Positions 1 to 61,817 of a stretch of 61,817 nt of DNA are shown piece after piece. How positions within the stretch are numbered: position 1 is the first letter of the stretch; each line of letters starts with the position of its first letter. The translations under genes were made by a program, and so were the position numbers. Source of the DNA: a virus; IMG/VR virus record IMGVR_UViG_3300046007_013304, positions 1 to 61,817 of that record; one strand, given 5' to 3'. Under the pieces are notes generated by a model. The model saw nothing but the letters and a program-made list of their open reading frames with translations, did no database searches and was not told the origin of the DNA.

Positions 1-354
1 GAAGTCAACAAAGAACCCGGTCTTTACCACTACGATACTGGATTCGTGATTCGTTTCCCGAATGGTTATGCTGCAAGCATCCGCTGGGGTGAGCATAACT
101 ACTGCGTTTCGATGAACCCGGACCATACGGATTCCCACATGGCTGCTCTCGACGCTGAGGCTGCTGCGTGGATCTGGCGGACTCCGAAGGAGAGTGGGAC
201 CAATTCCGTGGATGGATTTGACCTGCACGCTATTGGGTTCTACCATGTGGATGGGTTTGATTATGGTGGGGACGATGTTCTCCCCTGCCTGTCACCCGAT
301 AATGTGGCAGAGTTCATCTACAAGGTTGCTAATCTTCCCCCAGTGAACCAGTAG
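1..354 (+). CDS. Hypothetical protein, 5' end outside window
   Basis: The reading frame is open from base 1 to the TAG at 352-354. No convincing start lies inside the window, because the coding pattern already reads well before the first GTG at 46, so this is taken as a C-terminal fragment of at least 117 residues. It is rich in aromatic residues and Gly/Asp, with no signal peptide or membrane segment. It belongs to the run of small early-type genes on this strand. No family is recognised and no function is proposed. Confidence 0.6.
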   Translation, partial: EVNKEPGLYHYDTGFVIRFPNGYAASIRWGEHNYCVSMNPDHTDSHMAALDAEAAAWIWRTPKESGTNSVDGFDLHAIGFYHVDGFDYGGDDVLPCLSPDNVAEFIYKVANLPPVNQ

Positions 355-452
355 GCTTTGGGTGTGCGAGATCTGCTTCAATCAGAATGAAACGCAGGTC
401 TGCATCCCAATCGTATTCTTCCCACCACATGTAAGTATTTAGGACTACCCAA

Positions 453-1031
453 ATGAATTACATCGCCCTCGATCTGGAAATGAACCAACCCTCGAATAAG
501 ATTATTCAGGTTGGGGTCGCTGTCGGAAATCCTGATCTGGGTGTCTTGATTCGTAAGGGATGGTATGTCGATCCCGAAGAGCCGATTGATGAATACATTA
601 CCCACCTGACCGGGATTGATGATAAGATTATTGATCTGGATGCCACCCCTCTGTCTGTGGTAGCCGAAGAGATCGGTAAACTTGTCATGGACAATAGTTG
701 TTTCACAAACCCGGTTCAGTGGGGTGGTGGGGATGTGAAGGTTCTGCTGAATGAGTTCAGGCTGAAGGAAATCAATTTCCCGTTCTTCGGCAGGCGAGAG
801 ATTGATGTCAAGACGATCTTCACCTACCTTTCGTTCGCACAGGACAGAAAGACCACGGGTGGGCTTGCCTCTGCAATGGGGCGGTACGGGCTCCAGTTCC
901 AAGGGACGGCACACAGGGCAGACATCGACGCTGAGAATACCCTACGCTTCTTCTTTGTTCTTCTGAATCGTCAGAAGCAATTCGAGAAAACCTTTAACGA
1001 AATGCGACAGATGGGCAAGTTGAACGGATGA
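453..1031 (+). CDS. DEDDh 3'-5' exonuclease (DnaQ/RNase T-like)
   Basis: 192 residues. The DEDDh exonuclease motifs appear in order: ExoI with D7 and E9 (ALDLEMN), ExoII with D94 (GGGDVKVL), and ExoIII with H154 and D159 (HRADIDAENT). The segment HLTGIDD near residue 51 is also usual in DnaQ-type nucleases. Members use two metal ions to remove nucleotides from 3' ends of DNA or RNA. There is no polymerase or helicase domain, so it is a stand-alone nuclease, perhaps for trimming nucleic acid during replication or host takeover. The start is the ATG at 453; only a weak GGA precedes it. The 98 bases upstream (355-452) hold no other gene I can support. The catalytic residues are all present, so the family call is firm; the substrate is unknown. 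Confidence 0.85.
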   Translation: MNYIALDLEMNQPSNKIIQVGVAVGNPDLGVLIRKGWYVDPEEPIDEYITHLTGIDDKIIDLDATPLSVVAEEIGKLVMDNSCFTNPVQWGGGDVKVLLNEFRLKEINFPFFGRREIDVKTIFTYLSFAQDRKTTGGLASAMGRYGLQFQGTAHRADIDAENTLRFFFVLLNRQKQFEKTFNEMRQMGKLNG

Positions 1032-1048
1032 CCGATCTGTGGTATACT
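1020..1048 (+). promoter_or_regulatory. sigma70-like early promoter
   Basis: A TTGAAC -35 box (1020-1025), a 17-base spacer and a TATACT -10 box (1043-1048) overlap the end of the exonuclease gene. Transcription would begin near 1055, just before the AGGAGG at 1056-1061 that serves the gene starting at 1069. The boxes are seen; activity is inferred. Confidence 0.6.
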
Positions 1049-1068
1049 GTGGTACAGGAGGACGAGTA

Positions 1069-1461
1069 ATGGACAAGAACCTCAAGCGATATTACGACAT
1101 CAAGAACGGGATCGGCAGACCTGAGATCCTGAACCAGATGTATGAGTTTGCACGCCACATAATGGGTAATGATCCCGTCAAGTTGGAAGTGTATGAGTGT
1201 GCCAACCGGATCAGTCGTGTGTGGAAGGAAGAGAAAACCCGTGACATGATCTTCGCCCTGTCGCTTGACCTGATGTCCCTACAGGAGAGGCTTGAGAGGA
1301 ACGGGCTGGAAGCCCATGTGGATCTGTCCGGCTGCTTCTGCAAGGCTTGCACGAAGGCAGATGAGGAAACCAAGCAGAGGTTGCAGGAGGAAGTGAAGCA
1401 GAAGAGTCAAGAGGCTATGGATAAATTGTCCGAACTGGACGAAGAACTTGAGATTCAATAA
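1069..1461 (+). CDS. Hypothetical protein with Glu/Lys-rich C-terminus
   Basis: 130 residues from the ATG at 1069, chosen because AGGAGG sits 7 bases upstream; the same frame opens earlier at 1039 but without a ribosome site. The N-terminal part is helical and contains a CxxC pair (CFCKAC, near residue 90). The last 35 residues are charged and probably coiled coil. It is the first gene after a sigma70-like promoter and heads a run of small genes. No family is recognised. Host takeover proteins are often found in such clusters, but nothing here proves it. Confidence 0.75.
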   Translation: MDKNLKRYYDIKNGIGRPEILNQMYEFARHIMGNDPVKLEVYECANRISRVWKEEKTRDMIFALSLDLMSLQERLERNGLEAHVDLSGCFCKACTKADEETKQRLQEEVKQKSQEAMDKLSELDEELEIQ

Positions 1462-1471
1462 AGGAAAACAA

Positions 1472-2356
1472 ATGAGCGACCGAACCGAAATCATCAACAA
1501 GCAATACAATCATTACTCCAGTCTACGCAAGATGATCTTTGATCATGTCCCCGTGGATTTCGTTGACGGGATGTTCACCATGCTGGATGCCGTGGTCAAC
1601 ACTTCACGGCAGGTGGGATATCAGCACGCCCTGAATCTCCTTGAGAATAACAATCCCCACTGGGGTGGTGTCATGCCTGTGAAGTATCCTGAGTTCACGG
1701 TTGACGAGGATCTTCAGGTCGATTACAATCTGTCCAAGATGGTAAACGAGGAGAACAAGAAGTTCTACAATGATGTGGCGGACAAGGTGAGTAATCACTA
1801 TGCCAATTCTCCGAAGCCCATCGTTGTCCCACAAACCGTCTTTGATAAGATGGTTGCCACTTATAGTGACGACAAGAACTTTCAGGATTACAAGGAATCT
1901 TTTGTCAAGAATCTGGACAACGATTATGCTACTCAGGTTGCCAATGATCGCAAGCGATTCATTCGCAATCTTGAAGTCGGCTCAGAGGTTTTCTACACCG
2001 GAGATGTCGATCGGGGTGAGGCTGCTCGCGTGATCAGTATTGATACGCGACTGCCGATTGACGAGGCGACTGAGGTTATCATCTGGTTGCCCACGAATGT
2101 TGAGGTCAAGACAAATGTTTCTTACCTTGATCCTCTGACTCAGGTGTTTCTCGACACTCGTAATGAATTCATGCAGCGTATGCGTTCGGGTGATCGTGTG
2201 TACTACTGCCCTGACATCGGTGAAGAGTTCTACGCTACTGTGGTGTCCGTGATGGATGTCGCAGGGCAGCGTACCGAATCCACCCCTGTCACCGTTGAGA
2301 ATCACGGTACACTCACTCATGGAACTATGGAGGATATTAGCAGTGCAGGTTTCTGA
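1472..2356 (+). CDS. Hypothetical protein
   Basis: 294 residues starting at the ATG at 1472 behind AAAGGAAAA. The N-terminal half is helical (residues 1-150). The C-terminal half has short beta-rich segments with two similar motifs, GSEVFYTGDVDRGEAARV and GDRVYYCPDIGEEFYATV, which look like a duplicated KOW/SH3-like barrel. That similarity is seen by eye; the fold is inferred. It lies 10 bases after the previous gene and overlaps the next by 14 bases, so the three are probably translated from one message. The function is unknown. Confidence 0.75.
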   Translation: MSDRTEIINKQYNHYSSLRKMIFDHVPVDFVDGMFTMLDAVVNTSRQVGYQHALNLLENNNPHWGGVMPVKYPEFTVDEDLQVDYNLSKMVNEENKKFYNDVADKVSNHYANSPKPIVVPQTVFDKMVATYSDDKNFQDYKESFVKNLDNDYATQVANDRKRFIRNLEVGSEVFYTGDVDRGEAARVISIDTRLPIDEATEVIIWLPTNVEVKTNVSYLDPLTQVFLDTRNEFMQRMRSGDRVYYCPDIGEEFYATVVSVMDVAGQRTESTPVTVENHGTLTHGTMEDISSAGF

Positions 2357-2666
2357 ATTTGATTATAGCATCGAGGAGTTCGAGGAATATATGTTTAATG
2401 TCCCGACCGCAAACTTCTGGACGATGACCAACACCGATGTCCAGTGCATGATGGGTGAGATTATGAAAGCGGATCGGTATGCTTATTCGCCCGCTGTACC
2501 TCGACTGTACCAGAAGTTCTTTGTAGATGTTTCCAATGGCAAGATCATCAACATGACTTGTCATCACGACCAAGGAGATATTCTCTGGTGCGAGCGACCG
2601 TCACACGAACACAAGGTCATCATCTCTAAGTTCCGATTGACTAATGTCCCTATCGAAATCCCTTGA
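2343..2666 (+). CDS. Hypothetical protein, GTG start
   Basis: 107 residues if translation begins at the GTG at 2343, which has GGAGG (2329-2333) nine bases upstream. An in-frame ATG at 2319 lacks a ribosome site and would lengthen the overlap with the preceding gene. The protein is acidic at the N-terminus (EFDYSIEEFEEYMF) with no recognised domain. The end of this gene overlaps the -35 box of the next promoter. Confidence 0.65.
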   Translation: MQVSEFDYSIEEFEEYMFNVPTANFWTMTNTDVQCMMGEIMKADRYAYSPAVPRLYQKFFVDVSNGKIINMTCHHDQGDILWCERPSHEHKVIISKFRLTNVPIEIP

Positions 2667-2690
2667 CAACGCCAACAGACCTGCTACAAT
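2663..2690 (+). promoter_or_regulatory. Strong sigma70-like promoter, leaderless arrangement
   Basis: A perfect TTGACA (2663-2668), a 16-base spacer and TACAAT (2685-2690). The next usable ATG is at 2698, seven bases after the -10 box, about where transcription should start. An ATG at 2689 overlaps the -10 box itself and could not be in the transcript. Confidence 0.75.
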
Positions 2691-2697
2691 GAGCAAC

Positions 2698-2943
2698 ATG
2701 AACAACAACGACATCATCTACCGCCTTCGTACGCACACGCCCGCCATCTGCTCGACGCTGATCGAGGATGCCATCAAGCGTATCTGGGAACTTGAGGACG
2801 AGCGTGACAAGGCTCGCATCGAGTACTGCATCGCTGAGGCGGAGAACGACATGCACAACCATGTCTCAACCAGCCCTGCCCAGATCGCTGAGGAGTGTGG
2901 GTGGGACTACCTTGCGGAGAGGTTTGACGAACAAGAAGCCTGA
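2698..2943 (+). CDS. Small hypothetical protein, probably leaderless
   Basis: 81 residues from the ATG at 2698. Upstream in-frame ATGs at 2644 and 2689 lie before or inside the promoter, so they are rejected. The sequence begins MNNNDIIYRLRTH and is acidic and helical, with a probable coiled-coil segment (ELEDERDKARIEYCIAEAE). No Shine-Dalgarno is visible and the expected transcript start coincides with the ATG. No family is recognised. Confidence 0.65.
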   Translation: MNNNDIIYRLRTHTPAICSTLIEDAIKRIWELEDERDKARIEYCIAEAENDMHNHVSTSPAQIAEECGWDYLAERFDEQEA

Positions 2944-2964
2944 ATTTACTTTAAAAGGATTACA

Positions 2965-3252
2965 ATGACTACGAAGAAGAAGAAGAGCAGCAATTGTCTT
3001 GAGTACCACATCTCGCTCCACTGGAACAATTTGGGGGATGACCATGAATACTTCATCCACTCCCGTGCGATCGAGAGGTTGTATCCTCGTTCGTTCTCGG
3101 GTTCCGGCATGGGTATGGGTGGTTGTGATGTGAGCCTGTACTGCAAGAGGACTGATACCGTGGGCAAGATTGTCACTGGGCTCGTTCAGTATGTCAACAA
3201 GCACAACTTGATTGATCCTGACATTCTCATCTCGTTTCAGGAGAACGAATGA
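2965..3252 (+). CDS. Hypothetical protein
   Basis: 95 residues, with AAAAGGATTACA before the ATG. It starts with a Lys run (MTTKKKKSS) and then has a compact mixed alpha/beta sequence with a Gly-rich turn (SGSGMGMGG, near residue 46). It overlaps the next gene by four bases (ATGA), so translation is coupled. The function is unknown. Confidence 0.75.
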   Translation: MTTKKKKSSNCLEYHISLHWNNLGDDHEYFIHSRAIERLYPRSFSGSGMGMGGCDVSLYCKRTDTVGKIVTGLVQYVNKHNLIDPDILISFQENE

Positions 3253-3479
3253 CGAACACGATTGACTACCGCAAGGTCTGGTTGCAGAGTCTTGACGAGG
3301 GCAAGACTGTGTGGTGGGAAGATCCTCTTGGTCTTGACTCGGGTTGGTGGGAGATCAACAGCATTGAGTGTGATGATGTGATCAACAACATCGAGATGGC
3401 AGAGATCTCCCTCATCCGTGAAGACAGCACCGACATCCCCGAAGTAACCACAGACGAAATCTTTCCAAGGAAGCCATGA
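3249..3479 (+). CDS. Small acidic hypothetical protein
   Basis: 76 residues, joined to both neighbours by ATGA overlaps, with CAGGAG upstream of its start. It is rich in Trp and acidic residues (KTVWWEDPLGLDSGWWEI). No family is recognised. The tight coupling supports it as a genuine gene of the early operon. Confidence 0.75.
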   Translation: MTNTIDYRKVWLQSLDEGKTVWWEDPLGLDSGWWEINSIECDDVINNIEMAEISLIREDSTDIPEVTTDEIFPRKP

Positions 3480-3655
3480 GATACAATCACGCAATTACCG
3501 TTTCATTCAGTATTGATTCAGACAGCGATGCAGAGGACATCACCAGCGAAGAGATCGGTGATCGCCTCGTTCGCATTCTGAACCACTCCGATCTCCTCGC
3601 GGAACTTATCGAGACTGCGGAGATCTATGACACCGTGGAGAACGACGAGGAATAA
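3476..3655 (+). CDS. Very small acidic protein
   Basis: 59 residues, from the ATG at 3476 (ATGA overlap with the previous stop) to the TAA at 3653-3655. It begins MRYNHAITVSFSIDSDSDAED and is strongly acidic, with a predicted beta strand followed by a helix. The ATGA coupling, codon use like its neighbours and the lack of a competing frame support it. The function is unknown. Confidence 0.65.
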   Translation: MRYNHAITVSFSIDSDSDAEDITSEEIGDRLVRILNHSDLLAELIETAEIYDTVENDEE

Positions 3656-3659
3656 TACA

Positions 3660-3887
3660 ATGAAGCATGCTTACACCGTTTACATTCACGACTATGCACA
3701 CGGTCCCATCACGGACGATAACATGATCATCTGTGACGAAACGAATCTTGTGTTTGCAATCAACAAGATGCTTGAGAGAGGGAATGGTAGCAAGTCTGTC
3801 TGTGTCAAGCGATGCCAACTGATGACCGATCCCACCAACACTGACGAATATCGTATGGGCGCATGGGGCAAGGGCAAGGACGAGTAA
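3660..3887 (+). CDS. Small hypothetical protein
   Basis: 75 residues from the ATG at 3660, four bases after the previous stop and preceded by GAGGAA. An earlier in-frame start at 3627 would overlap the upstream gene and has no ribosome site. It starts MKHAYTVYIHDYAHG. No domain is recognised. Confidence 0.7.
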   Translation: MKHAYTVYIHDYAHGPITDDNMIICDETNLVFAINKMLERGNGSKSVCVKRCQLMTDPTNTDEYRMGAWGKGKDE

Positions 3888-3893
3888 TAACAA

Positions 3894-4229
3894 ATGTCTA
3901 ACGAAGATCTTTTTTTCTGGTTCACTAGGATTGTCGGCATGTCTATTCTCATCACCATCGCGGCTCCCATCATCGGAATCGCATTCTCTGCGGCATCGTA
4001 TGGTGCATCTTTTTTCGGCGGTCTAAGGTCAGACGACGATGATTATGATGAGTCTCTGGTTGCAGATCTTGACTGGGAAGAAGAGGAAGTCGAGGAGCCT
4101 CCGGTCAAGAAGCGTGTGTCTCGCAGTCTAAATACAGGTTCCTCAGTCAAGGAGTACCGTCTGCCGGATGGCAGCAAGGTGGCTTTCAATACCACTGAGG
4201 TTGAAGTATCAGAACGATCAGCAATCTAA
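3894..4229 (+). CDS. Small membrane protein with acidic cytoplasmic tail
   Basis: 111 residues. A hydrophobic segment at about residues 8-42 (FFWFTRIVGMSILITIAAPIIG and following) forms one or two membrane helices. It is followed by an acidic stretch (DDDDYDE, EEEEVEEPP) and a polar C-terminus. It probably sits in the host inner membrane. Phages use such proteins for exclusion, lysis control or host modification; nothing here decides between them. Confidence 0.7.
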   Translation: MSNEDLFFWFTRIVGMSILITIAAPIIGIAFSAASYGASFFGGLRSDDDDYDESLVADLDWEEEEVEEPPVKKRVSRSLNTGSSVKEYRLPDGSKVAFNTTEVEVSERSAI

Positions 4230-4239
4230 AGGAGAACAC

Positions 4240-4365
4240 ATGCTAGAGGATACTGTGGAAACTTTGCCGGGATGGATAAAATTTATTATCGCAGTGGGAG
4301 CAGGAACCATTATGGGTTTGGCGACCGCACAATTTTTAATGATGATGGGTATGGGACATGGGTAA
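4240..4365 (+). CDS. 41-residue single-span membrane protein
   Basis: 41 residues, starting at the ATG at 4240 behind AAAGGAGAACAC, a good ribosome site. One membrane helix with a glycine pattern (IKFIIAVGAGTIMGLATAQF) fills most of the chain and is followed by Met/Gly residues. It overlaps the next gene by eight bases (ATGGGTAA). The role is unknown. Confidence 0.65.
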   Translation: MLEDTVETLPGWIKFIIAVGAGTIMGLATAQFLMMMGMGHG

Positions 4366-4528
4366 ATCTTTTAATGATCGAAACCGCAAGAAGGGCGCAG
4401 AGCGTGCCTATCGCAAGACGCGACGAGATGACCGAAGGACTGGTCCTAACCGAAGCAGAGAGGACTGGTATGGGTCAGAACGACGAGACATTTCAGACAA
4501 GCAGACCGATCGTAGTAGTCAACCTTGA
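4358..4528 (+). CDS. 56-residue Arg/Lys-rich protein
   Basis: Starts at the ATG at 4358, whose ATGGGTAA overlaps the stop of the previous gene, and ends at the TGA at 4526-4528. The product is very basic at first (NDRNRKKGAERAYRKTRRDD) and then mixed, which would fit nucleic acid or RNA polymerase binding. It is supported by the coupling to the gene before it. Its 3' third overlaps the following gene in another frame, so one of the two may be shorter than drawn. Confidence 0.5.
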   Translation: MGKSFNDRNRKKGAERAYRKTRRDDRRTGPNRSREDWYGSERRDISDKQTDRSSQP

Positions 4529-4748
4529 CTGTGGATTTGAATTGTATGTCTGGACCCCAGAGATGAACGGGGAGGAACTTCGCGGATGGTTCTCAGGGCT
4601 CTCTGAAGAGGCTATGACAAACATCTGGGACGATCCCAAGTCTCTCCCCGGTAAGGTGGAGAGACTTGCCTTAGCCCGTCCACAGAGTCCTACCCATGTC
4701 CTGAGCGTGGAAGGAAAGAAAGAAATAACGCTGGTGGAAATGAAGTAG
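4470..4748 (+). CDS. Hypothetical protein, start uncertain
   Basis: 92 residues from the ATG at 4470, which has GAGAGG six bases upstream. The frame is open back to 4272 and another ATG lies at 4428, but those would overlap the two preceding genes further. The core (IVVVNLDCGFELYVWTP) reads as a beta hairpin followed by helices. It is the last gene of the early + strand cluster and is followed by a hairpin. No family is recognised. Confidence 0.6.
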   Translation: MGQNDETFQTSRPIVVVNLDCGFELYVWTPEMNGEELRGWFSGLSEEAMTNIWDDPKSLPGKVERLALARPQSPTHVLSVEGKKEITLVEMK

Positions 4749-4771
4749 GGAGTCCCTGTTCGGAACTCCCT
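4747..4771 (+). terminator. Hairpin at the end of the early cluster
   Basis: Arms AGGGAGT (4747-4753) and ACTCCCT (4765-4771) pair around an 11-base loop, beginning in the stop codon of the preceding gene. No T run follows, so it may be a weak or factor-assisted terminator or an RNA-protecting stem. Confidence 0.4.
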
Positions 4772-4892
4772 CCTCACTCACAATTTGTACGACGCGAATT
4801 GATTATCTATTGTTGATAGTAGATTATTTTTGTCTTAATCTGTAAAGATCTGCTGGTGTTATCTCCAGTTTTTATTTATCAAATAAAAAGTG

Positions 4893-4908
4893 TGTGAAAA
4901 TGTTCACA
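4893..4908. repeat. Inverted repeat TGTGAA-N4-TTCACA
   Basis: A perfect 6-base inverted repeat with a 4-base centre in an AT-rich intergenic region, 25 bases before an orphan late promoter. It could be a protein-binding operator or a small hairpin. No regulator is identified. Confidence 0.4.
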
Positions 4909-4933
4909 ATCTTTATTTCTCTGTTACCACCTG

Positions 4934-4941
4934 TATAAATA
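4934..4941 (+). promoter_or_regulatory. Consensus T4-type late promoter without a gene
   Basis: A perfect TATAAATA box pointing right into the convergent gap. The next genes downstream are on the opposite strand, so the transcript would have no protein-coding gene. By analogy with T4 late promoters, the start would be near 4947. Confidence 0.6.
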
Positions 4942-4946
4942 CTCTT

Positions 4947-5040
4947 GTCCTGATTCAAGGGAAAATGGGTTCTAAGTAACCTTAGAGTACCTTTAAGATT
5001 AATTGGGCGGCAAATCCCGGTGAAAACATCGGGATTTATT
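4947..5040 (+). ncRNA. Candidate late non-coding RNA in convergent gap
   Basis: A transcript from the 4934 late box would run about 90 bases to the hairpin at 5012-5037. It would contain a short stem (CTAAG/CTTAG around TAAC) near 4980 and only a four-codon open frame (MGSK). It would also be antisense to the very end of the minus-strand gene ending at 5039. No known RNA family is recognised; this is an inference from promoter and terminator placement. Confidence 0.3.
5012..5037. terminator. Hairpin between convergent gene clusters
   Basis: Arms AAATCCCG (5012-5019) and CGGGATTT (5030-5037) form an 8-bp stem with a 10-base loop. On the + strand it is followed by ATTATTT. On the - strand it comes directly after the stop codon at 5039. 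It probably ends transcription from one or both sides. Confidence 0.55.
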
Positions 5041-5428
5041 ATTTAAACACAGGTGATATTATTTTTCTGATGGTATCATATAAAGAACCGCCCACCGAAT
5101 TTCTTACACTGCTGAACGATTCCGACATTCTGTCTTTCCTGACACCAAGATTTCTAACAAGTTCTTTCTTACCCCCATCATCATGGACTGAAGAAACATA
5201 TGTCGAGGATGCCATTCCGCCCGCTGATGGAGTTGTTTCAGGATCAAATTCTTCATCATCGGATTCCTCATCTGACGATTCTTCATCTGGTTTCAGCCAA
5301 GAAGGTGGACCAACAAAATCTGGAGACAATTCTGGATCTTTATCATCCTCATACCATTTGTCACCCTTTTCAAGTTCGTTAAGAATTTGAAAAACATGTT
5401 CCCTGATGATTTCTGATCGGGCATTCAT
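5039..5428 (-). CDS. Candidate packaged head protein, acidic
   Basis: 129 residues. The N-terminus (RSEIIREHVFQILNE) closely resembles that of the unrelated protein encoded at 14395 (RHEIIRSTVNGILQE). Both end in L-x-E, the cleavage rule of the T4 prohead protease. The middle is very acidic (EESSDEESDDEEFD) and the C-terminus is basic. It is the last of three minus-strand genes of the same kind and is followed by a hairpin. I infer an internal head protein processed during maturation; the bulk of the protein matches no family I know. Confidence 0.6.
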   Translation of the reverse strand: MNARSEIIREHVFQILNELEKGDKWYEDDKDPELSPDFVGPPSWLKPDEESSDEESDDEEFDPETTPSAGGMASSTYVSSVHDDGGKKELVRNLGVRKDRMSESFSSVRNSVGGSLYDTIRKIISPVFK

Positions 5429-5429
5429 T

Positions 5430-6536
5430 TTAATCTATGTAAACATTCCTGTTGGAACCGTCAACATAATATCTTTTGCCCTTATTGTCGGTCCAAACCT
5501 TTTGGGCTCCCGGGGCATCTGATTTGACCACCGATTTCGTGGTCTTGTCATACATGTAACTTCCTTGAGGCATTTGCCTGCTTTGTGTTTGTCCCGGTTG
5601 TCCTTTGTATGTTGTGCTGGGAGTTGCAGATCCGGTGGGATTTGGTGCAGTGCGTGGATTTCCATCCGTATCTATTTCACCCTTGTTGTATGCCACTGCC
5701 TTGTCATATTCGCCTTGGCTTGCATCACTGTATCCTGATGGATTCGTTGCTCTTATTTCCTTTTCGAGAGCATCACGCTCGGCTTTTGTTTCTGCCCTTA
5801 TTTGTGCCTCACTCTTTTGATTTGCCATTACATCTGCGAGATTTTTTTCTGCTGCTCTTGCTTGACCTTCAGCCGCAACATATTCTGCTCCGGTCTGACT
5901 TCTTGCGCCGATTCTGCCAAGCATTTTCGCTTTTTGACTGGCTTCCCAGTCGGCTATTTTCTTTGCTTTTTCTGTTTCTCGATATGCTGCTTTTGCGGCA
6001 GGGTCTCTGTCTCTGGCTCTCGCCTGATTCATTTCATCTTTTTGTTGCTTGTTGTATGCATCCACTTGTTCTTGTGAAGCGGGTCCATCCAATTTCAATT
6101 CTCTTCCGACTATTTTTTCTCTTTCTGCTCTTGCTTTTCCACCAAGACCATAACCGCCCGCGTATTCAGCATCAAATTGTTTTTTGCCTGCTTCAATTTT
6201 GGTCCCCAATTGCTTACGCCAAATTCTTAACATTTCCTGTGATCTTTTGTATTCATCAGTCGGAAGGGATGATGGATCAACACCAAATCCTTTCAGTTCA
6301 TCATCACTGTAACGATCCTTCCAATTTCCTATGAATTCGGTTTTTCTTTCATCTCTTTTGGCATTACGGTTCTTTAAATTTTCTTGTCTGAGTGCTTCTC
6401 TTGCTTGCATAGCCTCAAATGAGGCTTTATCTGCTTCTGCTCTTTTTCTTGCTCTCTCCGCTCGTCTTTCTTCAAAACTAGACTCAAGTAAATGAGAAAT
6501 GGTATCATTCATCGCATTTAAACGGTTCATCTTCAT
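5430..6536 (-). CDS. Candidate packaged head protein, helical Ala/Glu/Lys-rich
   Basis: 368 residues, with AGAGGA six bases before the ATG at 6536. The N-terminus ends in a possible prohead-protease site, LLE at 16-18. A long charged helical region follows (about residues 19-260, rich in Arg/Ala/Glu, probably coiled coil). The last 45 residues carry a small module, YMYDKTTKSVVKSDAPGAQ, also found near the N-terminus of the next upstream protein. The gene lies two bases before the next gene in its operon. The role is inferred: DNA-associated internal protein. Confidence 0.6.
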   Translation of the reverse strand: MKMNRLNAMNDTISHLLESSFEERRAERARKRAEADKASFEAMQAREALRQENLKNRNAKRDERKTEFIGNWKDRYSDDELKGFGVDPSSLPTDEYKRSQEMLRIWRKQLGTKIEAGKKQFDAEYAGGYGLGGKARAEREKIVGRELKLDGPASQEQVDAYNKQQKDEMNQARARDRDPAAKAAYRETEKAKKIADWEASQKAKMLGRIGARSQTGAEYVAAEGQARAAEKNLADVMANQKSEAQIRAETKAERDALEKEIRATNPSGYSDASQGEYDKAVAYNKGEIDTDGNPRTAPNPTGSATPSTTYKGQPGQTQSRQMPQGSYMYDKTTKSVVKSDAPGAQKVWTDNKGKRYYVDGSNRNVYID

Positions 6537-6595
6537 TGTAAGTCCTCTGGTGTTTTAAATGCATGAATCCCAATTAAGGGATTTCTGCATGAGAT

Positions 6596-7606
6596 TTATC
6601 TAATTTTATCGCCTTTTGATTTCATTGTTTTACCAGTTTTCGCAATTTGTTTCAAATATGATTCCATAGCGTATACTGGTTCCAATAATCCAAATTTACC
6701 TCTTTTTATTTCTGTTGGCTTCGGTCCAGATCTTGGCGGGACATTTCCGGGTCCAACGCTTCCGAATGTATCTCCGAAATTATCGCTACCCCTAACAAAA
6801 CGATTATATGATTCTGGATTGCTTGTTCCAAGCAAATTTCTGACAAAATCACCAACACCAAACAAATTGTATCCTGCTTCTGGAGTGGTCATCGGTTCTC
6901 CTCTTGTGGTAGCCGGAGGAGGAGGAACTGCTGTTCCGTCTGCCCTGCGTCCGGGTGCCGGTGACTCACCGGACGGAGTAAATGATGGTGGTTGACCTGC
7001 TGGTCTTGCTGCGTCCAATGCTTGTTTGTTTGCTGCATTTAGTGCTCTCTGTGCTTCCACTTGTGCAGGAGTTTGACCTGTTTTTGGTGCTAACTGGTCT
7101 GCGGGGAGCATCGAAGGATGTTCCATAGCCTTTGCTTCTGGAGATCCTACTGCAACATCTGGAAGAGGTTCCACTCTAACATCGGCTCTTCCCGGAGCCG
7201 GTCTTATTCTCGGTGCATTTATGTTACTTGGAGGAGCCGGGGGTGCTGGAGGAGCCGGTATGTTTGGATTTTGTAATCCAAATGGATTGACTCCGGGAAT
7301 ATTGTCTGGACGACCAGCCGCTGCTTGTGCGGGTTGTCCGATTTGATTCACATTTGTGAATTTGACTAAGGGTTTATTGTAACTTGGTCTATTTAAATAT
7401 TCGCCACCGGCAGTTTTTGCTCTGGATAGGTCTCCATCATCACCTATTCCGAAAACCCTATCACCGCCCGGAGAATCTGTCTTATACAGTTCACCTGTTT
7501 GTTTATTGAATGCCCAATATTTACCACCAGATGTATTCGGTTGTTCGAATAAATGACGAATTGCTTCATTTATTTTTTGAATTCTTACAGCTTTATCGTA
7601 TCCCAT
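6596..7606 (-). CDS. Candidate packaged head protein, Pro-rich
   Basis: 336 residues, with TGGAG five bases before the ATG at 7606. A helical N-terminus ends in L-F-E at residues 19-21, a possible protease site. Directly after it comes the module YWAFNKQTGELYKTDSPGG, similar to the C-terminus of the downstream protein. The middle (about 90-230) is rich in Pro/Ala and likely disordered, and the end is basic (KTGKTMKSKGDKIR). A minus-strand AATAAATA box about 50 bases upstream would drive it late. No known family. Confidence 0.6.
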   Translation of the reverse strand: MGYDKAVRIQKINEAIRHLFEQPNTSGGKYWAFNKQTGELYKTDSPGGDRVFGIGDDGDLSRAKTAGGEYLNRPSYNKPLVKFTNVNQIGQPAQAAAGRPDNIPGVNPFGLQNPNIPAPPAPPAPPSNINAPRIRPAPGRADVRVEPLPDVAVGSPEAKAMEHPSMLPADQLAPKTGQTPAQVEAQRALNAANKQALDAARPAGQPPSFTPSGESPAPGRRADGTAVPPPPATTRGEPMTTPEAGYNLFGVGDFVRNLLGTSNPESYNRFVRGSDNFGDTFGSVGPGNVPPRSGPKPTEIKRGKFGLLEPVYAMESYLKQIAKTGKTMKSKGDKIR

Positions 7607-7639
7607 TTTTTCTCCAGTTTTATTAGGGTATAGTTTGTC

Positions 7640-7646
7640 CTAAATA
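7640..7646 (+). promoter_or_regulatory. Late promoter box CTAAATA
   Basis: A CTAAATA box on the + strand with the expected start near 7652, upstream of the metallopeptidase-like gene at 7713. It faces the minus-strand box at 7656-7663. Confidence 0.5.
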
Positions 7647-7655
7647 GTCATGGTA

Positions 7656-7663
7656 TATTTATT
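7656..7663 (-). promoter_or_regulatory. Late promoter box AATAAATA
   Basis: The reverse strand reads AATAAATA, about 50 bases before the start at 7606. It would drive the minus-strand operon 7606-5039. Its transcription start (near 7650) almost touches that of the opposite promoter. Confidence 0.5.
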
Positions 7664-7712
7664 ACTTTTTAATTTCTCGGTAATGGTTTTCCGCCTAAAG
7701 CAAGGAGCATGC

Positions 7713-8117
7713 ATGCGACGAAAAGCCAAGAACATTATTCAGAGAGTGAAAAAAGAAGTAAAAAAACATAATATTGATCTGAAAGTCACCAATGGCTACA
7801 AAGTCTGGTGTGAATCAGAAAAATGCTACGGTTATTTCATACCCCCCGGAAAAAGAAAAAAGGGACAATTGGCTGTTGCCAAGGGGGACAAGAGGCATGT
7901 CGATTATCTCTGGGATCTTGCCCACGAACTTGCACACTTTCGTCAATGGAAAAGAGAAGATCCAATTCTTGAAAAATATGACAATGATGAGTCTCTGTAT
8001 GGAATATTGGAAAAGATGACTGAAAAGGAAGCCCAGAAGATTTTTTCTGGATGGGGATTGAATCCATCCAAAAGATTGAAGAAAAGGTCAAAAGAGTATT
8101 TACAACAAATTTCCTAA
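7713..8117 (+). CDS. Small HExxH protein, putative metallopeptidase
   Basis: 134 residues from the ATG at 7713, chosen for the AAGGAG upstream; the frame is open to 7650 without a ribosome site. The zinc-binding motif HELAH (71-75) lies in a hydrophobic helix (LWDLAHELAHFRQW), as in SprT- and WLM-type peptidase domains. A basic N-terminus (RRKAKNIIQRVKKEVKK) may bind nucleic acid. Glutamates at about 100-110 could supply the third zinc ligand. SprT-like enzymes act on DNA-bound proteins; whether this one is active cannot be told from the sequence. Confidence 0.6.
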   Translation: MRRKAKNIIQRVKKEVKKHNIDLKVTNGYKVWCESEKCYGYFIPPGKRKKGQLAVAKGDKRHVDYLWDLAHELAHFRQWKREDPILEKYDNDESLYGILEKMTEKEAQKIFSGWGLNPSKRLKKRSKEYLQQIS

Positions 8118-8120
8118 ATA
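8114..8120 (+). promoter_or_regulatory. Late promoter box CTAAATA
   Basis: Overlaps the stop codon of the preceding gene and lies 17 bases before the ATG at 8138, with AAAAAAGG in between. It is the same arrangement as other late genes of this phage. Confidence 0.5.
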
Positions 8121-8137
8121 AGAAAAAAGGACTTGCA

Positions 8138-8428
8138 ATGCCAGATTTTTACATAAAAGGTGTCAAACTCAAAGCCGGATTCACATACGCTGTTAGTGGG
8201 GGAAATACTGGATATACCACAAGCCTATTCCCCAATGGTGCATCATATCTTGATGCATTCAACGGATTCATGGTTTATGGTGCGACGGCGACCACAGTAG
8301 GGGTTGTTTTTTCTGGTTCGACCGGGTACATATCGAATGTCAGATTGAATCCGGGTGAAGTATATCCGTTCCGTTTGCGTGTATTGAGTATACCCACAGG
8401 CGGCGGTGACATGTTAGGTCTTGCATGA
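8138..8428 (+). CDS. Small beta-rich protein
   Basis: 96 residues from the ATG at 8138. Glycine, serine and aromatic residues alternate (GFTYAVSGGNTGYTTSLFP), suggesting a beta-sandwich, perhaps a virion surface or decoration protein. It follows a late box and is coupled by ATGA to the next gene. No family is recognised. Confidence 0.65.
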   Translation: MPDFYIKGVKLKAGFTYAVSGGNTGYTTSLFPNGASYLDAFNGFMVYGATATTVGVVFSGSTGYISNVRLNPGEVYPFRLRVLSIPTGGGDMLGLA

Positions 8429-8670
8429 GAAAACCAAATTTCGAACAAGAGTTGAGAAACTGGTTGTCTGGTGAAAGAGATTTCAAGCAGGCTCCTCCTG
8501 AAATCCTAGCAGCCGTTTATGGTATGCACAAGATGATGCAAGGCATGCCAAAAAAGAAAGCCGGGGTTCCCTTGAAAGAGAACACCCGGCGTAATCAGGG
8601 GAGTAATATAAAATCCCAGCCTAGATCAGGCATGGGTCGAGAGGGTAGTAATCCTCTCGATCAACTCTGA
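8425..8670 (+). CDS. Small basic hypothetical protein
   Basis: 81 residues, with an ATGA overlap with the preceding gene. The N-terminal half is helical (FEQELRNWLSGERDFKQAPPEILAAVYGMHKMM) and the C-terminal half is basic and probably disordered. Its last 45 bases overlap, on the opposite strand, the end of the gene read from 8877. The function is unknown. Confidence 0.65.
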   Translation: MRKPNFEQELRNWLSGERDFKQAPPEILAAVYGMHKMMQGMPKKKAGVPLKENTRRNQGSNIKSQPRSGMGREGSNPLDQL

Positions 8671-8877
8671 AACCCTGTATGAGCCACGACCAACTCTTCT
8701 AGCGGGATCTGTGGTGATCCAAGCAGGAGCAACACGCATACCGTTAGACTTTGCAATAGCATTCAGCATATTTCTGCTGAACACACCATCATTCGGTTCC
8801 AATCTTCCAGCAATGACTTCGTTTGCCATGAATGTAACGAAGTCCTGCTGATTTGACTTAAGATCATTGAAAGCCAT
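8626..8877 (-). CDS. Conserved-looking small phage protein
   Basis: 83 residues if begun at the ATG at 8877, for which a GGGGG lies five bases upstream; an ATG at 8889 is also in frame. The C-terminal segment MRVAPAWITTDPARRVGRGSY looks like a compact conserved domain that I recall from hypothetical proteins of other T4-like phages. It is the last gene of the minus-strand operon led by the AAA+ ATPase. The function is unknown. Confidence 0.65.
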   Translation of the reverse strand: MAFNDLKSNQQDFVTFMANEVIAGRLEPNDGVFSRNMLNAIAKSNGMRVAPAWITTDPARRVGRGSYRVSELIERITTLSTHA

Positions 8878-9127
8878 CATAACCCCCATATTGTGTAATA
8901 TACCAGTTCAACTTGTTCATGAAATCAGAAAGAAAATCACTTTCCTCTGGCAAGAAGTATTCTCTTGGATAGGACATCATCAAGACTAGTCCCATCCTGC
9001 TTACTTTCTCAATCATCTGCTTACCTTCCTCTGGCGAATAGTAATTCGCTTCGAGTCTGTCGGCGATGATGCTGATCGATTGTAAAATGTCTGAAATCGC
9101 GAATGTTTGACGAATCTTACGATTCAA
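8864..9127 (-). CDS. Hypothetical helical protein, probable TTG start
   Basis: 87 residues if translation begins at the TTG at 9127, which overlaps the preceding stop (TTGA) and has GAAGG upstream. No ATG lies before residue 50; the frame itself is open further. The sequence (NRKIRQTFAISDILQSISIIADRLEANYYSPEEGKQ) is helical. It is translationally coupled within the operon of the AAA+ ATPase. No family is known. Confidence 0.55.
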   Translation of the reverse strand: MNRKIRQTFAISDILQSISIIADRLEANYYSPEEGKQMIEKVSRMGLVLMMSYPREYFLPEESDFLSDFMNKLNWYITQYGGYDGFQ

Positions 9128-9246
9128 TCCGCACCTTCGGGATCTCCATTTGAGTCCCAATCAATATGTTCATCATCATCATAGGGCATGTCTTCGCCAG
9201 GGTAATCACCTTCATCAGTCTGCTCGTCTTCATCCCACTTGTTCAT
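9124..9246 (-). CDS. 40-residue acidic protein
   Basis: Starts at 9246 behind AAGGAGAACAACA and reads MNKWDEDEQTDEGDYPGED, then further Asp/Glu. It overlaps the end of the AAA+ ATPase gene by 17 bases. The strong ribosome site and tight packing support it. Its acidity suggests a DNA mimic or a partner of a basic protein, but this is only a guess. Confidence 0.6.
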   Translation of the reverse strand: MNKWDEDEQTDEGDYPGEDMPYDDDEHIDWDSNGDPEGAD

Positions 9247-10165
9247 TGTTGTTCTCCTTGTTTTCGGTATTCGTCTCCTTCTTACTGAAGGAGTCATCAA
9301 ACTTCGTATATAGATTGAAAAGAGCCTCACCCGTATCCGTATCAAACCGGCTGAGACTCAACTTGATCGCAGTCTCCTTGCAACCGAAGATCGCGTACGC
9401 CTTGCAGATGTCCACCAGACGGCGGGTACTGATCACCTCATCATTGGCTCCCTTCTCGAAGCCCTCTCGCGTAGCAGCACCCCAAGTGACGAGGTTGTCC
9501 ATGAACTTCTCGTCACAAACACGCTGTCCTGCCTTACCGACGAACTCAAGGTTGTTGCACATGGTCATGAGAATCTTCTTCTCAGTAGCCTTCGGTGCAT
9601 ACTCTTGCTCGAAGCAGAAGGCGATACGGTCAAGGAAAGCCTCGCTCTGCACATTCGTGCCGATGAACCGACCGTCATCAGAGCCCTTGCCCTTGGTGTT
9701 GGCGGTCAGGAAGATGCAGAATCCCGGGGCGGGACGGACCATGCGATTTGCCTTCTTGAGGAATACTCCCTTACCCTCAAGTACAGGCTGCAAGCACATG
9801 ATCTTGGGGGAGCCCAGATCAAACTCATCGAGAAGAAGCACGGAGCCTCTTTCCATGGCTTGAATCACAGGTCCGTCCTGCCACACGGTTTCCCCATTGA
9901 CGAGTCGGAACCCACCGAAGAGATCATCCTCATCGGTATCGGTGGTGATGTTCACGCGATAAAGCTCGCGTCCCATCTTTGCACACACCTGTTCAATCAT
10001 GGTAGTCTTGCCGTTGCCAGAGAGTCCGGTGACGAGAGTGGGAGTGAATAGTCCACTCTGGAGTACCGACTGGATGGCACGGAAATGGCCCCACGGAACA
10101 TAGTTGGGATCGACATCAGGAATGGACTTGTTAATACGATGGATGTTGTCGTTGTTGTTGCTCAT
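9230..10165 (-). CDS. MoxR/CobS-like AAA+ ATPase
   Basis: 311 residues from the only ATG, at 10165. Walker A is GLSGNGKT (47-54), Walker B VLLLDEFD (109-116) and sensor 1 LTANT (153-157). The overall pattern is that of the MoxR/CbbQ/CobS group, hexameric ATPases that remodel a partner together with a VWA-domain protein. Such a partner (CobT-like) is encoded divergently at 10279. T4-like phages of cyanobacteria carry genes annotated cobS of this type. Cobalt chelation is unlikely to be the sole role without cobN. The start lies six bases after a -10 box, so the mRNA is probably leaderless. Confidence 0.85.
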   Translation of the reverse strand: MSNNNDNIHRINKSIPDVDPNYVPWGHFRAIQSVLQSGLFTPTLVTGLSGNGKTTMIEQVCAKMGRELYRVNITTDTDEDDLFGGFRLVNGETVWQDGPVIQAMERGSVLLLDEFDLGSPKIMCLQPVLEGKGVFLKKANRMVRPAPGFCIFLTANTKGKGSDDGRFIGTNVQSEAFLDRIAFCFEQEYAPKATEKKILMTMCNNLEFVGKAGQRVCDEKFMDNLVTWGAATREGFEKGANDEVISTRRLVDICKAYAIFGCKETAIKLSLSRFDTDTGEALFNLYTKFDDSFSKKETNTENKENNNEQVG

Positions 10166-10171
10166 GCCCAC

Positions 10172-10200
10172 ATCTTACCACACCATGCCATGCGTTGCAA
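10172..10200 (-). promoter_or_regulatory. Promoter for AAA+ ATPase, leaderless arrangement
   Basis: On the - strand: TTGCAA (10200-10195), a 17-base spacer, TAAGAT (10177-10172), then six bases to the ATG at 10165. It is divergent from the promoter at 10245. Confidence 0.55.
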
Positions 10201-10244
10201 GGGTGTTGGCAAGAATCTAAAAAGATTGTTTTGAAGTCATGGGA

Positions 10245-10272
10245 TTGACAAGATTTAACGCCATGGTACAAT
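10245..10272 (+). promoter_or_regulatory. Strong promoter for CobT-like gene, leaderless arrangement
   Basis: A perfect TTGACA (10245-10250), a 16-base spacer and TACAAT (10267-10272), then six bases to the ATG at 10279. The architecture matches the promoter at 2663-2690. No Shine-Dalgarno can fit between them. Confidence 0.75.
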
Positions 10273-10278
10273 GGATGC

Positions 10279-12516
10279 ATGAGCAACATCAACCAGAACT
10301 CCAAGAGTATCTTCGCTCGCCTTCTTGCGACCGAAGACATTACCGTCATTCACACCCCCAATGTCCAGACCGCTTCCTTTGATCTTGCATCTCGCACGAT
10401 GCAACTTCCTATGTGGAAGGACATGGATCATCATCTGTATGACATGCTGATCGCCCATGAGGTGGGTCATGCCATCTACACTCCCAATGACAGAGATGGT
10501 TGGGAAGACAGCTCCAAGAAGATCTGTCCAGAGAATCCGGCTATCGGTCAGATGTACCTCAACATCGTGGAGGATGCTCGCATCGAGCGATTGATTCAGA
10601 AAAAGTATCCGGGTTCCAAGAAGGATTTCTGGTTCGGTTACGAGGATCTGTTTGACCGTGACATCTTTGATCTCAAGGACAAGAATCCGAAGGAACTGAA
10701 TCTTCTCGATCGTTTGAATCTCAAGTTCAAGGTCGGTCCCTTTGTCGATGTCGGTGAATTTGCTCCTGAAGAGCAAGTGTTTGTGAATCGCATGGAAACG
10801 GCTGAAACTTGGGAAGATGTTGTGGGTGTCGCCACTGATCTCTATTCTTTCATGGCTCAACAGGTTGAGAAGGAGCAAGAGTCTGATATGTCTATTGAAT
10901 TCGGAGAAGATGGAGACAAGACGGAAGATTCTCAGGAATCTGAGTCTTCTGCTCCTGCTCCGAAGAATGAAGGCGAAGGCGACAACTCTTCTTCTCAGCA
11001 GCCTGTTCCTTCTCAGGAAACCAATCCCGGAACGACCGAGAAGGCTGTCGAGGGCTCTGGCACGATCTCTGCATCTCCTGTTGCCACGAACATTCCGATT
11101 CCGAACACTCAGAAGAGCCTTGAGGAAAATCTTCAGAAGGTTTTTATTGATGAAAAGGCAAAGAGTGTCAAGTCTTGCCTGATTCCTGAGCCCAAGATTG
11201 ATAACATCATTCTTCCTCAGACTGCGATCTTGAACATGATCAACGATCATATTCGTGTGAATTATTTGCATAGCGAGTATGGCAAGAATTATTACAACAC
11301 CAAGAGGACTCTTGTTGAGAATGTTGTCCGTGAATTCCAGAAGGCTTCCAAGCCATCCGTTGATCTTCTCTGCAAGCAATTTGAGATGAAGAAAGCTGCG
11401 GATGTTCACAAGCGTACTTCCGTTCGCCGTACCGGTCTCCTGAATATGGATCGTCTGCATCAATACAAGATGACCGATAACATCTTCCTTTCCCGTAACA
11501 CCACCAAGGAAGGGAAGAATCACGGTCTTATCATGTTCATCGACTGGTCTGGTTCAATGGGCAATGTTCTTGCTGATACGATTCGTCAGATGATGGTGAT
11601 GATGGCTTTCTGCCGTCGTTGCAACATTCCTTACGAAATCTACGCATTCAACAATCGTCACCCCATTTTGAATTGGGACAATGGTTTTACTGATACGGAT
11701 TCGTGCATGGATTATCTCTGGGACATGCCCCGTAAGGATATTCCCTATCTGCATCTTCGCAAGTTGTGCCTTTTCAATCTTTTCAGTTCAACGAATGACA
11801 AGCACAAGGAATTCGAGATGCTTGTTCATTGCATGGGTTATGCTCTTGGCTATGAACGGGATGGGACTGGCTTCAATAAGCCCCATTACATGGACATGAT
11901 TCCCGGTTGGTTCACCCTGAATTCAACTCCACTTGAGGAAACTCTTGTTTGCATTCCCGCTATTCATGAGCAATTCGTCAAGAAGTATGGTCGCCAGATC
12001 AACCACACCGTCATTCTCACTGATGGCGAAGGTGATGGTTCCGGCAGTGAGTATTGTCATGAGATGATCGATCCAAAAACCCGTGCTCGTTATGATACCA
12101 GCAGCATCAACAAAATCGGTCTTCGTGCAGTGTGTTCTAGGACTCAGGCTCTGATTGATTGGGTAAAGGATCGTACCGATTCCCGCATCGTGTGCATGCA
12201 GTTGTATCCGCGTCACGGGTCCACTCATTATGTCTTTGAATACGGAACCGGAATTGAACGCAGGGCTGAAATGGAGAAAAAGAACAACAGCCAGTGGAAT
12301 AAGGAGAACTATATCGAGATTCCGAATGATCTTCATGCATACGATTCATATTTTATCGTGAAGGCAAAGAACGCGGTTGTGACCGACGATTTTGAGGAAA
12401 TTGACACCACAAACATGACCCCGACCAAGATCAAGACCAGTTTCATCAAGCACCAAAAGAAGAAGTTCATGAGCCGGTACATGATCAATCGGTTTGTGGA
12501 AATGATTGCGGCTTGA
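10279..12516 (+). CDS. CobT-like VWA-domain protein with HExxH motif
   Basis: 745 residues. An N-terminal metal-binding motif HEVGH (60-64) is followed by a conserved helix (NIVEDARIERLIQKKYPG). A long acidic Ser/Pro linker occupies about 205-290. A C-terminal von Willebrand A domain carries the MIDAS residues DWSGS (D422-S426) and later LTDGEG (D582). Proteins with this layout partner with MoxR/CobS-type ATPases, here the divergent gene at 10165, probably as a substrate-binding or remodelling complex. The HEVGH motif may make it a peptidase. It is the largest early-type gene of the window and ends at a strong terminator. What it acts on in the infected cell is unknown. Confidence 0.85.
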   Translation: MSNINQNSKSIFARLLATEDITVIHTPNVQTASFDLASRTMQLPMWKDMDHHLYDMLIAHEVGHAIYTPNDRDGWEDSSKKICPENPAIGQMYLNIVEDARIERLIQKKYPGSKKDFWFGYEDLFDRDIFDLKDKNPKELNLLDRLNLKFKVGPFVDVGEFAPEEQVFVNRMETAETWEDVVGVATDLYSFMAQQVEKEQESDMSIEFGEDGDKTEDSQESESSAPAPKNEGEGDNSSSQQPVPSQETNPGTTEKAVEGSGTISASPVATNIPIPNTQKSLEENLQKVFIDEKAKSVKSCLIPEPKIDNIILPQTAILNMINDHIRVNYLHSEYGKNYYNTKRTLVENVVREFQKASKPSVDLLCKQFEMKKAADVHKRTSVRRTGLLNMDRLHQYKMTDNIFLSRNTTKEGKNHGLIMFIDWSGSMGNVLADTIRQMMVMMAFCRRCNIPYEIYAFNNRHPILNWDNGFTDTDSCMDYLWDMPRKDIPYLHLRKLCLFNLFSSTNDKHKEFEMLVHCMGYALGYERDGTGFNKPHYMDMIPGWFTLNSTPLEETLVCIPAIHEQFVKKYGRQINHTVILTDGEGDGSGSEYCHEMIDPKTRARYDTSSINKIGLRAVCSRTQALIDWVKDRTDSRIVCMQLYPRHGSTHYVFEYGTGIERRAEMEKKNNSQWNKENYIEIPNDLHAYDSYFIVKAKNAVVTDDFEEIDTTNMTPTKIKTSFIKHQKKKFMSRYMINRFVEMIAA

Positions 12517-12521
12517 AAAAC

Positions 12522-12541
12522 AAACCCCCTTTCGGGGGTTT
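12522..12541 (+). terminator. Rho-independent terminator after the VWA gene
   Basis: Arms AAACCCCC and GGGGGTTT form an 8-bp stem with a TTTC loop, six bases after the stop codon. The T-rich end merges into the TATAAATA late promoter that follows. Confidence 0.8.
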
Positions 12542-12549
12542 TATAAATA
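12542..12549 (+). promoter_or_regulatory. Consensus late promoter TATAAATA
   Basis: A perfect T4-type late box directly after the terminator stem, 16 bases before the ATG at 12566, with AGAGG in the leader. It separates early from late transcription. Confidence 0.75.
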
Positions 12550-12565
12550 GAACAGAGGTCTGTCC

Positions 12566-13705
12566 ATGGAAAGATTCGAAACATTCATTTCTAGAAATTT
12601 TCAAATAAAATACCAAAATCGCAACCTTAGACTGAAAGAAGCGGTTAGTGAAGCTACTCCCCCAAAAGCTGCTTCTGGTCTTTGGGATTATGTACCGGGG
12701 CCACGATATTATACACTTTATGGTGAATTGAATAAAGCAATACAGGCAAAAGATCATGCAAAAGTGGATGAAATTCAAGGAAAATTAGATTCAATGGTCA
12801 CTGGTGCGTATGTCATTGGTGCTGGTCTAGAATTAGGAGGGGCTATATCCACTGCAACTGGTGTGGGGGCTCCCGTTGGAATAGCATCTTATGCTGCAGG
12901 AACTGCTTTAAATATAGCTGCCGGTGCACATGATATAGCAACAGGTGTAGCGGATTTCAGGCAAGCATATGATCAATTTGCCAGTGGTAATTATTCAGAT
13001 GCTGCTAGCAATTTGGGTGCTGGGGCATGGAGAGCTGGGTTGGGTGCTCTTGGAATAGCGACCGCTCCTGCTGGTTCTGTGGGAACATTGGCTCTTAGAG
13101 GGGGAAATGCGGGTTCCAAAGCTGCGGGTGCAGCCATAAAAGCGGAAAGAGCAGCTGCAAGGACAAAAACAATATCGAGAGAATTGGGTAAGCGTTCAGC
13201 AGATGCTACAAATGCAGCACAAAAAGCGGTAGATGATTTAAATTCCGCAAGAAGAGCGATACCTTTAAGAAGTACAGCTGAAATTTTGGAAAAAGAAAGA
13301 AAAGCGAGAGAAACAGCAAAAGTAGCACGCAAAACCAACCGCCATGCCGCTACCGCTGCAGCCGATGCTGCATCTTTACCCTCACGCGGAGAAAGAATCA
13401 AAGCTGCTATGAAAACAGGCGGCAGAAGTTTAGTCCGTGACAGAGAATATAAAGCAACGAAACAAGGCTTATTAAAAGCATCTACTCTTGGTAGAGTTAA
13501 AACTGGTGCTAAAATAGCTGCAGGAGTTGGCACAGGTGCCGCAATTGCTGCTTCTGCCCTTGCACCAATAATAGGTAATGCTCTTGGTAATTTAATCGGT
13601 AATCGTGGTGGAGGCGGTGGAGGCGGTGGAGGCGGTGGCGGGGCATCCCAAATGTATGTTAGCGGTCTCGCTCAAGGCGGATCAAATGTTGGTCGATTAG
13701 TATAA
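12566..13705 (+). CDS. Ala/Gly-rich candidate internal (ejected) protein
   Basis: 379 residues. The start MERFETFIS resembles the T4 internal-protein targeting peptide, and an L-K-E site lies at 23-25. Residues 70-130 are hydrophobic with glycine-zipper spacing (YVIGAGLELGGAISTATGVGAP), able to form membrane helices. A basic Ala-rich helical region follows (150-310). The end holds a second zipper and a run of 12 glycines. This pattern fits a protein carried in the head or tail and inserted into the membrane during DNA entry. The role is inferred and no family is recognised. A late promoter precedes it. Confidence 0.65.
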   Translation: MERFETFISRNFQIKYQNRNLRLKEAVSEATPPKAASGLWDYVPGPRYYTLYGELNKAIQAKDHAKVDEIQGKLDSMVTGAYVIGAGLELGGAISTATGVGAPVGIASYAAGTALNIAAGAHDIATGVADFRQAYDQFASGNYSDAASNLGAGAWRAGLGALGIATAPAGSVGTLALRGGNAGSKAAGAAIKAERAAARTKTISRELGKRSADATNAAQKAVDDLNSARRAIPLRSTAEILEKERKARETAKVARKTNRHAATAAADAASLPSRGERIKAAMKTGGRSLVRDREYKATKQGLLKASTLGRVKTGAKIAAGVGTGAAIAASALAPIIGNALGNLIGNRGGGGGGGGGGGGASQMYVSGLAQGGSNVGRLV

Positions 13706-13715
13706 GGGTAATATT

Positions 13716-14018
13716 ATGCCAATGTATGAATTTATTTGTAATAAATGTCAAAAAAACTGGGAAGATTTTCTGACGATAGAAAAAAGAGAAGAACCTTTAA
13801 CTAAGCCATGTCCGCACTGCAAGGCTAAAAAATGTGTCGAAAAACAATGGATGGGTATGTCTCCATCCATCAACGCGGACATGACATTGACACCAAATAA
13901 AGCTACTGGTGGACGATGGAACGAACTTATGGCTAAGATGAAATCCGGTCTTCCTCAGAGATATGCAAGAAAATTAGATGCCCCGAATAACGCCACAGGA
14001 AGAAGATGGAAAGGTTAA
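13716..14018 (+). CDS. FmdB-type zinc ribbon protein
   Basis: 100 residues. The N-terminus MPMYEFICNKCQKNWEDF with a later CPHC pair is the FmdB-family zinc ribbon (C8 and C11 with the Cys pair near residue 32). These small proteins are widespread and often called putative regulators, though their role is unclear. The basic C-terminal half may bind nucleic acid. It lies ten bases after the previous gene and shares its late transcript. Confidence 0.8.
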   Translation: MPMYEFICNKCQKNWEDFLTIEKREEPLTKPCPHCKAKKCVEKQWMGMSPSINADMTLTPNKATGGRWNELMAKMKSGLPQRYARKLDAPNNATGRRWKG

Positions 14019-14029
14019 ATATTTTTTTG

Positions 14030-14037
14030 CATAAATA
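14030..14037 (+). promoter_or_regulatory. Late promoter box CATAAATA
   Basis: 20 bases before the ATG at 14057, with CAGGAG in the leader. A second TTAAATA lies just upstream at 14015-14021. Confidence 0.65.
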
Positions 14038-14056
14038 AAAACACAGGAGTTTATAA

Positions 14057-14395
14057 ATGCGTACAAATCAATTCAAAAGCCTACAACAAGCAGCACTTTC
14101 AGTCAGTGCTCCTCATCTCATGCCAATCAATGAAAATGTTCAGCATGTCGAATATATCGAAGAACAAGTTGCAGACATTCCAACAGAACTCGTTGAGTTT
14201 GTCGCAAATGTAATCGAAAGTGCAGAAGAAAGACTCAAAACAACTTTCACCGCACAAGAAATAAATGAAACCACAAAGTACATCGTTCAAAAGCTTCAAG
14301 TTGAAAATTTGATCGAAAGCATTGAAAACCAAGTCGGCTTCGAGCTCAATGAAGCTGAAGTTGATTATGTTTTTAATACTCTCCAAAATCTTTGA
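14057..14395 (+). CDS. Small helical protein sharing a prohead core module
   Basis: 112 residues, preceded by CAGGAG. Residues 44-80 (ELVEFVANVIESAEERL and on) match residues 56-92 of the acidic prohead core protein encoded at 44994 (DLVDYINNVISEAEERL and on). Both include the string FT.QEI.E. A possible protease site INE occurs at 24-26. The shared module and late promoter suggest a head-core or internal protein. The one-base overlap with the next gene indicates coupling. Confidence 0.65.
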   Translation: MRTNQFKSLQQAALSVSAPHLMPINENVQHVEYIEEQVADIPTELVEFVANVIESAEERLKTTFTAQEINETTKYIVQKLQVENLIESIENQVGFELNEAEVDYVFNTLQNL

Positions 14396-14904
14396 TGACA
14401 ACAAGACACGAAATAATCAGATCAACCGTTAACGGCATTCTTCAGGAGGCATTTGATAACCGACCTGGATTTTGGTCCGGGACATCTGATGCGTATAATG
14501 TAACCAGACAGGGTGGAAAATTTCCAAAAATTGAAAAACCAGACATGATGGAATTGGTCAAACAAGAAAATGAATTAATTAGTCTGTTGGGACAGAGATA
14601 TCCAAAAAATCATCCAAATCCTCGCTTACAAAAACAACCAATTTATCCTAAAGGATCAGATGGCCACAAACAAATAAAAAAGAAAATAGCAAAAATTAGA
14701 CTGGCTAGAAAAAATTTCTCTAAAATTAAAGCAGATTACGAAAGATATAAAACAGGGGTTGTTGCAGGCAAAGTTGTCGGAAGTTTAGTGAATTTTGGTT
14801 CTGCACTCGGTACTCCAATTGTAAGTAGGGCTGGACAAAGAGCTTTCGATTTAGCAGGTAGTGGAGATGCAGGAACAATGACAGGAAAGGGCTATCAGGT
14901 GTGA
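14395..14904 (+). CDS. Candidate packaged head protein, basic
   Basis: 169 residues from the ATG at 14395, which overlaps the previous stop (TGATG). The N-terminus RHEIIRSTVNGILQE matches that of the protein encoded at 5428 and ends in L-Q-E, a prohead-protease type site (residues 16-18). The rest is basic (KKKIAKIRLARKNFSKIKADYERYKTG), fitting a DNA-bound internal protein. No family is recognised for the main body. Confidence 0.6.
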   Translation: MTTRHEIIRSTVNGILQEAFDNRPGFWSGTSDAYNVTRQGGKFPKIEKPDMMELVKQENELISLLGQRYPKNHPNPRLQKQPIYPKGSDGHKQIKKKIAKIRLARKNFSKIKADYERYKTGVVAGKVVGSLVNFGSALGTPIVSRAGQRAFDLAGSGDAGTMTGKGYQV

Positions 14905-15521
14905 TTGGTCCTTCATCGGAATTCATATCCGCTGCTTCAGATTTCATAGAAAAAAATAAAACTCCGCTGAATGTGGTGTTCTACTCCGACAGAGCATCAC
15001 ATTCTTTTTATGATGTGACTTCTTTTGATGTCGAGAATAATTATGAAACATTCATGAACTTTTGGCGGGTTCGATCAAAGGGCGGATTGAATCACTTTTT
15101 TTCTTTTTTTTCTGAACCCACACCAGAATCTTTGATGACTGTGAATTTAAGAGAAATGGTAAGAAAAGCAAGAAGCCGAAAATTGATCGAAGTGAATCAA
15201 ACTACAAGCAGGGTTTTGGAATCTGAATATTTTCATTGTAAGATACCCAATTCCCATATTTCATCTATATTTTTCGGAATCAATCCCACAAGACCTGGAT
15301 ACATAATAGAGCCCGGTGAAGATGAAAGTGATTTTTATGATCTTGATGAAAAAAGAAATATTATGCATGTCAAGACAAATGACATAAGCAGGGAATCAAA
15401 TCTGTATTATTTTTTTTCACCAGATTCATCAGCAAATGTTCGATCAATCGGGTATCGTGGAATAGATGTCTCTGTAATAAAGCAGGAACAAATTCCTAAA
15501 GGTTCATATGATATATCATGA
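14901..15521 (+). CDS. Hypothetical protein, GTG start
   Basis: 206 residues starting at the GTG at 14901, overlapping the previous stop by four bases and the next start by four (ATGA). It is a mixed alpha/beta protein with many aromatic residues. The segment NVVFYSDRASHSFYDV gives no match I know. Its place between a candidate head protein and a nuclease does not indicate a role. Confidence 0.7.
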   Translation: MIGPSSEFISAASDFIEKNKTPLNVVFYSDRASHSFYDVTSFDVENNYETFMNFWRVRSKGGLNHFFSFFSEPTPESLMTVNLREMVRKARSRKLIEVNQTTSRVLESEYFHCKIPNSHISSIFFGINPTRPGYIIEPGEDESDFYDLDEKRNIMHVKTNDISRESNLYYFFSPDSSANVRSIGYRGIDVSVIKQEQIPKGSYDIS

Positions 15522-16180
15522 AACAAAAAAAATTCAACCACATAAGTGAAAATCTTAAAATTGAGCTGCTTTCCGAAGAAAATGATTCTGGCAGGCATTA
15601 TACCACTCCCGATGGAAAATATCCAAGTGTGACCACCGTCACTGGTTGGGAAAAGAGAAAATTCTTTGCCGAATGGAGAAAAAACAATCCAGAAGAGGCG
15701 AAAAGAACGACTTCGAGGGGAAACAGGCTTCACTCACTGATCGAAAAATACATGAATAATGAAAAATTGGTAGAGAAAGAGATAGATCCATTCACATTGG
15801 ATTTGTTTCTTCAATTGAAAAAAGATGTAGACAGAATAGACAATGTTCATGCTCTCGAAACACCACTGTATTCAAACCTGTTGAAACTTGCGGGAAGAGT
15901 GGACTGTGTTGCCGAATTTGACGGGGAATTGTCTATAATAGATTTTAAGGGGAGCACAAAGACAAAAAGAAGAGAAGATATAGACAACTATTTCATGCAA
16001 GCTACCGCATATTCCATAATGTGGAAAGAAAGAACTGGCGTTCCGATAAAAAAACTTGTCATAATGATCTCCGCAGAAAATGGCGGTGTGCAAATTTTTG
16101 AGGCAAATCCAGTCGATTATGTTCCAGCATTGAAATCTGCCATAGAAAACTATGAAAGGGAAGTGAATGCGACCGTTTGA
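15518..16180 (+). CDS. PD-(D/E)XK nuclease, RecB-like
   Basis: 220 residues. The motifs of the PD-(D/E)XK superfamily are present: RGNRLH (67-72), GRVDCVAEFDGELSIIDFKGSTK (126-148, with D129, D142 and K144 as the likely metal and catalytic residues) and QATAYS (161-166). Such enzymes cut or degrade DNA, and T4-like phages often carry one as a recombination or host-DNA degradation nuclease. Coupled by ATGA to the previous gene and overlapping the next by 14 bases. Confidence 0.85.
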   Translation: MKQKKFNHISENLKIELLSEENDSGRHYTTPDGKYPSVTTVTGWEKRKFFAEWRKNNPEEAKRTTSRGNRLHSLIEKYMNNEKLVEKEIDPFTLDLFLQLKKDVDRIDNVHALETPLYSNLLKLAGRVDCVAEFDGELSIIDFKGSTKTKRREDIDNYFMQATAYSIMWKERTGVPIKKLVIMISAENGGVQIFEANPVDYVPALKSAIENYEREVNATV

Positions 16181-16574
16181 CATAAGAAATGTGAATAGGG
16201 TCAATTCCTACGAGTGGTCCAGATGCAATAATGATTCCCGTGCCATAAACTGGAGAAGTTGGGTATGTAAAACTTATGGTGGGGAATTCAAGGAGGATAG
16301 GTTGGGTAAAATGGTAATGTGGACTTGGATTGTGTCATCAGAGGAAGAATTGGTAAAATGGGTATTCACTGATCCAGAAGGAAAAGAACATCGAGTCTCA
16401 AACTTCATTGGATTTTGCAAAGAACATAAACTAGATGATGCTCGTATGTACAATACATACACAGGGTCAAGAAAACACCATAAAGGATGGAAAGCCACTC
16501 GACTTTATGGTGTTGAAGGAAGATTGAACCCAAGGGATTTTGGAAGAAATCTTCCTCCACCAGCCCGTTCATAA
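16167..16574 (+). CDS. Small DNA-binding protein, homing-endonuclease-associated type
   Basis: 135 residues. The C-terminal segment FTDPEGKEHRVSNFIGFCKEHKL...HKGW resembles the DNA-recognition repeats attached to HNH/GIY-YIG homing endonucleases of phages (NUMOD/IENR type). No nuclease motif is seen in the N-terminal half, so it may be a free DNA-binding domain or a degenerate homing protein. It begins inside the end of the nuclease gene. Confidence 0.55.
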   Translation: MRPFDIRNVNRVNSYEWSRCNNDSRAINWRSWVCKTYGGEFKEDRLGKMVMWTWIVSSEEELVKWVFTDPEGKEHRVSNFIGFCKEHKLDDARMYNTYTGSRKHHKGWKATRLYGVEGRLNPRDFGRNLPPPARS

Positions 16575-16580
16575 AACCAA

Positions 16581-16633
16581 GAACCGCTTAAAAAACATAT
16601 CGGTTCAAGCCAGACTCCCAGCGGAAGTCTGGC
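16581..16633 (+). terminator. Two tandem hairpins
   Basis: GAACCG (16581-16586) pairs with CGGTTC (16601-16606) across a long loop. GCCAGACT (16609-16616) pairs with AGTCTGGC (16626-16633) around a nine-base loop. No T run follows directly. Probably a terminator region before the late promoter at 16641. Confidence 0.45.
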
Positions 16634-16640
16634 AATTATC

Positions 16641-16648
16641 TTTAAATA
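16641..16648 (+). promoter_or_regulatory. Late promoter box TTTAAATA
   Basis: Ends nine bases before the ATG at 16658 and no Shine-Dalgarno is present, so the leader would be at most a few bases. Confidence 0.55.
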
Positions 16649-16657
16649 CATACAAAT

Positions 16658-19600
16658 ATGGAAAAATATCTACCAGAATGGTTCAATGAAGATGAATTTG
16701 AGACTTTTCTTTCTGAAGGTCCCCTGACCAGACAAGCATGGATCAAGGGAATAAAAAGATGGAGAAGGACCCGTTTCATGCTCAAGCAGATGCTCGGGAA
16801 GACACCGATGAAGTACATCTCAAGGGCGATGAGATCAAAACACGCGATAATGGCTCGTACAGCCGTTCAGAACGCAAGGGACATACAAGCAGCACAAGAC
16901 AGAGAGGAAAAAATGGACGCAGCGAGAAACTTTATAAGACAAGAGGATGTTACTGTTGATTTTGGCAAACTACTCGCTGAAAAACTATTCGGCGGTTCAC
17001 AGACCGCATTCAGTCTAGGAACAAAATCATCGGCAGGTGAAAGGGCTTCCATGAGGAATCCCACCGGCGACCCCAAAAAACAGGCTAGATTGAAAAAAAG
17101 ATTTCAAAGGGAAGATGACAGAAAGAACAGTCACCAAACAAATGAATCTTTCATATTTGAAGAGAATAAAAAATCATCTTCTAATCAACCCAGTGCTTCC
17201 GGTCCAAAAGGTTCACCAAAAACAGGCGGTAAAAAATTAACCAATGAAGAAAAAATCAAAAAAGGTGATCTCAGTCCTGTTGTCGTGATAAAAACAAAGG
17301 ATGGCAAAGTAAAAATTGCAAGTAGAGATTCCTTGGCAAGTTTCAAGACTGGATATAAAATTTTGAAGAACAAGAAACCCGGAGAGATAAAATCTCCTGG
17401 CGATCTGATGCATTATATTGCCGGTAAAGAAGGAAAATTCGAGAGAACCGAAACATATAATGTGATATTCAACAACAAACCAGTCGAGGAAGTATTAGGC
17501 ATAAAGAAAGATGAAGAGGAACCCAGAAAGAGGGAACAAAGATCAAGAGGCTCACAAAGAAAACAACAAAAGAAAGACGATCAGCAACAAAAGTCAAAGG
17601 TTCCACCTGTTTTGCCACCAGAAAGACAAACAGGACCAACAGTATTGCCATATGATCAAAATGAAAATGCACCTCAACTTGCGCAATATGTCGATGATCC
17701 GGAAACAACCGAAAGATTGCAAGAACTGGGTTGGTTTGGCAAGGATGGTCGTGAACTTGAAGCAATTCAAAGAGAAGTCGATTCAAATCCATGGATGACT
17801 GAAGCTGGAAGAAGATCAAGAGCAGCCATGCTCTCGTTAGCTAAGGGATCAAATCCTGTTTTATCCAGTTATAAAGATGAAGATCTAGTCACTCTCCGCA
17901 TTGGAATGATGCGAGGAATGATGAAGATGAGTAAATTATACGAAAAAATGGGTGCTAGAGATACCACATCGAAAGCAGATTATGTGGTATTCCCCAAAGA
18001 ATATCTTGACATATTTGCCAAGTATATCTCGGGTCAAAAAATAAGATCAGATCTGAGCAAGTTGAATTTTGCCGGTAAAGAAAAACTAAAAAGTGAAGAA
18101 GATATAAAAAACAGCGAAAAATTGGGCGATGAATTAATAAAGTTCTTGAGTTCCCAGAAAACAGATATGGGGCTCCCAAAGGAAGAATTAAAAAACTTCG
18201 TGGCGTTCTTGAAATCAAAGAGCTTTGAAGATTTTTCCCCTGAGAATGCTCAAGCTTTACTTGAATATCTAAAAGCAAAACGACAAGATGGTGTTCTCTC
18301 AAAAGAAGATTATCAAAAGTTTTCAAAATATCTGAAAGAGGAAGTCATTGAAGAAGAGCTTCCTGAAGAACTTTTGGCTATGACATTCGGTATATCTCAT
18401 AAAGCAGGAAAATCCCAACTTGCATCGTCTGCATTGACAGAAACAATTGCTGTCATTGAGGATGTCAAAGAAATGTTGGGTGGGGTATTAAATGAAATAC
18501 CGCCAGAACTCATGGAGCTTATTCAAGATTTCAATAGGCTAAAAAATTCCATGAATGGCCAAAATGCATTCAAAATTTTGAATACTAATTTTGGTAAAAG
18601 TAAAATTCAAAAAATGTCGAGGGGAAGAGCAACAAGTTATGATGCACGAAATCAGTCAAATCTTGTTGCAGCACAGGAATTTTTCAACAGTAGTAACCCA
18701 ATAGTAAAAGAAATTAAGGAAAAAATTGCGGAATTGATGAAAAATAGGTTTGTGCAGGCGGCGTTTGTTTATGCATTTGGAACTGGTAAAGGAAAATTTG
18801 ACAAAAACTCTCTAGGTGTTGCTCAGGGTATTTTCTTTGCGGACGAAAGAGGCGAAGCAGTGGGATCGATGATGTTCCCGACAAATTTTGCTGACGCAAT
18901 AAGAGACCCCAAATTCATGAAATTTGCTGCAAGCCACAAGATGAACAGCAGAGCAAAATCGTGGGGAAGCGACGGATCTAGAACGATCTCCCCATTCAGT
19001 TCAAGAGTCGAGATGGGCAGGAATGGTCCACAAGGTTTTTTTTCTCCACAGAACCTGATAGCATCATATGATCCTTTAGCCGACAGGGAACTCGATAATC
19101 TATTTGAATACACATTTTTACCCCCTGATCAAACAGTAAGTGTTGAGTCCCCACCATCATCAGAATTCATGCCTCCGCTTGGATCCGATACTCAATTTGC
19201 GGGGTTTTCTCAAAATGACGGTGGAGAATTCGAGTTTACGCTAGAAAATATTCTTCCTGTATTAGCTCAACTGGGTCTCATTCAAGATATAGATTTTGAT
19301 GTTTTGGATTATACCGAATTAGGCATGAAGTTATCATCCATGCAAAATCCAATAAAAAATGTCGTTACCGTAAACGGCAGGGAATATGCAATTCCGGTTT
19401 TTGATGTTGAATTGGCAGAGGAATTATTCAACAGTTATGATAACATAAATGAAACGGTTATTGAGATGTTAAACGATGGTTTGGAATATGAAGATGCTGT
19501 TGAGATCTTTAAAAACGAAATCAGTTCCTTGTTGGAAGGTAAAAGAAACTACAAGAGAGAGTATCGTCTTTTCCATGGAAAACCGGAACAGAGGGCAAAA

Positions 19601-19915
19601 AGAAGCAAAAGAGTATTAGCCAGAAGAAAAATGGCAAAGAAATTAGGTAAGAATGCAATCAAAGGAAAAGATATAGACCACAAGGACGGAAATGCTCTCA
19701 ATAACGGCGATTCTAATTTGAGAGTCAGATCCATAAATAAAAACCGGGCAGACAATGGTCATTCAAAGAAAAAAATATCTGAGATGTGGGGTGCCGGACT
19801 TGAAGGTTCGGGGGAATTGACCGCAAAGTGGTTGAAACAAACACCCGGACAATGGCAGATGATTGATCCAAAACTATTAAAACTTCTATTAAAGAATAAA
19901 GGAAAAAGCAGATGA
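16658..19915 (+). CDS. Giant candidate packaged protein with C-terminal HNH domain
   Basis: 1085 residues. The N-terminus ends in FLSE (17-20), a possible prohead-protease site. A basic segment (KGIKRWRRTRF) and a long, mostly charged region with disordered stretches (120-330) follow. The C-terminal 120 residues form an HNH nuclease-like domain: HGKPEQRAKRSKRVLARRK, then IDHKDGNALNN (D1007, H1008) and NLRVRSINKNR. Similar HNH tails occur on large virion proteins of T4-like aquatic phages, as far as I recall. I infer a virion or head protein that may carry a nuclease into the host. The middle matches nothing I know. Confidence 0.7.
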   Translation: MEKYLPEWFNEDEFETFLSEGPLTRQAWIKGIKRWRRTRFMLKQMLGKTPMKYISRAMRSKHAIMARTAVQNARDIQAAQDREEKMDAARNFIRQEDVTVDFGKLLAEKLFGGSQTAFSLGTKSSAGERASMRNPTGDPKKQARLKKRFQREDDRKNSHQTNESFIFEENKKSSSNQPSASGPKGSPKTGGKKLTNEEKIKKGDLSPVVVIKTKDGKVKIASRDSLASFKTGYKILKNKKPGEIKSPGDLMHYIAGKEGKFERTETYNVIFNNKPVEEVLGIKKDEEEPRKREQRSRGSQRKQQKKDDQQQKSKVPPVLPPERQTGPTVLPYDQNENAPQLAQYVDDPETTERLQELGWFGKDGRELEAIQREVDSNPWMTEAGRRSRAAMLSLAKGSNPVLSSYKDEDLVTLRIGMMRGMMKMSKLYEKMGARDTTSKADYVVFPKEYLDIFAKYISGQKIRSDLSKLNFAGKEKLKSEEDIKNSEKLGDELIKFLSSQKTDMGLPKEELKNFVAFLKSKSFEDFSPENAQALLEYLKAKRQDGVLSKEDYQKFSKYLKEEVIEEELPEELLAMTFGISHKAGKSQLASSALTETIAVIEDVKEMLGGVLNEIPPELMELIQDFNRLKNSMNGQNAFKILNTNFGKSKIQKMSRGRATSYDARNQSNLVAAQEFFNSSNPIVKEIKEKIAELMKNRFVQAAFVYAFGTGKGKFDKNSLGVAQGIFFADERGEAVGSMMFPTNFADAIRDPKFMKFAASHKMNSRAKSWGSDGSRTISPFSSRVEMGRNGPQGFFSPQNLIASYDPLADRELDNLFEYTFLPPDQTVSVESPPSSEFMPPLGSDTQFAGFSQNDGGEFEFTLENILPVLAQLGLIQDIDFDVLDYTELGMKLSSMQNPIKNVVTVNGREYAIPVFDVELAEELFNSYDNINETVIEMLNDGLEYEDAVEIFKNEISSLLEGKRNYKREYRLFHGKPEQRAKRSKRVLARRKMAKKLGKNAIKGKDIDHKDGNALNNGDSNLRVRSINKNRADNGHSKKKISEMWGAGLEGSGELTAKWLKQTPGQWQMIDPKLLKLLLKNKGKSR

Positions 19916-20265
19916 AAAAGAAAAAAGACTGTGGTTGCGGTAAAACCAAAAAATACAGAAAAATGATGGGTGTGTCGGAATGCTTTGGTAGCAAAACAGA
20001 CGCATTGAGCATCGTTGAGCTTTTGGATTTTCAAAAAAATAAACCATTTAAGGTTAGTTTCAATGAAGGCATAACAGTCTCATGGGAAAATGAGAATCTT
20101 CAGGAAAAAACTCTGACTCCAAAAGACAAGATGCAAAAGGAAAAATTTATGAAAGACATGAAAAAGAAGGATGTCTTGAATAAATTAAAGAAAAAATATG
20201 GCGAAAAAAAAGGTAAGGCTGTAGCATACGCCATGGCAACAAATAAAGCAAAGAAAACCCCTTAA
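19912..20265 (+). CDS. Small basic protein with Cys-rich N-terminus
   Basis: 117 residues, ATGA overlap with the giant HNH protein gene. It starts MKKKKDCGCGKTKKYRK, a CxC motif in a basic context also seen in the protein at 35287 (ENKGCGCGKKN). The C-terminus LKKKYGEKKGKAVAYAMATNKAKK is a basic helical tail of a kind I recall from other T4-like phage proteins. It may bind DNA. The function is unknown. Confidence 0.65.
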   Translation: MKKKKDCGCGKTKKYRKMMGVSECFGSKTDALSIVELLDFQKNKPFKVSFNEGITVSWENENLQEKTLTPKDKMQKEKFMKDMKKKDVLNKLKKKYGEKKGKAVAYAMATNKAKKTP

Positions 20266-20279
20266 CATAAAGGAATTGC

Positions 20280-20582
20280 ATGGAACCTATCATAGCACAA
20301 GCATCAGATATAAGTTTTTTAGATAATATTGCTGGCTTGTTGGGCATTATGGCTGTGATTTTGGGTGGAACAGTTACACTTTTAACCATGCTAGGAAAAA
20401 TAAGGACAGAAATAGCTGAAATTCGCGTAGAGCTTCAAAAGGATAGAGCTCACATGGAATCCAGAATTTCTTCCCTTGAAAATTCTGTAAAAAACATAAA
20501 AAGTCAACTGAATACCATATTGTTTTCATTGGCTAGAAATCGAATATCTTTGGAAGATACACATATAGATGATCATAAATAA
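20280..20582 (+). CDS. Single-span membrane protein with coiled coil
   Basis: 100 residues, with AAAGGA before the ATG. One membrane helix (IAGLLGIMAVILGGTVTLLTML, about 17-38) is followed by a coiled coil (residues 40-80, IRTEIAEIRVELQKDRAHMESRI). This is the usual layout of small phage inner-membrane proteins of the hemolysin-XhlA or spanin type. The assignment is not certain; a lysis or entry role is possible. Confidence 0.6.
   Translation: MEPIIAQASDISFLDNIAGLLGIMAVILGGTVTLLTMLGKIRTEIAEIRVELQKDRAHMESRISSLENSVKNIKSQLNTILFSLARNRISLEDTHIDDHK
20574..20581 (+). promoter_or_regulatory. Late promoter box CATAAATA
   Basis: Overlaps the stop codon of the preceding gene and lies 16 bases before the ATG at 20598, with AGAGGA in the leader. 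Confidence 0.65.
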
Positions 20583-20597
20583 TCAAAAGAGGACAAA

Positions 20598-21119
20598 ATG
20601 AAAAAATTTAACCAATTAAAACAGCGTTTGATGGAATCAGAATACACTGAAGGCGGTGGTTTCAATGCGGCATATGATGGAACCACAAGTAGAAGCGTGG
20701 CTAGCGATTTTGGTGCTCACAGAATTGAAGATGCAACCCAAAGAAGCAGAATAAATGCCTTCCTGCAAGCTTTTTCACAGAAAGATTATCTTGACCCCAG
20801 AAGTGCAATCGCTCTGTTAAGAGCAAAATTGAATTTGATTGGTTTAGATTTTCAATTCAATAATAATGTGAACTTAATTCCAAATACCGTTATACGACTG
20901 CCGTTGACTCGTTTCGGTGGAACATTTGGCTTCAAGACCAGAAATGGTGTCGTAAATCATGGGATAGAAGATTCTTTTGAAAGAACTGATGGAATTTCAG
21001 AATTTAACAATGGGAAAGGACTTCAATTAATCGTAAATATCGGTCAAAATGGTGCAAATGGTCTCTTCAAATTTAACATTATGTTAGAAGAGACTACTGG
21101 AGATTCTACAGCGGAGTAA
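20598..21119 (+). CDS. Candidate head-processed structural protein
   Basis: 173 residues. The N-terminus MKKFNQLKQRLME ends in L-M-E (11-13), a possible prohead-protease site. The rest has a helical part (DATQRSRINAFLQAF) and a beta-rich C-terminal part with Gly/Asn (NIGQNGANGLFKF). It has its own late promoter and AGAGGA ribosome site, which suggests good late expression. Probably a virion protein; no family recognised. Confidence 0.65.
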   Translation: MKKFNQLKQRLMESEYTEGGGFNAAYDGTTSRSVASDFGAHRIEDATQRSRINAFLQAFSQKDYLDPRSAIALLRAKLNLIGLDFQFNNNVNLIPNTVIRLPLTRFGGTFGFKTRNGVVNHGIEDSFERTDGISEFNNGKGLQLIVNIGQNGANGLFKFNIMLEETTGDSTAE

Positions 21120-21121
21120 TT

Positions 21122-21505
21122 GTGAGGTTCAGAGATCCATTGACACAAGATAATTTCCTGCTCTTCGCCATGAAATTTTATGAAAATCCTGCATGTAAAA
21201 ACATGGAGGAATTCATGGAAGATTTAGAGAGAATAAAATACATAAAAAGACTCCTAAATAAATTTGAAAAAAAGGATTCTCTGAAAGAAAGACTGATTCT
21301 AAATCATATAATCATATTGAACAATGTTTTTGGTCCAGAAGCCTGCAGTAGAATTCTTTTTTTCAAGTTAGAACCGGAATATCATTCATGTCTGAAATCC
21401 TTCCTTCATTATCTTCAAATACTTCCCAGACAGATTCCGGAAATAGATTTGAGTTTAATTCCAAGGGATCACAGGATAGACCAAATTTTGAAGGAAATTC
21501 GTTAA
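21122..21505 (+). CDS. Conserved T4-like phage protein of unknown function
   Basis: 127 residues from the GTG at 21122, two bases after the previous stop. The helical segment LILNHIIILNNVFGPEACSRILFFKLE is a signature I recall from a small conserved protein found in many T4-like phages of aquatic bacteria. The function is not established. The last 118 bases are shared, in another frame, with the next gene. Confidence 0.7.
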   Translation: MRFRDPLTQDNFLLFAMKFYENPACKNMEEFMEDLERIKYIKRLLNKFEKKDSLKERLILNHIIILNNVFGPEACSRILFFKLEPEYHSCLKSFLHYLQILPRQIPEIDLSLIPRDHRIDQILKEIR

Positions 21506-22014
21506 ACGAAAGCTGGTCTGCCATCGTAACCTCGTTTACGGTGTATAAATTAATGTCCGAAATCATCAAGCCTTTCACATCGATGAAAGCTTATAAAGCC
21601 AAACTTATTGATGAAAACGGAAATTTGCTCAAAAAAGAAGAAGAACTAACTAACAGCGAAGCATCAATTCTCAGCCCATTCACCAGATTGGTCATTGGAA
21701 TAAAGAGATTAGTCAATGCATTGCCTGCAAACCGATATAAATCAGAATTTGGTTATATTCAGACTGCGGCAAGAGCAATGGCGTTTGAATGTGTTGAACT
21801 TGGTGGAGATGAAAGATTATTTTTAGAAGAACTTGAAAAATCATTGGATATTCTTCTGGAAGACGGCGAGGGATCTGCAGGGATCGGAAATGTAGCGGGT
21901 GGTGGTTTTTCAAATCCACAAGTGGGAGAACCAAATACCGCCCTTGCAGGATACAGTCCACCCATGAATATCACACAAAGAAAGAAAAAAATAATAAAGA
22001 GAGAAATAAAATGA
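21388..22014 (+). CDS. Conserved late protein with capsid-arm-like C-terminus
   Basis: 208 residues. The central region (FTVYKLMSEIIKPFTSMKAYKAKLIDENG, then RLVIGIKRLVNALP) resembles a protein conserved in T4-like cyanophages. The C-terminal part has LLE (156-158) and then GGGFSNPQVGEPNTALAGYSP (171-191), nearly the same as residues 62-82 of the major capsid protein of this phage. The start at 21388 gives a 118-base overlap with the gene before; a later ATG at 21553 would remove part of the conserved region. ATGA links it to the next gene. I infer a head-associated protein. Confidence 0.65.
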   Translation: MSEILPSLSSNTSQTDSGNRFEFNSKGSQDRPNFEGNSLNESWSAIVTSFTVYKLMSEIIKPFTSMKAYKAKLIDENGNLLKKEEELTNSEASILSPFTRLVIGIKRLVNALPANRYKSEFGYIQTAARAMAFECVELGGDERLFLEELEKSLDILLEDGEGSAGIGNVAGGGFSNPQVGEPNTALAGYSPPMNITQRKKKIIKREIK

Positions 22015-22841
22015 AAAAAATTGCATTTCTGTGTGTCATCTTTGGGATATTAGTGTTTGGGTGCAAGTCTAAAACTATTCCTGTTGCCATAACTCCAGTT
22101 GCATCCACCACACCTCCACACCTTGAAGATGTCTTGGAAGACATAAGAACCAGTTCTGACATGATAACATATGATGCGACTGTGATAAAAGATGAAACAA
22201 AGGGAATAGCAGATCTAAAAGTTTCAAACGCGATTCAAAATAAAGCTGAAAATATCATAGAATCTTCAAATACCATTAAAAAAGAAAATGATAAACTTGC
22301 AAAAGTAATAGATGAAGTAAAGAAAAATGAAGATGAACTTGCTAAATTAAAAGATCTCATCAATTCCAAGCGTCTGGAAGCCCTTGAGAAGCTTTATGGC
22401 TACATCACCATGTTCTGGGTCCTCGGGTTTGCCGCAATCGTTGGAGGGGCTGTGGTGGCTTTCCTGCTGGGTAATAGGCTGTTCGGATCTTCCATCATGA
22501 TGATCGGAACAATGATGGTCGGATTTGCCGCCGCAAGTCAATATTATATGGAACAAATCGCCCAAGTTGGAGGAATTATTCTGGTTATTTCGTTTGTTGG
22601 TGGAATTGTTTATCTAATATGGGGAATATATCGCGCAAATACCGTAACCCTTGCCGTCAAAGAAATTGTAGAGATGATTGAAATTCTAAAAGAAACAATA
22701 ACCGATCATGAAAGAGAAAAATTGTTCGGAAAAGATGGCATAGCAGATCGTGTTCAATCTGACATAACAAAACAAGTAGTAGCCAAAATAAAAGAAAAAA
22801 ACGGTTTGAGAAAACTGAGTGAGATCAAGCCTCAGTCTTGA
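22011..22841 (+). CDS. Membrane lipoprotein with coiled coil and multiple spans
   Basis: 276 residues. The signal peptide MKKIAFLCVIFGILVFGC has a lipobox (VFGC, C18), so lipidation is likely. Residues 40-120 are a charged coiled coil. Residues 125-205 hold two or three membrane spans with small residues (VLGFAAIVGGAVVAFLLG, GGIILVISFVGGIVYLIWG). The end is charged. A lipoprotein with internal membrane spans is unusual for a phage; exclusion of other phages or lysis are possible roles. The span-coding DNA (about 22365-22560) is visibly richer in G+C than its surroundings. Its 3' end overlaps the convergent resolvase gene by 17 bases. Confidence 0.7.
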   Translation: MKKIAFLCVIFGILVFGCKSKTIPVAITPVASTTPPHLEDVLEDIRTSSDMITYDATVIKDETKGIADLKVSNAIQNKAENIIESSNTIKKENDKLAKVIDEVKKNEDELAKLKDLINSKRLEALEKLYGYITMFWVLGFAAIVGGAVVAFLLGNRLFGSSIMMIGTMMVGFAAASQYYMEQIAQVGGIILVISFVGGIVYLIWGIYRANTVTLAVKEIVEMIEILKETITDHEREKLFGKDGIADRVQSDITKQVVAKIKEKNGLRKLSEIKPQS

Positions 22842-23385
22842 TTTTTTCAAACAAGTATTTACAGACATAATAAGAATCAACTATGTCTGAAACTGGGCTT
22901 ACACAGTCATTTTTTCCGGGTGTCATAAAATAAATCAGATCTATCCCTGTTTCCCTGAAAAATGAAGCATGCATGTCCTCTTTGGTTGCATTTCCTTTTC
23001 CGGTAGCCATTTTTTTGACTGCGGATGGCTGTGCAATCTCCAAAGGTATCTGTGCCTGAAATATTTTATACTTTAGGATTCCTGTATTTTCTGCTATATG
23101 AAATACCTTTCCTTTGGCTCCAAAAGCATATCCTTCAATACAGGTCTGGTCAATTCCCCTGAGATACTTCATAGCCCAGTCAGAGATCGTATCAAATCTC
23201 ATATAATCACCACTGTAAAAAGCAAATTCCTCTCCTTTTATGTTCTTGAGGAAGTTTGTCGCAAATTTTTTCTTGTCTGTCAAGAAGTAAAATTTACAAT
23301 GATTAAATGAAAAACTACCCGTCGATCCGTTGTACACGCAAATTGACGGGGATGTCATACTATAATCTATACCAGCGATCACCAT
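22825..23385 (-). CDS. RuvC-like Holliday junction resolvase
   Basis: 186 residues from the ATG at 23385; a second in-frame ATG at 23406 is possible. The four acidic residues of the RuvC fold are present: D7 in AGIDYS, E84 in CIEGYAF, and D167 and D170 in SDIVDSYYV. RuvC-type enzymes cut four-way junctions in pairs; a phage would use this to resolve branched DNA before packaging, the role of T4 gp49, which is a different fold. It is the only minus-strand gene between 12.5 kb and the end of the window. No Shine-Dalgarno is seen. Confidence 0.8.
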   Translation of the reverse strand: MVIAGIDYSMTSPSICVYNGSTGSFSFNHCKFYFLTDKKKFATNFLKNIKGEEFAFYSGDYMRFDTISDWAMKYLRGIDQTCIEGYAFGAKGKVFHIAENTGILKYKIFQAQIPLEIAQPSAVKKMATGKGNATKEDMHASFFRETGIDLIYFMTPGKNDCVSPVSDIVDSYYVCKYLFEKIKTEA

Positions 23386-23403
23386 ATAATTATGTATTTG
23401 GTG

Positions 23404-23411
23404 CATAAATA
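23404..23411 (+). promoter_or_regulatory. Late promoter box CATAAATA
   Basis: On the + strand, 24 bases before the ATG at 23436. It heads the run of baseplate and fibre genes. Confidence 0.6.
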
Positions 23412-23435
23412 AAGACCGAAGGCATCAATAATCAT

Positions 23436-24839
23436 ATGGCAAGCAGCGACTTAAACAAAGAATATCTCAATTACACGAAACAAGAAGCTAGAAAGTGGCA
23501 TTTTTATCTCGGTGGAGATCCACAGATAAGACCCGACGATAATCCCAATTCTTTTGATTGGGCTAATGATGTCAATATTTTGTATAGAGTCAGGGAAAAC
23601 GATGTGAATTTTGTTACCGACAGACTTGACTGGTCCACCAGAATAGTTCTTTCACCCTGGAACTCCAATACAAACAATAATAATAGAACTCTGGTTTTTA
23701 ATCCTGTCAATAGTATTGCCTACCTTTGTGTTAGTGATAATACAAACAACAGATCAGACAGTTCAATACGAGGAAAACAACCTTCAATATATGCGCCATC
23801 ACATGTTAATGGGCTAAGGACTTATGATGATGGATATAGCTGGTACGCATTGTTTGTTGTCGATCCGACAAAAATGGACATAATCACGACATCAAAAATA
23901 CCTGTGATGTCATTGGATGACTATACCACAGAGGCAACCTCAACATCATTGACACAAAAATATTCACAAGCATGTGGTGCCGATTATGCTGTGGATGGAA
24001 CTTGCTGCCTTTACACCAAAGCAGAAGCAAAAGATACTCTTGGAACCGTTTTTGATAAGGGAGATTTATATTATGTGAAAACGGTTGCAACCTGTTATAG
24101 ATGCAACGAATTGGCGAAAAAATTAAATTGCGAATATATTTTCAAAGCCGGTGTCACCGTTTTTGATTCTTATCCGACATGTTCTCCGTGTGATTGCTCC
24201 ATTGACATAACGGATAAAATAACTCAAATAGAGAAAAATTTGGGCAATTTAAATACATCTGGATTTTTTAGACACATTTATGCGAATTATCAAGATTGGT
24301 CAGATCCGTCAGAAATTCTGTCTGTATTCATAAATTTGGGCGGATTGAGTGAAAATGACAAAATTATATCAATATCAAATCCAGAAATTACCTTTGATTC
24401 AATAACCGGAAGTGGTGCAAAAGCACAACTGATAACCGAATATATTGATGAACAAAGACATAGAGTGACAGGAATAAGATTGATTTCCAGAGGAAAGAAT
24501 TATGTCAATGGAGATGCAATTCCTGTCATTTCTGGTCTTGAAAACAGCATCCTGAACAATTTAATTGAAGTAAATGTTGCACCGGAAGATTTCCCAGAAA
24601 ATCCAGTTTCAATGTTAAACAATCTTGAAACTTGCGTCAAAGTTTCAATCACAAATACAATGTTACAACAGAATGGTTCTTATCTTCGCAATTTTACGAG
24701 GTATGGATTATTGAAAGATGTGAAAATAGAAGCCGATAATACTTTGGCAACTGATGGTCTAAATGATAATGAATATCAATTACTAAAAGCAACTTCGGTT
24801 TTGACTTTAGGATTAACGACAGTCCCAGTTCCAGTATAA
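23436..24839 (+). CDS. Baseplate wedge protein, gp8-like
   Basis: 467 residues. The segment LVFNPVNSIAYLCVSDNTNNRSDS with the later YDDGYSWYALFVVDPT follows the pattern of T4 gp8-type wedge proteins, which join the central baseplate to the wedge arms. A cluster of Cys pairs lies at about 185-250 (GTCCLYT, CYRC, CSPCDC), which is not usual for gp8. Residues 290-370 look like a repeated beta domain. The identity rests on patterns rather than on strong similarity. It opens a block of tail-tip genes behind a late promoter. Confidence 0.5.
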   Translation: MASSDLNKEYLNYTKQEARKWHFYLGGDPQIRPDDNPNSFDWANDVNILYRVRENDVNFVTDRLDWSTRIVLSPWNSNTNNNNRTLVFNPVNSIAYLCVSDNTNNRSDSSIRGKQPSIYAPSHVNGLRTYDDGYSWYALFVVDPTKMDIITTSKIPVMSLDDYTTEATSTSLTQKYSQACGADYAVDGTCCLYTKAEAKDTLGTVFDKGDLYYVKTVATCYRCNELAKKLNCEYIFKAGVTVFDSYPTCSPCDCSIDITDKITQIEKNLGNLNTSGFFRHIYANYQDWSDPSEILSVFINLGGLSENDKIISISNPEITFDSITGSGAKAQLITEYIDEQRHRVTGIRLISRGKNYVNGDAIPVISGLENSILNNLIEVNVAPEDFPENPVSMLNNLETCVKVSITNTMLQQNGSYLRNFTRYGLLKDVKIEADNTLATDGLNDNEYQLLKATSVLTLGLTTVPVPV

Positions 24840-24849
24840 GGATAATAAA

Positions 24850-25236
24850 ATGGCAGCACCAAGCCCAAGTTTAACTACAAGCGAATCATACAATATTCCA
24901 CCGGGTAAAAACATACCAGCAATTGCGGATGAAAACAGTCCGGGAGATTCATTCATAATAAAACCCGTATATTTTAAATTGGGAACCGGAGCGGCTGGAT
25001 CAACACAGTCTATTGCAGAAGTCATAACAAAAAATCCAGAAAAATTACAATTGAACAATGAACTGCTACTCGATGACGGGAATTTTTATTTTGTTCAACA
25101 ACTTGACAGGACTCCAGTAAAATTTGCTTCAGGTTCTCCTTTAGTTACCCAAAAAACAAGCATAAACTTTCCTTCTCCGGATATTGAAGGATTTATTCCA
25201 GAAAAAGTAGCAACATTCTTGATTTTCAAGAAATGA
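24850..25236 (+). CDS. Small virion protein candidate
   Basis: 128 residues, no signal peptide or membrane segment. It starts with Ser/Pro-rich residues (MAAPSPSLTTSESYNIPPGKN) and continues as beta strands. It lies between the gp8-like gene and other tail proteins, so a baseplate or fibre attachment role is likely. No family is recognised. Confidence 0.65.
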   Translation: MAAPSPSLTTSESYNIPPGKNIPAIADENSPGDSFIIKPVYFKLGTGAAGSTQSIAEVITKNPEKLQLNNELLLDDGNFYFVQQLDRTPVKFASGSPLVTQKTSINFPSPDIEGFIPEKVATFLIFKK

Positions 25237-25243
25237 GGTATAA

Positions 25244-25975
25244 ATGTCGGCATTTCCTTTTACATTAGGTCCTTTAGGCAACTCCTTTCCACTAAACACT
25301 ACTCCATATTGGAGCAGAATAACATTATCACAGATTCAAGGAACTACAGCCAGTAATTATTGTCTCCTTGGATTCAAACCGGGATTGCCTCTTCAGGCAT
25401 CAGAATTGAATGAGATTCAGGAAATTGCAGTGATGAATCAAACATTGACTGCAACCATGATTTCTTCTTGGCCTGTTTTTAATATGTCATGGAAGAATGA
25501 AGTGTATGGTCCGGGATGGGATGGAACAACTCCAATTTATCCAAAATTCGATGGAAAAAATACCATTGAAAACTTAGTCGCTTCCGACGATAAACAAGTT
25601 TTCGTGAGAAAAGGGTGGTATCTAGTCACTGTTAATGAAAGTAACCTCAAACATTGGGTTTATTTGAATCAAGGATACACATCCGATATCTCGGTTTCTA
25701 CAATTCCAAACGGTAGTCAAAACGAATTTGGATTTATTGCAACATATGAAACCATCAAACCCACAGATGATCCATCGTTATATGACAATTCCAGTGGTTC
25801 AGTTATCCCGAATCTAGGTGCTCCGGCTGGAGCCGACAGAATACGGGTAAAACTTTCAGATCCTGTTTGGGCAATGAACGGCAATACTGCAAATTTCAGC
25901 CCCATTTTAAAGAAAATAGATACAGATGACAATTTATTATTGTATATGAATAATGTGGAAGTTCCACAGGAATAA
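25244..25975 (+). CDS. Baseplate or fibre-associated structural protein
   Basis: 243 residues. The motif FKPGLPLQASELNEIQEIAVMNQ (about 45-67) is common in tail structural proteins of large phages. The rest is beta-rich with many Trp/Tyr. It has TGAGGT before the ATG. Probably part of the baseplate rim or a fibre base; the exact T4 counterpart cannot be named. Confidence 0.6.
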   Translation: MSAFPFTLGPLGNSFPLNTTPYWSRITLSQIQGTTASNYCLLGFKPGLPLQASELNEIQEIAVMNQTLTATMISSWPVFNMSWKNEVYGPGWDGTTPIYPKFDGKNTIENLVASDDKQVFVRKGWYLVTVNESNLKHWVYLNQGYTSDISVSTIPNGSQNEFGFIATYETIKPTDDPSLYDNSSGSVIPNLGAPAGADRIRVKLSDPVWAMNGNTANFSPILKKIDTDDNLLLYMNNVEVPQE

Positions 25976-25980
25976 AATAA

Positions 25981-28209
25981 ATGCCCATATTTCAAAACGG
26001 TATAACTTCTCTTGGTGTAACGGCTTCTTTCAGGGATTGGTTCAATCAATATAATGATTCTGTATTGGGAAAGCTGAATAACGCTCTTATATCCAGACCT
26101 CTTGCTGGTGATGGAATAACCTTCTCATACCAGTCTGACGGTGGATATACATTTGAAATTTCAAATAAAATTACAAAAGCTATAACATTCTCTGGAAATG
26201 TTGCTTTTGAAGGATCGGTTTCTCTGGGTAGTAGTAGATTATCTGGATTGGCTGTAGAAATTACCGGAAACTACATTTCAAGGGGAGTCACCGCAGGAAA
26301 AGTAGTTAGGCTCACCAGCACAGGAGGATTGACTCTTGCAAAAGCAGACACCCCTTCAAACGCGGAAGTCCTTGGAATAGCAATAGATGTAAATGCCACA
26401 AGAACGATAGTTGCGGTCGCTGGTAAAGTCTCTGGATCAACTCTTGCTTCAAACTTGATAACAGGTGGATTGACTTCTGGCTGTGTCTATTTCGTTGATC
26501 CGGTCATTGCTGGTGGAATTACCAGAACGGAACCCACTACAGTTGGACTGGTTTCAAAACCAATCCTTGTTGGCATGGGAACGATTGAGGGAAATATACT
26601 CCCATATAGAGGCCAGTACATTCAGGGTTCGTGTGGAGCTTCTGGATCTTATTTGTTTAATTCTAGCGTGCTCATAGAAGTAGAATCAAAAGGTGAAGCA
26701 GAGACATCTTTCGAAATGAGACCTGGGGCATTGATTGCTGTTGATATTGAAAAACCATCATATTCAACAGCATATACCTCTATTTCTGGAACTCCTTTAT
26801 ATTTCAAAGCAACTAGTTTGACACCTGTCGAAAAAATTATTGGAATAGTGAGTGAATATGTTGGGGCATACGACAGTACAGTTGGAGCAAAAATTACATT
26901 AAAGGTAAACACAAGCGGATCTGTGATAAACAACATTTCAAGCTTGGATGGATGGGGATCACTGGATTCTGGTGTTGTTTATCTGGAGCCGACTGGAACA
27001 TTCACTCAGAAAAAACCAACAACTGATGTCATTGTTGTTGGAAATGTTTCCGGGAATAATCTCGTATTGAACATCGATTCTCCCTCACAAATTTTTACCA
27101 CAATATCTGGCGCAGGTGGAACTAGATTCCAAAATTACTTAATCAATGGTAGCTTGAATTTATGGCAAAGAGGATTGGGTGTCTCTGCTGCATACGGAAT
27201 CACGGCAAGCACAACCCCCAACAAAAAATACATTGCGGACAGATGGATAATGTGGGGTGCAAGCGGTGAAAGAGGATTCACCGGAGAAAGAAAATCTTTC
27301 TCTCCCAAAACACAAACAGATGTTTTGGGATATCCAAATTATTACATTTCATTGATAAAAAACACTACAGATTCAAGTCTGGTATCAAACTTCTACAATG
27401 TAATAGAAGATCCAAGAACAATTGCAAACAAACAATTAACATTCTCTTTCTATGCAAGAACCATAGGTGGAACTGGATCGTTCACCATAAATTCAACACA
27501 ATACACCAGCACTTCAGGATATATCAATGGTATCACACATGCAACACATACTTCTGCCATAGCTAGCAATTGGAGTAGATACAGTGCAACCTTTGTGGGT
27601 CCAACTGCAAGTTCAGCTGCTGTTTCATATTTCTTGATGGGTATTGGATTGAGGAATAATGGAAGAACATATGAATTTGCTCAATTCATATTGGAAGATG
27701 GTTCGACAGCATCAACACCGACAATGGTAAGTTTTGCTGAAGATTATTCCAGAGCAGCAGAATTTTATCAGAGAAGTTATGGACCAGATGAAAAAACCGG
27801 TACTGATACGATAGAAACAAACAGGGGTAATTTGGGAATATTATCCCCAAACAGTGTTATTCTCTCTCATACGATGAAGTATAGAATGACTAGAACTCCA
27901 GAAGTGACAATTTATTCACTGAAGGGGAATACTGGCGAAATATCATTCAAAGACACTGCTAGCCCAACGGACACCTTGTGGTATGACAGCAAAGATAACA
28001 CACTGTTCGCTACAAGAATTAAAAATTGCGCAATTGCTTTTGGTGCAGCTCCAGTCCAAAGATGGAATGGAAATAATTTCTCAGTGAATCCAATATCAAA
28101 TGTGAGAAAAACACAAGCAGACTTTAATTTTGTCCCATACACAAGTTATTGTTGGTTTGATTTTGTAGGTTTCCATTATGTGGCTGATGCCGATACGACA
28201 ATCTATTAA
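25981..28209 (+). CDS. Tail fibre with C-terminal carbohydrate-binding-like domain
   Basis: 742 residues. The first 60 residues form a short helix (RDWFNQYNDSVLGKLNNAL) that may bind the baseplate. A long beta-rich shaft follows, with repeats of the form G-x-V-x-x-(V/L) (EVLGIAIDVNATRTIVAVAGK and similar). The C-terminal domain begins with YLINGSLNLWQRGLG and KKYIADRWIMWG, ends with ILEDGSTAST, and matches the pattern of the jelly-roll receptor-binding ends of phage fibres. It is likely to touch the host surface. Confidence 0.75.
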   Translation: MPIFQNGITSLGVTASFRDWFNQYNDSVLGKLNNALISRPLAGDGITFSYQSDGGYTFEISNKITKAITFSGNVAFEGSVSLGSSRLSGLAVEITGNYISRGVTAGKVVRLTSTGGLTLAKADTPSNAEVLGIAIDVNATRTIVAVAGKVSGSTLASNLITGGLTSGCVYFVDPVIAGGITRTEPTTVGLVSKPILVGMGTIEGNILPYRGQYIQGSCGASGSYLFNSSVLIEVESKGEAETSFEMRPGALIAVDIEKPSYSTAYTSISGTPLYFKATSLTPVEKIIGIVSEYVGAYDSTVGAKITLKVNTSGSVINNISSLDGWGSLDSGVVYLEPTGTFTQKKPTTDVIVVGNVSGNNLVLNIDSPSQIFTTISGAGGTRFQNYLINGSLNLWQRGLGVSAAYGITASTTPNKKYIADRWIMWGASGERGFTGERKSFSPKTQTDVLGYPNYYISLIKNTTDSSLVSNFYNVIEDPRTIANKQLTFSFYARTIGGTGSFTINSTQYTSTSGYINGITHATHTSAIASNWSRYSATFVGPTASSAAVSYFLMGIGLRNNGRTYEFAQFILEDGSTASTPTMVSFAEDYSRAAEFYQRSYGPDEKTGTDTIETNRGNLGILSPNSVILSHTMKYRMTRTPEVTIYSLKGNTGEISFKDTASPTDTLWYDSKDNTLFATRIKNCAIAFGAAPVQRWNGNNFSVNPISNVRKTQADFNFVPYTSYCWFDFVGFHYVADADTTIY

Positions 28210-28220
28210 TAGGAAAAACC

Positions 28221-29390
28221 ATGTCATCCTGCTCCACAAGTTCAAATATTCAATCAACCATACTCACCCAGATCATAAGAGAAGAAAGTGACACAAAAAG
28301 AGTCGCTTTCAAGATATCAAGTGCAGATGCCGGAATTTCTTCGGGTGTAACCCTGGGTTCTGTCATACGATATGATGTAGGCACGGATCTTTACATGCCA
28401 TCAGACGCAAGAGATCCTTCGACAGCCGAAGTTGTAGGCATAGTCGAAAAAATAGAAAATGGCGTGTATACCGTAGTTGCAAATGGATTGATAACATATC
28501 CAAATATCAATTCCGTAATTAACGGTTACACTGGAAATTGTGCGGAGCTAGATCCAGCTACTGGTGGTGGAAGCGGTGGATCTGACATATTTTTCTTGAG
28601 CGACGGTTGTCCCGGAAAACTACAATTGATTGAGCCAACCACTCCGGGAAGAATAATAAAACCGGTCATGCAAAGAGTGAAGGTCGGTGCTTCTGGCTCT
28701 GTTCAATATAATGGCATCGTTTTGAATTATATTGGTTATGAAGTTTCCAGACTTGCATCATTGACATATGAGATAATAGGAAATCCCGGGGATGTCACAT
28801 TCACAAAAGAAAAGAATCCACCGGATGGATTTATAAATGTCACCAATCCACAAGTTTTAGATGTTGAAGATTATCCTGATCTTTATGATACATTTAAAAC
28901 TGATCATGGTGATTATGTTGAAAATGTGGTTTTGGATTCCCCCGGAAACATTACTTCATTAATTGATTCAGATATTGTTCAAAAGAATGGATCTGTCGTA
29001 GTATCAACCGGAAAGATAACCGGAACAGATCCTACCACAAATTCAATATTAATAATCAAAAAAACAGGACAACCAGAAACCGACACGACTAAAAATCTGT
29101 TTATCGGAAATATAAGATATGTCTCTACATCGGCATCTGTAAAATCATTTACTCTTCCTTCTGTCCCTGAAGAAACTATAAAATATGTTACTCCAACCGA
29201 AACAAAACAAGAAACTCTCACCCCATACATGAGAACCAAACCAAATGTGACTTCAGTTGCAATACCGGACACTCTGGAAATTGAGCAAATAAAATCAGAT
29301 AAGTTAATAACAAATGGTGTTGAAGTCGCCCCTAAATTACTGGATCTTGAATCAAGAATAGCATCAATTGAAAGGAAATTCGGGATCTAA
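28221..29390 (+). CDS. Fibre shaft-like structural protein
   Basis: 389 residues. The N-terminus MSSCSTSSNIQS is polar. The next 100 residues repeat the shaft pattern seen in the previous protein (AEVVGIVEKIENGVYTVVANG). A middle part has PDGFINVTNPQ, like lid domains of fibres. The end is a short coiled coil (LLDLESRIASIERKFG), often a trimerisation unit. It overlaps the next start by one base (TAATG). The role in adsorption is inferred. Confidence 0.65.
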   Translation: MSSCSTSSNIQSTILTQIIREESDTKRVAFKISSADAGISSGVTLGSVIRYDVGTDLYMPSDARDPSTAEVVGIVEKIENGVYTVVANGLITYPNINSVINGYTGNCAELDPATGGGSGGSDIFFLSDGCPGKLQLIEPTTPGRIIKPVMQRVKVGASGSVQYNGIVLNYIGYEVSRLASLTYEIIGNPGDVTFTKEKNPPDGFINVTNPQVLDVEDYPDLYDTFKTDHGDYVENVVLDSPGNITSLIDSDIVQKNGSVVVSTGKITGTDPTTNSILIIKKTGQPETDTTKNLFIGNIRYVSTSASVKSFTLPSVPEETIKYVTPTETKQETLTPYMRTKPNVTSVAIPDTLEIEQIKSDKLITNGVEVAPKLLDLESRIASIERKFGI

Positions 29391-30793
29391 TGGGTTCCAG
29401 TTTCTATCCATCATCGAAATATTCTTTTTCTTATGGCATACCCGGTCCCGTTGGATCAACAGGAGAAAGAGGACCAACAGGACCTACAGGATATGGTTCA
29501 ACTGGTCCTACAGGTTCATCAATAAGTTCAATGGGTTTATGTGGTGGAAAACTATTAACTACATTTGATACTGGTGCGACATACATCACTTCTGCAAATT
29601 TCAAGGGAAGTACAGGAAACACTGTTCTCATTGCAGGCATAACCGTAGGAAACGGTCTCTCAATATATGCAGGTGAGACCCGGACATTAAATTTCAGAAA
29701 AATAAGAGGAATTACATCTCTTTCGGGAAGAGCCGATTTTCAGGTTGGTTTATGTGGTGATAGCCTAGAGTTTTCTTACATTAATTTGAGCAGTGGATTT
29801 ACTTTGGGAATTACTGGATCCGAAACAGTTAACACTTTTATTGGTTATAGTGGATCGGCTGTAACTTCTATACAAAAATCAAGATATGGCGAATCATCAT
29901 CCATATCCACCAGAAATATATTTGAAAAAGCAAGAGGTCTTGGTTATTCAGGAGCAACTTCATCAACCGGAGTTTTGTGCAACTACATCACCGGTGGAAC
30001 ATTCAATTATATCGATTCAAAAGGAAGTTCTGCTTCCGCAGAATGTAAGATTGTTTATATAAATCCTGATTGTGTGTCGAAAAATTCAATCGATGTCGAA
30101 GTGAGAAACAAAGTTTTTGTTGCCGATATGAAAAACAATACAACATTGGTAGTGCTTGGTGAAACAGAAGATAAAAATTCTGCATCAGCAATCACAGTTG
30201 TTTTGATGAATCCCAGCAACGGTCCAACAGCATCGGCTCTCGGTCAAAAAAGATTCTCACTAACTTCCGCTACAGGTGATATAATGTGGCCATTTGGCGT
30301 TGAACCCTGTTTTTGTGGTCCTACTGGAACAAATGTCTATCATTTCTTCAATGTGGGTGGATATACTTGGTATGGCAGTGTCGCATGGATGAGTGACACA
30401 TCAGTATTCTTTGATTGTCAAAAATCCGTAATACAGGGAATCTCCGTTCCATTTGGTGCATGCTGCATTGCAGATGGAACTCCAGGAGGAACTTGTATTT
30501 ACGAGAGCATCACCGATTGCCTTAATAGGGGTGCAAGTGCCTTCTGGCATGCAGGTCTGACTTGTGGCTCTAATCCTTGCCAGAAGACAGGAGGATGCTG
30601 TATGAGCTTCACCGATGTCAAGGCAGAAAACAGCAGCCTCTGCCTAAATGGTATTACTTGTATAAATTGCATCTCTGGAATGGTGTACAATCCAAGAGGT
30701 AAAACATATAATGCTACAAGTTTTACATATCTTGGAAATGGAATAACCTGTTCATCCTCAAATTGTCCTGTAGGAGCCGAAAATGTCATCTAA
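29390..30793 (+). CDS. Collagen-like and Cys-rich fibre protein 1
   Basis: 467 residues. A collagen-like Gly-x-y stretch lies at about 18-43 (GIPGPVGSTGERGPTGPTG). A beta-rich middle follows. From residue 355 a Cys-rich repeat region begins (FGACCIADG, TDCLNRG, LTCGSNPC, GGCCMS), with cysteines spaced as in small disulfide-knotted repeats. It begins at a TAATG overlap and ends 11 bases inside the next gene of the same design. Probably a trimeric surface fibre with oxidised repeats. Confidence 0.75.
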   Translation: MGSSFYPSSKYSFSYGIPGPVGSTGERGPTGPTGYGSTGPTGSSISSMGLCGGKLLTTFDTGATYITSANFKGSTGNTVLIAGITVGNGLSIYAGETRTLNFRKIRGITSLSGRADFQVGLCGDSLEFSYINLSSGFTLGITGSETVNTFIGYSGSAVTSIQKSRYGESSSISTRNIFEKARGLGYSGATSSTGVLCNYITGGTFNYIDSKGSSASAECKIVYINPDCVSKNSIDVEVRNKVFVADMKNNTTLVVLGETEDKNSASAITVVLMNPSNGPTASALGQKRFSLTSATGDIMWPFGVEPCFCGPTGTNVYHFFNVGGYTWYGSVAWMSDTSVFFDCQKSVIQGISVPFGACCIADGTPGGTCIYESITDCLNRGASAFWHAGLTCGSNPCQKTGGCCMSFTDVKAENSSLCLNGITCINCISGMVYNPRGKTYNATSFTYLGNGITCSSSNCPVGAENVI

Positions 30794-32162
30794 AGGACTG
30801 AGTAGAGTAATATCAGTGATTATCGCCGTTACCGGAGGAGTCGGTCCAACTGGTCCCACTGGAGCAACGGGATTTACCGGAAACTTTGCGACTGGACCTC
30901 TTGGTCCTAGAGGCATAGGCATAATAGGAGCAACATACAATTCAATAATAGACGGCGTAACCTTTACTCTTTTTGATAAAACAACAATTGGAATAACAGG
31001 AATAAAAGGAAACACCGGCAATGCTTCAAGTGCGTCTCCTCCTGGTATAAGTTATGTTGGATCCGGTATAACTCCACTGGTTAATTCTACAGGCGTATCG
31101 GGGTATACTTTATTTTTTAGAGGAGTAACTTTCGCAGTTGGTCTTTCTGGATCTATATCCGCAAATACCATATTCATTCAAGAAAATACAGGATATACCG
31201 GGTCTTTTGATGAAAATAAACTTCTGTATGTAAAATACAGTCAGACCCAAAGCTTGTATTACCTCGATTCCGCAGACAAAACTGCGTACAAGAATATTTC
31301 GTATTCTGGAACAACTTATTCAGAATTGACAATAATTTCAAATGTCGGCAGGGATATTCTGGATTCAAACAATTTCAATTATTCAATTGGAACTAGTGCA
31401 AACGCATATCATACCGGATTGACGATGACTATAGATTCTGCTGTCTATGGAATAACTGGATTGTCATTTGAAGGCAATTCAAATGTATTGTATCCATATC
31501 TCAAGTACAGAGCATCTTATTTTGATTCCGCCGGATCTTCGGGTGCTACTTTTTCCACGATATCTTTTTTGGAGATAGGTCCCTACAACAAGACGATCAA
31601 ATTGACAGAGAAAATAGGCTCTTGTTGTTTTGAATGTGATTCTTGCAACGGTTATTCCGATGGAAGAAATTGCATAGATTATGTTTCAAAAACTTACTGT
31701 GATTCTGTTTCTGGAAGATGGAGCCTTGAAAATTGTTATACTAGACAAAGCACATATGATTGTTACTTACGCAGAGCATGCTGCGTCAACGGAAGATGCG
31801 TAAATGCGACAAGACTCAAGTGTCTTCAAATGAAGGGTTCTTTCTGTGAGTATAAAGTTTGTGGGGTGTCTTATAATTGTGATATACCCTGCATCGAACC
31901 GCAACCAGTTCTTGGACCCACAGTTTATTGTTGCTGCAAGGATGGAATAGGAACTGAATTGACCGATCCGGCATTGTGTGTAGGAAAAGCAATAATCGGA
32001 AATTGCGAAAGCGTGAATTGTCGATCGGTAGAAAATACCGGAGCATGTTGTTTGCAAAATGGATCTTGCGTTTATCTGACGAAAAACGAATGTGCATTCC
32101 TTGGTGGAGTTTATAAGGGTACTGGGGTAACATGTTCATCTACCACTTGTTGTACCCCCTAA
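30783..32162 (+). CDS. Collagen-like and Cys-rich fibre protein 2
   Basis: 459 residues, the same layout as its neighbours. A short hydrophobic N-terminus (VISVIIAVTGG) is followed by Gly-x-y repeats (GPTGPTGATGFTG) and a beta-rich middle. Cys-rich repeats start at residue 281, with units such as GACCLQNGSCVYLTKNECA and FLGGVYKGTGVTC. This unit (ACC, a G-x-C, an N-x-C, then GG and G-x-x-C) recurs across the cluster. Confidence 0.75.
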   Translation: MSSKGLSRVISVIIAVTGGVGPTGPTGATGFTGNFATGPLGPRGIGIIGATYNSIIDGVTFTLFDKTTIGITGIKGNTGNASSASPPGISYVGSGITPLVNSTGVSGYTLFFRGVTFAVGLSGSISANTIFIQENTGYTGSFDENKLLYVKYSQTQSLYYLDSADKTAYKNISYSGTTYSELTIISNVGRDILDSNNFNYSIGTSANAYHTGLTMTIDSAVYGITGLSFEGNSNVLYPYLKYRASYFDSAGSSGATFSTISFLEIGPYNKTIKLTEKIGSCCFECDSCNGYSDGRNCIDYVSKTYCDSVSGRWSLENCYTRQSTYDCYLRRACCVNGRCVNATRLKCLQMKGSFCEYKVCGVSYNCDIPCIEPQPVLGPTVYCCCKDGIGTELTDPALCVGKAIIGNCESVNCRSVENTGACCLQNGSCVYLTKNECAFLGGVYKGTGVTCSSTTCCTP

Positions 32163-32182
32163 CTACATAATTTGAGGCATAA

Positions 32183-33892
32183 ATGGGATCCAGTGCAATA
32201 AGAACAATCATAATAGGAACAACTGGTCCCACGGGTCCAATAGGGCCTGTGGGTCCAATCGGACCAACAGGAACCGGAACAGGATTTACCGGTCCTAAAG
32301 GAAAGACAGCAAATTATGTTTCAACAATCATTGCTGACCAGAATTTGATAAAACTTGTGTCAGGTGACAAGACATTCATACTATATGGAACTCAAGGTGC
32401 AACTGGATATACAGGCACAATTTTTGGAAACAATTACTCAGCAGGATTGTCATTTTTCTCGTCTGCATCTGGCTATACTTTGACTTTGAGGGGAATTTCT
32501 TTCATAGGAAATCTAAGAGCAGAAATCACCGGAGATTCCATACTGGTAACTCCGATTGATGTATCGTATGGTGTAACACTATCCGGCAATCAAACAGACT
32601 CGACGGTATTGTTCTCAAAAACAGATTCAGTGATAGATTCAACCAGAATCAAATATGGAAAAACATATGGAGAGTTTTCTTTCAGCAATGTCTCAGGAAT
32701 AACTCAAACATCATCACAAGTCTATGCAAATATACGAGGCAATGTAATAGATGTTCCATCTGGATCAAATGATCTTATTTTGGGATTGACTACAGGAGCG
32801 ATCTATAAGATCAATACACCACTTGGTCTTTCCGGATTTACTCTGGATTCTTCTCTTTACAATGATAATGAATTGTTATCTGTAACTTTCTTTGTAGAAG
32901 GAAATGGATTCTCACAATTCCCGACAAATGTTTATTTTGAAGATACACCGTATTCCTCAAATTTTGGTTGTGGCACAAACATCATGAACTTGATGACACC
33001 CAATAAAGGAAAATCGTGGTATGCCACCATAATAGAGCGTGGTTATGGTGCGACATTGTGTTCTGGATTTGACGGAGTTGGATCTTGTTGCTACTCTCAG
33101 GGAAAAACTCTAGTTTGTTCTGAGTATGTGACCGAAGACTGGTGTAAAAAAAACAATGGATCTTTTAATTTGTTCACTGCTTGCAGTTCTACATGCGGAG
33201 CCACTGCGATATGTTGTTCTAATGGACAGTGTGTCTCTGGTGTTTCTGAAAGTGAATGCGAATATTTTGGTGGCAAATATTATCTTGGTATTGCATGTGA
33301 TGGAATTGAATATACCTCCGATGATGACAACACAGTAAGACAATGTTACGATTCAACAAAACCAGTGACATCTTGCTGTACGGGAGTTACTTGCATTTCG
33401 GATGTTACCTTTAAAGTGTGTGAGGAATATTATGGCGGCATAGGATTTGTTGGAAATTGTTGCGACTGTGAATGCAAGGATGGCGTAAGAGTGGAAATTT
33501 CTGGTGCCTGCTGTGTGTCTGAAACAAAAACATGTCAGAATGTTACGCCAACAGAATGCTCTAAACTTGGTGGAATATTCTTCGGAAAGAATACAACATG
33601 TAATACCATTGACTGTGGATTTGATGTTCCCGTAACTCTTGGATCTTGCTGCTATCCAGATAAACCCTGTGTTGATAATATTGATGAAAAAAATTGTTTT
33701 GGAATTTTTTATCCAAATTCCACATGCGATGTATCCTGTGGAAAAATAAAGGAAAAAGAAATTCAAGAAACAGATCTTTCAAAAGATCAAATTGTTAATG
33801 TTGCTATAAATGATCAAAGATACGATATAATCTGTGGGGGAAATCCAGACCCATGTATAGAATTTAAAGATGATAATATAGAAGCCCTATAA
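32183..33892 (+). CDS. Collagen-like and Cys-rich fibre protein 3
   Basis: 569 residues, with GAGGCA before the ATG. The N-terminus (SSAIRTIIIGTTGPTGPIGP) is close to that of the previous protein, with collagen-like repeats up to about residue 45. A beta-rich middle follows, and from about residue 300 the longest Cys-rich region of the set, with five or so repeat units (GSCCYSQG, AICCSNGQC, GACCVSETKTC, GSCCYPDKPC). The C-terminus lacks cysteines. Gene duplication within the cluster is the simplest origin. Confidence 0.75.
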   Translation: MGSSAIRTIIIGTTGPTGPIGPVGPIGPTGTGTGFTGPKGKTANYVSTIIADQNLIKLVSGDKTFILYGTQGATGYTGTIFGNNYSAGLSFFSSASGYTLTLRGISFIGNLRAEITGDSILVTPIDVSYGVTLSGNQTDSTVLFSKTDSVIDSTRIKYGKTYGEFSFSNVSGITQTSSQVYANIRGNVIDVPSGSNDLILGLTTGAIYKINTPLGLSGFTLDSSLYNDNELLSVTFFVEGNGFSQFPTNVYFEDTPYSSNFGCGTNIMNLMTPNKGKSWYATIIERGYGATLCSGFDGVGSCCYSQGKTLVCSEYVTEDWCKKNNGSFNLFTACSSTCGATAICCSNGQCVSGVSESECEYFGGKYYLGIACDGIEYTSDDDNTVRQCYDSTKPVTSCCTGVTCISDVTFKVCEEYYGGIGFVGNCCDCECKDGVRVEISGACCVSETKTCQNVTPTECSKLGGIFFGKNTTCNTIDCGFDVPVTLGSCCYPDKPCVDNIDEKNCFGIFYPNSTCDVSCGKIKEKEIQETDLSKDQIVNVAINDQRYDIICGGNPDPCIEFKDDNIEAL

Positions 33893-33895
33893 ATA
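33888..33895 (+). promoter_or_regulatory. Consensus late promoter TATAAATA
   Basis: A perfect box over the stop codon of fibre gene 3, 15 bases before the ATG at 33911. It gives the Cys-rich-only gene its own late start. Confidence 0.7.
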
Positions 33896-33910
33896 TTTTA
33901 AGTTATTACC

Positions 33911-34648
33911 ATGTCAATTCACTTCAGATCAAGAATTCAATCTCCGATAAATTACTCCACTTACCTTTTTCCTGGGGTGAGTGGTTGTTGCTGTACTGGG
34001 TCAAGTGAAGATGGTGCTGTTCCTTTTGAATCTACATTTGGTGCCTGTAATGCATTGAATGGGTATTTTTCAATGAGTCCTGACTGTAAAAATTCATGTT
34101 TTCCAAAAGGAAAAACAGGATGTTGCTGTGCATCTTTCTATTCAGGAATGTCAGATGGGATAGAAAAAACACAATGCGAGGATCTGAATGGAATATGGTC
34201 CAGCTCTCCTTGCAAGGATCTAGACTCTGAAAAATTTTGCATAACTGGCGACAAAGATATAAGATTGAAGAAAAAATGCTGCGGATATACTTTAATCGAT
34301 GGATCTGTCGAATCCAGGTGTTACTCTGTCGATACCGAAGAAGAATGTTCAAAATTGACCGTCAAAGGATATACTCCTATTTTCTATGAGACCGGTGAAA
34401 CTTGTCAAACAAATCCTGAATGTCCGTCAATAATTGAGAATAAAAAACCAAACAACACAACATTCCTTACAGGTGTAATTGAAAAAGACACATACGGAAA
34501 TTGCTGCATTCAGGGAATTCCTTGCAGATGCATAGAAACAATAAGCTTCTACGATTGTGATAAATTGAATGGGTCTTTTTATCTTCTCGGTGACAAAGAA
34601 TTTTCTTGCTCCGAATGTGAAAGAAATTGCACGAACGGAGAACCGTAA
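33911..34648 (+). CDS. Cys-rich repeat protein without collagen stem
   Basis: 245 residues with 26 cysteines, by my count. The protein consists mostly of units like those at the ends of the three preceding proteins (SGCCCTG, GACNALNGYF, TGCCCAS, QCEDLNGIW, YGNCCIQGIPC, DCDKLNGSF). There is no signal peptide and no Gly-x-y stem. It may cap or join the fibre ends. It shares one base with the next start (TAATG). Confidence 0.7.
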   Translation: MSIHFRSRIQSPINYSTYLFPGVSGCCCTGSSEDGAVPFESTFGACNALNGYFSMSPDCKNSCFPKGKTGCCCASFYSGMSDGIEKTQCEDLNGIWSSSPCKDLDSEKFCITGDKDIRLKKKCCGYTLIDGSVESRCYSVDTEEECSKLTVKGYTPIFYETGETCQTNPECPSIIENKKPNNTTFLTGVIEKDTYGNCCIQGIPCRCIETISFYDCDKLNGSFYLLGDKEFSCSECERNCTNGEP

Positions 34649-35277
34649 TGGAGAGTCCAATATATCCAAATTCTGTTCCAGTTCCTTTGACATTTTATAG
34701 AGGTGGTGTAAATATTGGGGTTTTCAATCCCGGTCCTCCTGTAACACCATCGGGTTCTATAGTTTTTGGAAATCCTTCCACAGGAAAAGCAGAAGACTAC
34801 AGAACAGATGGAGAAGGAACAGGCGAATCAAAATACGCTTGGGTCTTAATTTTAGCACCAAAAGACATAAACTTTATAACAAATCCTTTACAAGAACCAG
34901 TATCAGTCAATACTTCATCTTATGATGGTTATTTCAATAAAAGCCAATATGATCAAAATCAAATGAAACAATTAAATCTGTATGCTCCTGGAGGATATAG
35001 AGATTGGTATGTTCCCAGTACCGACGAGTTGGCTTTCATAGCAAAAAATTTGCCACAAAATTTTGATTTAGGTTTTAGGTTTTATGGAATGAAAGAAAAA
35101 GAGTATGTTTCTTCCACATATATTGTGCAAAATTCAAGCAAAAATATAGAAAAAAAGGTATCATTGATATTGGCACAATCATTTGATGAGCCTACATATG
35201 GTGATACTTTCTTGGTTTCAGACACCAAGCAAATGCCAGTAAGACTTGTAAGAAAAGTTCCAGTATACATTATTTGA
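34648..35277 (+). CDS. Tail-tip protein with Lcl/DUF1566-like domain
   Basis: 209 residues from the ATG at 34648, overlapping the previous stop by one base. The segment APGGYRDWYVPSTDELAFIAKNL (near residue 120) has the G-[YW]-x-D-W-x-[VL]-P-[ST]-x-x-E-L signature of DUF1566/Lcl C-terminal domains, found in surface-exposed proteins and phage fibres. It probably belongs to the adsorption apparatus. The first 60 residues are Pro/Gly-rich. Confidence 0.65.
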   Translation: MESPIYPNSVPVPLTFYRGGVNIGVFNPGPPVTPSGSIVFGNPSTGKAEDYRTDGEGTGESKYAWVLILAPKDINFITNPLQEPVSVNTSSYDGYFNKSQYDQNQMKQLNLYAPGGYRDWYVPSTDELAFIAKNLPQNFDLGFRFYGMKEKEYVSSTYIVQNSSKNIEKKVSLILAQSFDEPTYGDTFLVSDTKQMPVRLVRKVPVYII

Positions 35278-35286
35278 GGTATAATC

Positions 35287-35877
35287 ATGTCAGAAAACAA
35301 AGGTTGTGGTTGTGGTAAGAAAAACGCTCCTCCGACACCAGCTTCCCCTGTTACGGAACAGAGCGATCAGTCGCAGCAACAAGAATTTAGAAATGCTGAA
35401 CCAGTTGATGGCGGACTAAAAAAAAAATTAACAATGATTCAAAGTTTCGCAACATCAATAGCATCCCGGGGAATCAGCGACAACAAAGTCAACAAAGCAG
35501 AAAAACAACTCCGGGTATTGGGATGTTTCGGCAACAAACACTCAGGCGGAATCCTCCCTCCATGTGAACATTTGAAGAAAAGTGAAGTCCAAGAAGGACA
35601 ATACTATTGTGGTGCTTGCGGGTGTGGCGACAAAAAGATGACTTGGTTGTTAGCCAATGGGGAAGAATATTCCAAGTTGGATTATCCAAAATTGCATTGT
35701 CCTCTCGGAATGCCTGGTTTCAGTAATTACACTGAAGCTGAGGAACATGAATCTGTTCCGCCAATAACCAGAAAACATTTTATCGAGAACATGTCATTGG
35801 CTGATGTGGCATCTGTTCAAGTAACTCTTCCTGAAATGCCCATACAGACCGAAGAGCTTCCAAAAAACCAAGAATAA
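35287..35877 (+). CDS. Cys-cluster protein, metal-binding candidate
   Basis: 196 residues. The N-terminus ENKGCGCGKKN has a CxC pair. The central part has C-x-x-H and C-x-x-C-x-C patterns (LPPCEHLKK, YYCGACGCGDKK, then LHCPLG), typical of zinc or iron-sulfur binding. The rest is polar. It sits between the fibre block and the neck genes. No known family; a tail or assembly factor is possible. Confidence 0.6.
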   Translation: MSENKGCGCGKKNAPPTPASPVTEQSDQSQQQEFRNAEPVDGGLKKKLTMIQSFATSIASRGISDNKVNKAEKQLRVLGCFGNKHSGGILPPCEHLKKSEVQEGQYYCGACGCGDKKMTWLLANGEEYSKLDYPKLHCPLGMPGFSNYTEAEEHESVPPITRKHFIENMSLADVASVQVTLPEMPIQTEELPKNQE

Positions 35878-35884
35878 ATTCTAC

Positions 35885-35891
35885 CTAAATA
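35885..35891 (+). promoter_or_regulatory. Late promoter box CTAAATA
   Basis: 14 bases before the ATG at 35905; it starts the neck-terminase transcript. The leader would be about eight bases with only a weak GGTG. Confidence 0.55.
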
Positions 35892-35904
35892 ATTCCGGTG
35901 CAAT

Positions 35905-36720
35905 ATGCCGGATAATAGAATACAAACAAGAGATCAACTAATCGAATATGCATTCAGGGCTCTGGGAAAACCAGTAATAGATGTCAATGTTGATTGGCAA
36001 CAGGCATCTGATCGTCTGGATGATGCTCTGCAATTGTTTGCAGAGCGTCATTTTGACGGTGTTGTGATCGGATATTTGCCATACAAAGTTACTGAGGAAG
36101 ATCAGGCAAGAAAGTATATTTTTTCAGACAATATAGGACCACCCAGTGGAGTCACAGGAGATCGTCCTACCGGACAGGATATAGTATCGATTGTAAGAAT
36201 ATTCCAATATGACCCGATAAGCTCATCGAATAATATGTTTAATATCAAGTATCAATGGGCTTTGTCTGATTATTTTCAGATAAACAGAGGTCTGTATGGA
36301 ACACAAGATCTTCCCATTGCGAATTACGACAATGCAATGAGATACATCACATTGATGAATCAATACTTCTCACCCGAGAAGTCATTTCAGTTCACCAAAT
36401 CATCAAACAGAATTTCAATCAATACCGATTGGTCAACTGATCTGAAGCCCGGACAAGCATTGATGTTTGAAGCATATTTAGCACTCGATCCGGATACTTA
36501 CACTGAAATATACAATGATCGTATACTCAAGAAATATCTTGTTCAATTAATAAAGAGACAATGGGGCATAAATTTGTCAAAATATGAAAACACCCCATTG
36601 CCCGGTGGCGGTACTCTTCGTGGAGCAGCCATGTATCAAGAAGCACAAAACGAAATAGACAAGATAGAAGCTGAAATTTATACCGCGTTCGAAGGTCCAC
36701 CGACCTTCCAGATGGGCTGA
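35905..36720 (+). CDS. 13: Neck protein gp13
   Basis: 271 residues (T4 gp13 is 309). The pattern of gp13 is clear: RDQLIEYAFRALGKPVIDVNVDWQQASDRLDDALQLF at the start, and later KKYLVQLIKRQWGINLSKYENTPLPGG. gp13 sits at the portal exit with gp14 and closes the filled head so that the tail can dock. It is followed after three bases by gp14, as in T4. Confidence 0.9.
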   Translation: MPDNRIQTRDQLIEYAFRALGKPVIDVNVDWQQASDRLDDALQLFAERHFDGVVIGYLPYKVTEEDQARKYIFSDNIGPPSGVTGDRPTGQDIVSIVRIFQYDPISSSNNMFNIKYQWALSDYFQINRGLYGTQDLPIANYDNAMRYITLMNQYFSPEKSFQFTKSSNRISINTDWSTDLKPGQALMFEAYLALDPDTYTEIYNDRILKKYLVQLIKRQWGINLSKYENTPLPGGGTLRGAAMYQEAQNEIDKIEAEIYTAFEGPPTFQMG

Positions 36721-36723
36721 TGA

Positions 36724-37674
36724 ATGGCAACAAATCCATTTTTCAATCAAAAACATCCGGGAGAACAGCAACTCCTAGAAAAAATGACGATCGAACAGAT
36801 AAAAATGTTTGGTCAAGACATGACATATGTTCCCCGTGAAATGATAAAAGAAGATAAACTTTTTGGTGAGGGAAAATGGTATAAATTTCAAGATGCATTT
36901 CCGATTGAGATGTACATAGAATCCGTGAATGGATTCGAGGGTGCGGGTGATCTCATATCAAAATTTGGATTGCAGGTCAAGGACAGAATAACACTGATAA
37001 TGTCACAAAAAAGATTTGCTCAGGAAGTGACCTCGATCAGGACAGACATAAAAAGACCCAGAGAAGGTGATTTAATATTCATGCCTCTCTCGAATTCTCT
37101 TTTTGAGATAAACTTCGTGGAACACGAAGTTCCATTTTACTTTCATGGAAAAAATTACACATACAAGATAACCTGTGAACTTTTCACTTACGATCATTCC
37201 AAGATGGATACCGGAGTCACCGAGATCGATATCATCGAAGAAGAAAGACACTCAATTCCAAAATTACTTTATGTCAAAAGAATTTCTGGGATTACATATT
37301 ATGGTTTCTATGAAGGAGAAACAGTCAAACAATATCTCGAAAATTCGGAATCGCTTGGTGATATAACCGGATCTGCGATATCGACTGGAGTATTGGTTCA
37401 ATATAACGGCATTTCTGGAACCACGGCTATCTCTGCGGCTTATGTGACGACAAAGGATGCTTTTGGTGTCACCGGAGCAACATATATTCTATATGGCGAA
37501 TCATCCGGTGCCAAACAATACATTAGCGGAATCACAGCATCAAATACCCTTATACCATATAACTCTCTTATGGGCGAGAATTTCGGAGATAATGACATTA
37601 CTGCTCTTGAGGCTAAAAAAGATAACATCATAAATTATTGTGAAACAGATCCATTCTCAGAAGGAACACCATAA
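36724..37674 (+). CDS. 14: Neck protein gp14 with inserted Gly/Thr-rich region
   Basis: 316 residues (T4 gp14 is 256). The N-terminal part (LEKMTIEQIKMFGQDMTYVPRE, then YFHGKNYTYKITCELFTYDHS) and the end (CETDPFSEG) fit gp14. Between them, about 188-290, lies a Gly/Thr/Tyr-rich beta region resembling the fibre shafts of this phage, which looks like an insertion. gp14 binds gp13 and joins head to tail. One-base overlap with gp15 (TAATG). Confidence 0.85.
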   Translation: MATNPFFNQKHPGEQQLLEKMTIEQIKMFGQDMTYVPREMIKEDKLFGEGKWYKFQDAFPIEMYIESVNGFEGAGDLISKFGLQVKDRITLIMSQKRFAQEVTSIRTDIKRPREGDLIFMPLSNSLFEINFVEHEVPFYFHGKNYTYKITCELFTYDHSKMDTGVTEIDIIEEERHSIPKLLYVKRISGITYYGFYEGETVKQYLENSESLGDITGSAISTGVLVQYNGISGTTAISAAYVTTKDAFGVTGATYILYGESSGAKQYISGITASNTLIPYNSLMGENFGDNDITALEAKKDNIINYCETDPFSEGTP

Positions 37675-38360
37675 TGTTCGGACAATATTATAATGAGTCG
37701 GTAAGAAAATTGGTAGTGGCATTTGGAAATCTTTTCAATGAGGTTTACATAGCAAAGACCAAAGATGATAATTCTACGACACGCCTGAGAATTCCTTTGA
37801 CATACAGTCCAAAAGAAAAGTTCTATAGAAGAATTCGAGAACCCGGGACCATAACCGAAAATACAAGAGTTCAAATAGACTTGCCTAGACTTTGTTTCTC
37901 GATCAAAACCGTCGAATACGACACCGCAAGAAAACTGAATAAAATAAATGAACGCAGGGTAAGAGATCCGTCTGATAATAAAATTTACACGGTAAATAAA
38001 ATAGTTCCTTATAATTTTGTTTTCGAGTTGACTTCTTTTTGCAGAAGCATAGATGAAAATCTTCAAATAATGGAACAAATACTTCCAAATTTTGCACCGG
38101 AATTGGTCCAAACCATAAATTTCAATAAATCATACGAATCTGTGAATGTTCCGTTTATTTTAGATGCAATGACTCAATTTGAGGATACTGAAGGCTCATT
38201 CGAAGAAAGAAGATTGTTGCTCAACACATATACTATTACAGCAAAATCATATGTTTTTGGTCCTGTAGAAGAAACACCAAATGTAATTCAATCGTTTGCA
38301 TTTACCATAGACAATCTTACTGTTACCGGCGGAAATATCAATATAACAATTCAGGAGTAA
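37674..38360 (+). CDS. 15: Tail sheath stabiliser/terminator gp15
   Basis: 228 residues (T4 gp15 is 272). It begins MFGQYYNESVRKLVVAFGNLFNEVYIAK, the typical gp15 start, followed by RLRIPLTYSPKEKFYRR and ELTSFCRSIDENLQIMEQILPNFAPEL. gp15 forms a ring at the top of the tail and contacts the neck. Gene order 13-14-15-16-17 is as in T4. Confidence 0.9.
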   Translation: MFGQYYNESVRKLVVAFGNLFNEVYIAKTKDDNSTTRLRIPLTYSPKEKFYRRIREPGTITENTRVQIDLPRLCFSIKTVEYDTARKLNKINERRVRDPSDNKIYTVNKIVPYNFVFELTSFCRSIDENLQIMEQILPNFAPELVQTINFNKSYESVNVPFILDAMTQFEDTEGSFEERRLLLNTYTITAKSYVFGPVEETPNVIQSFAFTIDNLTVTGGNINITIQE

Positions 38361-38362
38361 TT

Positions 38363-38812
38363 ATGAGTTTAGAAAAAATAGGTGATGCTCTTGGCATTCC
38401 TTTTGTCACCAGTGAAGAAAAATCGTTGTCAGAACCGGTAAAAGTTTCTCAACCGAAAGACGATAAAACGGATTCGGATTTCCAAGAAGTCAGAAAAAAT
38501 CTCAGAAATCTAATAGCCACGGGCGAAGAGGCTATTGAGGGGATACTCAAGGTTGCTCAAGAAGGAGATTCCCCTAGAGCATATGAAGTTGCAGCAACTC
38601 TCATAAAAACAGTCTCGGAAATAAACAAAGATATCATTGACATACATCAAAGAATGAAAAGCATGGAACAAACGAAAGTTGTACAAAACAATACGACAAA
38701 CAATTCAATATTCGTGGGTTCCACATCAGATCTTCAGGATCTGATAAACAGTGCAAGAAGCAGAAAAAAAGCATTGACTGAAATCAAACTGGAAGAAAAA
38801 GATGGCGAATAA
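38363..38812 (+). CDS. 16: Small terminase subunit gp16
   Basis: 149 residues (T4 gp16 is 164). The central coiled-coil (LIATGEEAIEGILKVAQEGDSPRAYEVAATLIKTVSEINKD) is the gp16 signature. It regulates the large terminase and recognises the packaging substrate. It overlaps the large subunit gene by 11 bases. Confidence 0.9.
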   Translation: MSLEKIGDALGIPFVTSEEKSLSEPVKVSQPKDDKTDSDFQEVRKNLRNLIATGEEAIEGILKVAQEGDSPRAYEVAATLIKTVSEINKDIIDIHQRMKSMEQTKVVQNNTTNNSIFVGSTSDLQDLINSARSRKKALTEIKLEEKDGE

Positions 38813-40469
38813 AAGATCTCTTGAGGGTTATAGGGACAATGTAAACCTGAAACCATATGGTGTAAAGGTAAATTTTACCCCGGAGCAAGTTGAAGAATAT
38901 GTCAAATGTGCTTCTGACCCGATTTATTTTGCCACTCGCTACATGAAAGCGGTCTCTCTTGATGAAGGACTAATTCCATATCATCCGTATCCTTATCAAA
39001 AAAATATGATTGAAACTTGTGCAAACAACAGGTTCGTCATATGCAAGCTCCCCCGTCAAAGTGGTAAAACATTGACTATGTGTGCTTATCTTCTCTGGAA
39101 TGTGATGTTCAATCAGGATATCAATGTTGCAGTTCTTGCAAACAAGAAAACAATCGCCTATGAAATTTTGGAAAGAATCAAGAACGCATACCAATACATT
39201 CCAAAATGGCTCCAGCAAGGAGTGAAGGAATGGAATAAGGGATCCATAGTGTTGGAAAACGGTTCTCGCGTCATAGCATCCGCAACAAGCTCATCCGCCG
39301 TCCGTGGTCTGTCTTTGAACATCATTTATCTGGACGAATTTGCCCACATTCCAAACAACATAGCCGAAGATTTCTTCTCCAGCGTTTACCCTACGATCTC
39401 TGCAGGTAAGGACACTAAAGTCATCATTACCAGCACACCTAGGGGACTGAACAAGTTTTATCAGTTGTGGAAGGGTGCCACAAAGAAAAAGGGAGAAGAA
39501 GGAAAAAACGAATTTATACCAATTGAGGTTTCTTGGAGAGATGTTCCAAAATATCCCGGTGGACCGCTTCGCGACGATAAATGGATGATGGAAACGATAG
39601 CAAATACCAGTCTTGAGCAGTTCAATCAGGAATATAATACTGAATTTTTGGGATCTACAAATACCCTAATAGCATCGTGGAAACTGAGTTCCATGAATTG
39701 GTCAAAGCCAATAAAAACACATAAAGACGGATTGATGATATACGAGGAACCAAAACCGGATCATATTTACATTTTGACGGTCGATGTGGCTAGAGGCATA
39801 GGAAAAGATTATAGTGCATTCACGGTTGTAGACGCAAGCGTATCTCCATATAAACTTGTCGCAAAATACAGGAATAATTTAATTCCTCCTCTTGTGTTCC
39901 CAAATATCATAGAATCTGTGGCAAGATTGTATAATAATTCGTGGGTTCTGGTCGAAGTAAACGACATAGGTGGTCAGGTTGTTGATATTCTTCATTCTGA
40001 ATTGGAATATGAAAATATAGTTTCTACCATCGCAAAGGGAAGAAAAGGTCAAGTCGTAAGTGGTGGGTTCGGAAAAGGCAACAAACTTCAGGGAGTCAGA
40101 ACAACCGTGGCGTTGAAAAAAACCGGCTGTTCAATTCTCAAAAATTTGGTCGAACAGGATCGATTAATTATTGAGGATCAGGACATTGTTGACGAATTAA
40201 TGACATTTGTGTCTCATGGAGAGATGGGGTGGAAAGCTGAAGATGGTCACTCGGACGATTTGGTAATGTGTCTAATATTATTTTCTTGGCTTTGCAGACA
40301 ACAATATTTCAAAGACATGACCTCGATCGACATCCGAAAAGGAATGATGGAGGATGAAATAGAGGATATTGAGAATGAATTGACTCCTTTTGGGTTCATG
40401 GCTACAGGATCTGAGATAGAAACTGAAATTTTGGACGGAAATGACTATTGGAAGGCTAGTTCAGGCTAA
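38802..40469 (+). CDS. 17: Large terminase subunit gp17
   Basis: 555 residues (T4 gp17 is 610). The ATPase domain has Walker A LPRQSGKT (83-90) and Walker B IIYLDE (174-179). The coupling motif (TSTPRG) follows. The nuclease domain begins with LTVDVARGIGKDYSAF (D328) and has further acids in VEVNDIGG and GHSDDLV. It drives DNA into the prohead and cuts the concatemer. All motifs look intact. Confidence 0.95.
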   Translation: MANKRSLEGYRDNVNLKPYGVKVNFTPEQVEEYVKCASDPIYFATRYMKAVSLDEGLIPYHPYPYQKNMIETCANNRFVICKLPRQSGKTLTMCAYLLWNVMFNQDINVAVLANKKTIAYEILERIKNAYQYIPKWLQQGVKEWNKGSIVLENGSRVIASATSSSAVRGLSLNIIYLDEFAHIPNNIAEDFFSSVYPTISAGKDTKVIITSTPRGLNKFYQLWKGATKKKGEEGKNEFIPIEVSWRDVPKYPGGPLRDDKWMMETIANTSLEQFNQEYNTEFLGSTNTLIASWKLSSMNWSKPIKTHKDGLMIYEEPKPDHIYILTVDVARGIGKDYSAFTVVDASVSPYKLVAKYRNNLIPPLVFPNIIESVARLYNNSWVLVEVNDIGGQVVDILHSELEYENIVSTIAKGRKGQVVSGGFGKGNKLQGVRTTVALKKTGCSILKNLVEQDRLIIEDQDIVDELMTFVSHGEMGWKAEDGHSDDLVMCLILFSWLCRQQYFKDMTSIDIRKGMMEDEIEDIENELTPFGFMATGSEIETEILDGNDYWKASSG

Positions 40470-40480
40470 TTCAAAAGAAT

Positions 40481-40488
40481 AATAAATA
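40481..40488 (+). promoter_or_regulatory. Late promoter box AATAAATA
   Basis: 23 bases before the sheath ATG, with AAAAAGGAG in the leader; a standard strong late start. Confidence 0.7.
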
Positions 40489-40511
40489 AATCAGTAGAAA
40501 AAGGAGAAAAA

Positions 40512-41789
40512 ATGTCTTCCAAAATTATAGTTGAATTATTGGGCAACAATCTTGTTCCTTCCTTTAGTGAAGATCTCTCAAATTCAATAGCAGCGGTTTA
40601 TGGTCACACTTATTCTGGTGAATCAGGTTCAACTCTTACTATTTTTAGCGAATTTGCAATAGGAAGCGAGTTATCTGATGGCTATTTTAGAGTCTCTGAT
40701 GCAAGCGACTGGGTAAAAAGATATGTTAGTAAATTTGCCGGAGTTTCGGGTGAAGATCAAGTTTTAAGCCCCAATCCGTCAAATACCCTTCCAATTTGTA
40801 GAGCCAAAGGTGATTCTGGTTGCTTCCTGGGTGCAAATGGCAACCTAGCGACACATTGGTGGTCAATTCATAATTATTTGACATATGGTGGAAGTTGTTT
40901 GGTTGCAGGTGGATATACAGGTTTCAATAGTACAAACACCCCCCTTCTGGACAAATCAGTCCTGAACGACATTGATGTTATTTTTGCTCTTGACCATGGC
41001 ATCACTCAAGCCACAATTGTCCGCGAATTGGTTGCGGGTAGAGGAAATGATTGCTTTGGTATCGTCGGGGTGAGTGGAAGCCTAAGTGGTTTCGGTGAAC
41101 CTGTTCCTGGAAACACTTTTCTTGGTCAGACAGCAGGATTGATGGAACCAAGAGGTGCAAGCCTTGGCAAGTATGGAATGGCAATTTATGGAAGTAAACA
41201 ACACTCGGGAATAGACCCGAACGACACTACTACCTTGGTATCGACTCCTTTGATGGCAGATGCAGCCGGTTGTCTTGCTCGCGTAGACAATGATCGCTAT
41301 CCCTGGGTTTCTCCTGCTGGGATGAGAAGAGGACAGATATTGAACACTGTTCGATTAAAGGAACAACCAAGCGATGCAGTTCAAACACATTTACTGTCCA
41401 AGAAGATCAACTTTGCAACGACAATACCGACACAAGGAACATATCTGTTCTCGGATAGAACTCTTGATGAAGATACCAGTCCATACAGAAATATAAACAT
41501 TTCAAGGTTGCTGATTTATCTGATCAAGAACATCACACCGATTGCAAATCAATATCTCTTTGAAATCAACAACGAACGAACTAGAACTTCATTCGTGAAT
41601 GCCATAACACCAATTTTTACTACAATACAGAGTACAAATGGTATTGAAACCTACAAAATTGTTTGTGATAGGTCAAACAATCCGGATTCTGTAGTAAGAG
41701 ATAACAAGTTCGTAGTCGATGTAACCATTAGACCGGTCAACTATATCGATACAATCACAATCAGATTCACTAACCTTGATGAGGTATAA
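40512..41789 (+). CDS. 18: Tail sheath protein gp18 (short form)
   Basis: 425 residues, compared with 659 in T4. The C-terminal half has the conserved sheath pattern PWVSPAGMRRGQI, then RNINISRLLIYLIKNITPIANQYLFEINNERTR and VDVTIRPVNYIDTITIRF, which forms the inner contact mesh. The outer domains of T4 gp18 are reduced. The gene has a strong ribosome site (AAAAAGGAGAAAAA). Confidence 0.95.
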   Translation: MSSKIIVELLGNNLVPSFSEDLSNSIAAVYGHTYSGESGSTLTIFSEFAIGSELSDGYFRVSDASDWVKRYVSKFAGVSGEDQVLSPNPSNTLPICRAKGDSGCFLGANGNLATHWWSIHNYLTYGGSCLVAGGYTGFNSTNTPLLDKSVLNDIDVIFALDHGITQATIVRELVAGRGNDCFGIVGVSGSLSGFGEPVPGNTFLGQTAGLMEPRGASLGKYGMAIYGSKQHSGIDPNDTTTLVSTPLMADAAGCLARVDNDRYPWVSPAGMRRGQILNTVRLKEQPSDAVQTHLLSKKINFATTIPTQGTYLFSDRTLDEDTSPYRNINISRLLIYLIKNITPIANQYLFEINNERTRTSFVNAITPIFTTIQSTNGIETYKIVCDRSNNPDSVVRDNKFVVDVTIRPVNYIDTITIRFTNLDEV

Positions 41790-41791
41790 GC

Positions 41792-42349
41792 ATGGCTGGA
41801 GCAACAGGACAATCGATAGATGATTTTATTGACGGTTTTGGTGGTGGGTTAAGACCAAATAGATTTTTGGTTATTCCCACATTCCCCAGTGGCGTGACAC
41901 TTACGAATGCCAATGCTTATAGTTTTTTTATAAGAGCAGCGGCTCTTCCTAGTTCAGATTTAGCTGTAATTCCTATTGCTTATAGAGGAAGAACATTTAA
42001 AATGCCAGGAGCTAGAACATATACCCCCTGGCAAATGGTTGTATTAGATGATGTTGGTGGCGAATTATGGGATGTTTATCATTTGTGGTCAAGTAAAATA
42101 TTAAAACACAAATCAAATAAAATAGCCAGTTCCGGAACTAATATGGATGATTTTTCTAGTTTAATGGCAAGTCATACAATCAAACAACTTGATATAAATG
42201 GAACTACCGAAAAAACAGTTGTTCTTAATAAGTGTTGGCCATCTGAAGTAGGACCTGTTGAATTTTCTATGGCTGACAATGAAAATTATGTAACATTTAC
42301 AGTTACTTTAGAATATCAATACTTTACTACTGCTATAGGAGCAGGGTGA
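41792..42349 (+). CDS. 19: Tail tube protein gp19, copy A
   Basis: 185 residues (T4 gp19 is 163). It has the tube pattern: IDDFIDGFGGGLRPNRFLV, then IPIAYRGRTFKMPGARTYTPWQMVVLDD and KCWPSEVGPVEFSMADNENYVTFTVTLEYQYF. It forms the hexameric tube inside the sheath. It lies two bases after gp18 and 18 bases before a second, related tube gene. Confidence 0.9.
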   Translation: MAGATGQSIDDFIDGFGGGLRPNRFLVIPTFPSGVTLTNANAYSFFIRAAALPSSDLAVIPIAYRGRTFKMPGARTYTPWQMVVLDDVGGELWDVYHLWSSKILKHKSNKIASSGTNMDDFSSLMASHTIKQLDINGTTEKTVVLNKCWPSEVGPVEFSMADNENYVTFTVTLEYQYFTTAIGAG

Positions 42350-42367
42350 TAACAAGGGAAAAAAACA

Positions 42368-42925
42368 ATGGCAAATAGTATACAAGACTTTATTTCAAAT
42401 TTTCAAGGTGGTTTAAGACCAAATAGATTTAGAGTTATCGGTGCCATAGGAGAAGATGGAGATACAACAGATTTTCATATAATATCAGCATCTCTTCCCG
42501 CTTCAAAAATTAGTACAATCGAAGTGCCATATAGGGGTAGAATTTATAAAATTCCAGGAAATAGAGAATATAGTGAATGGGAAATAACTATATTGGATGA
42601 TACTGCTTCAGGAACGGTCTTGTGGAAAGATTTTCATGATTGGAGTGAAAATTTTAATTCTCATGTGGCTAATACTTTAGCCGGTGGGATTGCTCCTGGT
42701 TTTGGTGCTGGCAGTAATGCTTCCGCTGATGGAGCAGGCATGAATGATTGGACTGTTGAACAATTAGATCTTAACGGTGTTGCGGTAAAAAAAGTAACAT
42801 TAATAAATTGTTGGCCATCAAAAGTCGGAGCCGTTTCCCTTTCTATGGATAAAAATGAAGAACTTGTAAGTTTCCCTGTAACAATACAATATCAATATAT
42901 TGAAATTGATGGTTTAACTGAATAA
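42368..42925 (+). CDS. 19: Tail tube protein gp19, copy B
   Basis: 185 residues, a paralogue of the preceding gene. Shared segments include GGLRPNRFRVIG, VPYRGRIYKIPGNREYSEW, INCWPSKVGAVSLSMDKNEELVSFPVTIQYQY. Substitutions and an insertion at about 105-125 (LAGGIAPGFGAGSNASADG) separate the two. Either both build the tube, or one is a baseplate or terminal ring variant. Confidence 0.9.
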   Translation: MANSIQDFISNFQGGLRPNRFRVIGAIGEDGDTTDFHIISASLPASKISTIEVPYRGRIYKIPGNREYSEWEITILDDTASGTVLWKDFHDWSENFNSHVANTLAGGIAPGFGAGSNASADGAGMNDWTVEQLDLNGVAVKKVTLINCWPSKVGAVSLSMDKNEELVSFPVTIQYQYIEIDGLTE

Positions 42926-42950
42926 TAATAAAAAGTAAAGGATATACATC

Positions 42951-44555
42951 ATGGCATTAGAAATTTGGGGCTTTACGATAGGCAGAAAACGCGCTGACGG
43001 CACTCAGGAAACTTCTCCGCCACAACCACAAGTAGTTCCTCCTGACAAGTATGACGGTGCTCATGTCATCGAAACAGGCGGTGTTCAAGGAACACTGGTT
43101 GACTTTTCCGGTGCTGTAAGAGACGAAAATGCACTCATACAGCAATACAGATCAATGTCAATTTATTCTGAAGTGGACAAGGCACTTGATGATATCGTAA
43201 ATGATGCCATCGTGCCCGGAAGCCAAAAGAGACCTGTAAGAATAAATTTGGACAATGTTCCATTGTCGGAACAAATAAAAACCAAGATTCAAAACGAATT
43301 TAACACTATTTTGACTCTGTTGGATTTCAACAACAGAGGATATGATATTTTTAGAAAATGGTATGTGGACAGCAAAATATATTATTATATTCAAATAGAC
43401 AATGACAATCCTCAAGCAGGGATTCAAGATCTAATTCCCATAGATCCTATAAAGATCAAAAAAGTCCGTAGAATAGAAAAAGAAAGAAAACGCCCAGATC
43501 CGAATGTAAATGTCGTTCTTCCGATCATCAAGAAAATGGAAGAATTTTATATCTATACTGATACTGAGAGAGAAGCACTCATACCAACCTCGACGGCTGG
43601 AATTAAGTTTTCTACCGATAGTGTTTGTTATGTTCACTCTGGAATAGTCGATTCATCGACAAGAAGAGTGGTTGGTTATCTTCAGAAGGCTATTCGCCCG
43701 CTCAACATGCTTCGCCAGATTGAAGATTCTGTTGTCATTTATCGTATTGCAAGAGCCCCAGAACGAAGAGTTTTTTATGTGGATGTCGGTAATTTGCCAA
43801 AGCAAAAAGCAGAGCAATATGTTCGTGACATCATGAACAGATATCGCAATAAGATCACATATGATTCATCCACTGGTCAAATCAGGGATGACAGAAATTT
43901 CCAATCCATGTTGGAAGACTTCTGGATGCCTCGCCGTGAGGGTGGTAGGGGAACTGAGATCAGTACACTGGATTCAGGTGCAAATCTTGGAGAAATGACG
44001 GATGTCGAATACTTCCAGAGAAAACTCTGGCAAGCATTGAATGTGCCCCTTTCCCGCATGTTGCCGGAAACCGGTTTCAATATGGGACGAGCAGCCGAGA
44101 TCACAAGAGATGAAGTAAAATTCTATAAGTTCATAGATAGACTTAGGAACAGATTTTCTGTTCTGTTTTCATCTCTCTTAAGAACACAACTCATTCTCAA
44201 GGGCGTGATCAGTGAGCAGGATTGGGAAGATATCAATCAAAATATCGCTTTCTTGTACAACAGGGACTCTTACTTCGATGAGTTGAAAGAAGCAGAGATT
44301 CTGAAAGAAAGAATGGATTTGTTGGCTACGGTCGCTCCGTTTGCAGGAAAATACTTCTCTGAAGAGTACATCAGAAAGAACTTCCTCAAGCAAGACGATC
44401 AGGACATCATAAGAATGAATGCCGAAATGGAGCAGGAGTTTGCGATTGAACAGGAAAGAATGATGCAACAGCAAATGATGCAACAACAATTGGCACCGGA
44501 AGGACAACCGCAGGGGCAGCAAGGACAAAACAAAAATGAACAAAAGGCTGGCTAA
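42951..44555 (+). CDS. 20: Portal protein gp20
   Basis: 534 residues (T4 gp20 is 524). Typical segments are QYRSMSIYSEVDKALDDIVNDAIV, RIARAPERRVFYVDVGNLPKQKAEQYV and the clip/crown part GRAAEITRDEVKFYKFIDRLRNRFS. The C-terminus is Gln-rich (QQQMMQQQLAPEGQPQGQQ). The dodecameric portal is the entry for DNA and the starting point of prohead assembly. It overlaps the next gene by 20 bases. Confidence 0.95.
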   Translation: MALEIWGFTIGRKRADGTQETSPPQPQVVPPDKYDGAHVIETGGVQGTLVDFSGAVRDENALIQQYRSMSIYSEVDKALDDIVNDAIVPGSQKRPVRINLDNVPLSEQIKTKIQNEFNTILTLLDFNNRGYDIFRKWYVDSKIYYYIQIDNDNPQAGIQDLIPIDPIKIKKVRRIEKERKRPDPNVNVVLPIIKKMEEFYIYTDTEREALIPTSTAGIKFSTDSVCYVHSGIVDSSTRRVVGYLQKAIRPLNMLRQIEDSVVIYRIARAPERRVFYVDVGNLPKQKAEQYVRDIMNRYRNKITYDSSTGQIRDDRNFQSMLEDFWMPRREGGRGTEISTLDSGANLGEMTDVEYFQRKLWQALNVPLSRMLPETGFNMGRAAEITRDEVKFYKFIDRLRNRFSVLFSSLLRTQLILKGVISEQDWEDINQNIAFLYNRDSYFDELKEAEILKERMDLLATVAPFAGKYFSEEYIRKNFLKQDDQDIIRMNAEMEQEFAIEQERMMQQQMMQQQLAPEGQPQGQQGQNKNEQKAG

Positions 44556-44997
44556 AACAATTCGATTGATCTCTTCCAAGGGGAAGTCGGATTTTGTTTC
44601 ATCCCTGAAAGAAGAAATCGACAACCGTCTAAATGACAAGGTTGTCGATTTCTATGCCAGAATATGTGAAAGTTTGTATGAAACAAACACCGCTCTAGCT
44701 GAAGAAAATTCATCGACCTCTGTAGCCATTATAAATGAAAGCGTAGAAAAACCAATAGTGACCATCATTTCTTCATTACAGGAATCGATCAGGGACGAAA
44801 AAACAATCATACACAATTTCATGAATGGAGATACCATCGCCATAACACATGAAGATTCAAGATGTTTAGTCAACTTGCATGATTCTCTGAATAGAATAAA
44901 TCAAGAAAAGATGAGAAAACTGATGTCTGAAAATTATTCGGAATACAACAAAATCTTACAATTTTCCAAAAAATATACCGAAAGGACTCAAAAATGA
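44536..44997 (+). CDS. Prohead core candidate in the gp67 position
   Basis: 153 residues, helical, between portal and protease where T4 has the core genes 67 and 68. The C-terminal part (HEDSRCLVNLHDSLNRINQEKMRKLMSENYSEYNKILQFSKKYTER) is a charged helix seen in the same position in other T4-like phages, as far as I recall. No direct sequence likeness to T4 gp67 can be shown. Role inferred from position; linked to the next gene by ATGA. Confidence 0.6.
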   Translation: MNKRLAKTIRLISSKGKSDFVSSLKEEIDNRLNDKVVDFYARICESLYETNTALAEENSSTSVAIINESVEKPIVTIISSLQESIRDEKTIIHNFMNGDTIAITHEDSRCLVNLHDSLNRINQEKMRKLMSENYSEYNKILQFSKKYTERTQK

Positions 44998-45515
44998 GTA
45001 GTTTAGATCTAATCAAATTCGCAGCAAACGAAAACCATGTTAAATTTCGTTCAGCATTGAACGAAATGCTTTATGCAAAACTTTCTTATGTGATTAAGGA
45101 ATCCACAATCGACATGATTTCTGAAGTCTTCAATGTTGAAAGATTGCAGGAATCTTCCGACCTTGTTGATTACATCAATAATGTCATTTCAGAAGCCGAA
45201 GAACGACTGGGAACTGAATTCACCGAACAAGAAATCAGCGAAAGCGTTTCTTATATCATCTCTCTTCTAGAAAAGAAAAAGGAAGAAGATGAAGACGAGG
45301 AAGATGAAGATAAGAAAAAGAGCAAGAAGAAAAAATCCCACAAGAAAAAATCAAAGAAAAAAGATGATGAGGATGAGGACGAAGACGAGGAAGATGAAGA
45401 CGAAAAGGACGAGGAAGAGGAAGAAGAGGAAGAAGAGGAAGATAAAGTCAAGAAGAAAAATGGTAAAATTTTTCACTTTGACATAAATTCTCACAACAAG
45501 GAAAAAGATAAATGA
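44994..45515 (+). CDS. Acidic/Lys-rich prohead core protein, gp67/gp68-like
   Basis: 173 residues. The N-terminal half (1-92) is helical, with a possible protease site LNE at 22-24 and the module DLVDYINNVISEAEERL shared with the protein at 14057. From residue 94 it consists almost only of Glu/Asp/Lys (EEDEDEEDEDKKKSKKKKS and on), like the highly charged core proteins of T4 that are degraded to peptides during maturation. ATGA overlap with the protease gene. Confidence 0.7.
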   Translation: MSSLDLIKFAANENHVKFRSALNEMLYAKLSYVIKESTIDMISEVFNVERLQESSDLVDYINNVISEAEERLGTEFTEQEISESVSYIISLLEKKKEEDEDEEDEDKKKSKKKKSHKKKSKKKDDEDEDEDEEDEDEKDEEEEEEEEEEDKVKKKNGKIFHFDINSHNKEKDK

Positions 45516-46171
45516 AACTAATCACAGAAATGAACGAGGACATTTCTTTCGTAGTCGAAGGAAATGAAAATGGAAAAAAGAAGTTTGCCATCGAAGGCGT
45601 TTTCATGCAATCCGATACCGTGAACAGAAACGGTAGAGTTTATCCTCGTACCATACTGGAAAACGAGGTAAATCGTTACAGCAAAAAATATGTCAATGAA
45701 AACAGAGCTCTTGGTGAATTAAACCATCCATCAGGACCCACTGTGAATCTTGACAAAGTTTCACATCTTATAACCAACCTGAGAATGGAAGGAAAAGATG
45801 TCATCGGTAAGGCTAAACTTCTGGAAACTCCATGTGGTCTAATTGCCCAAAATCTATTAGAGGCAGGGGTAAAATTAGGAGTTTCTTCCCGTGGCATGGG
45901 AAGTCTCAAGGAAAGCAGGGGTTATAAGGAAGTTCAAAAAGATTTTATGCTTTCAGCCGTGGATTTAGTGGCTGATCCATCCGCTCCAAATGCCTTTGTC
46001 AACGGCATAATGGAAGGAGTAGAATGGATTTGGGACAATGGAGTTCTAAAACAAGAAGTTGTCGAGAATTACAGACAAATTGTAAAAAGAGCCCCATCCA
46101 AAAAACTACAAGAAACTGCAGTAAATGTGTTTGAAGACTTTATGAGAAAACTCTCAAAAGGTAAAAAATAA
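45512..46171 (+). CDS. 21: Prohead maturation protease gp21
   Basis: 219 residues (T4 gp21 is 212). Catalytic segments of this herpes-protease-fold family are present: GELNHP (H72), GVSSRG (123-128, containing the catalytic Ser) and LVADPSAP (D155). It cuts scaffold, core, capsid and internal proteins after Glu in (I/L)-x-E sites, as known for T4. Several proteins in this window carry such sites near their N-termini. Confidence 0.95.
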   Translation: MKLITEMNEDISFVVEGNENGKKKFAIEGVFMQSDTVNRNGRVYPRTILENEVNRYSKKYVNENRALGELNHPSGPTVNLDKVSHLITNLRMEGKDVIGKAKLLETPCGLIAQNLLEAGVKLGVSSRGMGSLKESRGYKEVQKDFMLSAVDLVADPSAPNAFVNGIMEGVEWIWDNGVLKQEVVENYRQIVKRAPSKKLQETAVNVFEDFMRKLSKGKK

Positions 46172-46176
46172 AATTA

Positions 46177-46184
46177 CATAAATA
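46177..46184 (+). promoter_or_regulatory. Late promoter box CATAAATA
   Basis: 27 bases before the scaffold ATG, with AGAGGAAC in the leader. Confidence 0.7.
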
Positions 46185-46210
46185 AAAAAGACCATCAAAG
46201 AGGAACAAAA

Positions 46211-47194
46211 ATGGATAAAATTGCACAACAAGATGTTATGGATGCCTCCGGTAGAGGAGACTCAGATTACTCAGGAAGAGGTTCAATGTTCATCAAACCA
46301 GTCGCTCAACCCGGGGTTGCTGGAATGAACATGGCTTCACTTGCACCAATGTCTCGCATGGGTCAACCAGCCGCCGCTGTTGGCCAAAATGCTCCACCTC
46401 CACAAGAGGGGGAAGAAGAAGGCGAAGAAGAATTCAAGAAGAAGAGAGCTGCTGCAGCTTATGCAACAGAAACTTTTGATTTTGATTCACTCTTCGATGG
46501 TGAAAGCCTCACCGAAGAATTCAAAGAAAAAGTAAGAGTTGTTTTTGAAGCAGCTGTCAATGAAAGAGTCAACAATATCGCTAACACTCTTGCTGAACAG
46601 GCAAGTGAAGCAGTTGAACAACAAGTTCAACAGATATCAGAAGGTCTTTCACAAAAACTAGATGATTATCTCAACTATGTCATTGAAGAATGGATGACCG
46701 AAAACAAACTCGCACTTGAAGAGGGCATTCGCATGGATATTGCTGAATCCTTCCTCAGTGGACTCAAGGAACTCTTTGAATCTCACTATGTCAGCGTCCC
46801 TGAAGGAAAGATTGACATTCTTGAAAGCGTCAATGACAATAATGAAACACTCGAAAAAGAACTGAACGAAAGAGTCAATGAAAATATTGCTCTTCGCAAA
46901 GCTCTTCTCGATCATCAATGCGGCATTGTTTTCCTTGAGGCAGCAAACGGTCTGACCGATGTTCAGATTGAAAAACTCGCTTCACTTTCACAAGGTCTGC
47001 AATATGAGAATGTTGCACAATATGCAGAAAAACTAAACATTCTCAAGGAAAGTTATTTCCGTCCAGCAGCACCGATGATGAGAGAAGCAGCTGAACTATT
47101 AGAAGAAACCACAGATAAACGAATCGTTAACACAAATGACACAATGGGGATCTATGCATCCGCCATCGCTCGTCAAGCTAAGAAACAAGTCTAA
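46211..47194 (+). CDS. 22: Prohead scaffold gp22
   Basis: 327 residues (T4 gp22 is 269). The N-terminal 75 residues are Gly/Met/Pro-rich, and the remainder is long helical coiled coil (FKEKVRVVFEAAVNERVNNIANTLAEQ), ending with the conserved part VNTNDTMGIYASAIARQAKK. It forms the inner core on which the capsid protein assembles and is later digested by gp21. Its place between gp21 and gp23 confirms the call. Confidence 0.9.
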   Translation: MDKIAQQDVMDASGRGDSDYSGRGSMFIKPVAQPGVAGMNMASLAPMSRMGQPAAAVGQNAPPPQEGEEEGEEEFKKKRAAAAYATETFDFDSLFDGESLTEEFKEKVRVVFEAAVNERVNNIANTLAEQASEAVEQQVQQISEGLSQKLDDYLNYVIEEWMTENKLALEEGIRMDIAESFLSGLKELFESHYVSVPEGKIDILESVNDNNETLEKELNERVNENIALRKALLDHQCGIVFLEAANGLTDVQIEKLASLSQGLQYENVAQYAEKLNILKESYFRPAAPMMREAAELLEETTDKRIVNTNDTMGIYASAIARQAKKQV

Positions 47195-47201
47195 TTAAAT
47201 A
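47195..47201 (+). promoter_or_regulatory. Late promoter box TTAAATA for the capsid gene
   Basis: Directly after the scaffold stop codon, 14 bases before the ATG at 47216, followed by AAAGGAG. Confidence 0.6.
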
Positions 47202-47215
47202 ACAAAGGAGAAAAA

Positions 47216-48712
47216 ATGGACTTTTCATCAGAAACTACAGCTTATGATAATCTAGTTGAAAAGTGGGAGCCAGTGCTCAGTCACGATGCTCTTCCACGCA
47301 TCAACGATTACGATAGAAAGAGAACCACCGCAGTCCTTCTTGAAAATCAAGAAAAGGCAATGCGTGAACAGTACCTCGCAGAATACGGCAACGAAATGGG
47401 TGGAGCATTCATGAACCCCCAAGTCGGCACCCCGAACACCGCTCTCGCTGGTTACAGCCCCGTGCTCATCAGCCTCGTTCGTCGTGCAATGCCTAACCTA
47501 CTTGCTTACGATATCGCTGGCGTGCAGCCAATGACTGCTCCCACCGGTCTTATCTTTGCAATGCGTTCACGCTACGGCACCCAAGACCAATTCAAGGCAA
47601 CCAACGAAGGTGGTTCACCAAACGATATCCAAAATCGTCAAAAGAACGAAGCACTCTTCCAGTCTGCATATTCACCGTTCTCAGGTCGTGGTGGTACATT
47701 TGGCGACACTACCAAGGGTGGAACCTTTGGTGCAGCAGTGTTTGAGAAAGATAACCTCAGCATCAACGCTGTTCGTGATCTACCTTGGGATGAAGGTGGA
47801 TTCGGTATCGGTAAATCAGGAACCAACAACTGGGAAGCTTTCCGTGGTATGTTGACTTCTGAAGCCGAACAACTCGGCGGATCAGGAAAGCCAGCTTTCC
47901 AAGAAATGTCAATCACCATCGAAAGACTTGCAGTCGAAGCTCGTAGCCGTGCTTTGAAGGCAGAATACACAACTGAGCTCGCTCAGGACCTCAAGGCTGT
48001 TCACGGTCTCGATGCCGAAACCGAACTTGCTAACATTCTTTCACAAGAAATTCTCCACGAAATCAATCGTGAAGTTCTCTACACCATCTACCGTGTAGCA
48101 AAGCAAGGTGGCAACCAAGGCGACCTCAAGACCTCCGGTACTTACGATCTCGTCTTCGACTCAGACGGTCGTTGGTCAGCCGAACGCTTCCGTGGCCTCA
48201 TGTTCCAACTCGAAAGAGAAGCAAATGTGATCGCCAAGGAAACTCGTCGCGGTAAGGGTAACTTCGTTGTTTGCTCAAGCGATGTTGCTTCAGCCCTCGC
48301 AATGGGTGGCTACCTCAACATCAGCCCGGCACTCAATGTGAACCTCGAAGTCGATGACACCGGCAATATCTTTGCTGGCGTTCTCAACAACAAGTTCCGC
48401 GTCTTCATCGATCCCTATGCACCAACCGGCGTTAACTTCGCTCTCGTTGGCTACAAGGGTCAAGTGGCTTACGATGCAGGTATCTTCTACTGCCCGTATG
48501 TTCCTCTACAGATGTTCCGCTCAGTCGGTCAAGACACCTTCCAACCGAAGATTGGCTTCAAGACCCGCTACGGCATGGTCTCCAATCCGTTTGCTGAAGA
48601 TACCGCAACCACCAGTGTTGGTACTACTGCCAAGGGCAACCAATACTACCGTCTCTTGAAGATTGATAATCTTCACGGTATGGGTATCACTGGTGGTCTC
48701 CAGATCTCATGA
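47216..48712 (+). CDS. 23: Major capsid protein gp23
   Basis: 498 residues (T4 gp23 is 521). Characteristic strings are VRRAMPNLLAYDIAGVQPMTAPTGLIFAMRSRYG and the later ERFRGLMFQLEREANVIAKETRRGKGNFVVCSSDVASAL. A propeptide similar to that of T4 is present; the likely gp21 site is LAE at 54-56. The codons are markedly richer in C/G at the third position than in the neighbouring late genes, as expected for the most abundant protein. A strong terminator follows. Confidence 0.97.
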   Translation: MDFSSETTAYDNLVEKWEPVLSHDALPRINDYDRKRTTAVLLENQEKAMREQYLAEYGNEMGGAFMNPQVGTPNTALAGYSPVLISLVRRAMPNLLAYDIAGVQPMTAPTGLIFAMRSRYGTQDQFKATNEGGSPNDIQNRQKNEALFQSAYSPFSGRGGTFGDTTKGGTFGAAVFEKDNLSINAVRDLPWDEGGFGIGKSGTNNWEAFRGMLTSEAEQLGGSGKPAFQEMSITIERLAVEARSRALKAEYTTELAQDLKAVHGLDAETELANILSQEILHEINREVLYTIYRVAKQGGNQGDLKTSGTYDLVFDSDGRWSAERFRGLMFQLEREANVIAKETRRGKGNFVVCSSDVASALAMGGYLNISPALNVNLEVDDTGNIFAGVLNNKFRVFIDPYAPTGVNFALVGYKGQVAYDAGIFYCPYVPLQMFRSVGQDTFQPKIGFKTRYGMVSNPFAEDTATTSVGTTAKGNQYYRLLKIDNLHGMGITGGLQIS

Positions 48713-48735
48713 TAAGTGAGTAATCGATGACTAAG

Positions 48736-48762
48736 AAGGGGGGCAGAAATGCCCCCCTTTTT
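48736..48762 (+). terminator. Strong rho-independent terminator after gp23
   Basis: A 10-bp stem AAGGGGGGCA / TGCCCCCCTT with a GAAA tetraloop, followed by TTT. It lies 24 bases after the capsid stop codon. Confidence 0.9.
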
Positions 48763-48782
48763 CATTGGTCATACATACTTAC

Positions 48783-49334
48783 ATGTCTAGTTGTAACTCG
48801 AATACAATTCTAACTGGTCCAGAAAATACCAATTATCTGGCTACCAATTACTTCAAATTTTTATTGAAAAGAATTCCAAATTTTGAGTTTTTTGTGCAAT
48901 CTGCAAATTTGCCGATGATGAGCACAAGAGCAATAAATCAACCGACAACTCTCGGAACATTTCCCAAGATACCAGCTACAAACTTTTACTTTGATGATTT
49001 GATGGTGAATTTCATGGTCAACAACGACATGAAAAACTGGATAGAAATTTATGACTGGATGAAAGGTATAGGAAATTTAAAGACAGATTATAATAATTTA
49101 CCTTATGATCCAGCAGATCCTAATGGCGTATTTTCCACCGCTACCCTTATTGTGACAAATAGCCAATACGCCCCACTCATGCAAGCGGTATTTTACTATG
49201 TTTTTCCTCGTTCTTTGGGTGGTATCAATTTTACATCTCAAAACACCAGCACTGATCCCGTGTCCTGTACAGTGAATTTTTCTTATTCTTATTATGAAGT
49301 GTTCCCCATAGGAGGGGAAGGCTACACCAACTGA
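48783..49334 (+). CDS. Tail-tube-like structural protein
   Basis: 183 residues from the ATG at 48783; an in-frame start at 48765 lies in the terminator. The segments FLLKRIPNFEFFVQSANLP, then YFDDLMVNFMVNNDMKNWIEIYDWMKGIG and SCTVNFSYSYYEVF follow the beta pattern of tail tube and tube-initiator proteins. It could be the baseplate tube part or another ring of the tail. No Shine-Dalgarno; an ATACATAC box precedes the start. Confidence 0.5.
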   Translation: MSSCNSNTILTGPENTNYLATNYFKFLLKRIPNFEFFVQSANLPMMSTRAINQPTTLGTFPKIPATNFYFDDLMVNFMVNNDMKNWIEIYDWMKGIGNLKTDYNNLPYDPADPNGVFSTATLIVTNSQYAPLMQAVFYYVFPRSLGGINFTSQNTSTDPVSCTVNFSYSYYEVFPIGGEGYTN

Positions 49335-49346
49335 TTGGAGTATATC

Positions 49347-49775
49347 ATGGAATTGGATTTCAAGACGATCGAGGCTGACCTTAAGCTCGATGAGACTCGC
49401 TTGGATGAGGAGTCGCTTCGTACACCGCAGTTACACAACAAGTACCTGATGCTACTGCTTCGTCTGAAGAACCGCAAGGACAGGCTTGAGCGTGATCTAA
49501 AGGCATTGCAAAAGGACAAATGGCTCTACTATACCGGTAAGATGTCTGAAGAGGAACACAAACGACTCGGATGGGAGCCATTTGAATTGAATGTGTTAAG
49601 AACTGATGTGGATCGCATTATGGATGCCGACAGAGACATTCTGGAGATAGAGGGTAAATATAGAGAACTTTGCCATGTCGTAAACTATATTGAGGATGTT
49701 GTGAAAGTCATATCTAACCGTCAATGGTCCATTCGTGCAGCAATAGACTGGCAAAAGTTCACAAACGGTCAATAA
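49347..49775 (+). CDS. uvsY: Recombination mediator UvsY
   Basis: 142 residues (T4 UvsY is 137), from the ATG at 49347 behind TTGGAG. Helical segments KYLMLLLRLKNRKDRLERDLKALQKDKWLYYTG and the later DRDILEIEGKYRELCHVVNYIEDVVKVISNRQWSIRAAIDW fit UvsY, which loads the UvsX recombinase on single-stranded DNA coated with gp32. It stands next to uvsW, as in T4. Confidence 0.85.
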   Translation: MELDFKTIEADLKLDETRLDEESLRTPQLHNKYLMLLLRLKNRKDRLERDLKALQKDKWLYYTGKMSEEEHKRLGWEPFELNVLRTDVDRIMDADRDILEIEGKYRELCHVVNYIEDVVKVISNRQWSIRAAIDWQKFTNGQ

Positions 49776-49778
49776 ATA
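49771..49778 (+). promoter_or_regulatory. Late promoter box AATAAATA, leaderless arrangement
   Basis: Overlaps the uvsY stop codon and ends five bases before the uvsW ATG at 49784. With the spacing known from T4 late promoters the transcript would begin at the A of the ATG. UvsW is a late protein in T4, which fits. Confidence 0.65.
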
Positions 49779-49783
49779 CTAAT

Positions 49784-51313
49784 ATGGAACATGTGAGTAT
49801 AGAGGCGGTAGATTCCGTCTTCATTCGTATCAATGCCGAAAAATCGGTCATCAAGGAGATGAGCCAATTTTTTAGTTTTGAAGTGCCTAACCATAAATAT
49901 ATGCCCGCCTACAAAAATAGGGTGTGGAATGGTAGGATAAATCTTCTCAATACTCATAAAAATGTAATTTATCGTGGTCTTCTTGATTATGTAATAAAAT
50001 TTTGCAAAGATCGAAACTATTCATGCTCCCTGTTCGAAGAGTCGGAAACAATCCCACAAAGAGACCACATATGCAAGTTTTTAGAAGAATTCGTGCAGCC
50101 ACATATAAGAGACGAAAAAGCAAACATCCACGACTACCAAATGGATGCTATTTTTCACGGCATAAAAAGAAAAAGATGTCTGTTGCTCTCTCCGACTGGC
50201 TCGGGGAAAAGCATGATAATATATTGTTTAATGAGATATTATTTGGAGACATTGCCAAAAGACAAGAAAATCTTGATCATTGTTCCGACGACTGGATTGG
50301 TCCAGCAAATGATTTCAGACTTCGCAGAATACTCGAAGAATACCAAATGGAAAGCAGACAGGAATTGTCACGGCATTCATGCAGGCAAGAGCAAACAAAC
50401 CGCAAAAAGAGTGGTGATATCTACTTGGCAAAGCATCTTTCGAGAACACAAAGACTGGTTCGATCAGTTCTCCGCCGTCTTTGGAGACGAATGTCATCAA
50501 TATCGAAGCCAGTCATTGGTCGCATTGATGACGAAATTAAAAGATTGTCCCTATAGGATAGGAACCACCGGAACGCTAGATAGCGTTTATGTTCATAAAT
50601 TAATTATCGAAGGGCTCTTCGGTCCAGTCTATAAGGTAACTAGCACCAAAGATCTCATCGATAAAAACATCTTGTCTGAACTTAAGGTCGAGTGTCTTTC
50701 GATCAACCATTCCGACACAGATCGTGCTGCCCTCAAGAGGCGAACCTACCAGGAAGAAATTGAATGGATTGTCACGGACGAGAGAAGAAACAAGTTCATC
50801 GTGCAACTTGCCGAGAAACTGAAGGGGAATACACTCATTCTGTTCAATTATGTCGAAAAACAAGGCAAACCCCTTTTCAAGATGCTCGAAGGATCAAGTA
50901 AGAATATTTATTTCATTTACGGAAAGACAGAAACGGAGATGCGCGAGCAAATTCGAAAAATTGTTGACAAAGATGATAATTCCATAATGGTTGCGAGTTA
51001 TGGCACGACAAGCACAGGCATTAATATTCGAAACATTCACAACATTATCTTTGCCTCCCCATCCAAATCTGTTATTCGAGTTCTTCAATCTATAGGTAGA
51101 GGACTTCGAAAAAGCGAAACAAAACAAAATGTTGTGATTTATGATATTTCAGATGATCTTCGTTACAAAAAATATGACAACCATACTTATCGTCATCTGC
51201 AGGAAAGGCTTCGGATATATAATAAAGAACGATTCGTGCATAATTTAATATCAATAAATCTCCGGAAGGATGAGAATGGAAAAGAAAATAAATTACAAAA
51301 TAATGAAACTTAG
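49784..51313 (+). CDS. uvsW: DNA/RNA helicase UvsW
   Basis: 510 residues (T4 UvsW is 587). Superfamily 2 helicase motifs: motif I SPTGSGKS (136-143), motif II DECH (235-238), motif III GTTGTL and motif VI QSIGRGLRK. The N-terminal part (ANIHDYQMDAIFHG just before motif I) fits UvsW. It unwinds R-loops at origins and branches, which switches the phage from origin- to recombination-driven replication. No ribosome site precedes it. Confidence 0.92.
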   Translation: MEHVSIEAVDSVFIRINAEKSVIKEMSQFFSFEVPNHKYMPAYKNRVWNGRINLLNTHKNVIYRGLLDYVIKFCKDRNYSCSLFEESETIPQRDHICKFLEEFVQPHIRDEKANIHDYQMDAIFHGIKRKRCLLLSPTGSGKSMIIYCLMRYYLETLPKDKKILIIVPTTGLVQQMISDFAEYSKNTKWKADRNCHGIHAGKSKQTAKRVVISTWQSIFREHKDWFDQFSAVFGDECHQYRSQSLVALMTKLKDCPYRIGTTGTLDSVYVHKLIIEGLFGPVYKVTSTKDLIDKNILSELKVECLSINHSDTDRAALKRRTYQEEIEWIVTDERRNKFIVQLAEKLKGNTLILFNYVEKQGKPLFKMLEGSSKNIYFIYGKTETEMREQIRKIVDKDDNSIMVASYGTTSTGINIRNIHNIIFASPSKSVIRVLQSIGRGLRKSETKQNVVIYDISDDLRYKKYDNHTYRHLQERLRIYNKERFVHNLISINLRKDENGKENKLQNNET

Positions 51314-52010
51314 AAGTGGTGAAGAAATAATAGCACGAATCACCAATTCGACAAAGGAAAAATTGACTGTTGAGAGGCCAATGTGCTTCAGGTCAATACT
51401 CACACAGGATTTATATGGAACTCCAAAAGAAATTTTAATCATGAAAAATTGGATACCATTAAGTGTCGAAAACAAGATTGATATTCCCCAAGATCACATT
51501 GTCTCTTTTTTAAATCCTAATTTGGATGCAATATCATTATATGAACTTGAAAAAGAAAAAGAAGACACAAAACAAAAAACATCACAATTAAAAAAAGAAA
51601 TAACCGAAGATGAAGAATTCAAGCAAATGATGAAATATCTTTCAAATAATACTCAAAAACTTGATGATATGATGAAAGAAATTGAATCTCAGGATAAAGA
51701 AGAAAAAAAGAATAAAAAACCAGATAACGATGACATGATATTTATGAACATGATGTTCCCCCCAGAAATGTTGGTTGATCTCATAGAATCTGAAATAATA
51801 GATCCAGAAATTTTTGGCGAGATGTACAAGGACATAAAAAAACACAGCAGAAGAAAAAAACCACTTCCTCCTAATGCAAAAAAACAACCAAAAAAAGGCC
51901 AGTCTGAAGGAAATTCTGCAAAATTTACAGGCGATCAAAAAGACCACAAAGATTATGGAAATCGCTGGACAGATTGGAATCCTGATTTATCTTCCGAGGA
52001 GTATCAGTGA
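51276..52010 (+). CDS. Lsm-like conserved phage protein
   Basis: 244 residues from the ATG at 51276, with GGAAGG six bases upstream; it overlaps uvsW by 38 bases. The N-terminal 85 residues (IMKLRSGEEIIARITNSTKEKLTVERPMCF, then ILIMKNWIPLSVENKIDIPQDHIVSFL) have the Sm/Lsm (Hfq-like) beta-barrel pattern that I recall from other T4-like phages. A charged helical region and a basic, probably disordered C-terminus follow. RNA binding is plausible but not shown. Confidence 0.65.
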   Translation: MEKKINYKIMKLRSGEEIIARITNSTKEKLTVERPMCFRSILTQDLYGTPKEILIMKNWIPLSVENKIDIPQDHIVSFLNPNLDAISLYELEKEKEDTKQKTSQLKKEITEDEEFKQMMKYLSNNTQKLDDMMKEIESQDKEEKKNKKPDNDDMIFMNMMFPPEMLVDLIESEIIDPEIFGEMYKDIKKHSRRKKPLPPNAKKQPKKGQSEGNSAKFTGDQKDHKDYGNRWTDWNPDLSSEEYQ

Positions 52011-52013
52011 GCC

Positions 52014-52688
52014 ATGAAATCTTTTCGTGACTACATTTCGGAGGATATATTTTTAAGATCAGCCAAAAAAAGAACTGATGTAAGTCCCGGTCAAAATTTT
52101 TCTCCTTTTTATGCCAAATATCACACAATTTTAGATTCAGACAGATTACAAAAACATTATGATCAAATAAAATCTTTTCGTCACAGGGGAATGCAATTTA
52201 AATTGCTTTCTACTAGAGATGAGGATCTAAAGGAAAGAATGTTTATTATTGCTCATGTCGGAGAAGATAATAAATTAAGAGACATTGGCAGGGTTGGCGT
52301 TTTGGTGGGAAATAAAAAAGAACTCATAAATGATAGAGTTCAGACTCAGCTTGGAAGAAAACCAGAAGCTATAAGCCTGGAACCAGAGCTTCATGAAGAT
52401 TTTACAGGTAAGGGATTGATGTCCAGAGTCTATAAAATGATTGCAAAACACCACAAAGTTGATATTATATCAGACTTAGACCAGACCAAAGGGTCCAAAA
52501 AAATTTGGGATGAATTGGCTAAGACAGGCAGAGTAAGAGGTGTTCACACCAGAGGTGAAAGAGAACCTTTCTCTTATGATCCAAAAAATGAAGATCATGT
52601 CAACACAATCTATACTGATTTCAACCCAAGAGACAAGGAAATGCCGACCAGCAGAGGAAACAGTTATCTACTTCATTATACTCACTGA
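52014..52688 (+). CDS. Candidate packaged GNAT-like protein with T4-type targeting peptide
   Basis: 224 residues. The first ten, MKSFRDYISE, are strikingly like the MKTYQEFIAE capsid-targeting peptide of T4 internal proteins, including the final x-S/A-E cleavage site for gp21. After a short basic stretch, the segment ELHEDFTGKGLMSRVYKMIAKHHKVDIISDLDQTKGSKKIWDELAKTG looks like the acetyl-CoA-binding and C-terminal part of a GNAT acetyltransferase. I infer an enzyme placed in the head and injected with DNA. The assignment to GNAT is by pattern only. Confidence 0.65.
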   Translation: MKSFRDYISEDIFLRSAKKRTDVSPGQNFSPFYAKYHTILDSDRLQKHYDQIKSFRHRGMQFKLLSTRDEDLKERMFIIAHVGEDNKLRDIGRVGVLVGNKKELINDRVQTQLGRKPEAISLEPELHEDFTGKGLMSRVYKMIAKHHKVDIISDLDQTKGSKKIWDELAKTGRVRGVHTRGEREPFSYDPKNEDHVNTIYTDFNPRDKEMPTSRGNSYLLHYTH

Positions 52689-52797
52689 TCTCAAAAGAAC
52701 ACTTAACCCAATGGTGCTTGAATCAGGACAAGGTAATTATAAAAGACCTCAAAAAACTTGTCAAGAACAAAGTTGAAGAAAAAACAAGATAGTCCTC

Positions 52798-52826
52798 TTG
52801 CTTTTATTCATTGTTTGTGATATAAT
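52798..52826 (+). promoter_or_regulatory. sigma70-like promoter for gp55, leaderless arrangement
   Basis: TTGCTT (52798-52803), a 17-base spacer and a perfect TATAAT (52821-52826), then six bases to the ATG at 52833. The 144-base gap upstream holds nothing else I can support. Confidence 0.65.
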
Positions 52827-52832
52827 GGTGAC

Positions 52833-53363
52833 ATGCCAAAGAAAACAAACCATTACATAGACAACAAAGAATTCTTCAAACAAATGGTGGCGTGGAAGAA
52901 GACAGTTGATGCCGCAGAAGATAGCGGCGATCCACGACCACCTGTGACTAATTATATTGGAACTTGTATACTCAATATAGCAGAGCATCTTTCTCAAAAA
53001 CCCAACTTTGCAAATTATCCCTACAGGGAAGAGATGGTGGGAGATGGAATAGAAAACTGCTTGATGTATGCTCACAACTTCAATCCAAGAAAATCAAAGA
53101 ATCCATTTTCTTATTTCACGCAAATCATATACTTTGCCTTTTTAAGACGAATAGAAAAAGAAAAGAAGCAGGCATATGTGAAATTGAAAGCCACAGAGAT
53201 GATGGATGATGGAACAATGCATCGTTGGTTTCGGGAAAATTATCTTGAAAATGACAGAAAAGATTCCGAAAATCCTCTTCTGGATGTGTTCCAATTGAAC
53301 GAATTGGACATGAAGAGATTGTCGGGTGAAAAGAAAAAGAAGAAAAAGAAGAAAAAAAAATGA
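52833..53363 (+). CDS. 55: Late-promoter sigma factor gp55
   Basis: 176 residues (T4 gp55 is 185). It starts KKTNHYIDNKEFFKQMVAWKKTV and has the sigma-region-2-like part YREEMVGDGIENCLMYAHNFNPRKSKNPFSYFTQIIYFAFLRRIEKEKKQAY, which binds the RNA polymerase and reads the TATAAATA box. The C-terminus ends in ten lysines (167-176), in place of the sliding-clamp-binding end of T4 gp55. It is expressed from its own early-type promoter and overlaps gp47 by four bases. Confidence 0.9.
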   Translation: MPKKTNHYIDNKEFFKQMVAWKKTVDAAEDSGDPRPPVTNYIGTCILNIAEHLSQKPNFANYPYREEMVGDGIENCLMYAHNFNPRKSKNPFSYFTQIIYFAFLRRIEKEKKQAYVKLKATEMMDDGTMHRWFRENYLENDRKDSENPLLDVFQLNELDMKRLSGEKKKKKKKKKK

Positions 53364-54412
53364 AACTTGGGATCATAACCGACACCCACATAGGAATAAG
53401 AAACGACTCCCCGATATTTTTTGAGAATTCAATCTCTTTTTTCAGGGATGTGTTTTTTCCATATTGCAAACAACATGACATCACCAAGGTTCTGCATCTT
53501 GGTGATTTTTTTGATCGCCGTAAGTACATAAACATCAACATACTTTCTGAAACTCGTAAAAAGATCCTTGCTCCAATGAAAGAGCAGGGGATTTACATGG
53601 ATCTCATTCTTGGGAACCATGATTGTTATTTTAAGAACACAAATGCGGTGAATGCTCCCCGGGAAATGTTCGCATGTTTTGATAACATCAATGTCATCGA
53701 AAAACCGGTGATCAATGATTACGATGGGTATTGTATCGGAATGATGCCTTGGATCACCAAGGAAAATGTGGAAGAATCCAAGAAGTTCATCAAGGAAGCA
53801 GCATGCAGAACCCTTGCCGGTCACTTTGAAATAGATGGAAGAGAAGTCCTTCGAGGCATTCGCCATGAGGGAGGTATGCCTTCTACCTTGTTCAAGAAAT
53901 ACGACATGGTAATGTCTGGGCATTTCCACATTCGAAGTTACGAAGATAACATCTCTTATTTTGGGACCCCATACCAATTGTACATGAGTGATCTAAACGA
54001 ACAAAAGGGATTTCATGTGTTGGATACAGCAAGCGGCGAAATAGAATTCGTGGAAAATCCCAGACAAATGTTCAGGCAATATGTGTACGATGACAGCGGA
54101 AAAAATAAAGACACGATTCTCTCCGCCGATTATTCTGAGGCAAAGAATTGTTATGTAAAGATATTCGTAAAACAGAAAAAACATTCATCCGTTCTTGAAC
54201 AGATGATGGAAAAATTGTATAATAGCGGTGCGTACAACATAACCATTGCTGAAGATGCATATGAAGACGAACAAGTTGCAACAGAGGTTGACTTGTCACA
54301 AGATACATTCAGTCTCATTAGCACTGAAATTGATGGAATGGAATTGACTCAGGACAAGATAAAATTGAAGTCTTTGATAAAAGACATATTCATCGAAAGC
54401 CAGCACAGATGA
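53360..54412 (+). CDS. 47: Recombination nuclease gp47 (Mre11/SbcD-like)
   Basis: 350 residues (T4 gp47 is 339). Phosphoesterase motifs are DTHIG (D8, H10), LGDFFDR (D49), GNHD (85-88) and SGHFHIRS. With gp46 it resects DNA ends for recombination and takes part in host DNA breakdown. ATGA overlaps link gp55-gp47-gp46. Confidence 0.95.
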   Translation: MKLGIITDTHIGIRNDSPIFFENSISFFRDVFFPYCKQHDITKVLHLGDFFDRRKYININILSETRKKILAPMKEQGIYMDLILGNHDCYFKNTNAVNAPREMFACFDNINVIEKPVINDYDGYCIGMMPWITKENVEESKKFIKEAACRTLAGHFEIDGREVLRGIRHEGGMPSTLFKKYDMVMSGHFHIRSYEDNISYFGTPYQLYMSDLNEQKGFHVLDTASGEIEFVENPRQMFRQYVYDDSGKNKDTILSADYSEAKNCYVKIFVKQKKHSSVLEQMMEKLYNSGAYNITIAEDAYEDEQVATEVDLSQDTFSLISTEIDGMELTQDKIKLKSLIKDIFIESQHR

Positions 54413-56124
54413 TATTATTCAAAAAAGTCCGTTTTAAAAACTTTGGATCTTTTGGTAACACATTTACAGAAATTCAACTAGACAATAAAAACACAACTTT
54501 AGTTTGTGGGACAAACGGAAACGGCAAGTCTTTTGCCCTACTGGACAGCATTACTTTTGCCTTGTTCGGAAAACCATTCCGCAATATTAACATTCCACAG
54601 TTGACAAATACTGTGAATAAAAAAGACTGTCTTGTTGAACTTGAACTTGAAGTGAACAAGATTCCTTATCTTATTCGCAGGGGATTAGTTCCAAAAATAT
54701 TTGAAATATACGAAAATGGAACACTGATCAATCAATCATCCAAGACCAAGGATTATCAGGAACATCTGGAGAATAATATTCTTCACATGACTTATAAATC
54801 ATTCACCCAAGTGGTGATTCTGGGTAAAGCGTCTTTTATTCCATTTATGCAATTGACCGCTGCCGACAGGCGTGCTGTCATTGAGAATATTCTGGATATC
54901 GGTGTGTTCTCCGAGATGAATGTGGTACTGAAGGAAAAGATCTCTCAGATGAAGACTCGTCATCAGACTCTGGAGAGCAAGATTGAAGTCCTCAAGGAAA
55001 AGGAAAGACTGCTTGTCAATTATATAAACAACATCAAAAAGAAGAATGAAGAGGATATGCAGGGAGTCGAAGACAGGATCAAGGAGGTTCATGTCCTTCT
55101 CAGAGGTGTATATGACGACAGGGAAAAACTTAAGAAAGAACTGGACGATCTGAAAACCCAATCCAAAGACACTGGGATAATACAAAAATCACTGAATAAA
55201 TTGCATGGGATTGAAGGACAAATTTCCGAGAATGTCACGCGATTGTCAGACCAGATCAGATTTTTTAACGACACGCAAGTGTGCAATGTTTGTTCTCAGG
55301 ACATCTCTGACAAAACAAAACATACTTGCATTTCAAATAACACCAAAAAAATCGAAGAACTCAAGGAAGGTATGGAAAAGCTGAAAGAGAACATTCAGAA
55401 CCATACCAATGATCTTGAGGCAGCAAAAGAAATTGAAAACAAAATTCGATCCATTGAATTGAAGATTGCGACTCTGGATTCTAGATATGATGGAATTCGA
55501 AAGGAACAAGATGAGCTGTACAAAAAAGTCAATGACCCACTGAAGGATGACTCTGAGGAAGAGAGGCAGAATTTGGAGAAGGTTATTGCTGAAAAGACGA
55601 AACTTACAAACGAAATTAAACGAATTATCGATGACGGACAATATTATGAAGTTATCGGAGGGTTGCTCAAGGATTCAGGAATAAAGGCAAAGATAATCAA
55701 ACATTACTTGCCGATCATCAACAAACTGATCAATAAGTACCTGTCGGCGATGGATTTCTTTGTTAAATTCAATCTGGACGAGGAATTCAAGGAATCAATC
55801 AAAAGCCGACATCGAGATGATTTTTCATATGAAAGTTTCAGTGAGGGAGAAAAGATGAGAATAGATCTCAGTCTACTTCTTTGCTGGAGGGAAATTGCCC
55901 GTATGAAGAATAGCGTTTCTTGTAATCTTTTGATTTTGGATGAGGTATTTGATTCTTCTCTCGATGCAGGGGGAACTGAAGAATTCATGAAACTCCTGAA
56001 AGCAATGGGGACAAATTCCAATATATTTGTCATCAGTCACAAAACAGACCAATTAATCGATAAATTTACTAACATTTTAACATTTGAAAAGAAAAATAAT
56101 TTCAGTAAAATGGTTGTAAACTGA
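54409..56124 (+). CDS. 46: Recombination ATPase gp46 (Rad50/SbcC-like)
   Basis: 571 residues (T4 gp46 is 560). Walker A GTNGNGKS (34-41), a coiled-coil arm on each side of the zinc hook CNVC (292-295), the ABC signature SEGEKMR (478-484) and Walker B LLILDE (507-512). All functional parts are present. It works with gp47 in end resection. Directly followed by a late promoter and fibre genes, not by the clamp genes as in T4. Confidence 0.95.
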   Translation: MILFKKVRFKNFGSFGNTFTEIQLDNKNTTLVCGTNGNGKSFALLDSITFALFGKPFRNINIPQLTNTVNKKDCLVELELEVNKIPYLIRRGLVPKIFEIYENGTLINQSSKTKDYQEHLENNILHMTYKSFTQVVILGKASFIPFMQLTAADRRAVIENILDIGVFSEMNVVLKEKISQMKTRHQTLESKIEVLKEKERLLVNYINNIKKKNEEDMQGVEDRIKEVHVLLRGVYDDREKLKKELDDLKTQSKDTGIIQKSLNKLHGIEGQISENVTRLSDQIRFFNDTQVCNVCSQDISDKTKHTCISNNTKKIEELKEGMEKLKENIQNHTNDLEAAKEIENKIRSIELKIATLDSRYDGIRKEQDELYKKVNDPLKDDSEEERQNLEKVIAEKTKLTNEIKRIIDDGQYYEVIGGLLKDSGIKAKIIKHYLPIINKLINKYLSAMDFFVKFNLDEEFKESIKSRHRDDFSYESFSEGEKMRIDLSLLLCWREIARMKNSVSCNLLILDEVFDSSLDAGGTEEFMKLLKAMGTNSNIFVISHKTDQLIDKFTNILTFEKKNNFSKMVVN

Positions 56125-56127
56125 TCA

Positions 56128-56135
56128 AATAAATA
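56128..56135 (+). promoter_or_regulatory. Late promoter box AATAAATA, near-leaderless
   Basis: Ends six bases before the ATG at 56142; no Shine-Dalgarno in between. It gives the inserted fibre genes late expression within an otherwise early region. Confidence 0.65.
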
Positions 56136-56141
56136 CTGAAT

Positions 56142-58295
56142 ATGGCTATTTCGGATATAAACTTTCTAGGCAAATGGAGAGCCTACGATGTCAATGGTGT
56201 ACAGATCACCTATAATCCAGGTGATCTTGTAATCTATACATCTTCGCCCGGAACAGAATCAACATATCTTGCAGTTCAAAGAACGGATAGAACCCCATTG
56301 TCAGGTGTGAATGGTGGTTGGGTTGGGTTTGGCTCAGCAGGAACAACAACAATAATTGGAGCGTCGGGTGGTACTGGTGGAAGAATCAAATTAACATATT
56401 CTCCCTCATCATCACCTCCAGTTTCCCCGGAAGTTGCAGATCAATGGTTCAATAGCACAACCGGAAGATTTTACATTTATGTTGCAGATGAAAATTCATC
56501 ACAATGGATTGAAATTGCATCTATAGGACCAAGGGGAGAAACTGGAGATATAGGACCAACAGGTCCTGCGGGACCAACAGGCAATACCGGTGATCGCGGA
56601 ATCACTGGAAATCCAAACACAATATTTTATCAAAGTAGTCCTCCTAGTGGGATGACCGCCGGAGACCAATGGTTTCATAGCGGAACTGGTAGGTATTATT
56701 TCTATTTGATTGACGAGAATTCTGGTCAATGGGTGGAAATGGGTTCGATAAATTATGACACTAGAGGAATTTGTGGTTCTGGTGGAAGCGGAGGTGTTGG
56801 ACCCACGGGACCTACAGGACCTACTGGAGATCCGGGCATACAGGGAAATACAGGATCAACAGGTAGTGGTGTAACAGGATTTACCGTATCGGGAGATAAC
56901 CTTTATTTCTGGTACATGGATGCTCTTGGTCAAACATTCGGTGAACTTCAAAATGCTGGATTAGTCAAAGGACCACAAGGAAATCCTGGCATACAAGGAA
57001 ACACAGGTCCAACTGGACCTACAGGAAATACAGGGGCAACTGGAACCGGCTATCAAAATGCAACAATAAGAGACAATAAACTTTATATTGAAGTTGTATA
57101 CTCGAATGGAACAACAGCGGAAACAGAAGTAGGGTATATCGGACCAACAGGTCCTTTGTTTATATTTGATACGGATTTGACCGCTGCATTCGGTGAGGGT
57201 AAATTTTTTGGTAAATATGAAAATGGAGATACAATTCCTGCCGCCGGTAAGAGTGCCGTAGAAGTAATAAAGATGGCATTATTCGATGTATTACCAGTTA
57301 CGGTGGATGTATCCTCATCCACCACAATTGCATTCAATCAAACTGCAATTGCAAATGTATTGGGATTAACATATACAATTAATACTTTTGGTGCCACTGT
57401 AGCCGGAGTTACATTGGAATGGAAACGAACAAGTGAATCCTTGTGGACGGGATTGACAAATAATGCATCAATAAGAGGATTCACCCATAATACAATTGAT
57501 GGTTTATATTCAACAGATGGGTTTCAATATCGTTATTATGTGGTTGATTCATTAGGAGGAACAGGTTCAGACACAGTTACAATAACTCCGGCTGCTTATA
57601 TTGCACCTACAGCAATAATAACACAAACAGCAACTATTACATCTCCACAATCAGTTACAAGAAGAGAAAAAGGCAATACTCTAACAAATATATCAGCAAC
57701 GATCACAAGAAATAGTCCAAATGTAAATCTTACTGGATTTACATTTGAATTCAGTACAAACAACTCGACTTATATTTCGACCGGAATCACGGGAATTACG
57801 AGTGGAACTACAGGATCATGGAGTACCGGTGTTACTGCACATGCAGCTAGTGGAGCGACAGCAAGTATCAGATATAGAATAAGAGTAAGAGATGATTATC
57901 AAGATTCTCTGGGTAGTTCAGTAATCGGCGGAACAGCCTCTTTGATCAATCTCTATAATATAATATTCTATGGTGCTACCGGAACAGTTCCGTCTACAGG
58001 ATCAAGTATAAGAGGGCTTGAAGGAAAAACATTCACAGACAGTTCTTTAACTTTTAATTTGAATACCGGTATAACACATATACACTTTGTGTTTGCTACA
58101 CCAGACCCATCTACAATATCTCAAGTATTGGATCTAGAAACTGCTAGCTCGAATATAACAGCACAATATATTTTATCGACAGGAGTAACTTTAATTCCAA
58201 ATTATATCGGAACAGATACAGAATATAATGTATATGTAATGTCAAACTCTGTACCATACGGCGAAAATCACAGACATCAAATAACCAGAACATAA
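56142..58295 (+). CDS. Collagen-like tail fibre protein A (inserted in replication cluster)
   Basis: 717 residues. An N-terminal domain of about 80 residues ([27 protein letters not shown]) resembles carbohydrate-binding or chain-adaptor modules. Two copies of a DQWF-x-S-x-T-G-R unit alternate with Gly-x-y repeats ([13 protein letters not shown]), and one [17 protein letters not shown] unit follows. The C-terminal 350 residues are Ser/Thr-rich beta domains. It is a likely surface fibre, unlike anything in the same position in T4. It is followed after one base by a second fibre gene. Confidence 0.75.
56868..56972 (+). repeat. 35-residue fibre unit, copy in protein A
   Basis: Encodes [17 protein letters not shown] and on, the same unit as the three copies at 58825, 58978 and 59176, differing mostly at third codon positions. 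Confidence 0.7.
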
Positions 58296-58296
58296 T

Positions 58297-59442
58297 ATGC
58301 CATTAGAAAACGGATTTCAATTACCTTTCGGTATACAGCCAGTCAACCCAAAACCAGTTGATACTTGGTCGGGTCCTTTCACCGGCGCATCTGAAAGTGA
58401 AGCAAAATCATTAGCAAATGCTTCAATTCCACTCGGTGTAAGATTTAATTCAATGGAAGTTCGTCTTATCATTAACGGGCTTCCTAAAAAATTCTGGTAT
58501 TATGGTGGAACAGGTGATTCTGATCTTAGCGAGATTGTAACATCTGCATCAGGTGTAACAGGATTTACAGGTCCAACAGGACCGACCGGAGATCCTGGAA
58601 TTCAAGGAAACACTGGAAATACTGGCAACACAGGAGCAACAGGACCGACAGGAAATTACCTAAGTCCTAATGTAAATGCATCAGGCAATTTAATATTTAC
58701 CACTTTATATTGGGACGGGGTTGAAGTTCCTGGAGCAACAAAAATAAACGCCGGTTATGTTATAGGTCGTACCGGGTCTACAGGAAACACAGGAACAACA
58801 GGAAACACCGGAGCAACAGGAACTGGTGTAACAGGATTTGCCGTGTCAGGAGACAATCTTTATTTCTGGTATACTAATTCTACCGGACAGACATTCGGGG
58901 CTCTTCAGAATGCTGGATATATTAGAGGTGCTACAGGAAACACCGGAAATACAGGAAATACCGGATCTACGGGAAACGGTGTAACTGGATTTTTTGTAAA
59001 TAGGGACACTTTAGTTTATTGGTACATGAATGCTTTTGGACAAACCATAGGTTCTCTTCAAACAGCAGGCTTTGTTTTAGGAAATACCGGAGCAACAGGA
59101 GATCCGGGTTCAAAGGGAGATCAGGGTGAACCAGGTATACAAGGCAATACTGGACCGACTGGACCTACGGGGAGCGGTGTAACAGGATTTACAGTTTCTG
59201 GTGATAACCTTTACTTTTGGTACATGAATTCCTCTGGATTGACTTTTGGCGCATTTCAAAATGCAGGATATGTGAGAGGTCCAAAAGGAGATACAGGAAC
59301 AAGTATTGGATCAGGATTTACATTTACGGGAATAACACCACCAAATGCAAATATAGGTGACAGGTGGTTTGATTCTGTTAGTGGCAGAGAGTTTACTTAT
59401 ATCTTTGATGGAGATTTTTATTTCTGGGTTGAGATGTCTTGA
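58297..59442 (+). CDS. Collagen-like tail fibre protein B with repeats
   Basis: 381 residues. After a short N-terminal part, blocks of Gly-x-y repeats ([13 protein letters not shown]) are separated by three copies of a 35-residue unit, GVTGF(T/A/F)V...NLYFWYMN...GQTFG.LQNAGYVRG, at residues 177, 228 and 294. The end (GDRWFDSVSGREFTYIFDGDFYFWVEMS) matches the DQWF unit of protein A. Repeats suggest recent internal duplication and possible length variation between strains. Confidence 0.75.
   Translation: MPLENGFQLPFGIQPVNPKPVDTWSGPFTGASESEAKSLANASIPLGVRFNSMEVRLIINGLPKKFWYYGGTGDSDLSEIVTSASGVTGFTGPTGPTGDPGIQGNTGNTGNTGATGPTGNYLSPNVNASGNLIFTTLYWDGVEVPGATKINAGYVIGRTGSTGNTGTTGNTGATGTGVTGFAVSGDNLYFWYTNSTGQTFGALQNAGYIRGATGNTGNTGNTGSTGNGVTGFFVNRDTLVYWYMNAFGQTIGSLQTAGFVLGNTGATGDPGSKGDQGEPGIQGNTGPTGPTGSGVTGFTVSGDNLYFWYMNSSGLTFGAFQNAGYVRGPKGDTGTSIGSGFTFTGITPPNANIGDRWFDSVSGREFTYIFDGDFYFWVEMS
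58825..58929 (+). repeat. 35-residue fibre unit, protein B copy 1
   Basis: Encodes [17 protein letters not shown] and on; separated from copy 2 by Gly-x-y codons. Confidence 0.7.
58978..59082 (+). repeat. 35-residue fibre unit, protein B copy 2 (most divergent)
   Basis: Encodes GVTGFFVNRDTLVYWYM and on; the least similar of the four copies. Confidence 0.65.
59176..59280 (+). repeat. 35-residue fibre unit, protein B copy 3
   Basis: Encodes [17 protein letters not shown] and on; nearly the same protein as the copy in protein A. Confidence 0.7.
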
Positions 59443-59466
59443 CTTATTAATTGTTTCTGATACAAT
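59439..59466 (+). promoter_or_regulatory. sigma70-like promoter for the clamp operon
   Basis: TTGACT (59439-59444), a 16-base spacer and TACAAT (59461-59466) at the end of fibre gene B. It restarts early/middle transcription for gp45-gp44-gp62. A weak TAGGTGAT precedes the ATG at 59482. Confidence 0.75.
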
Positions 59467-59481
59467 GTGACTAGGTGATAT

Positions 59482-59664
59482 ATGACAAAAAATATTAAAG
59501 ATGATTGGAATGATGATCGAGATCGTAAGCGAAGTCAAAAGTCCGTAAATAGAAAGAAAAACAAGGGACAAAGACATCACATTCGTGATATAATGAATGA
59601 TCTCAAAAATGAAAATGATCCGGAAGCGTATCTGGATTATGCAGATGAAATGGAGAATTATTAA
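59482..59664 (+). CDS. Small charged protein before gp45
   Basis: 60 residues, very charged: KDDWNDDRDRKRSQKSVNRKKNKGQRHH, then an acidic end (NENDPEAYLDYADEMENY). It ends two bases before gp45. Small charged proteins sit here in other T4-like phages too, but this one shows no clear likeness to T4 RpbA. The role is unknown; RNA polymerase or nucleic acid contact is possible. Confidence 0.65.
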   Translation: MTKNIKDDWNDDRDRKRSQKSVNRKKNKGQRHHIRDIMNDLKNENDPEAYLDYADEMENY

Positions 59665-59666
59665 TT

Positions 59667-60326
59667 ATGACTAAAACCGGCATCACAATCAGCAAAACTA
59701 CTCTTGGAATTCTCAAGAATTTTTCAAGTATTAATTCAAACCTTCTTGTGCGTCCCGGCAACAAGATCTCGACTATTACTCCGGGAAAGAACATGATGGC
59801 AGAAGCCATCGTAGAAGAAACTTTTGATGTCGAATTTGGTATCTGGGATCTGAACAAGTTACTTGGAGTTCTTTCACTTTTCAGCGATCCTGTTCTGGAA
59901 TTCTATGAGAAGTATGTTGAGATTCAAGGACCAGAATCAAAGGTTAAGTTCTTCTACTCTGAACCGAAGCTCCTGACTGTCCCTACCAAGACTGTGAAGA
60001 TGCCGGAAACTGTTTCTGTGTTCACGGTGTATCAAGATACCTTCACCCAAATGATGAAGGCTTCTTCAGTCCTTCAACTTCCACAGATCACTTTTATCAG
60101 TGCAGAAAACGGTCTTTCTGCCAAGTTGCACGACGAGGAAGATGCAACCTCAAACAACTACACGGTGAATCTGGCTGATGCTGATGCTGAATTTGAAGTG
60201 ACCTTTGATATGGAACATCTTCGTCTTCTCCCGGGAGATTATGAAGTTACCGTTTCTCAAGGACCTGTCGTGCAGTTCAAGAACCTTTCTGTTGATCTTA
60301 CTTACTGGATCGCAGTCAAGAGCTAA
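59667..60326 (+). CDS. 45: Sliding clamp gp45
   Basis: 219 residues (T4 gp45 is 228). Segments typical of gp45 are ISKTTLGILKNFSSINSNLLVRPGN and FEVTFDMEHLRLLPGDYEVTVS. The trimeric ring tethers DNA polymerase to DNA and, in T4, activates late transcription together with gp55 and gp33. It lies two bases before the clamp loader genes. Confidence 0.95.
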   Translation: MTKTGITISKTTLGILKNFSSINSNLLVRPGNKISTITPGKNMMAEAIVEETFDVEFGIWDLNKLLGVLSLFSDPVLEFYEKYVEIQGPESKVKFFYSEPKLLTVPTKTVKMPETVSVFTVYQDTFTQMMKASSVLQLPQITFISAENGLSAKLHDEEDATSNNYTVNLADADAEFEVTFDMEHLRLLPGDYEVTVSQGPVVQFKNLSVDLTYWIAVKS

Positions 60327-60328
60327 TC

Positions 60329-61267
60329 ATGAATCAAATCAATCTCTTCGTAGAAAAATATCGTCCCAAGACGGTTGAGGAGTGCATTCTCCCGGAAAGC
60401 ATCAAAAAGACTTTCCGGGAGATTGTCAAATCCGGTGAACCACAAAATCTTCTGCTTGCTGGTAAAGCGGGAACAGGAAAGACCAGTGTTGCCAAGGCTC
60501 TGTGCTCAGACCTTGATTGTGATTACATCATGATCAATTGTTCTGAAGATGGTAACATTGACACCCTTCGAAACAAGATTCGTACCTTCGCAAGTACAGT
60601 GTCTCTAAATGAGCGACCGAAGGTTGTCATTCTGGACGAGTTTGATTATAGTAATGCATCAAGCATCCAGCCCGCTCTTCGCGGGGCAATTGAGGAATTC
60701 GCAAAGAACTGTCGTTTCATCCTAACCTGCAACTACAAGAACCGAATCATCGAACCGATTCATTCTCGCTGCACTGTCATCGAATTTTGCATTCCTGCCA
60801 AGGACAAGCCTAAAATGGCTAAGGAGTTCATGGCTAGGTGTGAAAATATTCTGAAGACAGAAAAGGTCGAATATGACCCAAAGGTGCTTTCGGAATTGAT
60901 CATCAAGTTCTTCCCGGATTTCCGCCGGGTACTGAATGAACTTCAGAGGTATTCAGTTTCCGGAAAGATCGATGTCGGGATCTTGGCAGATACCAAGAAT
61001 CAAAAAATCACCGATCTCATGGGGTTCATGAAGTCCAAGGATTTCTCTTCTGCTCGCAAGTGGGTGGCTGGCAACATGGATAATTCTCAGATTGACCTGT
61101 TCAGGGCGATCTATGACGGACTTTATGAAAACCTGAGTCCTTCATCCATCCCACAGGCAATTCTTATTCTTGCTGAGTATCAATACAAGGCTGCATTTGT
61201 TGCCGATCAAGAAATCAATACTGCGGCATGTGTGGTGGAACTTATGATGTCCTGTGAGTTTAAGTAA
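60329..61267 (+). CDS. 44: Clamp loader large subunit gp44
   Basis: 312 residues (T4 gp44 is 319). AAA+ motifs: Walker A GKAGTGKT (45-52), Walker B VVILDEFD (99-106), sensor 1 LTCN and the arginine-finger motif SRC (145-147). With gp62 it opens and loads gp45 on primed DNA. One-base overlap with gp62 (TAATG). Confidence 0.95.
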   Translation: MNQINLFVEKYRPKTVEECILPESIKKTFREIVKSGEPQNLLLAGKAGTGKTSVAKALCSDLDCDYIMINCSEDGNIDTLRNKIRTFASTVSLNERPKVVILDEFDYSNASSIQPALRGAIEEFAKNCRFILTCNYKNRIIEPIHSRCTVIEFCIPAKDKPKMAKEFMARCENILKTEKVEYDPKVLSELIIKFFPDFRRVLNELQRYSVSGKIDVGILADTKNQKITDLMGFMKSKDFSSARKWVAGNMDNSQIDLFRAIYDGLYENLSPSSIPQAILILAEYQYKAAFVADQEINTAACVVELMMSCEFK

Positions 61268-61638
61268 TGGAACTAAAAGATTACCTTGACAGCCTGAATT
61301 TTCAGAAAAACCATGTCATGTCCGATAGCCGAGATGAGAAGGATTATTACCCTTTCATGGTGAATCGCTGCATGTCATATTTCCCGGATAGCATTCTGCA
61401 AGCCAACCAGATGAATGCGGTTTGGCATACTCCCAAGAGAATGCAATATGATTACTTTTTCCATGGTCTCCGACCCCGCAAGAGGTTTAGCAAATGGCAA
61501 AAGATTCAGCATCCAAGGGAACTTGAGGTCATAAAGCAATATTTTGGGTATTCGACCCAAAAAGCTTTGGATATTTTACCTCTCTTAACAGAAGAAGACA
61601 TGAAAATCATTTATAAAGCCTTAAATAAAGGCGGTTAA
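61267..61638 (+). CDS. 62: Clamp loader small subunit gp62 (short)
   Basis: 123 residues, compared with 187 in T4. The conserved part YYPFMVNRCMSYFPDSILQANQMN is clear; the C-terminal part is shorter. It completes the gp44-gp62 loader. Gene order 45-44-62-regA is as in T4. Confidence 0.85.
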   Translation: MELKDYLDSLNFQKNHVMSDSRDEKDYYPFMVNRCMSYFPDSILQANQMNAVWHTPKRMQYDYFFHGLRPRKRFSKWQKIQHPRELEVIKQYFGYSTQKALDILPLLTEEDMKIIYKALNKGG

Positions 61639-61664
61639 AGCAGAATTTTAATACATAATCCATG

Positions 61665-61670
61665 TATAAT
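61665..61670 (+). promoter_or_regulatory. Possible -10 box before regA
   Basis: A TATAAT in the 50-base gap before regA, with no good -35 box, followed by AAAGG near the ATG at 61689. It may be a weak or activator-dependent promoter. Confidence 0.35.
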
Positions 61671-61688
61671 GAATAAAGGTTGTTTTAC

Positions 61689-61817
61689 ATGGAAGAGAAT
61701 ATATTTCAAGATTATGGAGTGGAAATACGGCTAAAAGATGCTGAAGATTTCCTTAAGATAAAAGAAACTCTCACAAGAATGGGAGTTTCCTCAAAAACCC
61801 AAAATAAACTATATTCT
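61689..61817 (+). CDS. regA: Translational repressor RegA, 3' end outside window
   Basis: The first 43 residues are present. The segment VEIRLKDAEDFLKIKETLTRMGV is very close to the start of T4 RegA. RegA binds the start regions of many early mRNAs and blocks their translation, including those of the clamp operon in T4. The N-terminus is about nine residues longer than in T4. Confidence 0.9.
   Translation, partial: MEENIFQDYGVEIRLKDAEDFLKIKETLTRMGVSSKTQNKLYS

Follow-up and report, generated by a model that had tools for sequence, protein, structure and literature searches.

The protein encoded by open reading frame (ORF) 21388-22014 carries a copy of a segment from the N-terminal arm of the same virus's major capsid protein and, as alignments across lineages indicate, such resemblance to the own capsid arm is common, but not universal, in the gp61.1-type family to which this protein belongs. 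The DNA analysed here, called the window, is the full 61,817 nucleotides of IMGVR_UViG_3300046007_013304, a 61.8-kb virus record with a T4-like head gene set. We suspect, with slightly more belief than doubt, that ORF 21388 encodes the window's equivalent of T4 gp61.1: a protein of the head interior with a detachable copy of the own capsid N-terminus that would dock in the shell. The features concerned are as follows.

21122..21505, + strand: DUF7207 / phrog_407 gene, conserved neighbour of the gp61.1-type gene
21388..22014, + strand: gp61.1-type protein, 208 aa from the first ATG (phrog_18642 and phrog_2086 matches)
21520..21738, + strand: N-terminal helical domain (residues 45-117), common to the family (PHROG matches, AlphaFold2 model)
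21853..21861, + strand: LLE (residues 156-158), putative gp21-type cleavage site (L/I-X-E rule in T4)
21898..21960, + strand: copy of the capsid N-terminal arm (residues 171-191; alignment with the own capsid protein)
21961..22011, + strand: basic C-terminal tail, PMNITQRKKKIIKREIK
45512..46171, + strand: prohead maturation protease (gp21 type), presumed processing enzyme (phrog_207, E 1e-79)
47216..48712, + strand: gp23-type major capsid protein, the matching partner (Pfam Gp23, E 1e-134)
47375..47383, + strand: LAE (residues 54-56) of the capsid protein, putative gp21-type cleavage site
47399..47461, + strand: N-terminal arm segment of the capsid protein (residues 62-82; own-pair alignment)

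Profile matches place the protein in the gp61.1-type family; it is not a capsid protein. Its residues 45-122 match the PHROG profiles phrog_18642 (E 8.6e-14) and phrog_2086 (E 9.3e-13), both families without an assigned function, and no Pfam match to the Gp23 (HK97-type) capsid domain was found in its 208 aa. Given that the ORF overlaps the upstream DUF7207 ORF by 118 nt and that family similarity begins at residue ~45, the true start may lie downstream of 21388, possibly near residue 45. An AlphaFold2 model built from an alignment of 35 relatives has a confident helical part at about residues 45-110 (pLDDT >= 90 over about residues 50-110) and a disordered tail. Searching the PDB for folds like the helical domain gave no useful match and none that was capsid-like, and the same search of BFVD returned a few uncharacterised phage proteins. 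When the family profile was run against PDB sequences, a chance match to a nuclear-pore protein was all that it produced. Elsewhere in the window, a 1085-aa ORF (16658-19915) matches HNH endonuclease profiles over its last ~120 residues (phrog_4590, function unknown, E 2.6e-17; phrog_4578 and HNH_3 weakly), and has the appearance of a structural or uncharacterised protein to which an HNH module has been joined.

The copy (residues 171-191, GGGFSNPQVGEPNTALAGYSP) and residues 62-82 of the window capsid protein (GGAFMNPQVGTPNTALAGYSP) are identical at 18/21 amino acids and 41/63 nucleotides. The preliminary description had reported this shared segment, and the pair stands as reported apart from its coordinates in the smaller gene: 21901-21963 is one codon late, and residues 171-191 correspond to 21898-21960. 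Chance is excluded as the source of the match: the raw BLOSUM62 score of the own-pair alignment is 108, whereas shuffled sequences averaged about 22 (p<=0.0005), and when all six frames of the window were scanned with a regular expression, the motif turned up in no genes beyond ORF 21388-22014 and the capsid ORF. Different codons are used at 14 of the 18 identical residues, where 12.8 +/- 1.9 would be expected under codon independence, and a recent DNA copy or gene conversion was rejected on these codon differences. Judged by substitution rates in Tevenvirinae, both the tail (dN/dS 0.11) and the domain (dN/dS 0.05) are under purifying selection. The earlier claim that selection keeps the protein sequence is thus borne out by both the codons and the rates.

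Two observations concern capsid genes in other genomes. In Proteus phage PM2 (L221, L230), the gp23 gene lies in two frames and is broken just after the N-arm (MVRRSFP / NMIGFDIAGVQP), which suggests that the record contains a frameshift or that an intervening sequence is present. The G034 contig (L080, L081) has, besides an intact capsid gene, degenerate fragments of a capsid gene at a considerable distance from it.

T4 gp61.1, of 54 aa, matches phrog_1823 and, in addition, phrog_2086 over that family's C-terminal part; the latter match links it to the family of the window protein. It is conserved in over a thousand sequenced phages. T4 gp61.1 and members of phrog_2086, phrog_18642 and phrog_1823, like the window protein, combine a copy of the own capsid arm with a C-terminal lysine-rich tail. 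The letters of the motif differ between T4 and the window because the capsid arms themselves differ. T4 gp61.1 has a 10-residue targeting sequence in place of the helical domain, which is also missing in many cyanophages; leader, copy and basic tail remain. The tail is K/R-rich in the examples examined, and that of T4 is balanced by acidic residues.

Gene neighbourhoods differ as well. In Straboviridae, the gene is named gp61.1 and adjoins the primase or helicase, and in T4-type genomes it stands by the primase, whereas in the window it is flanked by the DUF7207 gene and a lipoprotein-like ORF, with no adjoining primase. The DUF7207 gene lies just before the gp61.1-type gene in the window, phiM19, BUCT-ZZ01, HTVC008M, S-CREM2 and many other cyanophages, and many cyanophages have the order DUF7207, gp61.1-type gene, one or two genes, primase. 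Several records annotate these small proteins as 'major head protein' or 'major capsid protein', labels that the copy of the own capsid arm accounts for. In the literature covered, which is incomplete, the papers that name gp61.1 give no function for it, and we found no published description of its resemblance to the capsid arm.

Alignment of both regions in relatives, a check proposed in the preliminary description, revealed that the motif letters change from lineage to lineage and nevertheless match the own capsid protein in many of them. In 11/24 lineages the tail resembles the N-terminus of the own major capsid protein (shuffle p<0.002, significant after correction), and in 9 of these 11 the own capsid arm ranked first of 24. 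For instance, the tail of the Serratia phage CHI14 protein reads AGDSGGDAENIASGITSGAITNKGP and its capsid protein GGDHGYDATNIAAGQTSGAVTHIGP; the corresponding pairs are DATKIATGEKSGSVT and DATKIASGETSGSIT in Aeh1, PSTNTGNI and PTTNTGNI in phiM19, DAPTNSAGSGQV and DAPTNNFGSGQV in G004, MSAGTGGFSGSANASGPVAGFDPML and MSAGTAGFSGSSTATGPVAGFDPVL in cyanophage P-RSM6, and GFTGAAAPEGPVAGYDPLM and GFTGAAAPGGPNAGFDPVM in S-CREM2, where 18/24 residues of the arm copy agree. When tails and arms of the 24 lineages were randomly re-paired, the observed total was reached in 0/200,000 trials (p<=5e-6), and the own-pair signal inside Straboviridae alone gave p=0.006; these p values are approximate, as the lineages share ancestry. 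The lineages had been picked manually from search results, and the limits of tails and arms were set by visual inspection.

Searches within and between genomes point to the same segment. T4 gp61.1 compared with the six-frame translation of T4 matched itself (E 2e-31) and gp23 (E 1.4e-5) and nothing else, and this two-match pattern was also seen in five other genomes. In the sequences of the PDB, residues 107-145 of the CHI14 protein matched residues 63-101 of T4 gp23 (E 4.7e-4). Numbered as in T4, the segment that is copied corresponds to gp23 66-~95, which covers the N-fist (gp23 66-91) and the start of the N-arm. We therefore rejected the idea that the motif is an oddity of the window; it is a lineage-specific feature of the gp61.1-type family. 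Neither of the outcomes that the preliminary description had named as counting against it, loss of the motif from close relatives or a common and unrelated segment, was found.

Universal mimicry of the own arm was dropped, as 13/24 lineages, most of them in one marine group, had no significant own-arm match. Tails of the marine group have a different conserved motif, APANSAGSGNIAGIGVGPxGEPG. The longer marine-group tail, EEDAPANSAGSGNIAGIGVGPxGEPGVSKxxQKKxKKK (e.g., L009, L125, L135), is very conserved and has no match to the own capsid arm, and no other protein of the same genomes was found to contain the motif. The missing match could reflect divergence or a different partner. As a candidate for a separate short carrier in marine-group genomes, phrog_3286 was rejected: in those genomes it picked up only members of the same family, and it also matched unrelated control genomes.

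A second small protein (~130-140 aa) has its own N-terminal domain, and its C-terminal part repeats the gp23 segment that comes next, MARRAIPELLAKDILSVQPMN (Gol region). It is encoded at 1501-1887 of L236 (Citrobacter phage Merlin), where it is annotated 'major capsid protein', and on the minus strand of L076 (Moon-like), L233 (Aeh1) and L235 (Vibrio phage D479). With gp61.1, some phages therefore carry copies of two consecutive capsid segments.

The gp61.1-type protein is probably an internal or virion head protein that is processed by the prohead protease, and several lines of evidence point this way. T4 gp61.1 begins with MKTFKEFIKE, which resembles the capsid-targeting sequence (CTS) of the internal proteins. 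The pattern MKT[FY]xEFI occurs at three sites only in the whole T4 genome, 61.1, ipII and ipIII, and the reversed control pattern had no match there. The first 10 residues of IPIII are its capsid-targeting sequence and are enough for packaging (PMC9026906). The protease gp21 cuts after L/I-X-E and needs little beyond that (PMC9026906). Across the family, an [LI]xE ending <=6 residues before the motif was found in 25/36 members, where 9.8 would be expected and at most 19 were reached in 5000 shuffles. The gp21-type sites that had been noted in the window, LLE before the copy and LAE before the capsid segment, are both present, and a site of this type thus recurs in the family.

The window protein's own site counts against this reading, as its LLE is 12 residues upstream of the motif and the P1' residue is Asp; Asp or Glu at P1' is common among gp61.1-type family members. 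The gp21 sites of T4 usually have Ala or Gly next after the site. Several cyanophages have a leader of only about 4-18 residues ahead of the site, and in Syn19 and S-P4 the protein itself begins with the copy and has no site. Read from sequence, all these arrangements would leave the copy with an N-terminus that is free or almost so, like that of the mature capsid protein.

Virion proteomics is consistent with a location in the head. S-CREM2 gp160 was detected in the virion by mass spectrometry with 7 unique peptides (PMC10665884 Table 3), and its gene lies after DUF7207 and two genes before the primase. Because S-CREM2 gp160 has no helical domain and was identified as the counterpart by position and motif, its presence in the virion is supportive rather than conclusive backing for a head location of the gp61.1-type protein, and the peptides may stem from the long stretch at its C-terminal end. 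In the S-SCSM1 record, the counterpart (62 aa) carries no virion-protein mark, though its neighbours have one. Separately, window ORF 52014-52688 starts with MKSFRDYISED, which resembles the T4 capsid-targeting sequence and has an I-x-E site at residues 8-10; this ORF is a candidate for a protein of the head interior in the window phage.

Among well-characterised head components, the T4 internal proteins are instructive. IPII and IPIII have a targeting sequence nearly identical to that of T4 gp61.1, whose own ends in an I-x-E site at residue 10, but in the stretch displayed beyond their site, unlike in gp61.1, no capsid segment is copied. The window protein, in contrast, lacks a CTS-like start: its N-terminus as read is MSEILPSL, with no CTS of the MKTYQEFIAE type. 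By analogy we infer that it works like a T4 internal protein, yet we do not file it with them because the CTS is missing. The N-terminus of gp23 (N-fist, N-arm) shares with gp61.1-type proteins a near-identical 20-30 residue segment after a gp21-type site, whereas the gp61.1-type protein has no HK97-fold capsid domain and a basic tail follows instead. Soc, Hoc and gp24 of T4 are likewise proteins other than the major capsid protein that act on the gp23 lattice. However, Soc and Hoc bind outside after expansion, and gp24 is a full paralog of the capsid protein (PMC9958956); none of the three is a short N-fist copy like that of the gp61.1-type protein.

In the mechanism that we propose, the N-terminal part (the helical domain, the 10-residue targeting sequence in T4, or a short leader in many cyanophages) would carry the protein into the prohead core. 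There, the gp21-type protease would cut after the [LI]xE that stands shortly before the copy while it trims the capsid protein; we infer both this cleavage and the step in maturation at which it would fall. The released short peptide would have a new N-terminus equivalent to that of the mature capsid protein, followed by the lysine/arginine-rich tail. It would then dock at the N-fist sites of capsid subunits, most plausibly at those without a fist of their own, next to the portal or the pentamers, and could help to lock or time shell expansion. The basic tail would face the DNA and could contact it.

Binding where the capsid arm binds is the most economical reading of the copy, and we regard it as evenly poised. 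Setting the head geometry, the other role suggested in the preliminary description, is neither favoured nor disfavoured by these results. For docking at the N-fist sites our belief and doubt are about equal, and the exact role there (filling vacant sites, or locking or timing expansion) is likewise presumptive. In T4, the N-fist binds to four subunits that belong to two capsomers and orders on expansion (PMC9958956, PMC7136217), it is disordered in the five gp23 subunits that face the portal (PMC9958956, PMC7136217), and it has been described for gp23 and not for gp24 (PMC9958956). A broader version, in which many T4-like phages have an N-fist that acts in trans, is rather less likely than docking as such: the cut peptide would fill the sites without a fist, the basic tail would tie the shell to the DNA, and the need to fit one and the same pocket would keep copy and capsid arm alike. 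We know of no T4 capsid map that reports extra N-fist-like density.

Some of the same evidence could be read differently. The protein might be packaged and delivered with the DNA as an anti-defence or decoy protein, in which the mimicked capsid segment would occupy a host factor or sensor for which the capsid protein is the target of recognition. The targeting sequence, the same as in the T4 internal proteins, and the basic tail would suit such a protein. Capsid segments are known as triggers, as when the gp23 Gol region activates Lit through EF-Tu (PMC3014915), and the second small protein of some relatives copies the adjacent Gol-region segment. However, the segment copied in gp61.1-type proteins lies just before the Gol region, and wide conservation across very different hosts, together with similarity to the own capsid, fits a phage partner better. 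We consider a decoy improbable.

A capsid-protein chaperone is improbable to a very slightly greater degree. Here the helical domain would bind the unassembled capsid arm, and the tail would be a pseudo-substrate that closes the groove until it is displaced. This would account for tail and arm changing together, and it suits a domain that is conserved (dN/dS 0.05) and confidently folded beside a disordered tail. The helical domain is, however, missing in T4 (54 aa) and many cyanophages, and a chaperone leaves the targeting sequence and the protease site unexplained.

Less likely again, the site and arm together might serve as a competing substrate that regulates the prohead protease, tuning the timing or speed of capsid propeptide removal. 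The enrichment of the [LI]xE site in the family would fit, as would the alignment of the T4-type copied region across the gp23 cleavage site (gp23 63-101). But gp23 is present in many hundreds of copies, and since gp21 needs little beyond L/I-X-E (PMC9026906), copying about 25 residues past the site would be needless; moreover, the copies of Syn19 and S-P4 stand at the protein's own N-terminus without a site. Least credible of all is a functionless relic of recombination or gene conversion, a piece of the capsid gene copied in and occasionally refreshed, which would produce lineage-specific similarity but is at odds with codons that differ as between independent genes, with purifying selection on the tail, and with the recurrence of one narrow segment, usually with a protease site before it and a basic tail after it.

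The assembly of the T4 head is among the best studied of any virus, and gp61.1 has no assigned function there. Read as an internal head protein with a detachable arm copy, gp61.1 would gain a likely location (the prohead interior), cleavage by gp21 as a processing step and the site of the capsid N-fist as its likely place of binding, and this reading is directly testable in T4. If true, it would clearly illustrate how a virus can mimic its own capsid protein to control or finish the assembly of its shell.

Follow-up and report, generated by a model that had tools for sequence, protein, structure and literature searches.

The gene at positions 52014 to 52688 of the window (the whole 61,817-nt stretch of DNA analysed here, with 73 ORFs) quite probably encodes an accessory internal head protein of the T4 type. 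To judge from its sequence, an N-terminal tag would direct the product into the head, where it would be cleaved behind Glu10, and the next host would receive it by ejection. The window belongs to a T4-like phage, a virus of bacteria; gp20, gp21, a gp22-type scaffold and gp23 were all found with strong Pfam scores (Table 1). The predicted mature form of the 52014 protein, residues 11-224, has a mass of 25.0 kDa and a pI of 9.4, i.e. it is basic.

Table 1. Window coordinates of the 52014 gene, its parts, its neighbours and other T4-type genes.
Feature	Position	Strand	Remarks
Whole gene	52014..52688	+	224-aa precursor
Capsid-targeting propeptide MKSFRDYISE	52014..52043	+	Predicted gp21 cut after Glu10; T4 match, homologue conservation
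Shine-Dalgarno-like GAGGAG	51996..52001	+	From sequence
Flexible linker, residues 11-28	52044..52097	+	pLDDT below 50; poorly conserved, indels relative to L012 homologue
GNAT-like folded domain, residues 42-200	52137..52613	+	AlphaFold2 model and Foldseek
Motif A-like loop and helix HEDFTGKGLMSRVYKMIAKHH, residues 127-147	52392..52454	+	Sequence and model; phrog_3307 match at 126-175
Motif B-like segment IISDLDQTKGSKKIWDELAK, residues 151-170	52464..52523	+	S[DG]xxQTxGxxxxWxxL, kept in distant family
Upstream neighbour, conserved hypothetical protein	51270..52010	+	Slot of S-CREM2 Sm-like gene; upstream insertion edge
gp55 leader, conserved	52689..52832	+	Downstream insertion edge; aligned with relatives lacking the gene
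gp55 late sigma factor, downstream neighbour	52833..53363	+	
gp20 portal	42951..44555	+	Pfam E 7.9e-172
gp21-type prohead protease (Peptidase_S77, PF03420)	45512..46171	+	Pfam E 1.9e-38
gp22-type scaffold (T4_CASP, PF25623)	46211..47194	+	Pfam E 1.5e-62; expected tag docking partner
gp23 major capsid protein	47216..48712	+	Pfam E 1e-134

The sequence-only reading had likened the first ten residues of the protein to the T4 peptide MKTYQEFIAE. Translation of NC_000866 gives this N-terminus for both ipII and ipIII. In the T4 capsid-targeting sequence (CTS), residues 4 and 7 determine capsid targeting and residues 8 and 10 determine processing (PMC9026906). The 52014 protein has F, Y, I and E at these four positions, all matched. 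The gp21 cleavage motif [IL]xE is present at residues 8-10 as I8 S9 E10, and I8 and E10 are also found in the homologue of contig L012. The pattern [FYL]xx[FYW][ILFMV]xE matched the N-terminus of one of the 73 window ORFs, the 52014 protein, compared with about 0.01 expected from the internal rate of the same pattern within the window's own proteins. With the four positions matched and so low a chance expectation, the proposed resemblance to a ten-residue T4-type tag was confirmed.

Some other N-termini of the window were also recorded. A 379-aa ORF at 12542-13705 lies just downstream of a T4 late-promoter box, TATAAATA, and starts MERFETFISRN, in which positions 4 and 7 are aromatic and position 10 is Arg. 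Its product may be an internal protein in the style of IPI, cut further along the chain. The ORF at 20598-21119, starting MKKFNQLKQRLMESEYTE, is a weaker targeting-peptide candidate. Four hypothetical proteins encoded at 5039-7606 and 14392-14904 have an N-terminus of another kind in common, in which a short hydrophobic helix ends with Glu (ILQEA, ILNEL, HLFEQ and HLLES); this is a possible second propeptide class.

The 52014 gene is flanked by the conserved hypothetical gene that follows uvsW and by gp55. Among about 80 gp55 loci, a 52014-type gene was found in this slot only in contigs near-identical to the window and in the L012/L013 lineage; at the remaining loci the slot was empty or held a different gene. 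Contigs L008, L010 and L011, whose gp55 is 88-90% identical to that of the window, have no such gene, and in them the same upstream gene is joined to the same gp55 leader; L012, with a gp55 of 79% identity, has one. Since the gene is missing from the closer gp55 relatives and the conserved flanks are joined there, it is an accessory cassette. Elsewhere in the window, several long ORFs at 29390-33892 and 56142-58295 contain collagen-like GPTGPTG repeats and probably encode tail fibre proteins.

The L012 homologue is 57% identical to the 52014 protein and starts MKSFFQYITE. Positions 1-4, 7, 8 and 10 of the tag are identical in the two proteins, and the next 25 residues contain indels. In an alignment of ten family members (22-57% identity to the query), M1, S3, F4, Y7 and E10 were invariant together with only five other columns, a conservation that is inflated because several members had been retrieved via the tag itself. 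The search was therefore repeated with the C-terminal domain only, and all three lineages recovered (window, L012 and L124) were tagged. Distant relatives have the motif B-like signature of Table 1 in common. Members lacking the tag also exist, in L202 and as a lysozyme fusion in L213, so the GNAT-like domain and the tag are separable. The fusion, at L145:5383-6834 (the same as L213:565-2016), joins the GNAT-like domain to a phage lysozyme and has a start without the tag. No whole-protein relative was found among 50,697 annotated phages, none was found in bacterial and archaeal genomes, and a sequence search of the PDB gave no match.

We also searched for the tag among the 2.9 million viral contigs of IMG/VR. 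The pattern MK[ST]Fxx[FY]I[ST]ED matched 75 stretches, and a control pattern in which these residues were shuffled had no match. All 47 usable non-redundant matches lay at most 28 codons from an ORF start, compared with 51% of the other MK codon pairs of the same loci (p about 1e-14). A looser tag pattern gave 88 non-redundant tagged proteins, 86 of which were covered by Pfam assignment. Most of these had no family and the rest were spread over unrelated families, the largest groups being DUF6321 (7), DUF6267 (6) and a zeta-toxin-like/AAA_33 kinase (2). S-AdoMet lyase, SpoT-like HD_4, Nudix, cytidylyltransferase-like, lysozyme and 5'-nucleotidase were represented by one tagged protein each. 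The tagged proteins are basic: without their tags they have a median pI of 9.5, compared with 6.1 in the other ORFs (p 4e-21), a control set that includes some ORFs which may not be genes; the 52014 protein, at 9.4, is of the same kind. Basic internal proteins with CTS-like sequences have been described for T4-related phages (PMC9026906). A gp21-type protease was encoded in six of six tagged contigs of at least 90 kb, a count that covers tagged contigs only, and in shorter tagged contigs the structural region was often missing altogether.

Several tagged genes were found in tandem. Five contiguous genes at L164:2489-5541 and five at L153:2112-4720 all start MKSFxxYIxE or nearly so, with unrelated bodies behind the tags, a zeta-toxin-like kinase among them. 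At L092:2301-8206 there are six consecutive tagged genes, the last of which encodes a nucleotidyltransferase fused to a phage lysozyme. A SpoT-like HD_4 hydrolase at L093:1226-1783 is tagged MKTFKKFISED, and a Nudix hydrolase at L099:1-537 is tagged MKSFKQFITE. The T4 late promoter box was not enriched upstream of tagged genes (7/87 compared with 29/467), and thus offers no promoter-based argument. HTVC008M, a marine relative examined as a second positive case, showed no clear tag. That T-even ip genes can be found by their leader was already known (PMC12373910). The literature covered, which includes few subscription journals or preprints, yielded no description of proteins with a CTS tag from cyanophages or from viral metagenomes. 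On balance we lean towards the view that in aquatic T4-like phages the CTS is a portable tag on tandem unrelated enzymes (GNAT-like, zeta-toxin-like kinase, SpoT-like HD hydrolase, Nudix, SAM lyase, NMNAT-like and nucleotidyltransferase-lysozyme), such that the injected proteome could be read from the genomes of uncultured phages.

Virion proteomes of two cyanophages bear on this view. For S-CREM2, a related phage, 52 virion proteins were identified by mass spectrometry, with coordinates (PMC10665884). The pattern ^.{3}[FYL]..[FYW][ILFMV].E matched 6 of the 219 annotated S-CREM2 proteins (0.045 expected from the internal rate). Five of these belong to the virion set (Fisher p 0.003): a SAM hydrolase, an APH-like kinase, an NMNAT-like cytidylyltransferase, gp13 and gp136. 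The remaining match, an ORF of 55 residues, is outside the virion list. With a looser pattern, five of eight were in virions (p 0.02). The strict pattern was written after the S-CREM2 N-termini had been seen, so this test is not fully blind; its letter classes are close to the earlier T4 ones. The authors of that study note that such proteins could be co-purified (PMC10665884), and virion mass spectrometry neither distinguishes head from tail nor excludes co-purification. S-SZBM1 served as a held-out test and gave a mixed result (PMC9146016). Its sole virion enzyme, a cytidylyltransferase, starts MRFRQFIIEA, which is one residue shorter than the strict pattern. The two small proteins that match the strict pattern, MKSFKSFLSE and MKTFKQYITE, were both undetected (0/2) in what is a shallow proteome of 30 proteins. 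S-SCSM1 also has a gene for a virion NMNAT. In S-CREM2, the Cas9-like gp12 (OR473000.1 7704-10313), also listed in virions, has a CTS-like LRFASFMAEA near residues 17-26, which may be an offset tag.

The body of the 52014 protein probably has a GNAT fold, according to structure prediction. A first AlphaFold model, built from 4 sequences with a pLDDT of 54, was too poor alone and was replaced by an AlphaFold2 model from 17 relatives (mean pLDDT 72, pTM 0.70). In this model a short N-terminal helix (residues 4-9) and a disordered stretch (11-28) precede the folded domain, which has four consecutive strands, a helix after the loop G132-K133-G134 and then more strands and helices, an arrangement like that of the GNAT core. 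The sequence-only reading had noted a GNAT-like pattern and looked to a structure-based search as a check. Foldseek against the PDB returned GNAT-fold proteins for nearly all of its top 32 matches, although the best E-value was only 0.038. The matches include the ICL2 C-terminal domain, NAA60, MEC-17, a Bacteroides GNAT, AtaT, KacT and dopamine N-acetyltransferase. We take the ICL2 match to be its C-terminal GNAT-like acetyl-CoA-binding domain, which is presumably regulatory. AtaT and KacT are toxin-like GNATs; because other GNATs score equally well, these two matches were not counted in favour of a role in tRNA acetylation.

Sequence profiles did not bear out the GNAT pattern. The Pfam search of the 52014 protein matched no family, and the PHROG match, phrog_3307 (E 1.6e-4), is a family of unknown function. 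For the relative in L117, the two best Pfam matches, Acetyltransf_1 (E 0.036) and Acetyltransf_10, were both below threshold. Compared with the GNAT motif Q/RxxGxG/A, the CoA loop is DFTGKG in the 52014 protein, EHAGSG in L012 and EHTGKG in L124; DFTGKG is without the usual Q or R, and the loop is more degenerate in distant members. We give acetyl transfer activity an even chance. The modification of host proteins, which had also been suggested, is speculative: RNA or a small molecule would be just as plausible a substrate, as would no substrate at all, and the domain may do no more than bind CoA, or may serve as an inhibitor.

Such an inhibitor is the main rival for the role of the body. The protein would be packaged likewise, and its GNAT-like body would be no enzyme but a decoy, either CoA-binding or fold-only, with a protein of host defence as the target of its inhibition. 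We hold this to be a substantial possibility, at somewhat below even chance. The group of best structural neighbours includes ICL2, with its presumably regulatory domain, and members throughout the family have a degenerate CoA loop; against this, the window's own clade retains a GKG/GSG loop and there are clear enzymes among the tagged proteins elsewhere. T4 IP1-IP3, which have only the leader in common, each act specifically to inhibit type IV restriction enzymes (PMC12373910), and this also fits a decoy.

Two further rivals concern the tag. The N-terminal motif might be a docking peptide for the tail or baseplate, or for another phage or host protein, rather than a head-targeting propeptide. 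The S-CREM2 proteomics (PMC10665884) does not localise proteins inside the virion, and several tagged contigs have no gp21 or portal gene in the available fragment, but the pattern of T4 determinants is exact and ends in IxE, the cargo is basic and the S77 protease is there in every tagged contig of at least 90 kb, which makes docking elsewhere unlikely. It is less likely still that the protein is an ordinary cytoplasmic accessory protein whose N-terminus resembles the tag by chance or simply through shared ancestry. In favour of this, there is a single such protein in the window and an MK start is frequent among phage proteins; against it stand a chance expectation of about 0.01, the silence of the scrambled motif and a tag common to unrelated folds. 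The head-targeting reading of the tag is well supported: the determinants match, the homologues keep the tag, the starts of genes for unrelated proteins bear it too, the window has genes for gp21 and the scaffold, and virions of a related phage contain tagged proteins.

If the 52014 protein is an internal head protein, Phe4 and Tyr7 would attach it to the core of the assembling prohead, and cleavage by gp21 would follow after Glu10, at the IxE motif, as in T4. By the same analogy, the basic 25-kDa GNAT-fold protein would stay with the DNA in the head and be ejected with the genome into the next host. Early in infection it might block host defence or alter host physiology, perhaps by acetyl transfer. 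Given the inhibition of type IV restriction enzymes by IP1-IP3, counter-defence is a reasonable first guess. T4 Alt is a virion ADP-ribosyltransferase with a short N-terminal propeptide that gp21 cuts after ITE-6 (PMC5694885), and a packaged enzyme is therefore also possible.

If aquatic T4-like phages in general mark their cargo with this tag, a simple pattern at the N-terminus would predict the pre-loaded proteins that act in the first minutes of infection. It would also give a reason why NMNAT-like proteins and a SAM hydrolase occur in cyanophage virions, and the GNAT-like family would be a recurrent injected effector. T4 internal proteins were discovered singly in coliphages, and their known role is the inhibition of restriction enzymes.

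The 52014 protein is similar in its predicted topology to the GNATs NAA60, MEC-17, AtaT, KacT and the GNAT-like domain of ICL2, with a GxG-like loop that leads into the main helix; unlike theirs, its loop is without the usual Q/R, and it has no significant sequence match to them. The virion enzymes of S-CREM2 and S-SZBM1 (SAM hydrolase, APH-like kinase and NMNAT-like) have CTS-like starts (MKDFDSFLEE, VKRFDAFLTE, MKNFSSFLTE and MRFRQFIIEA), as the 52014 protein does, and bodies unrelated to it; in the parts covered of the corresponding publications (PMC10665884, PMC9146016) we found no mention of the tag. Like T4 Alt, an enzyme packaged in the head, the 52014 protein is predicted to have a short N-terminal propeptide, but Alt has a different enzyme fold and an additional C-terminal cut. 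Unlike T4 IPI, IPII and IPIII, which are small inhibitors, the 52014 protein has a larger, GNAT-like body, and its packaging is a prediction. Like them, it has a capsid-targeting sequence of ten residues in which positions 4 and 7 are aromatic and an IxE cleavage motif follows, and it belongs with basic, accessory proteins whose non-homologous bodies stand behind a common leader.
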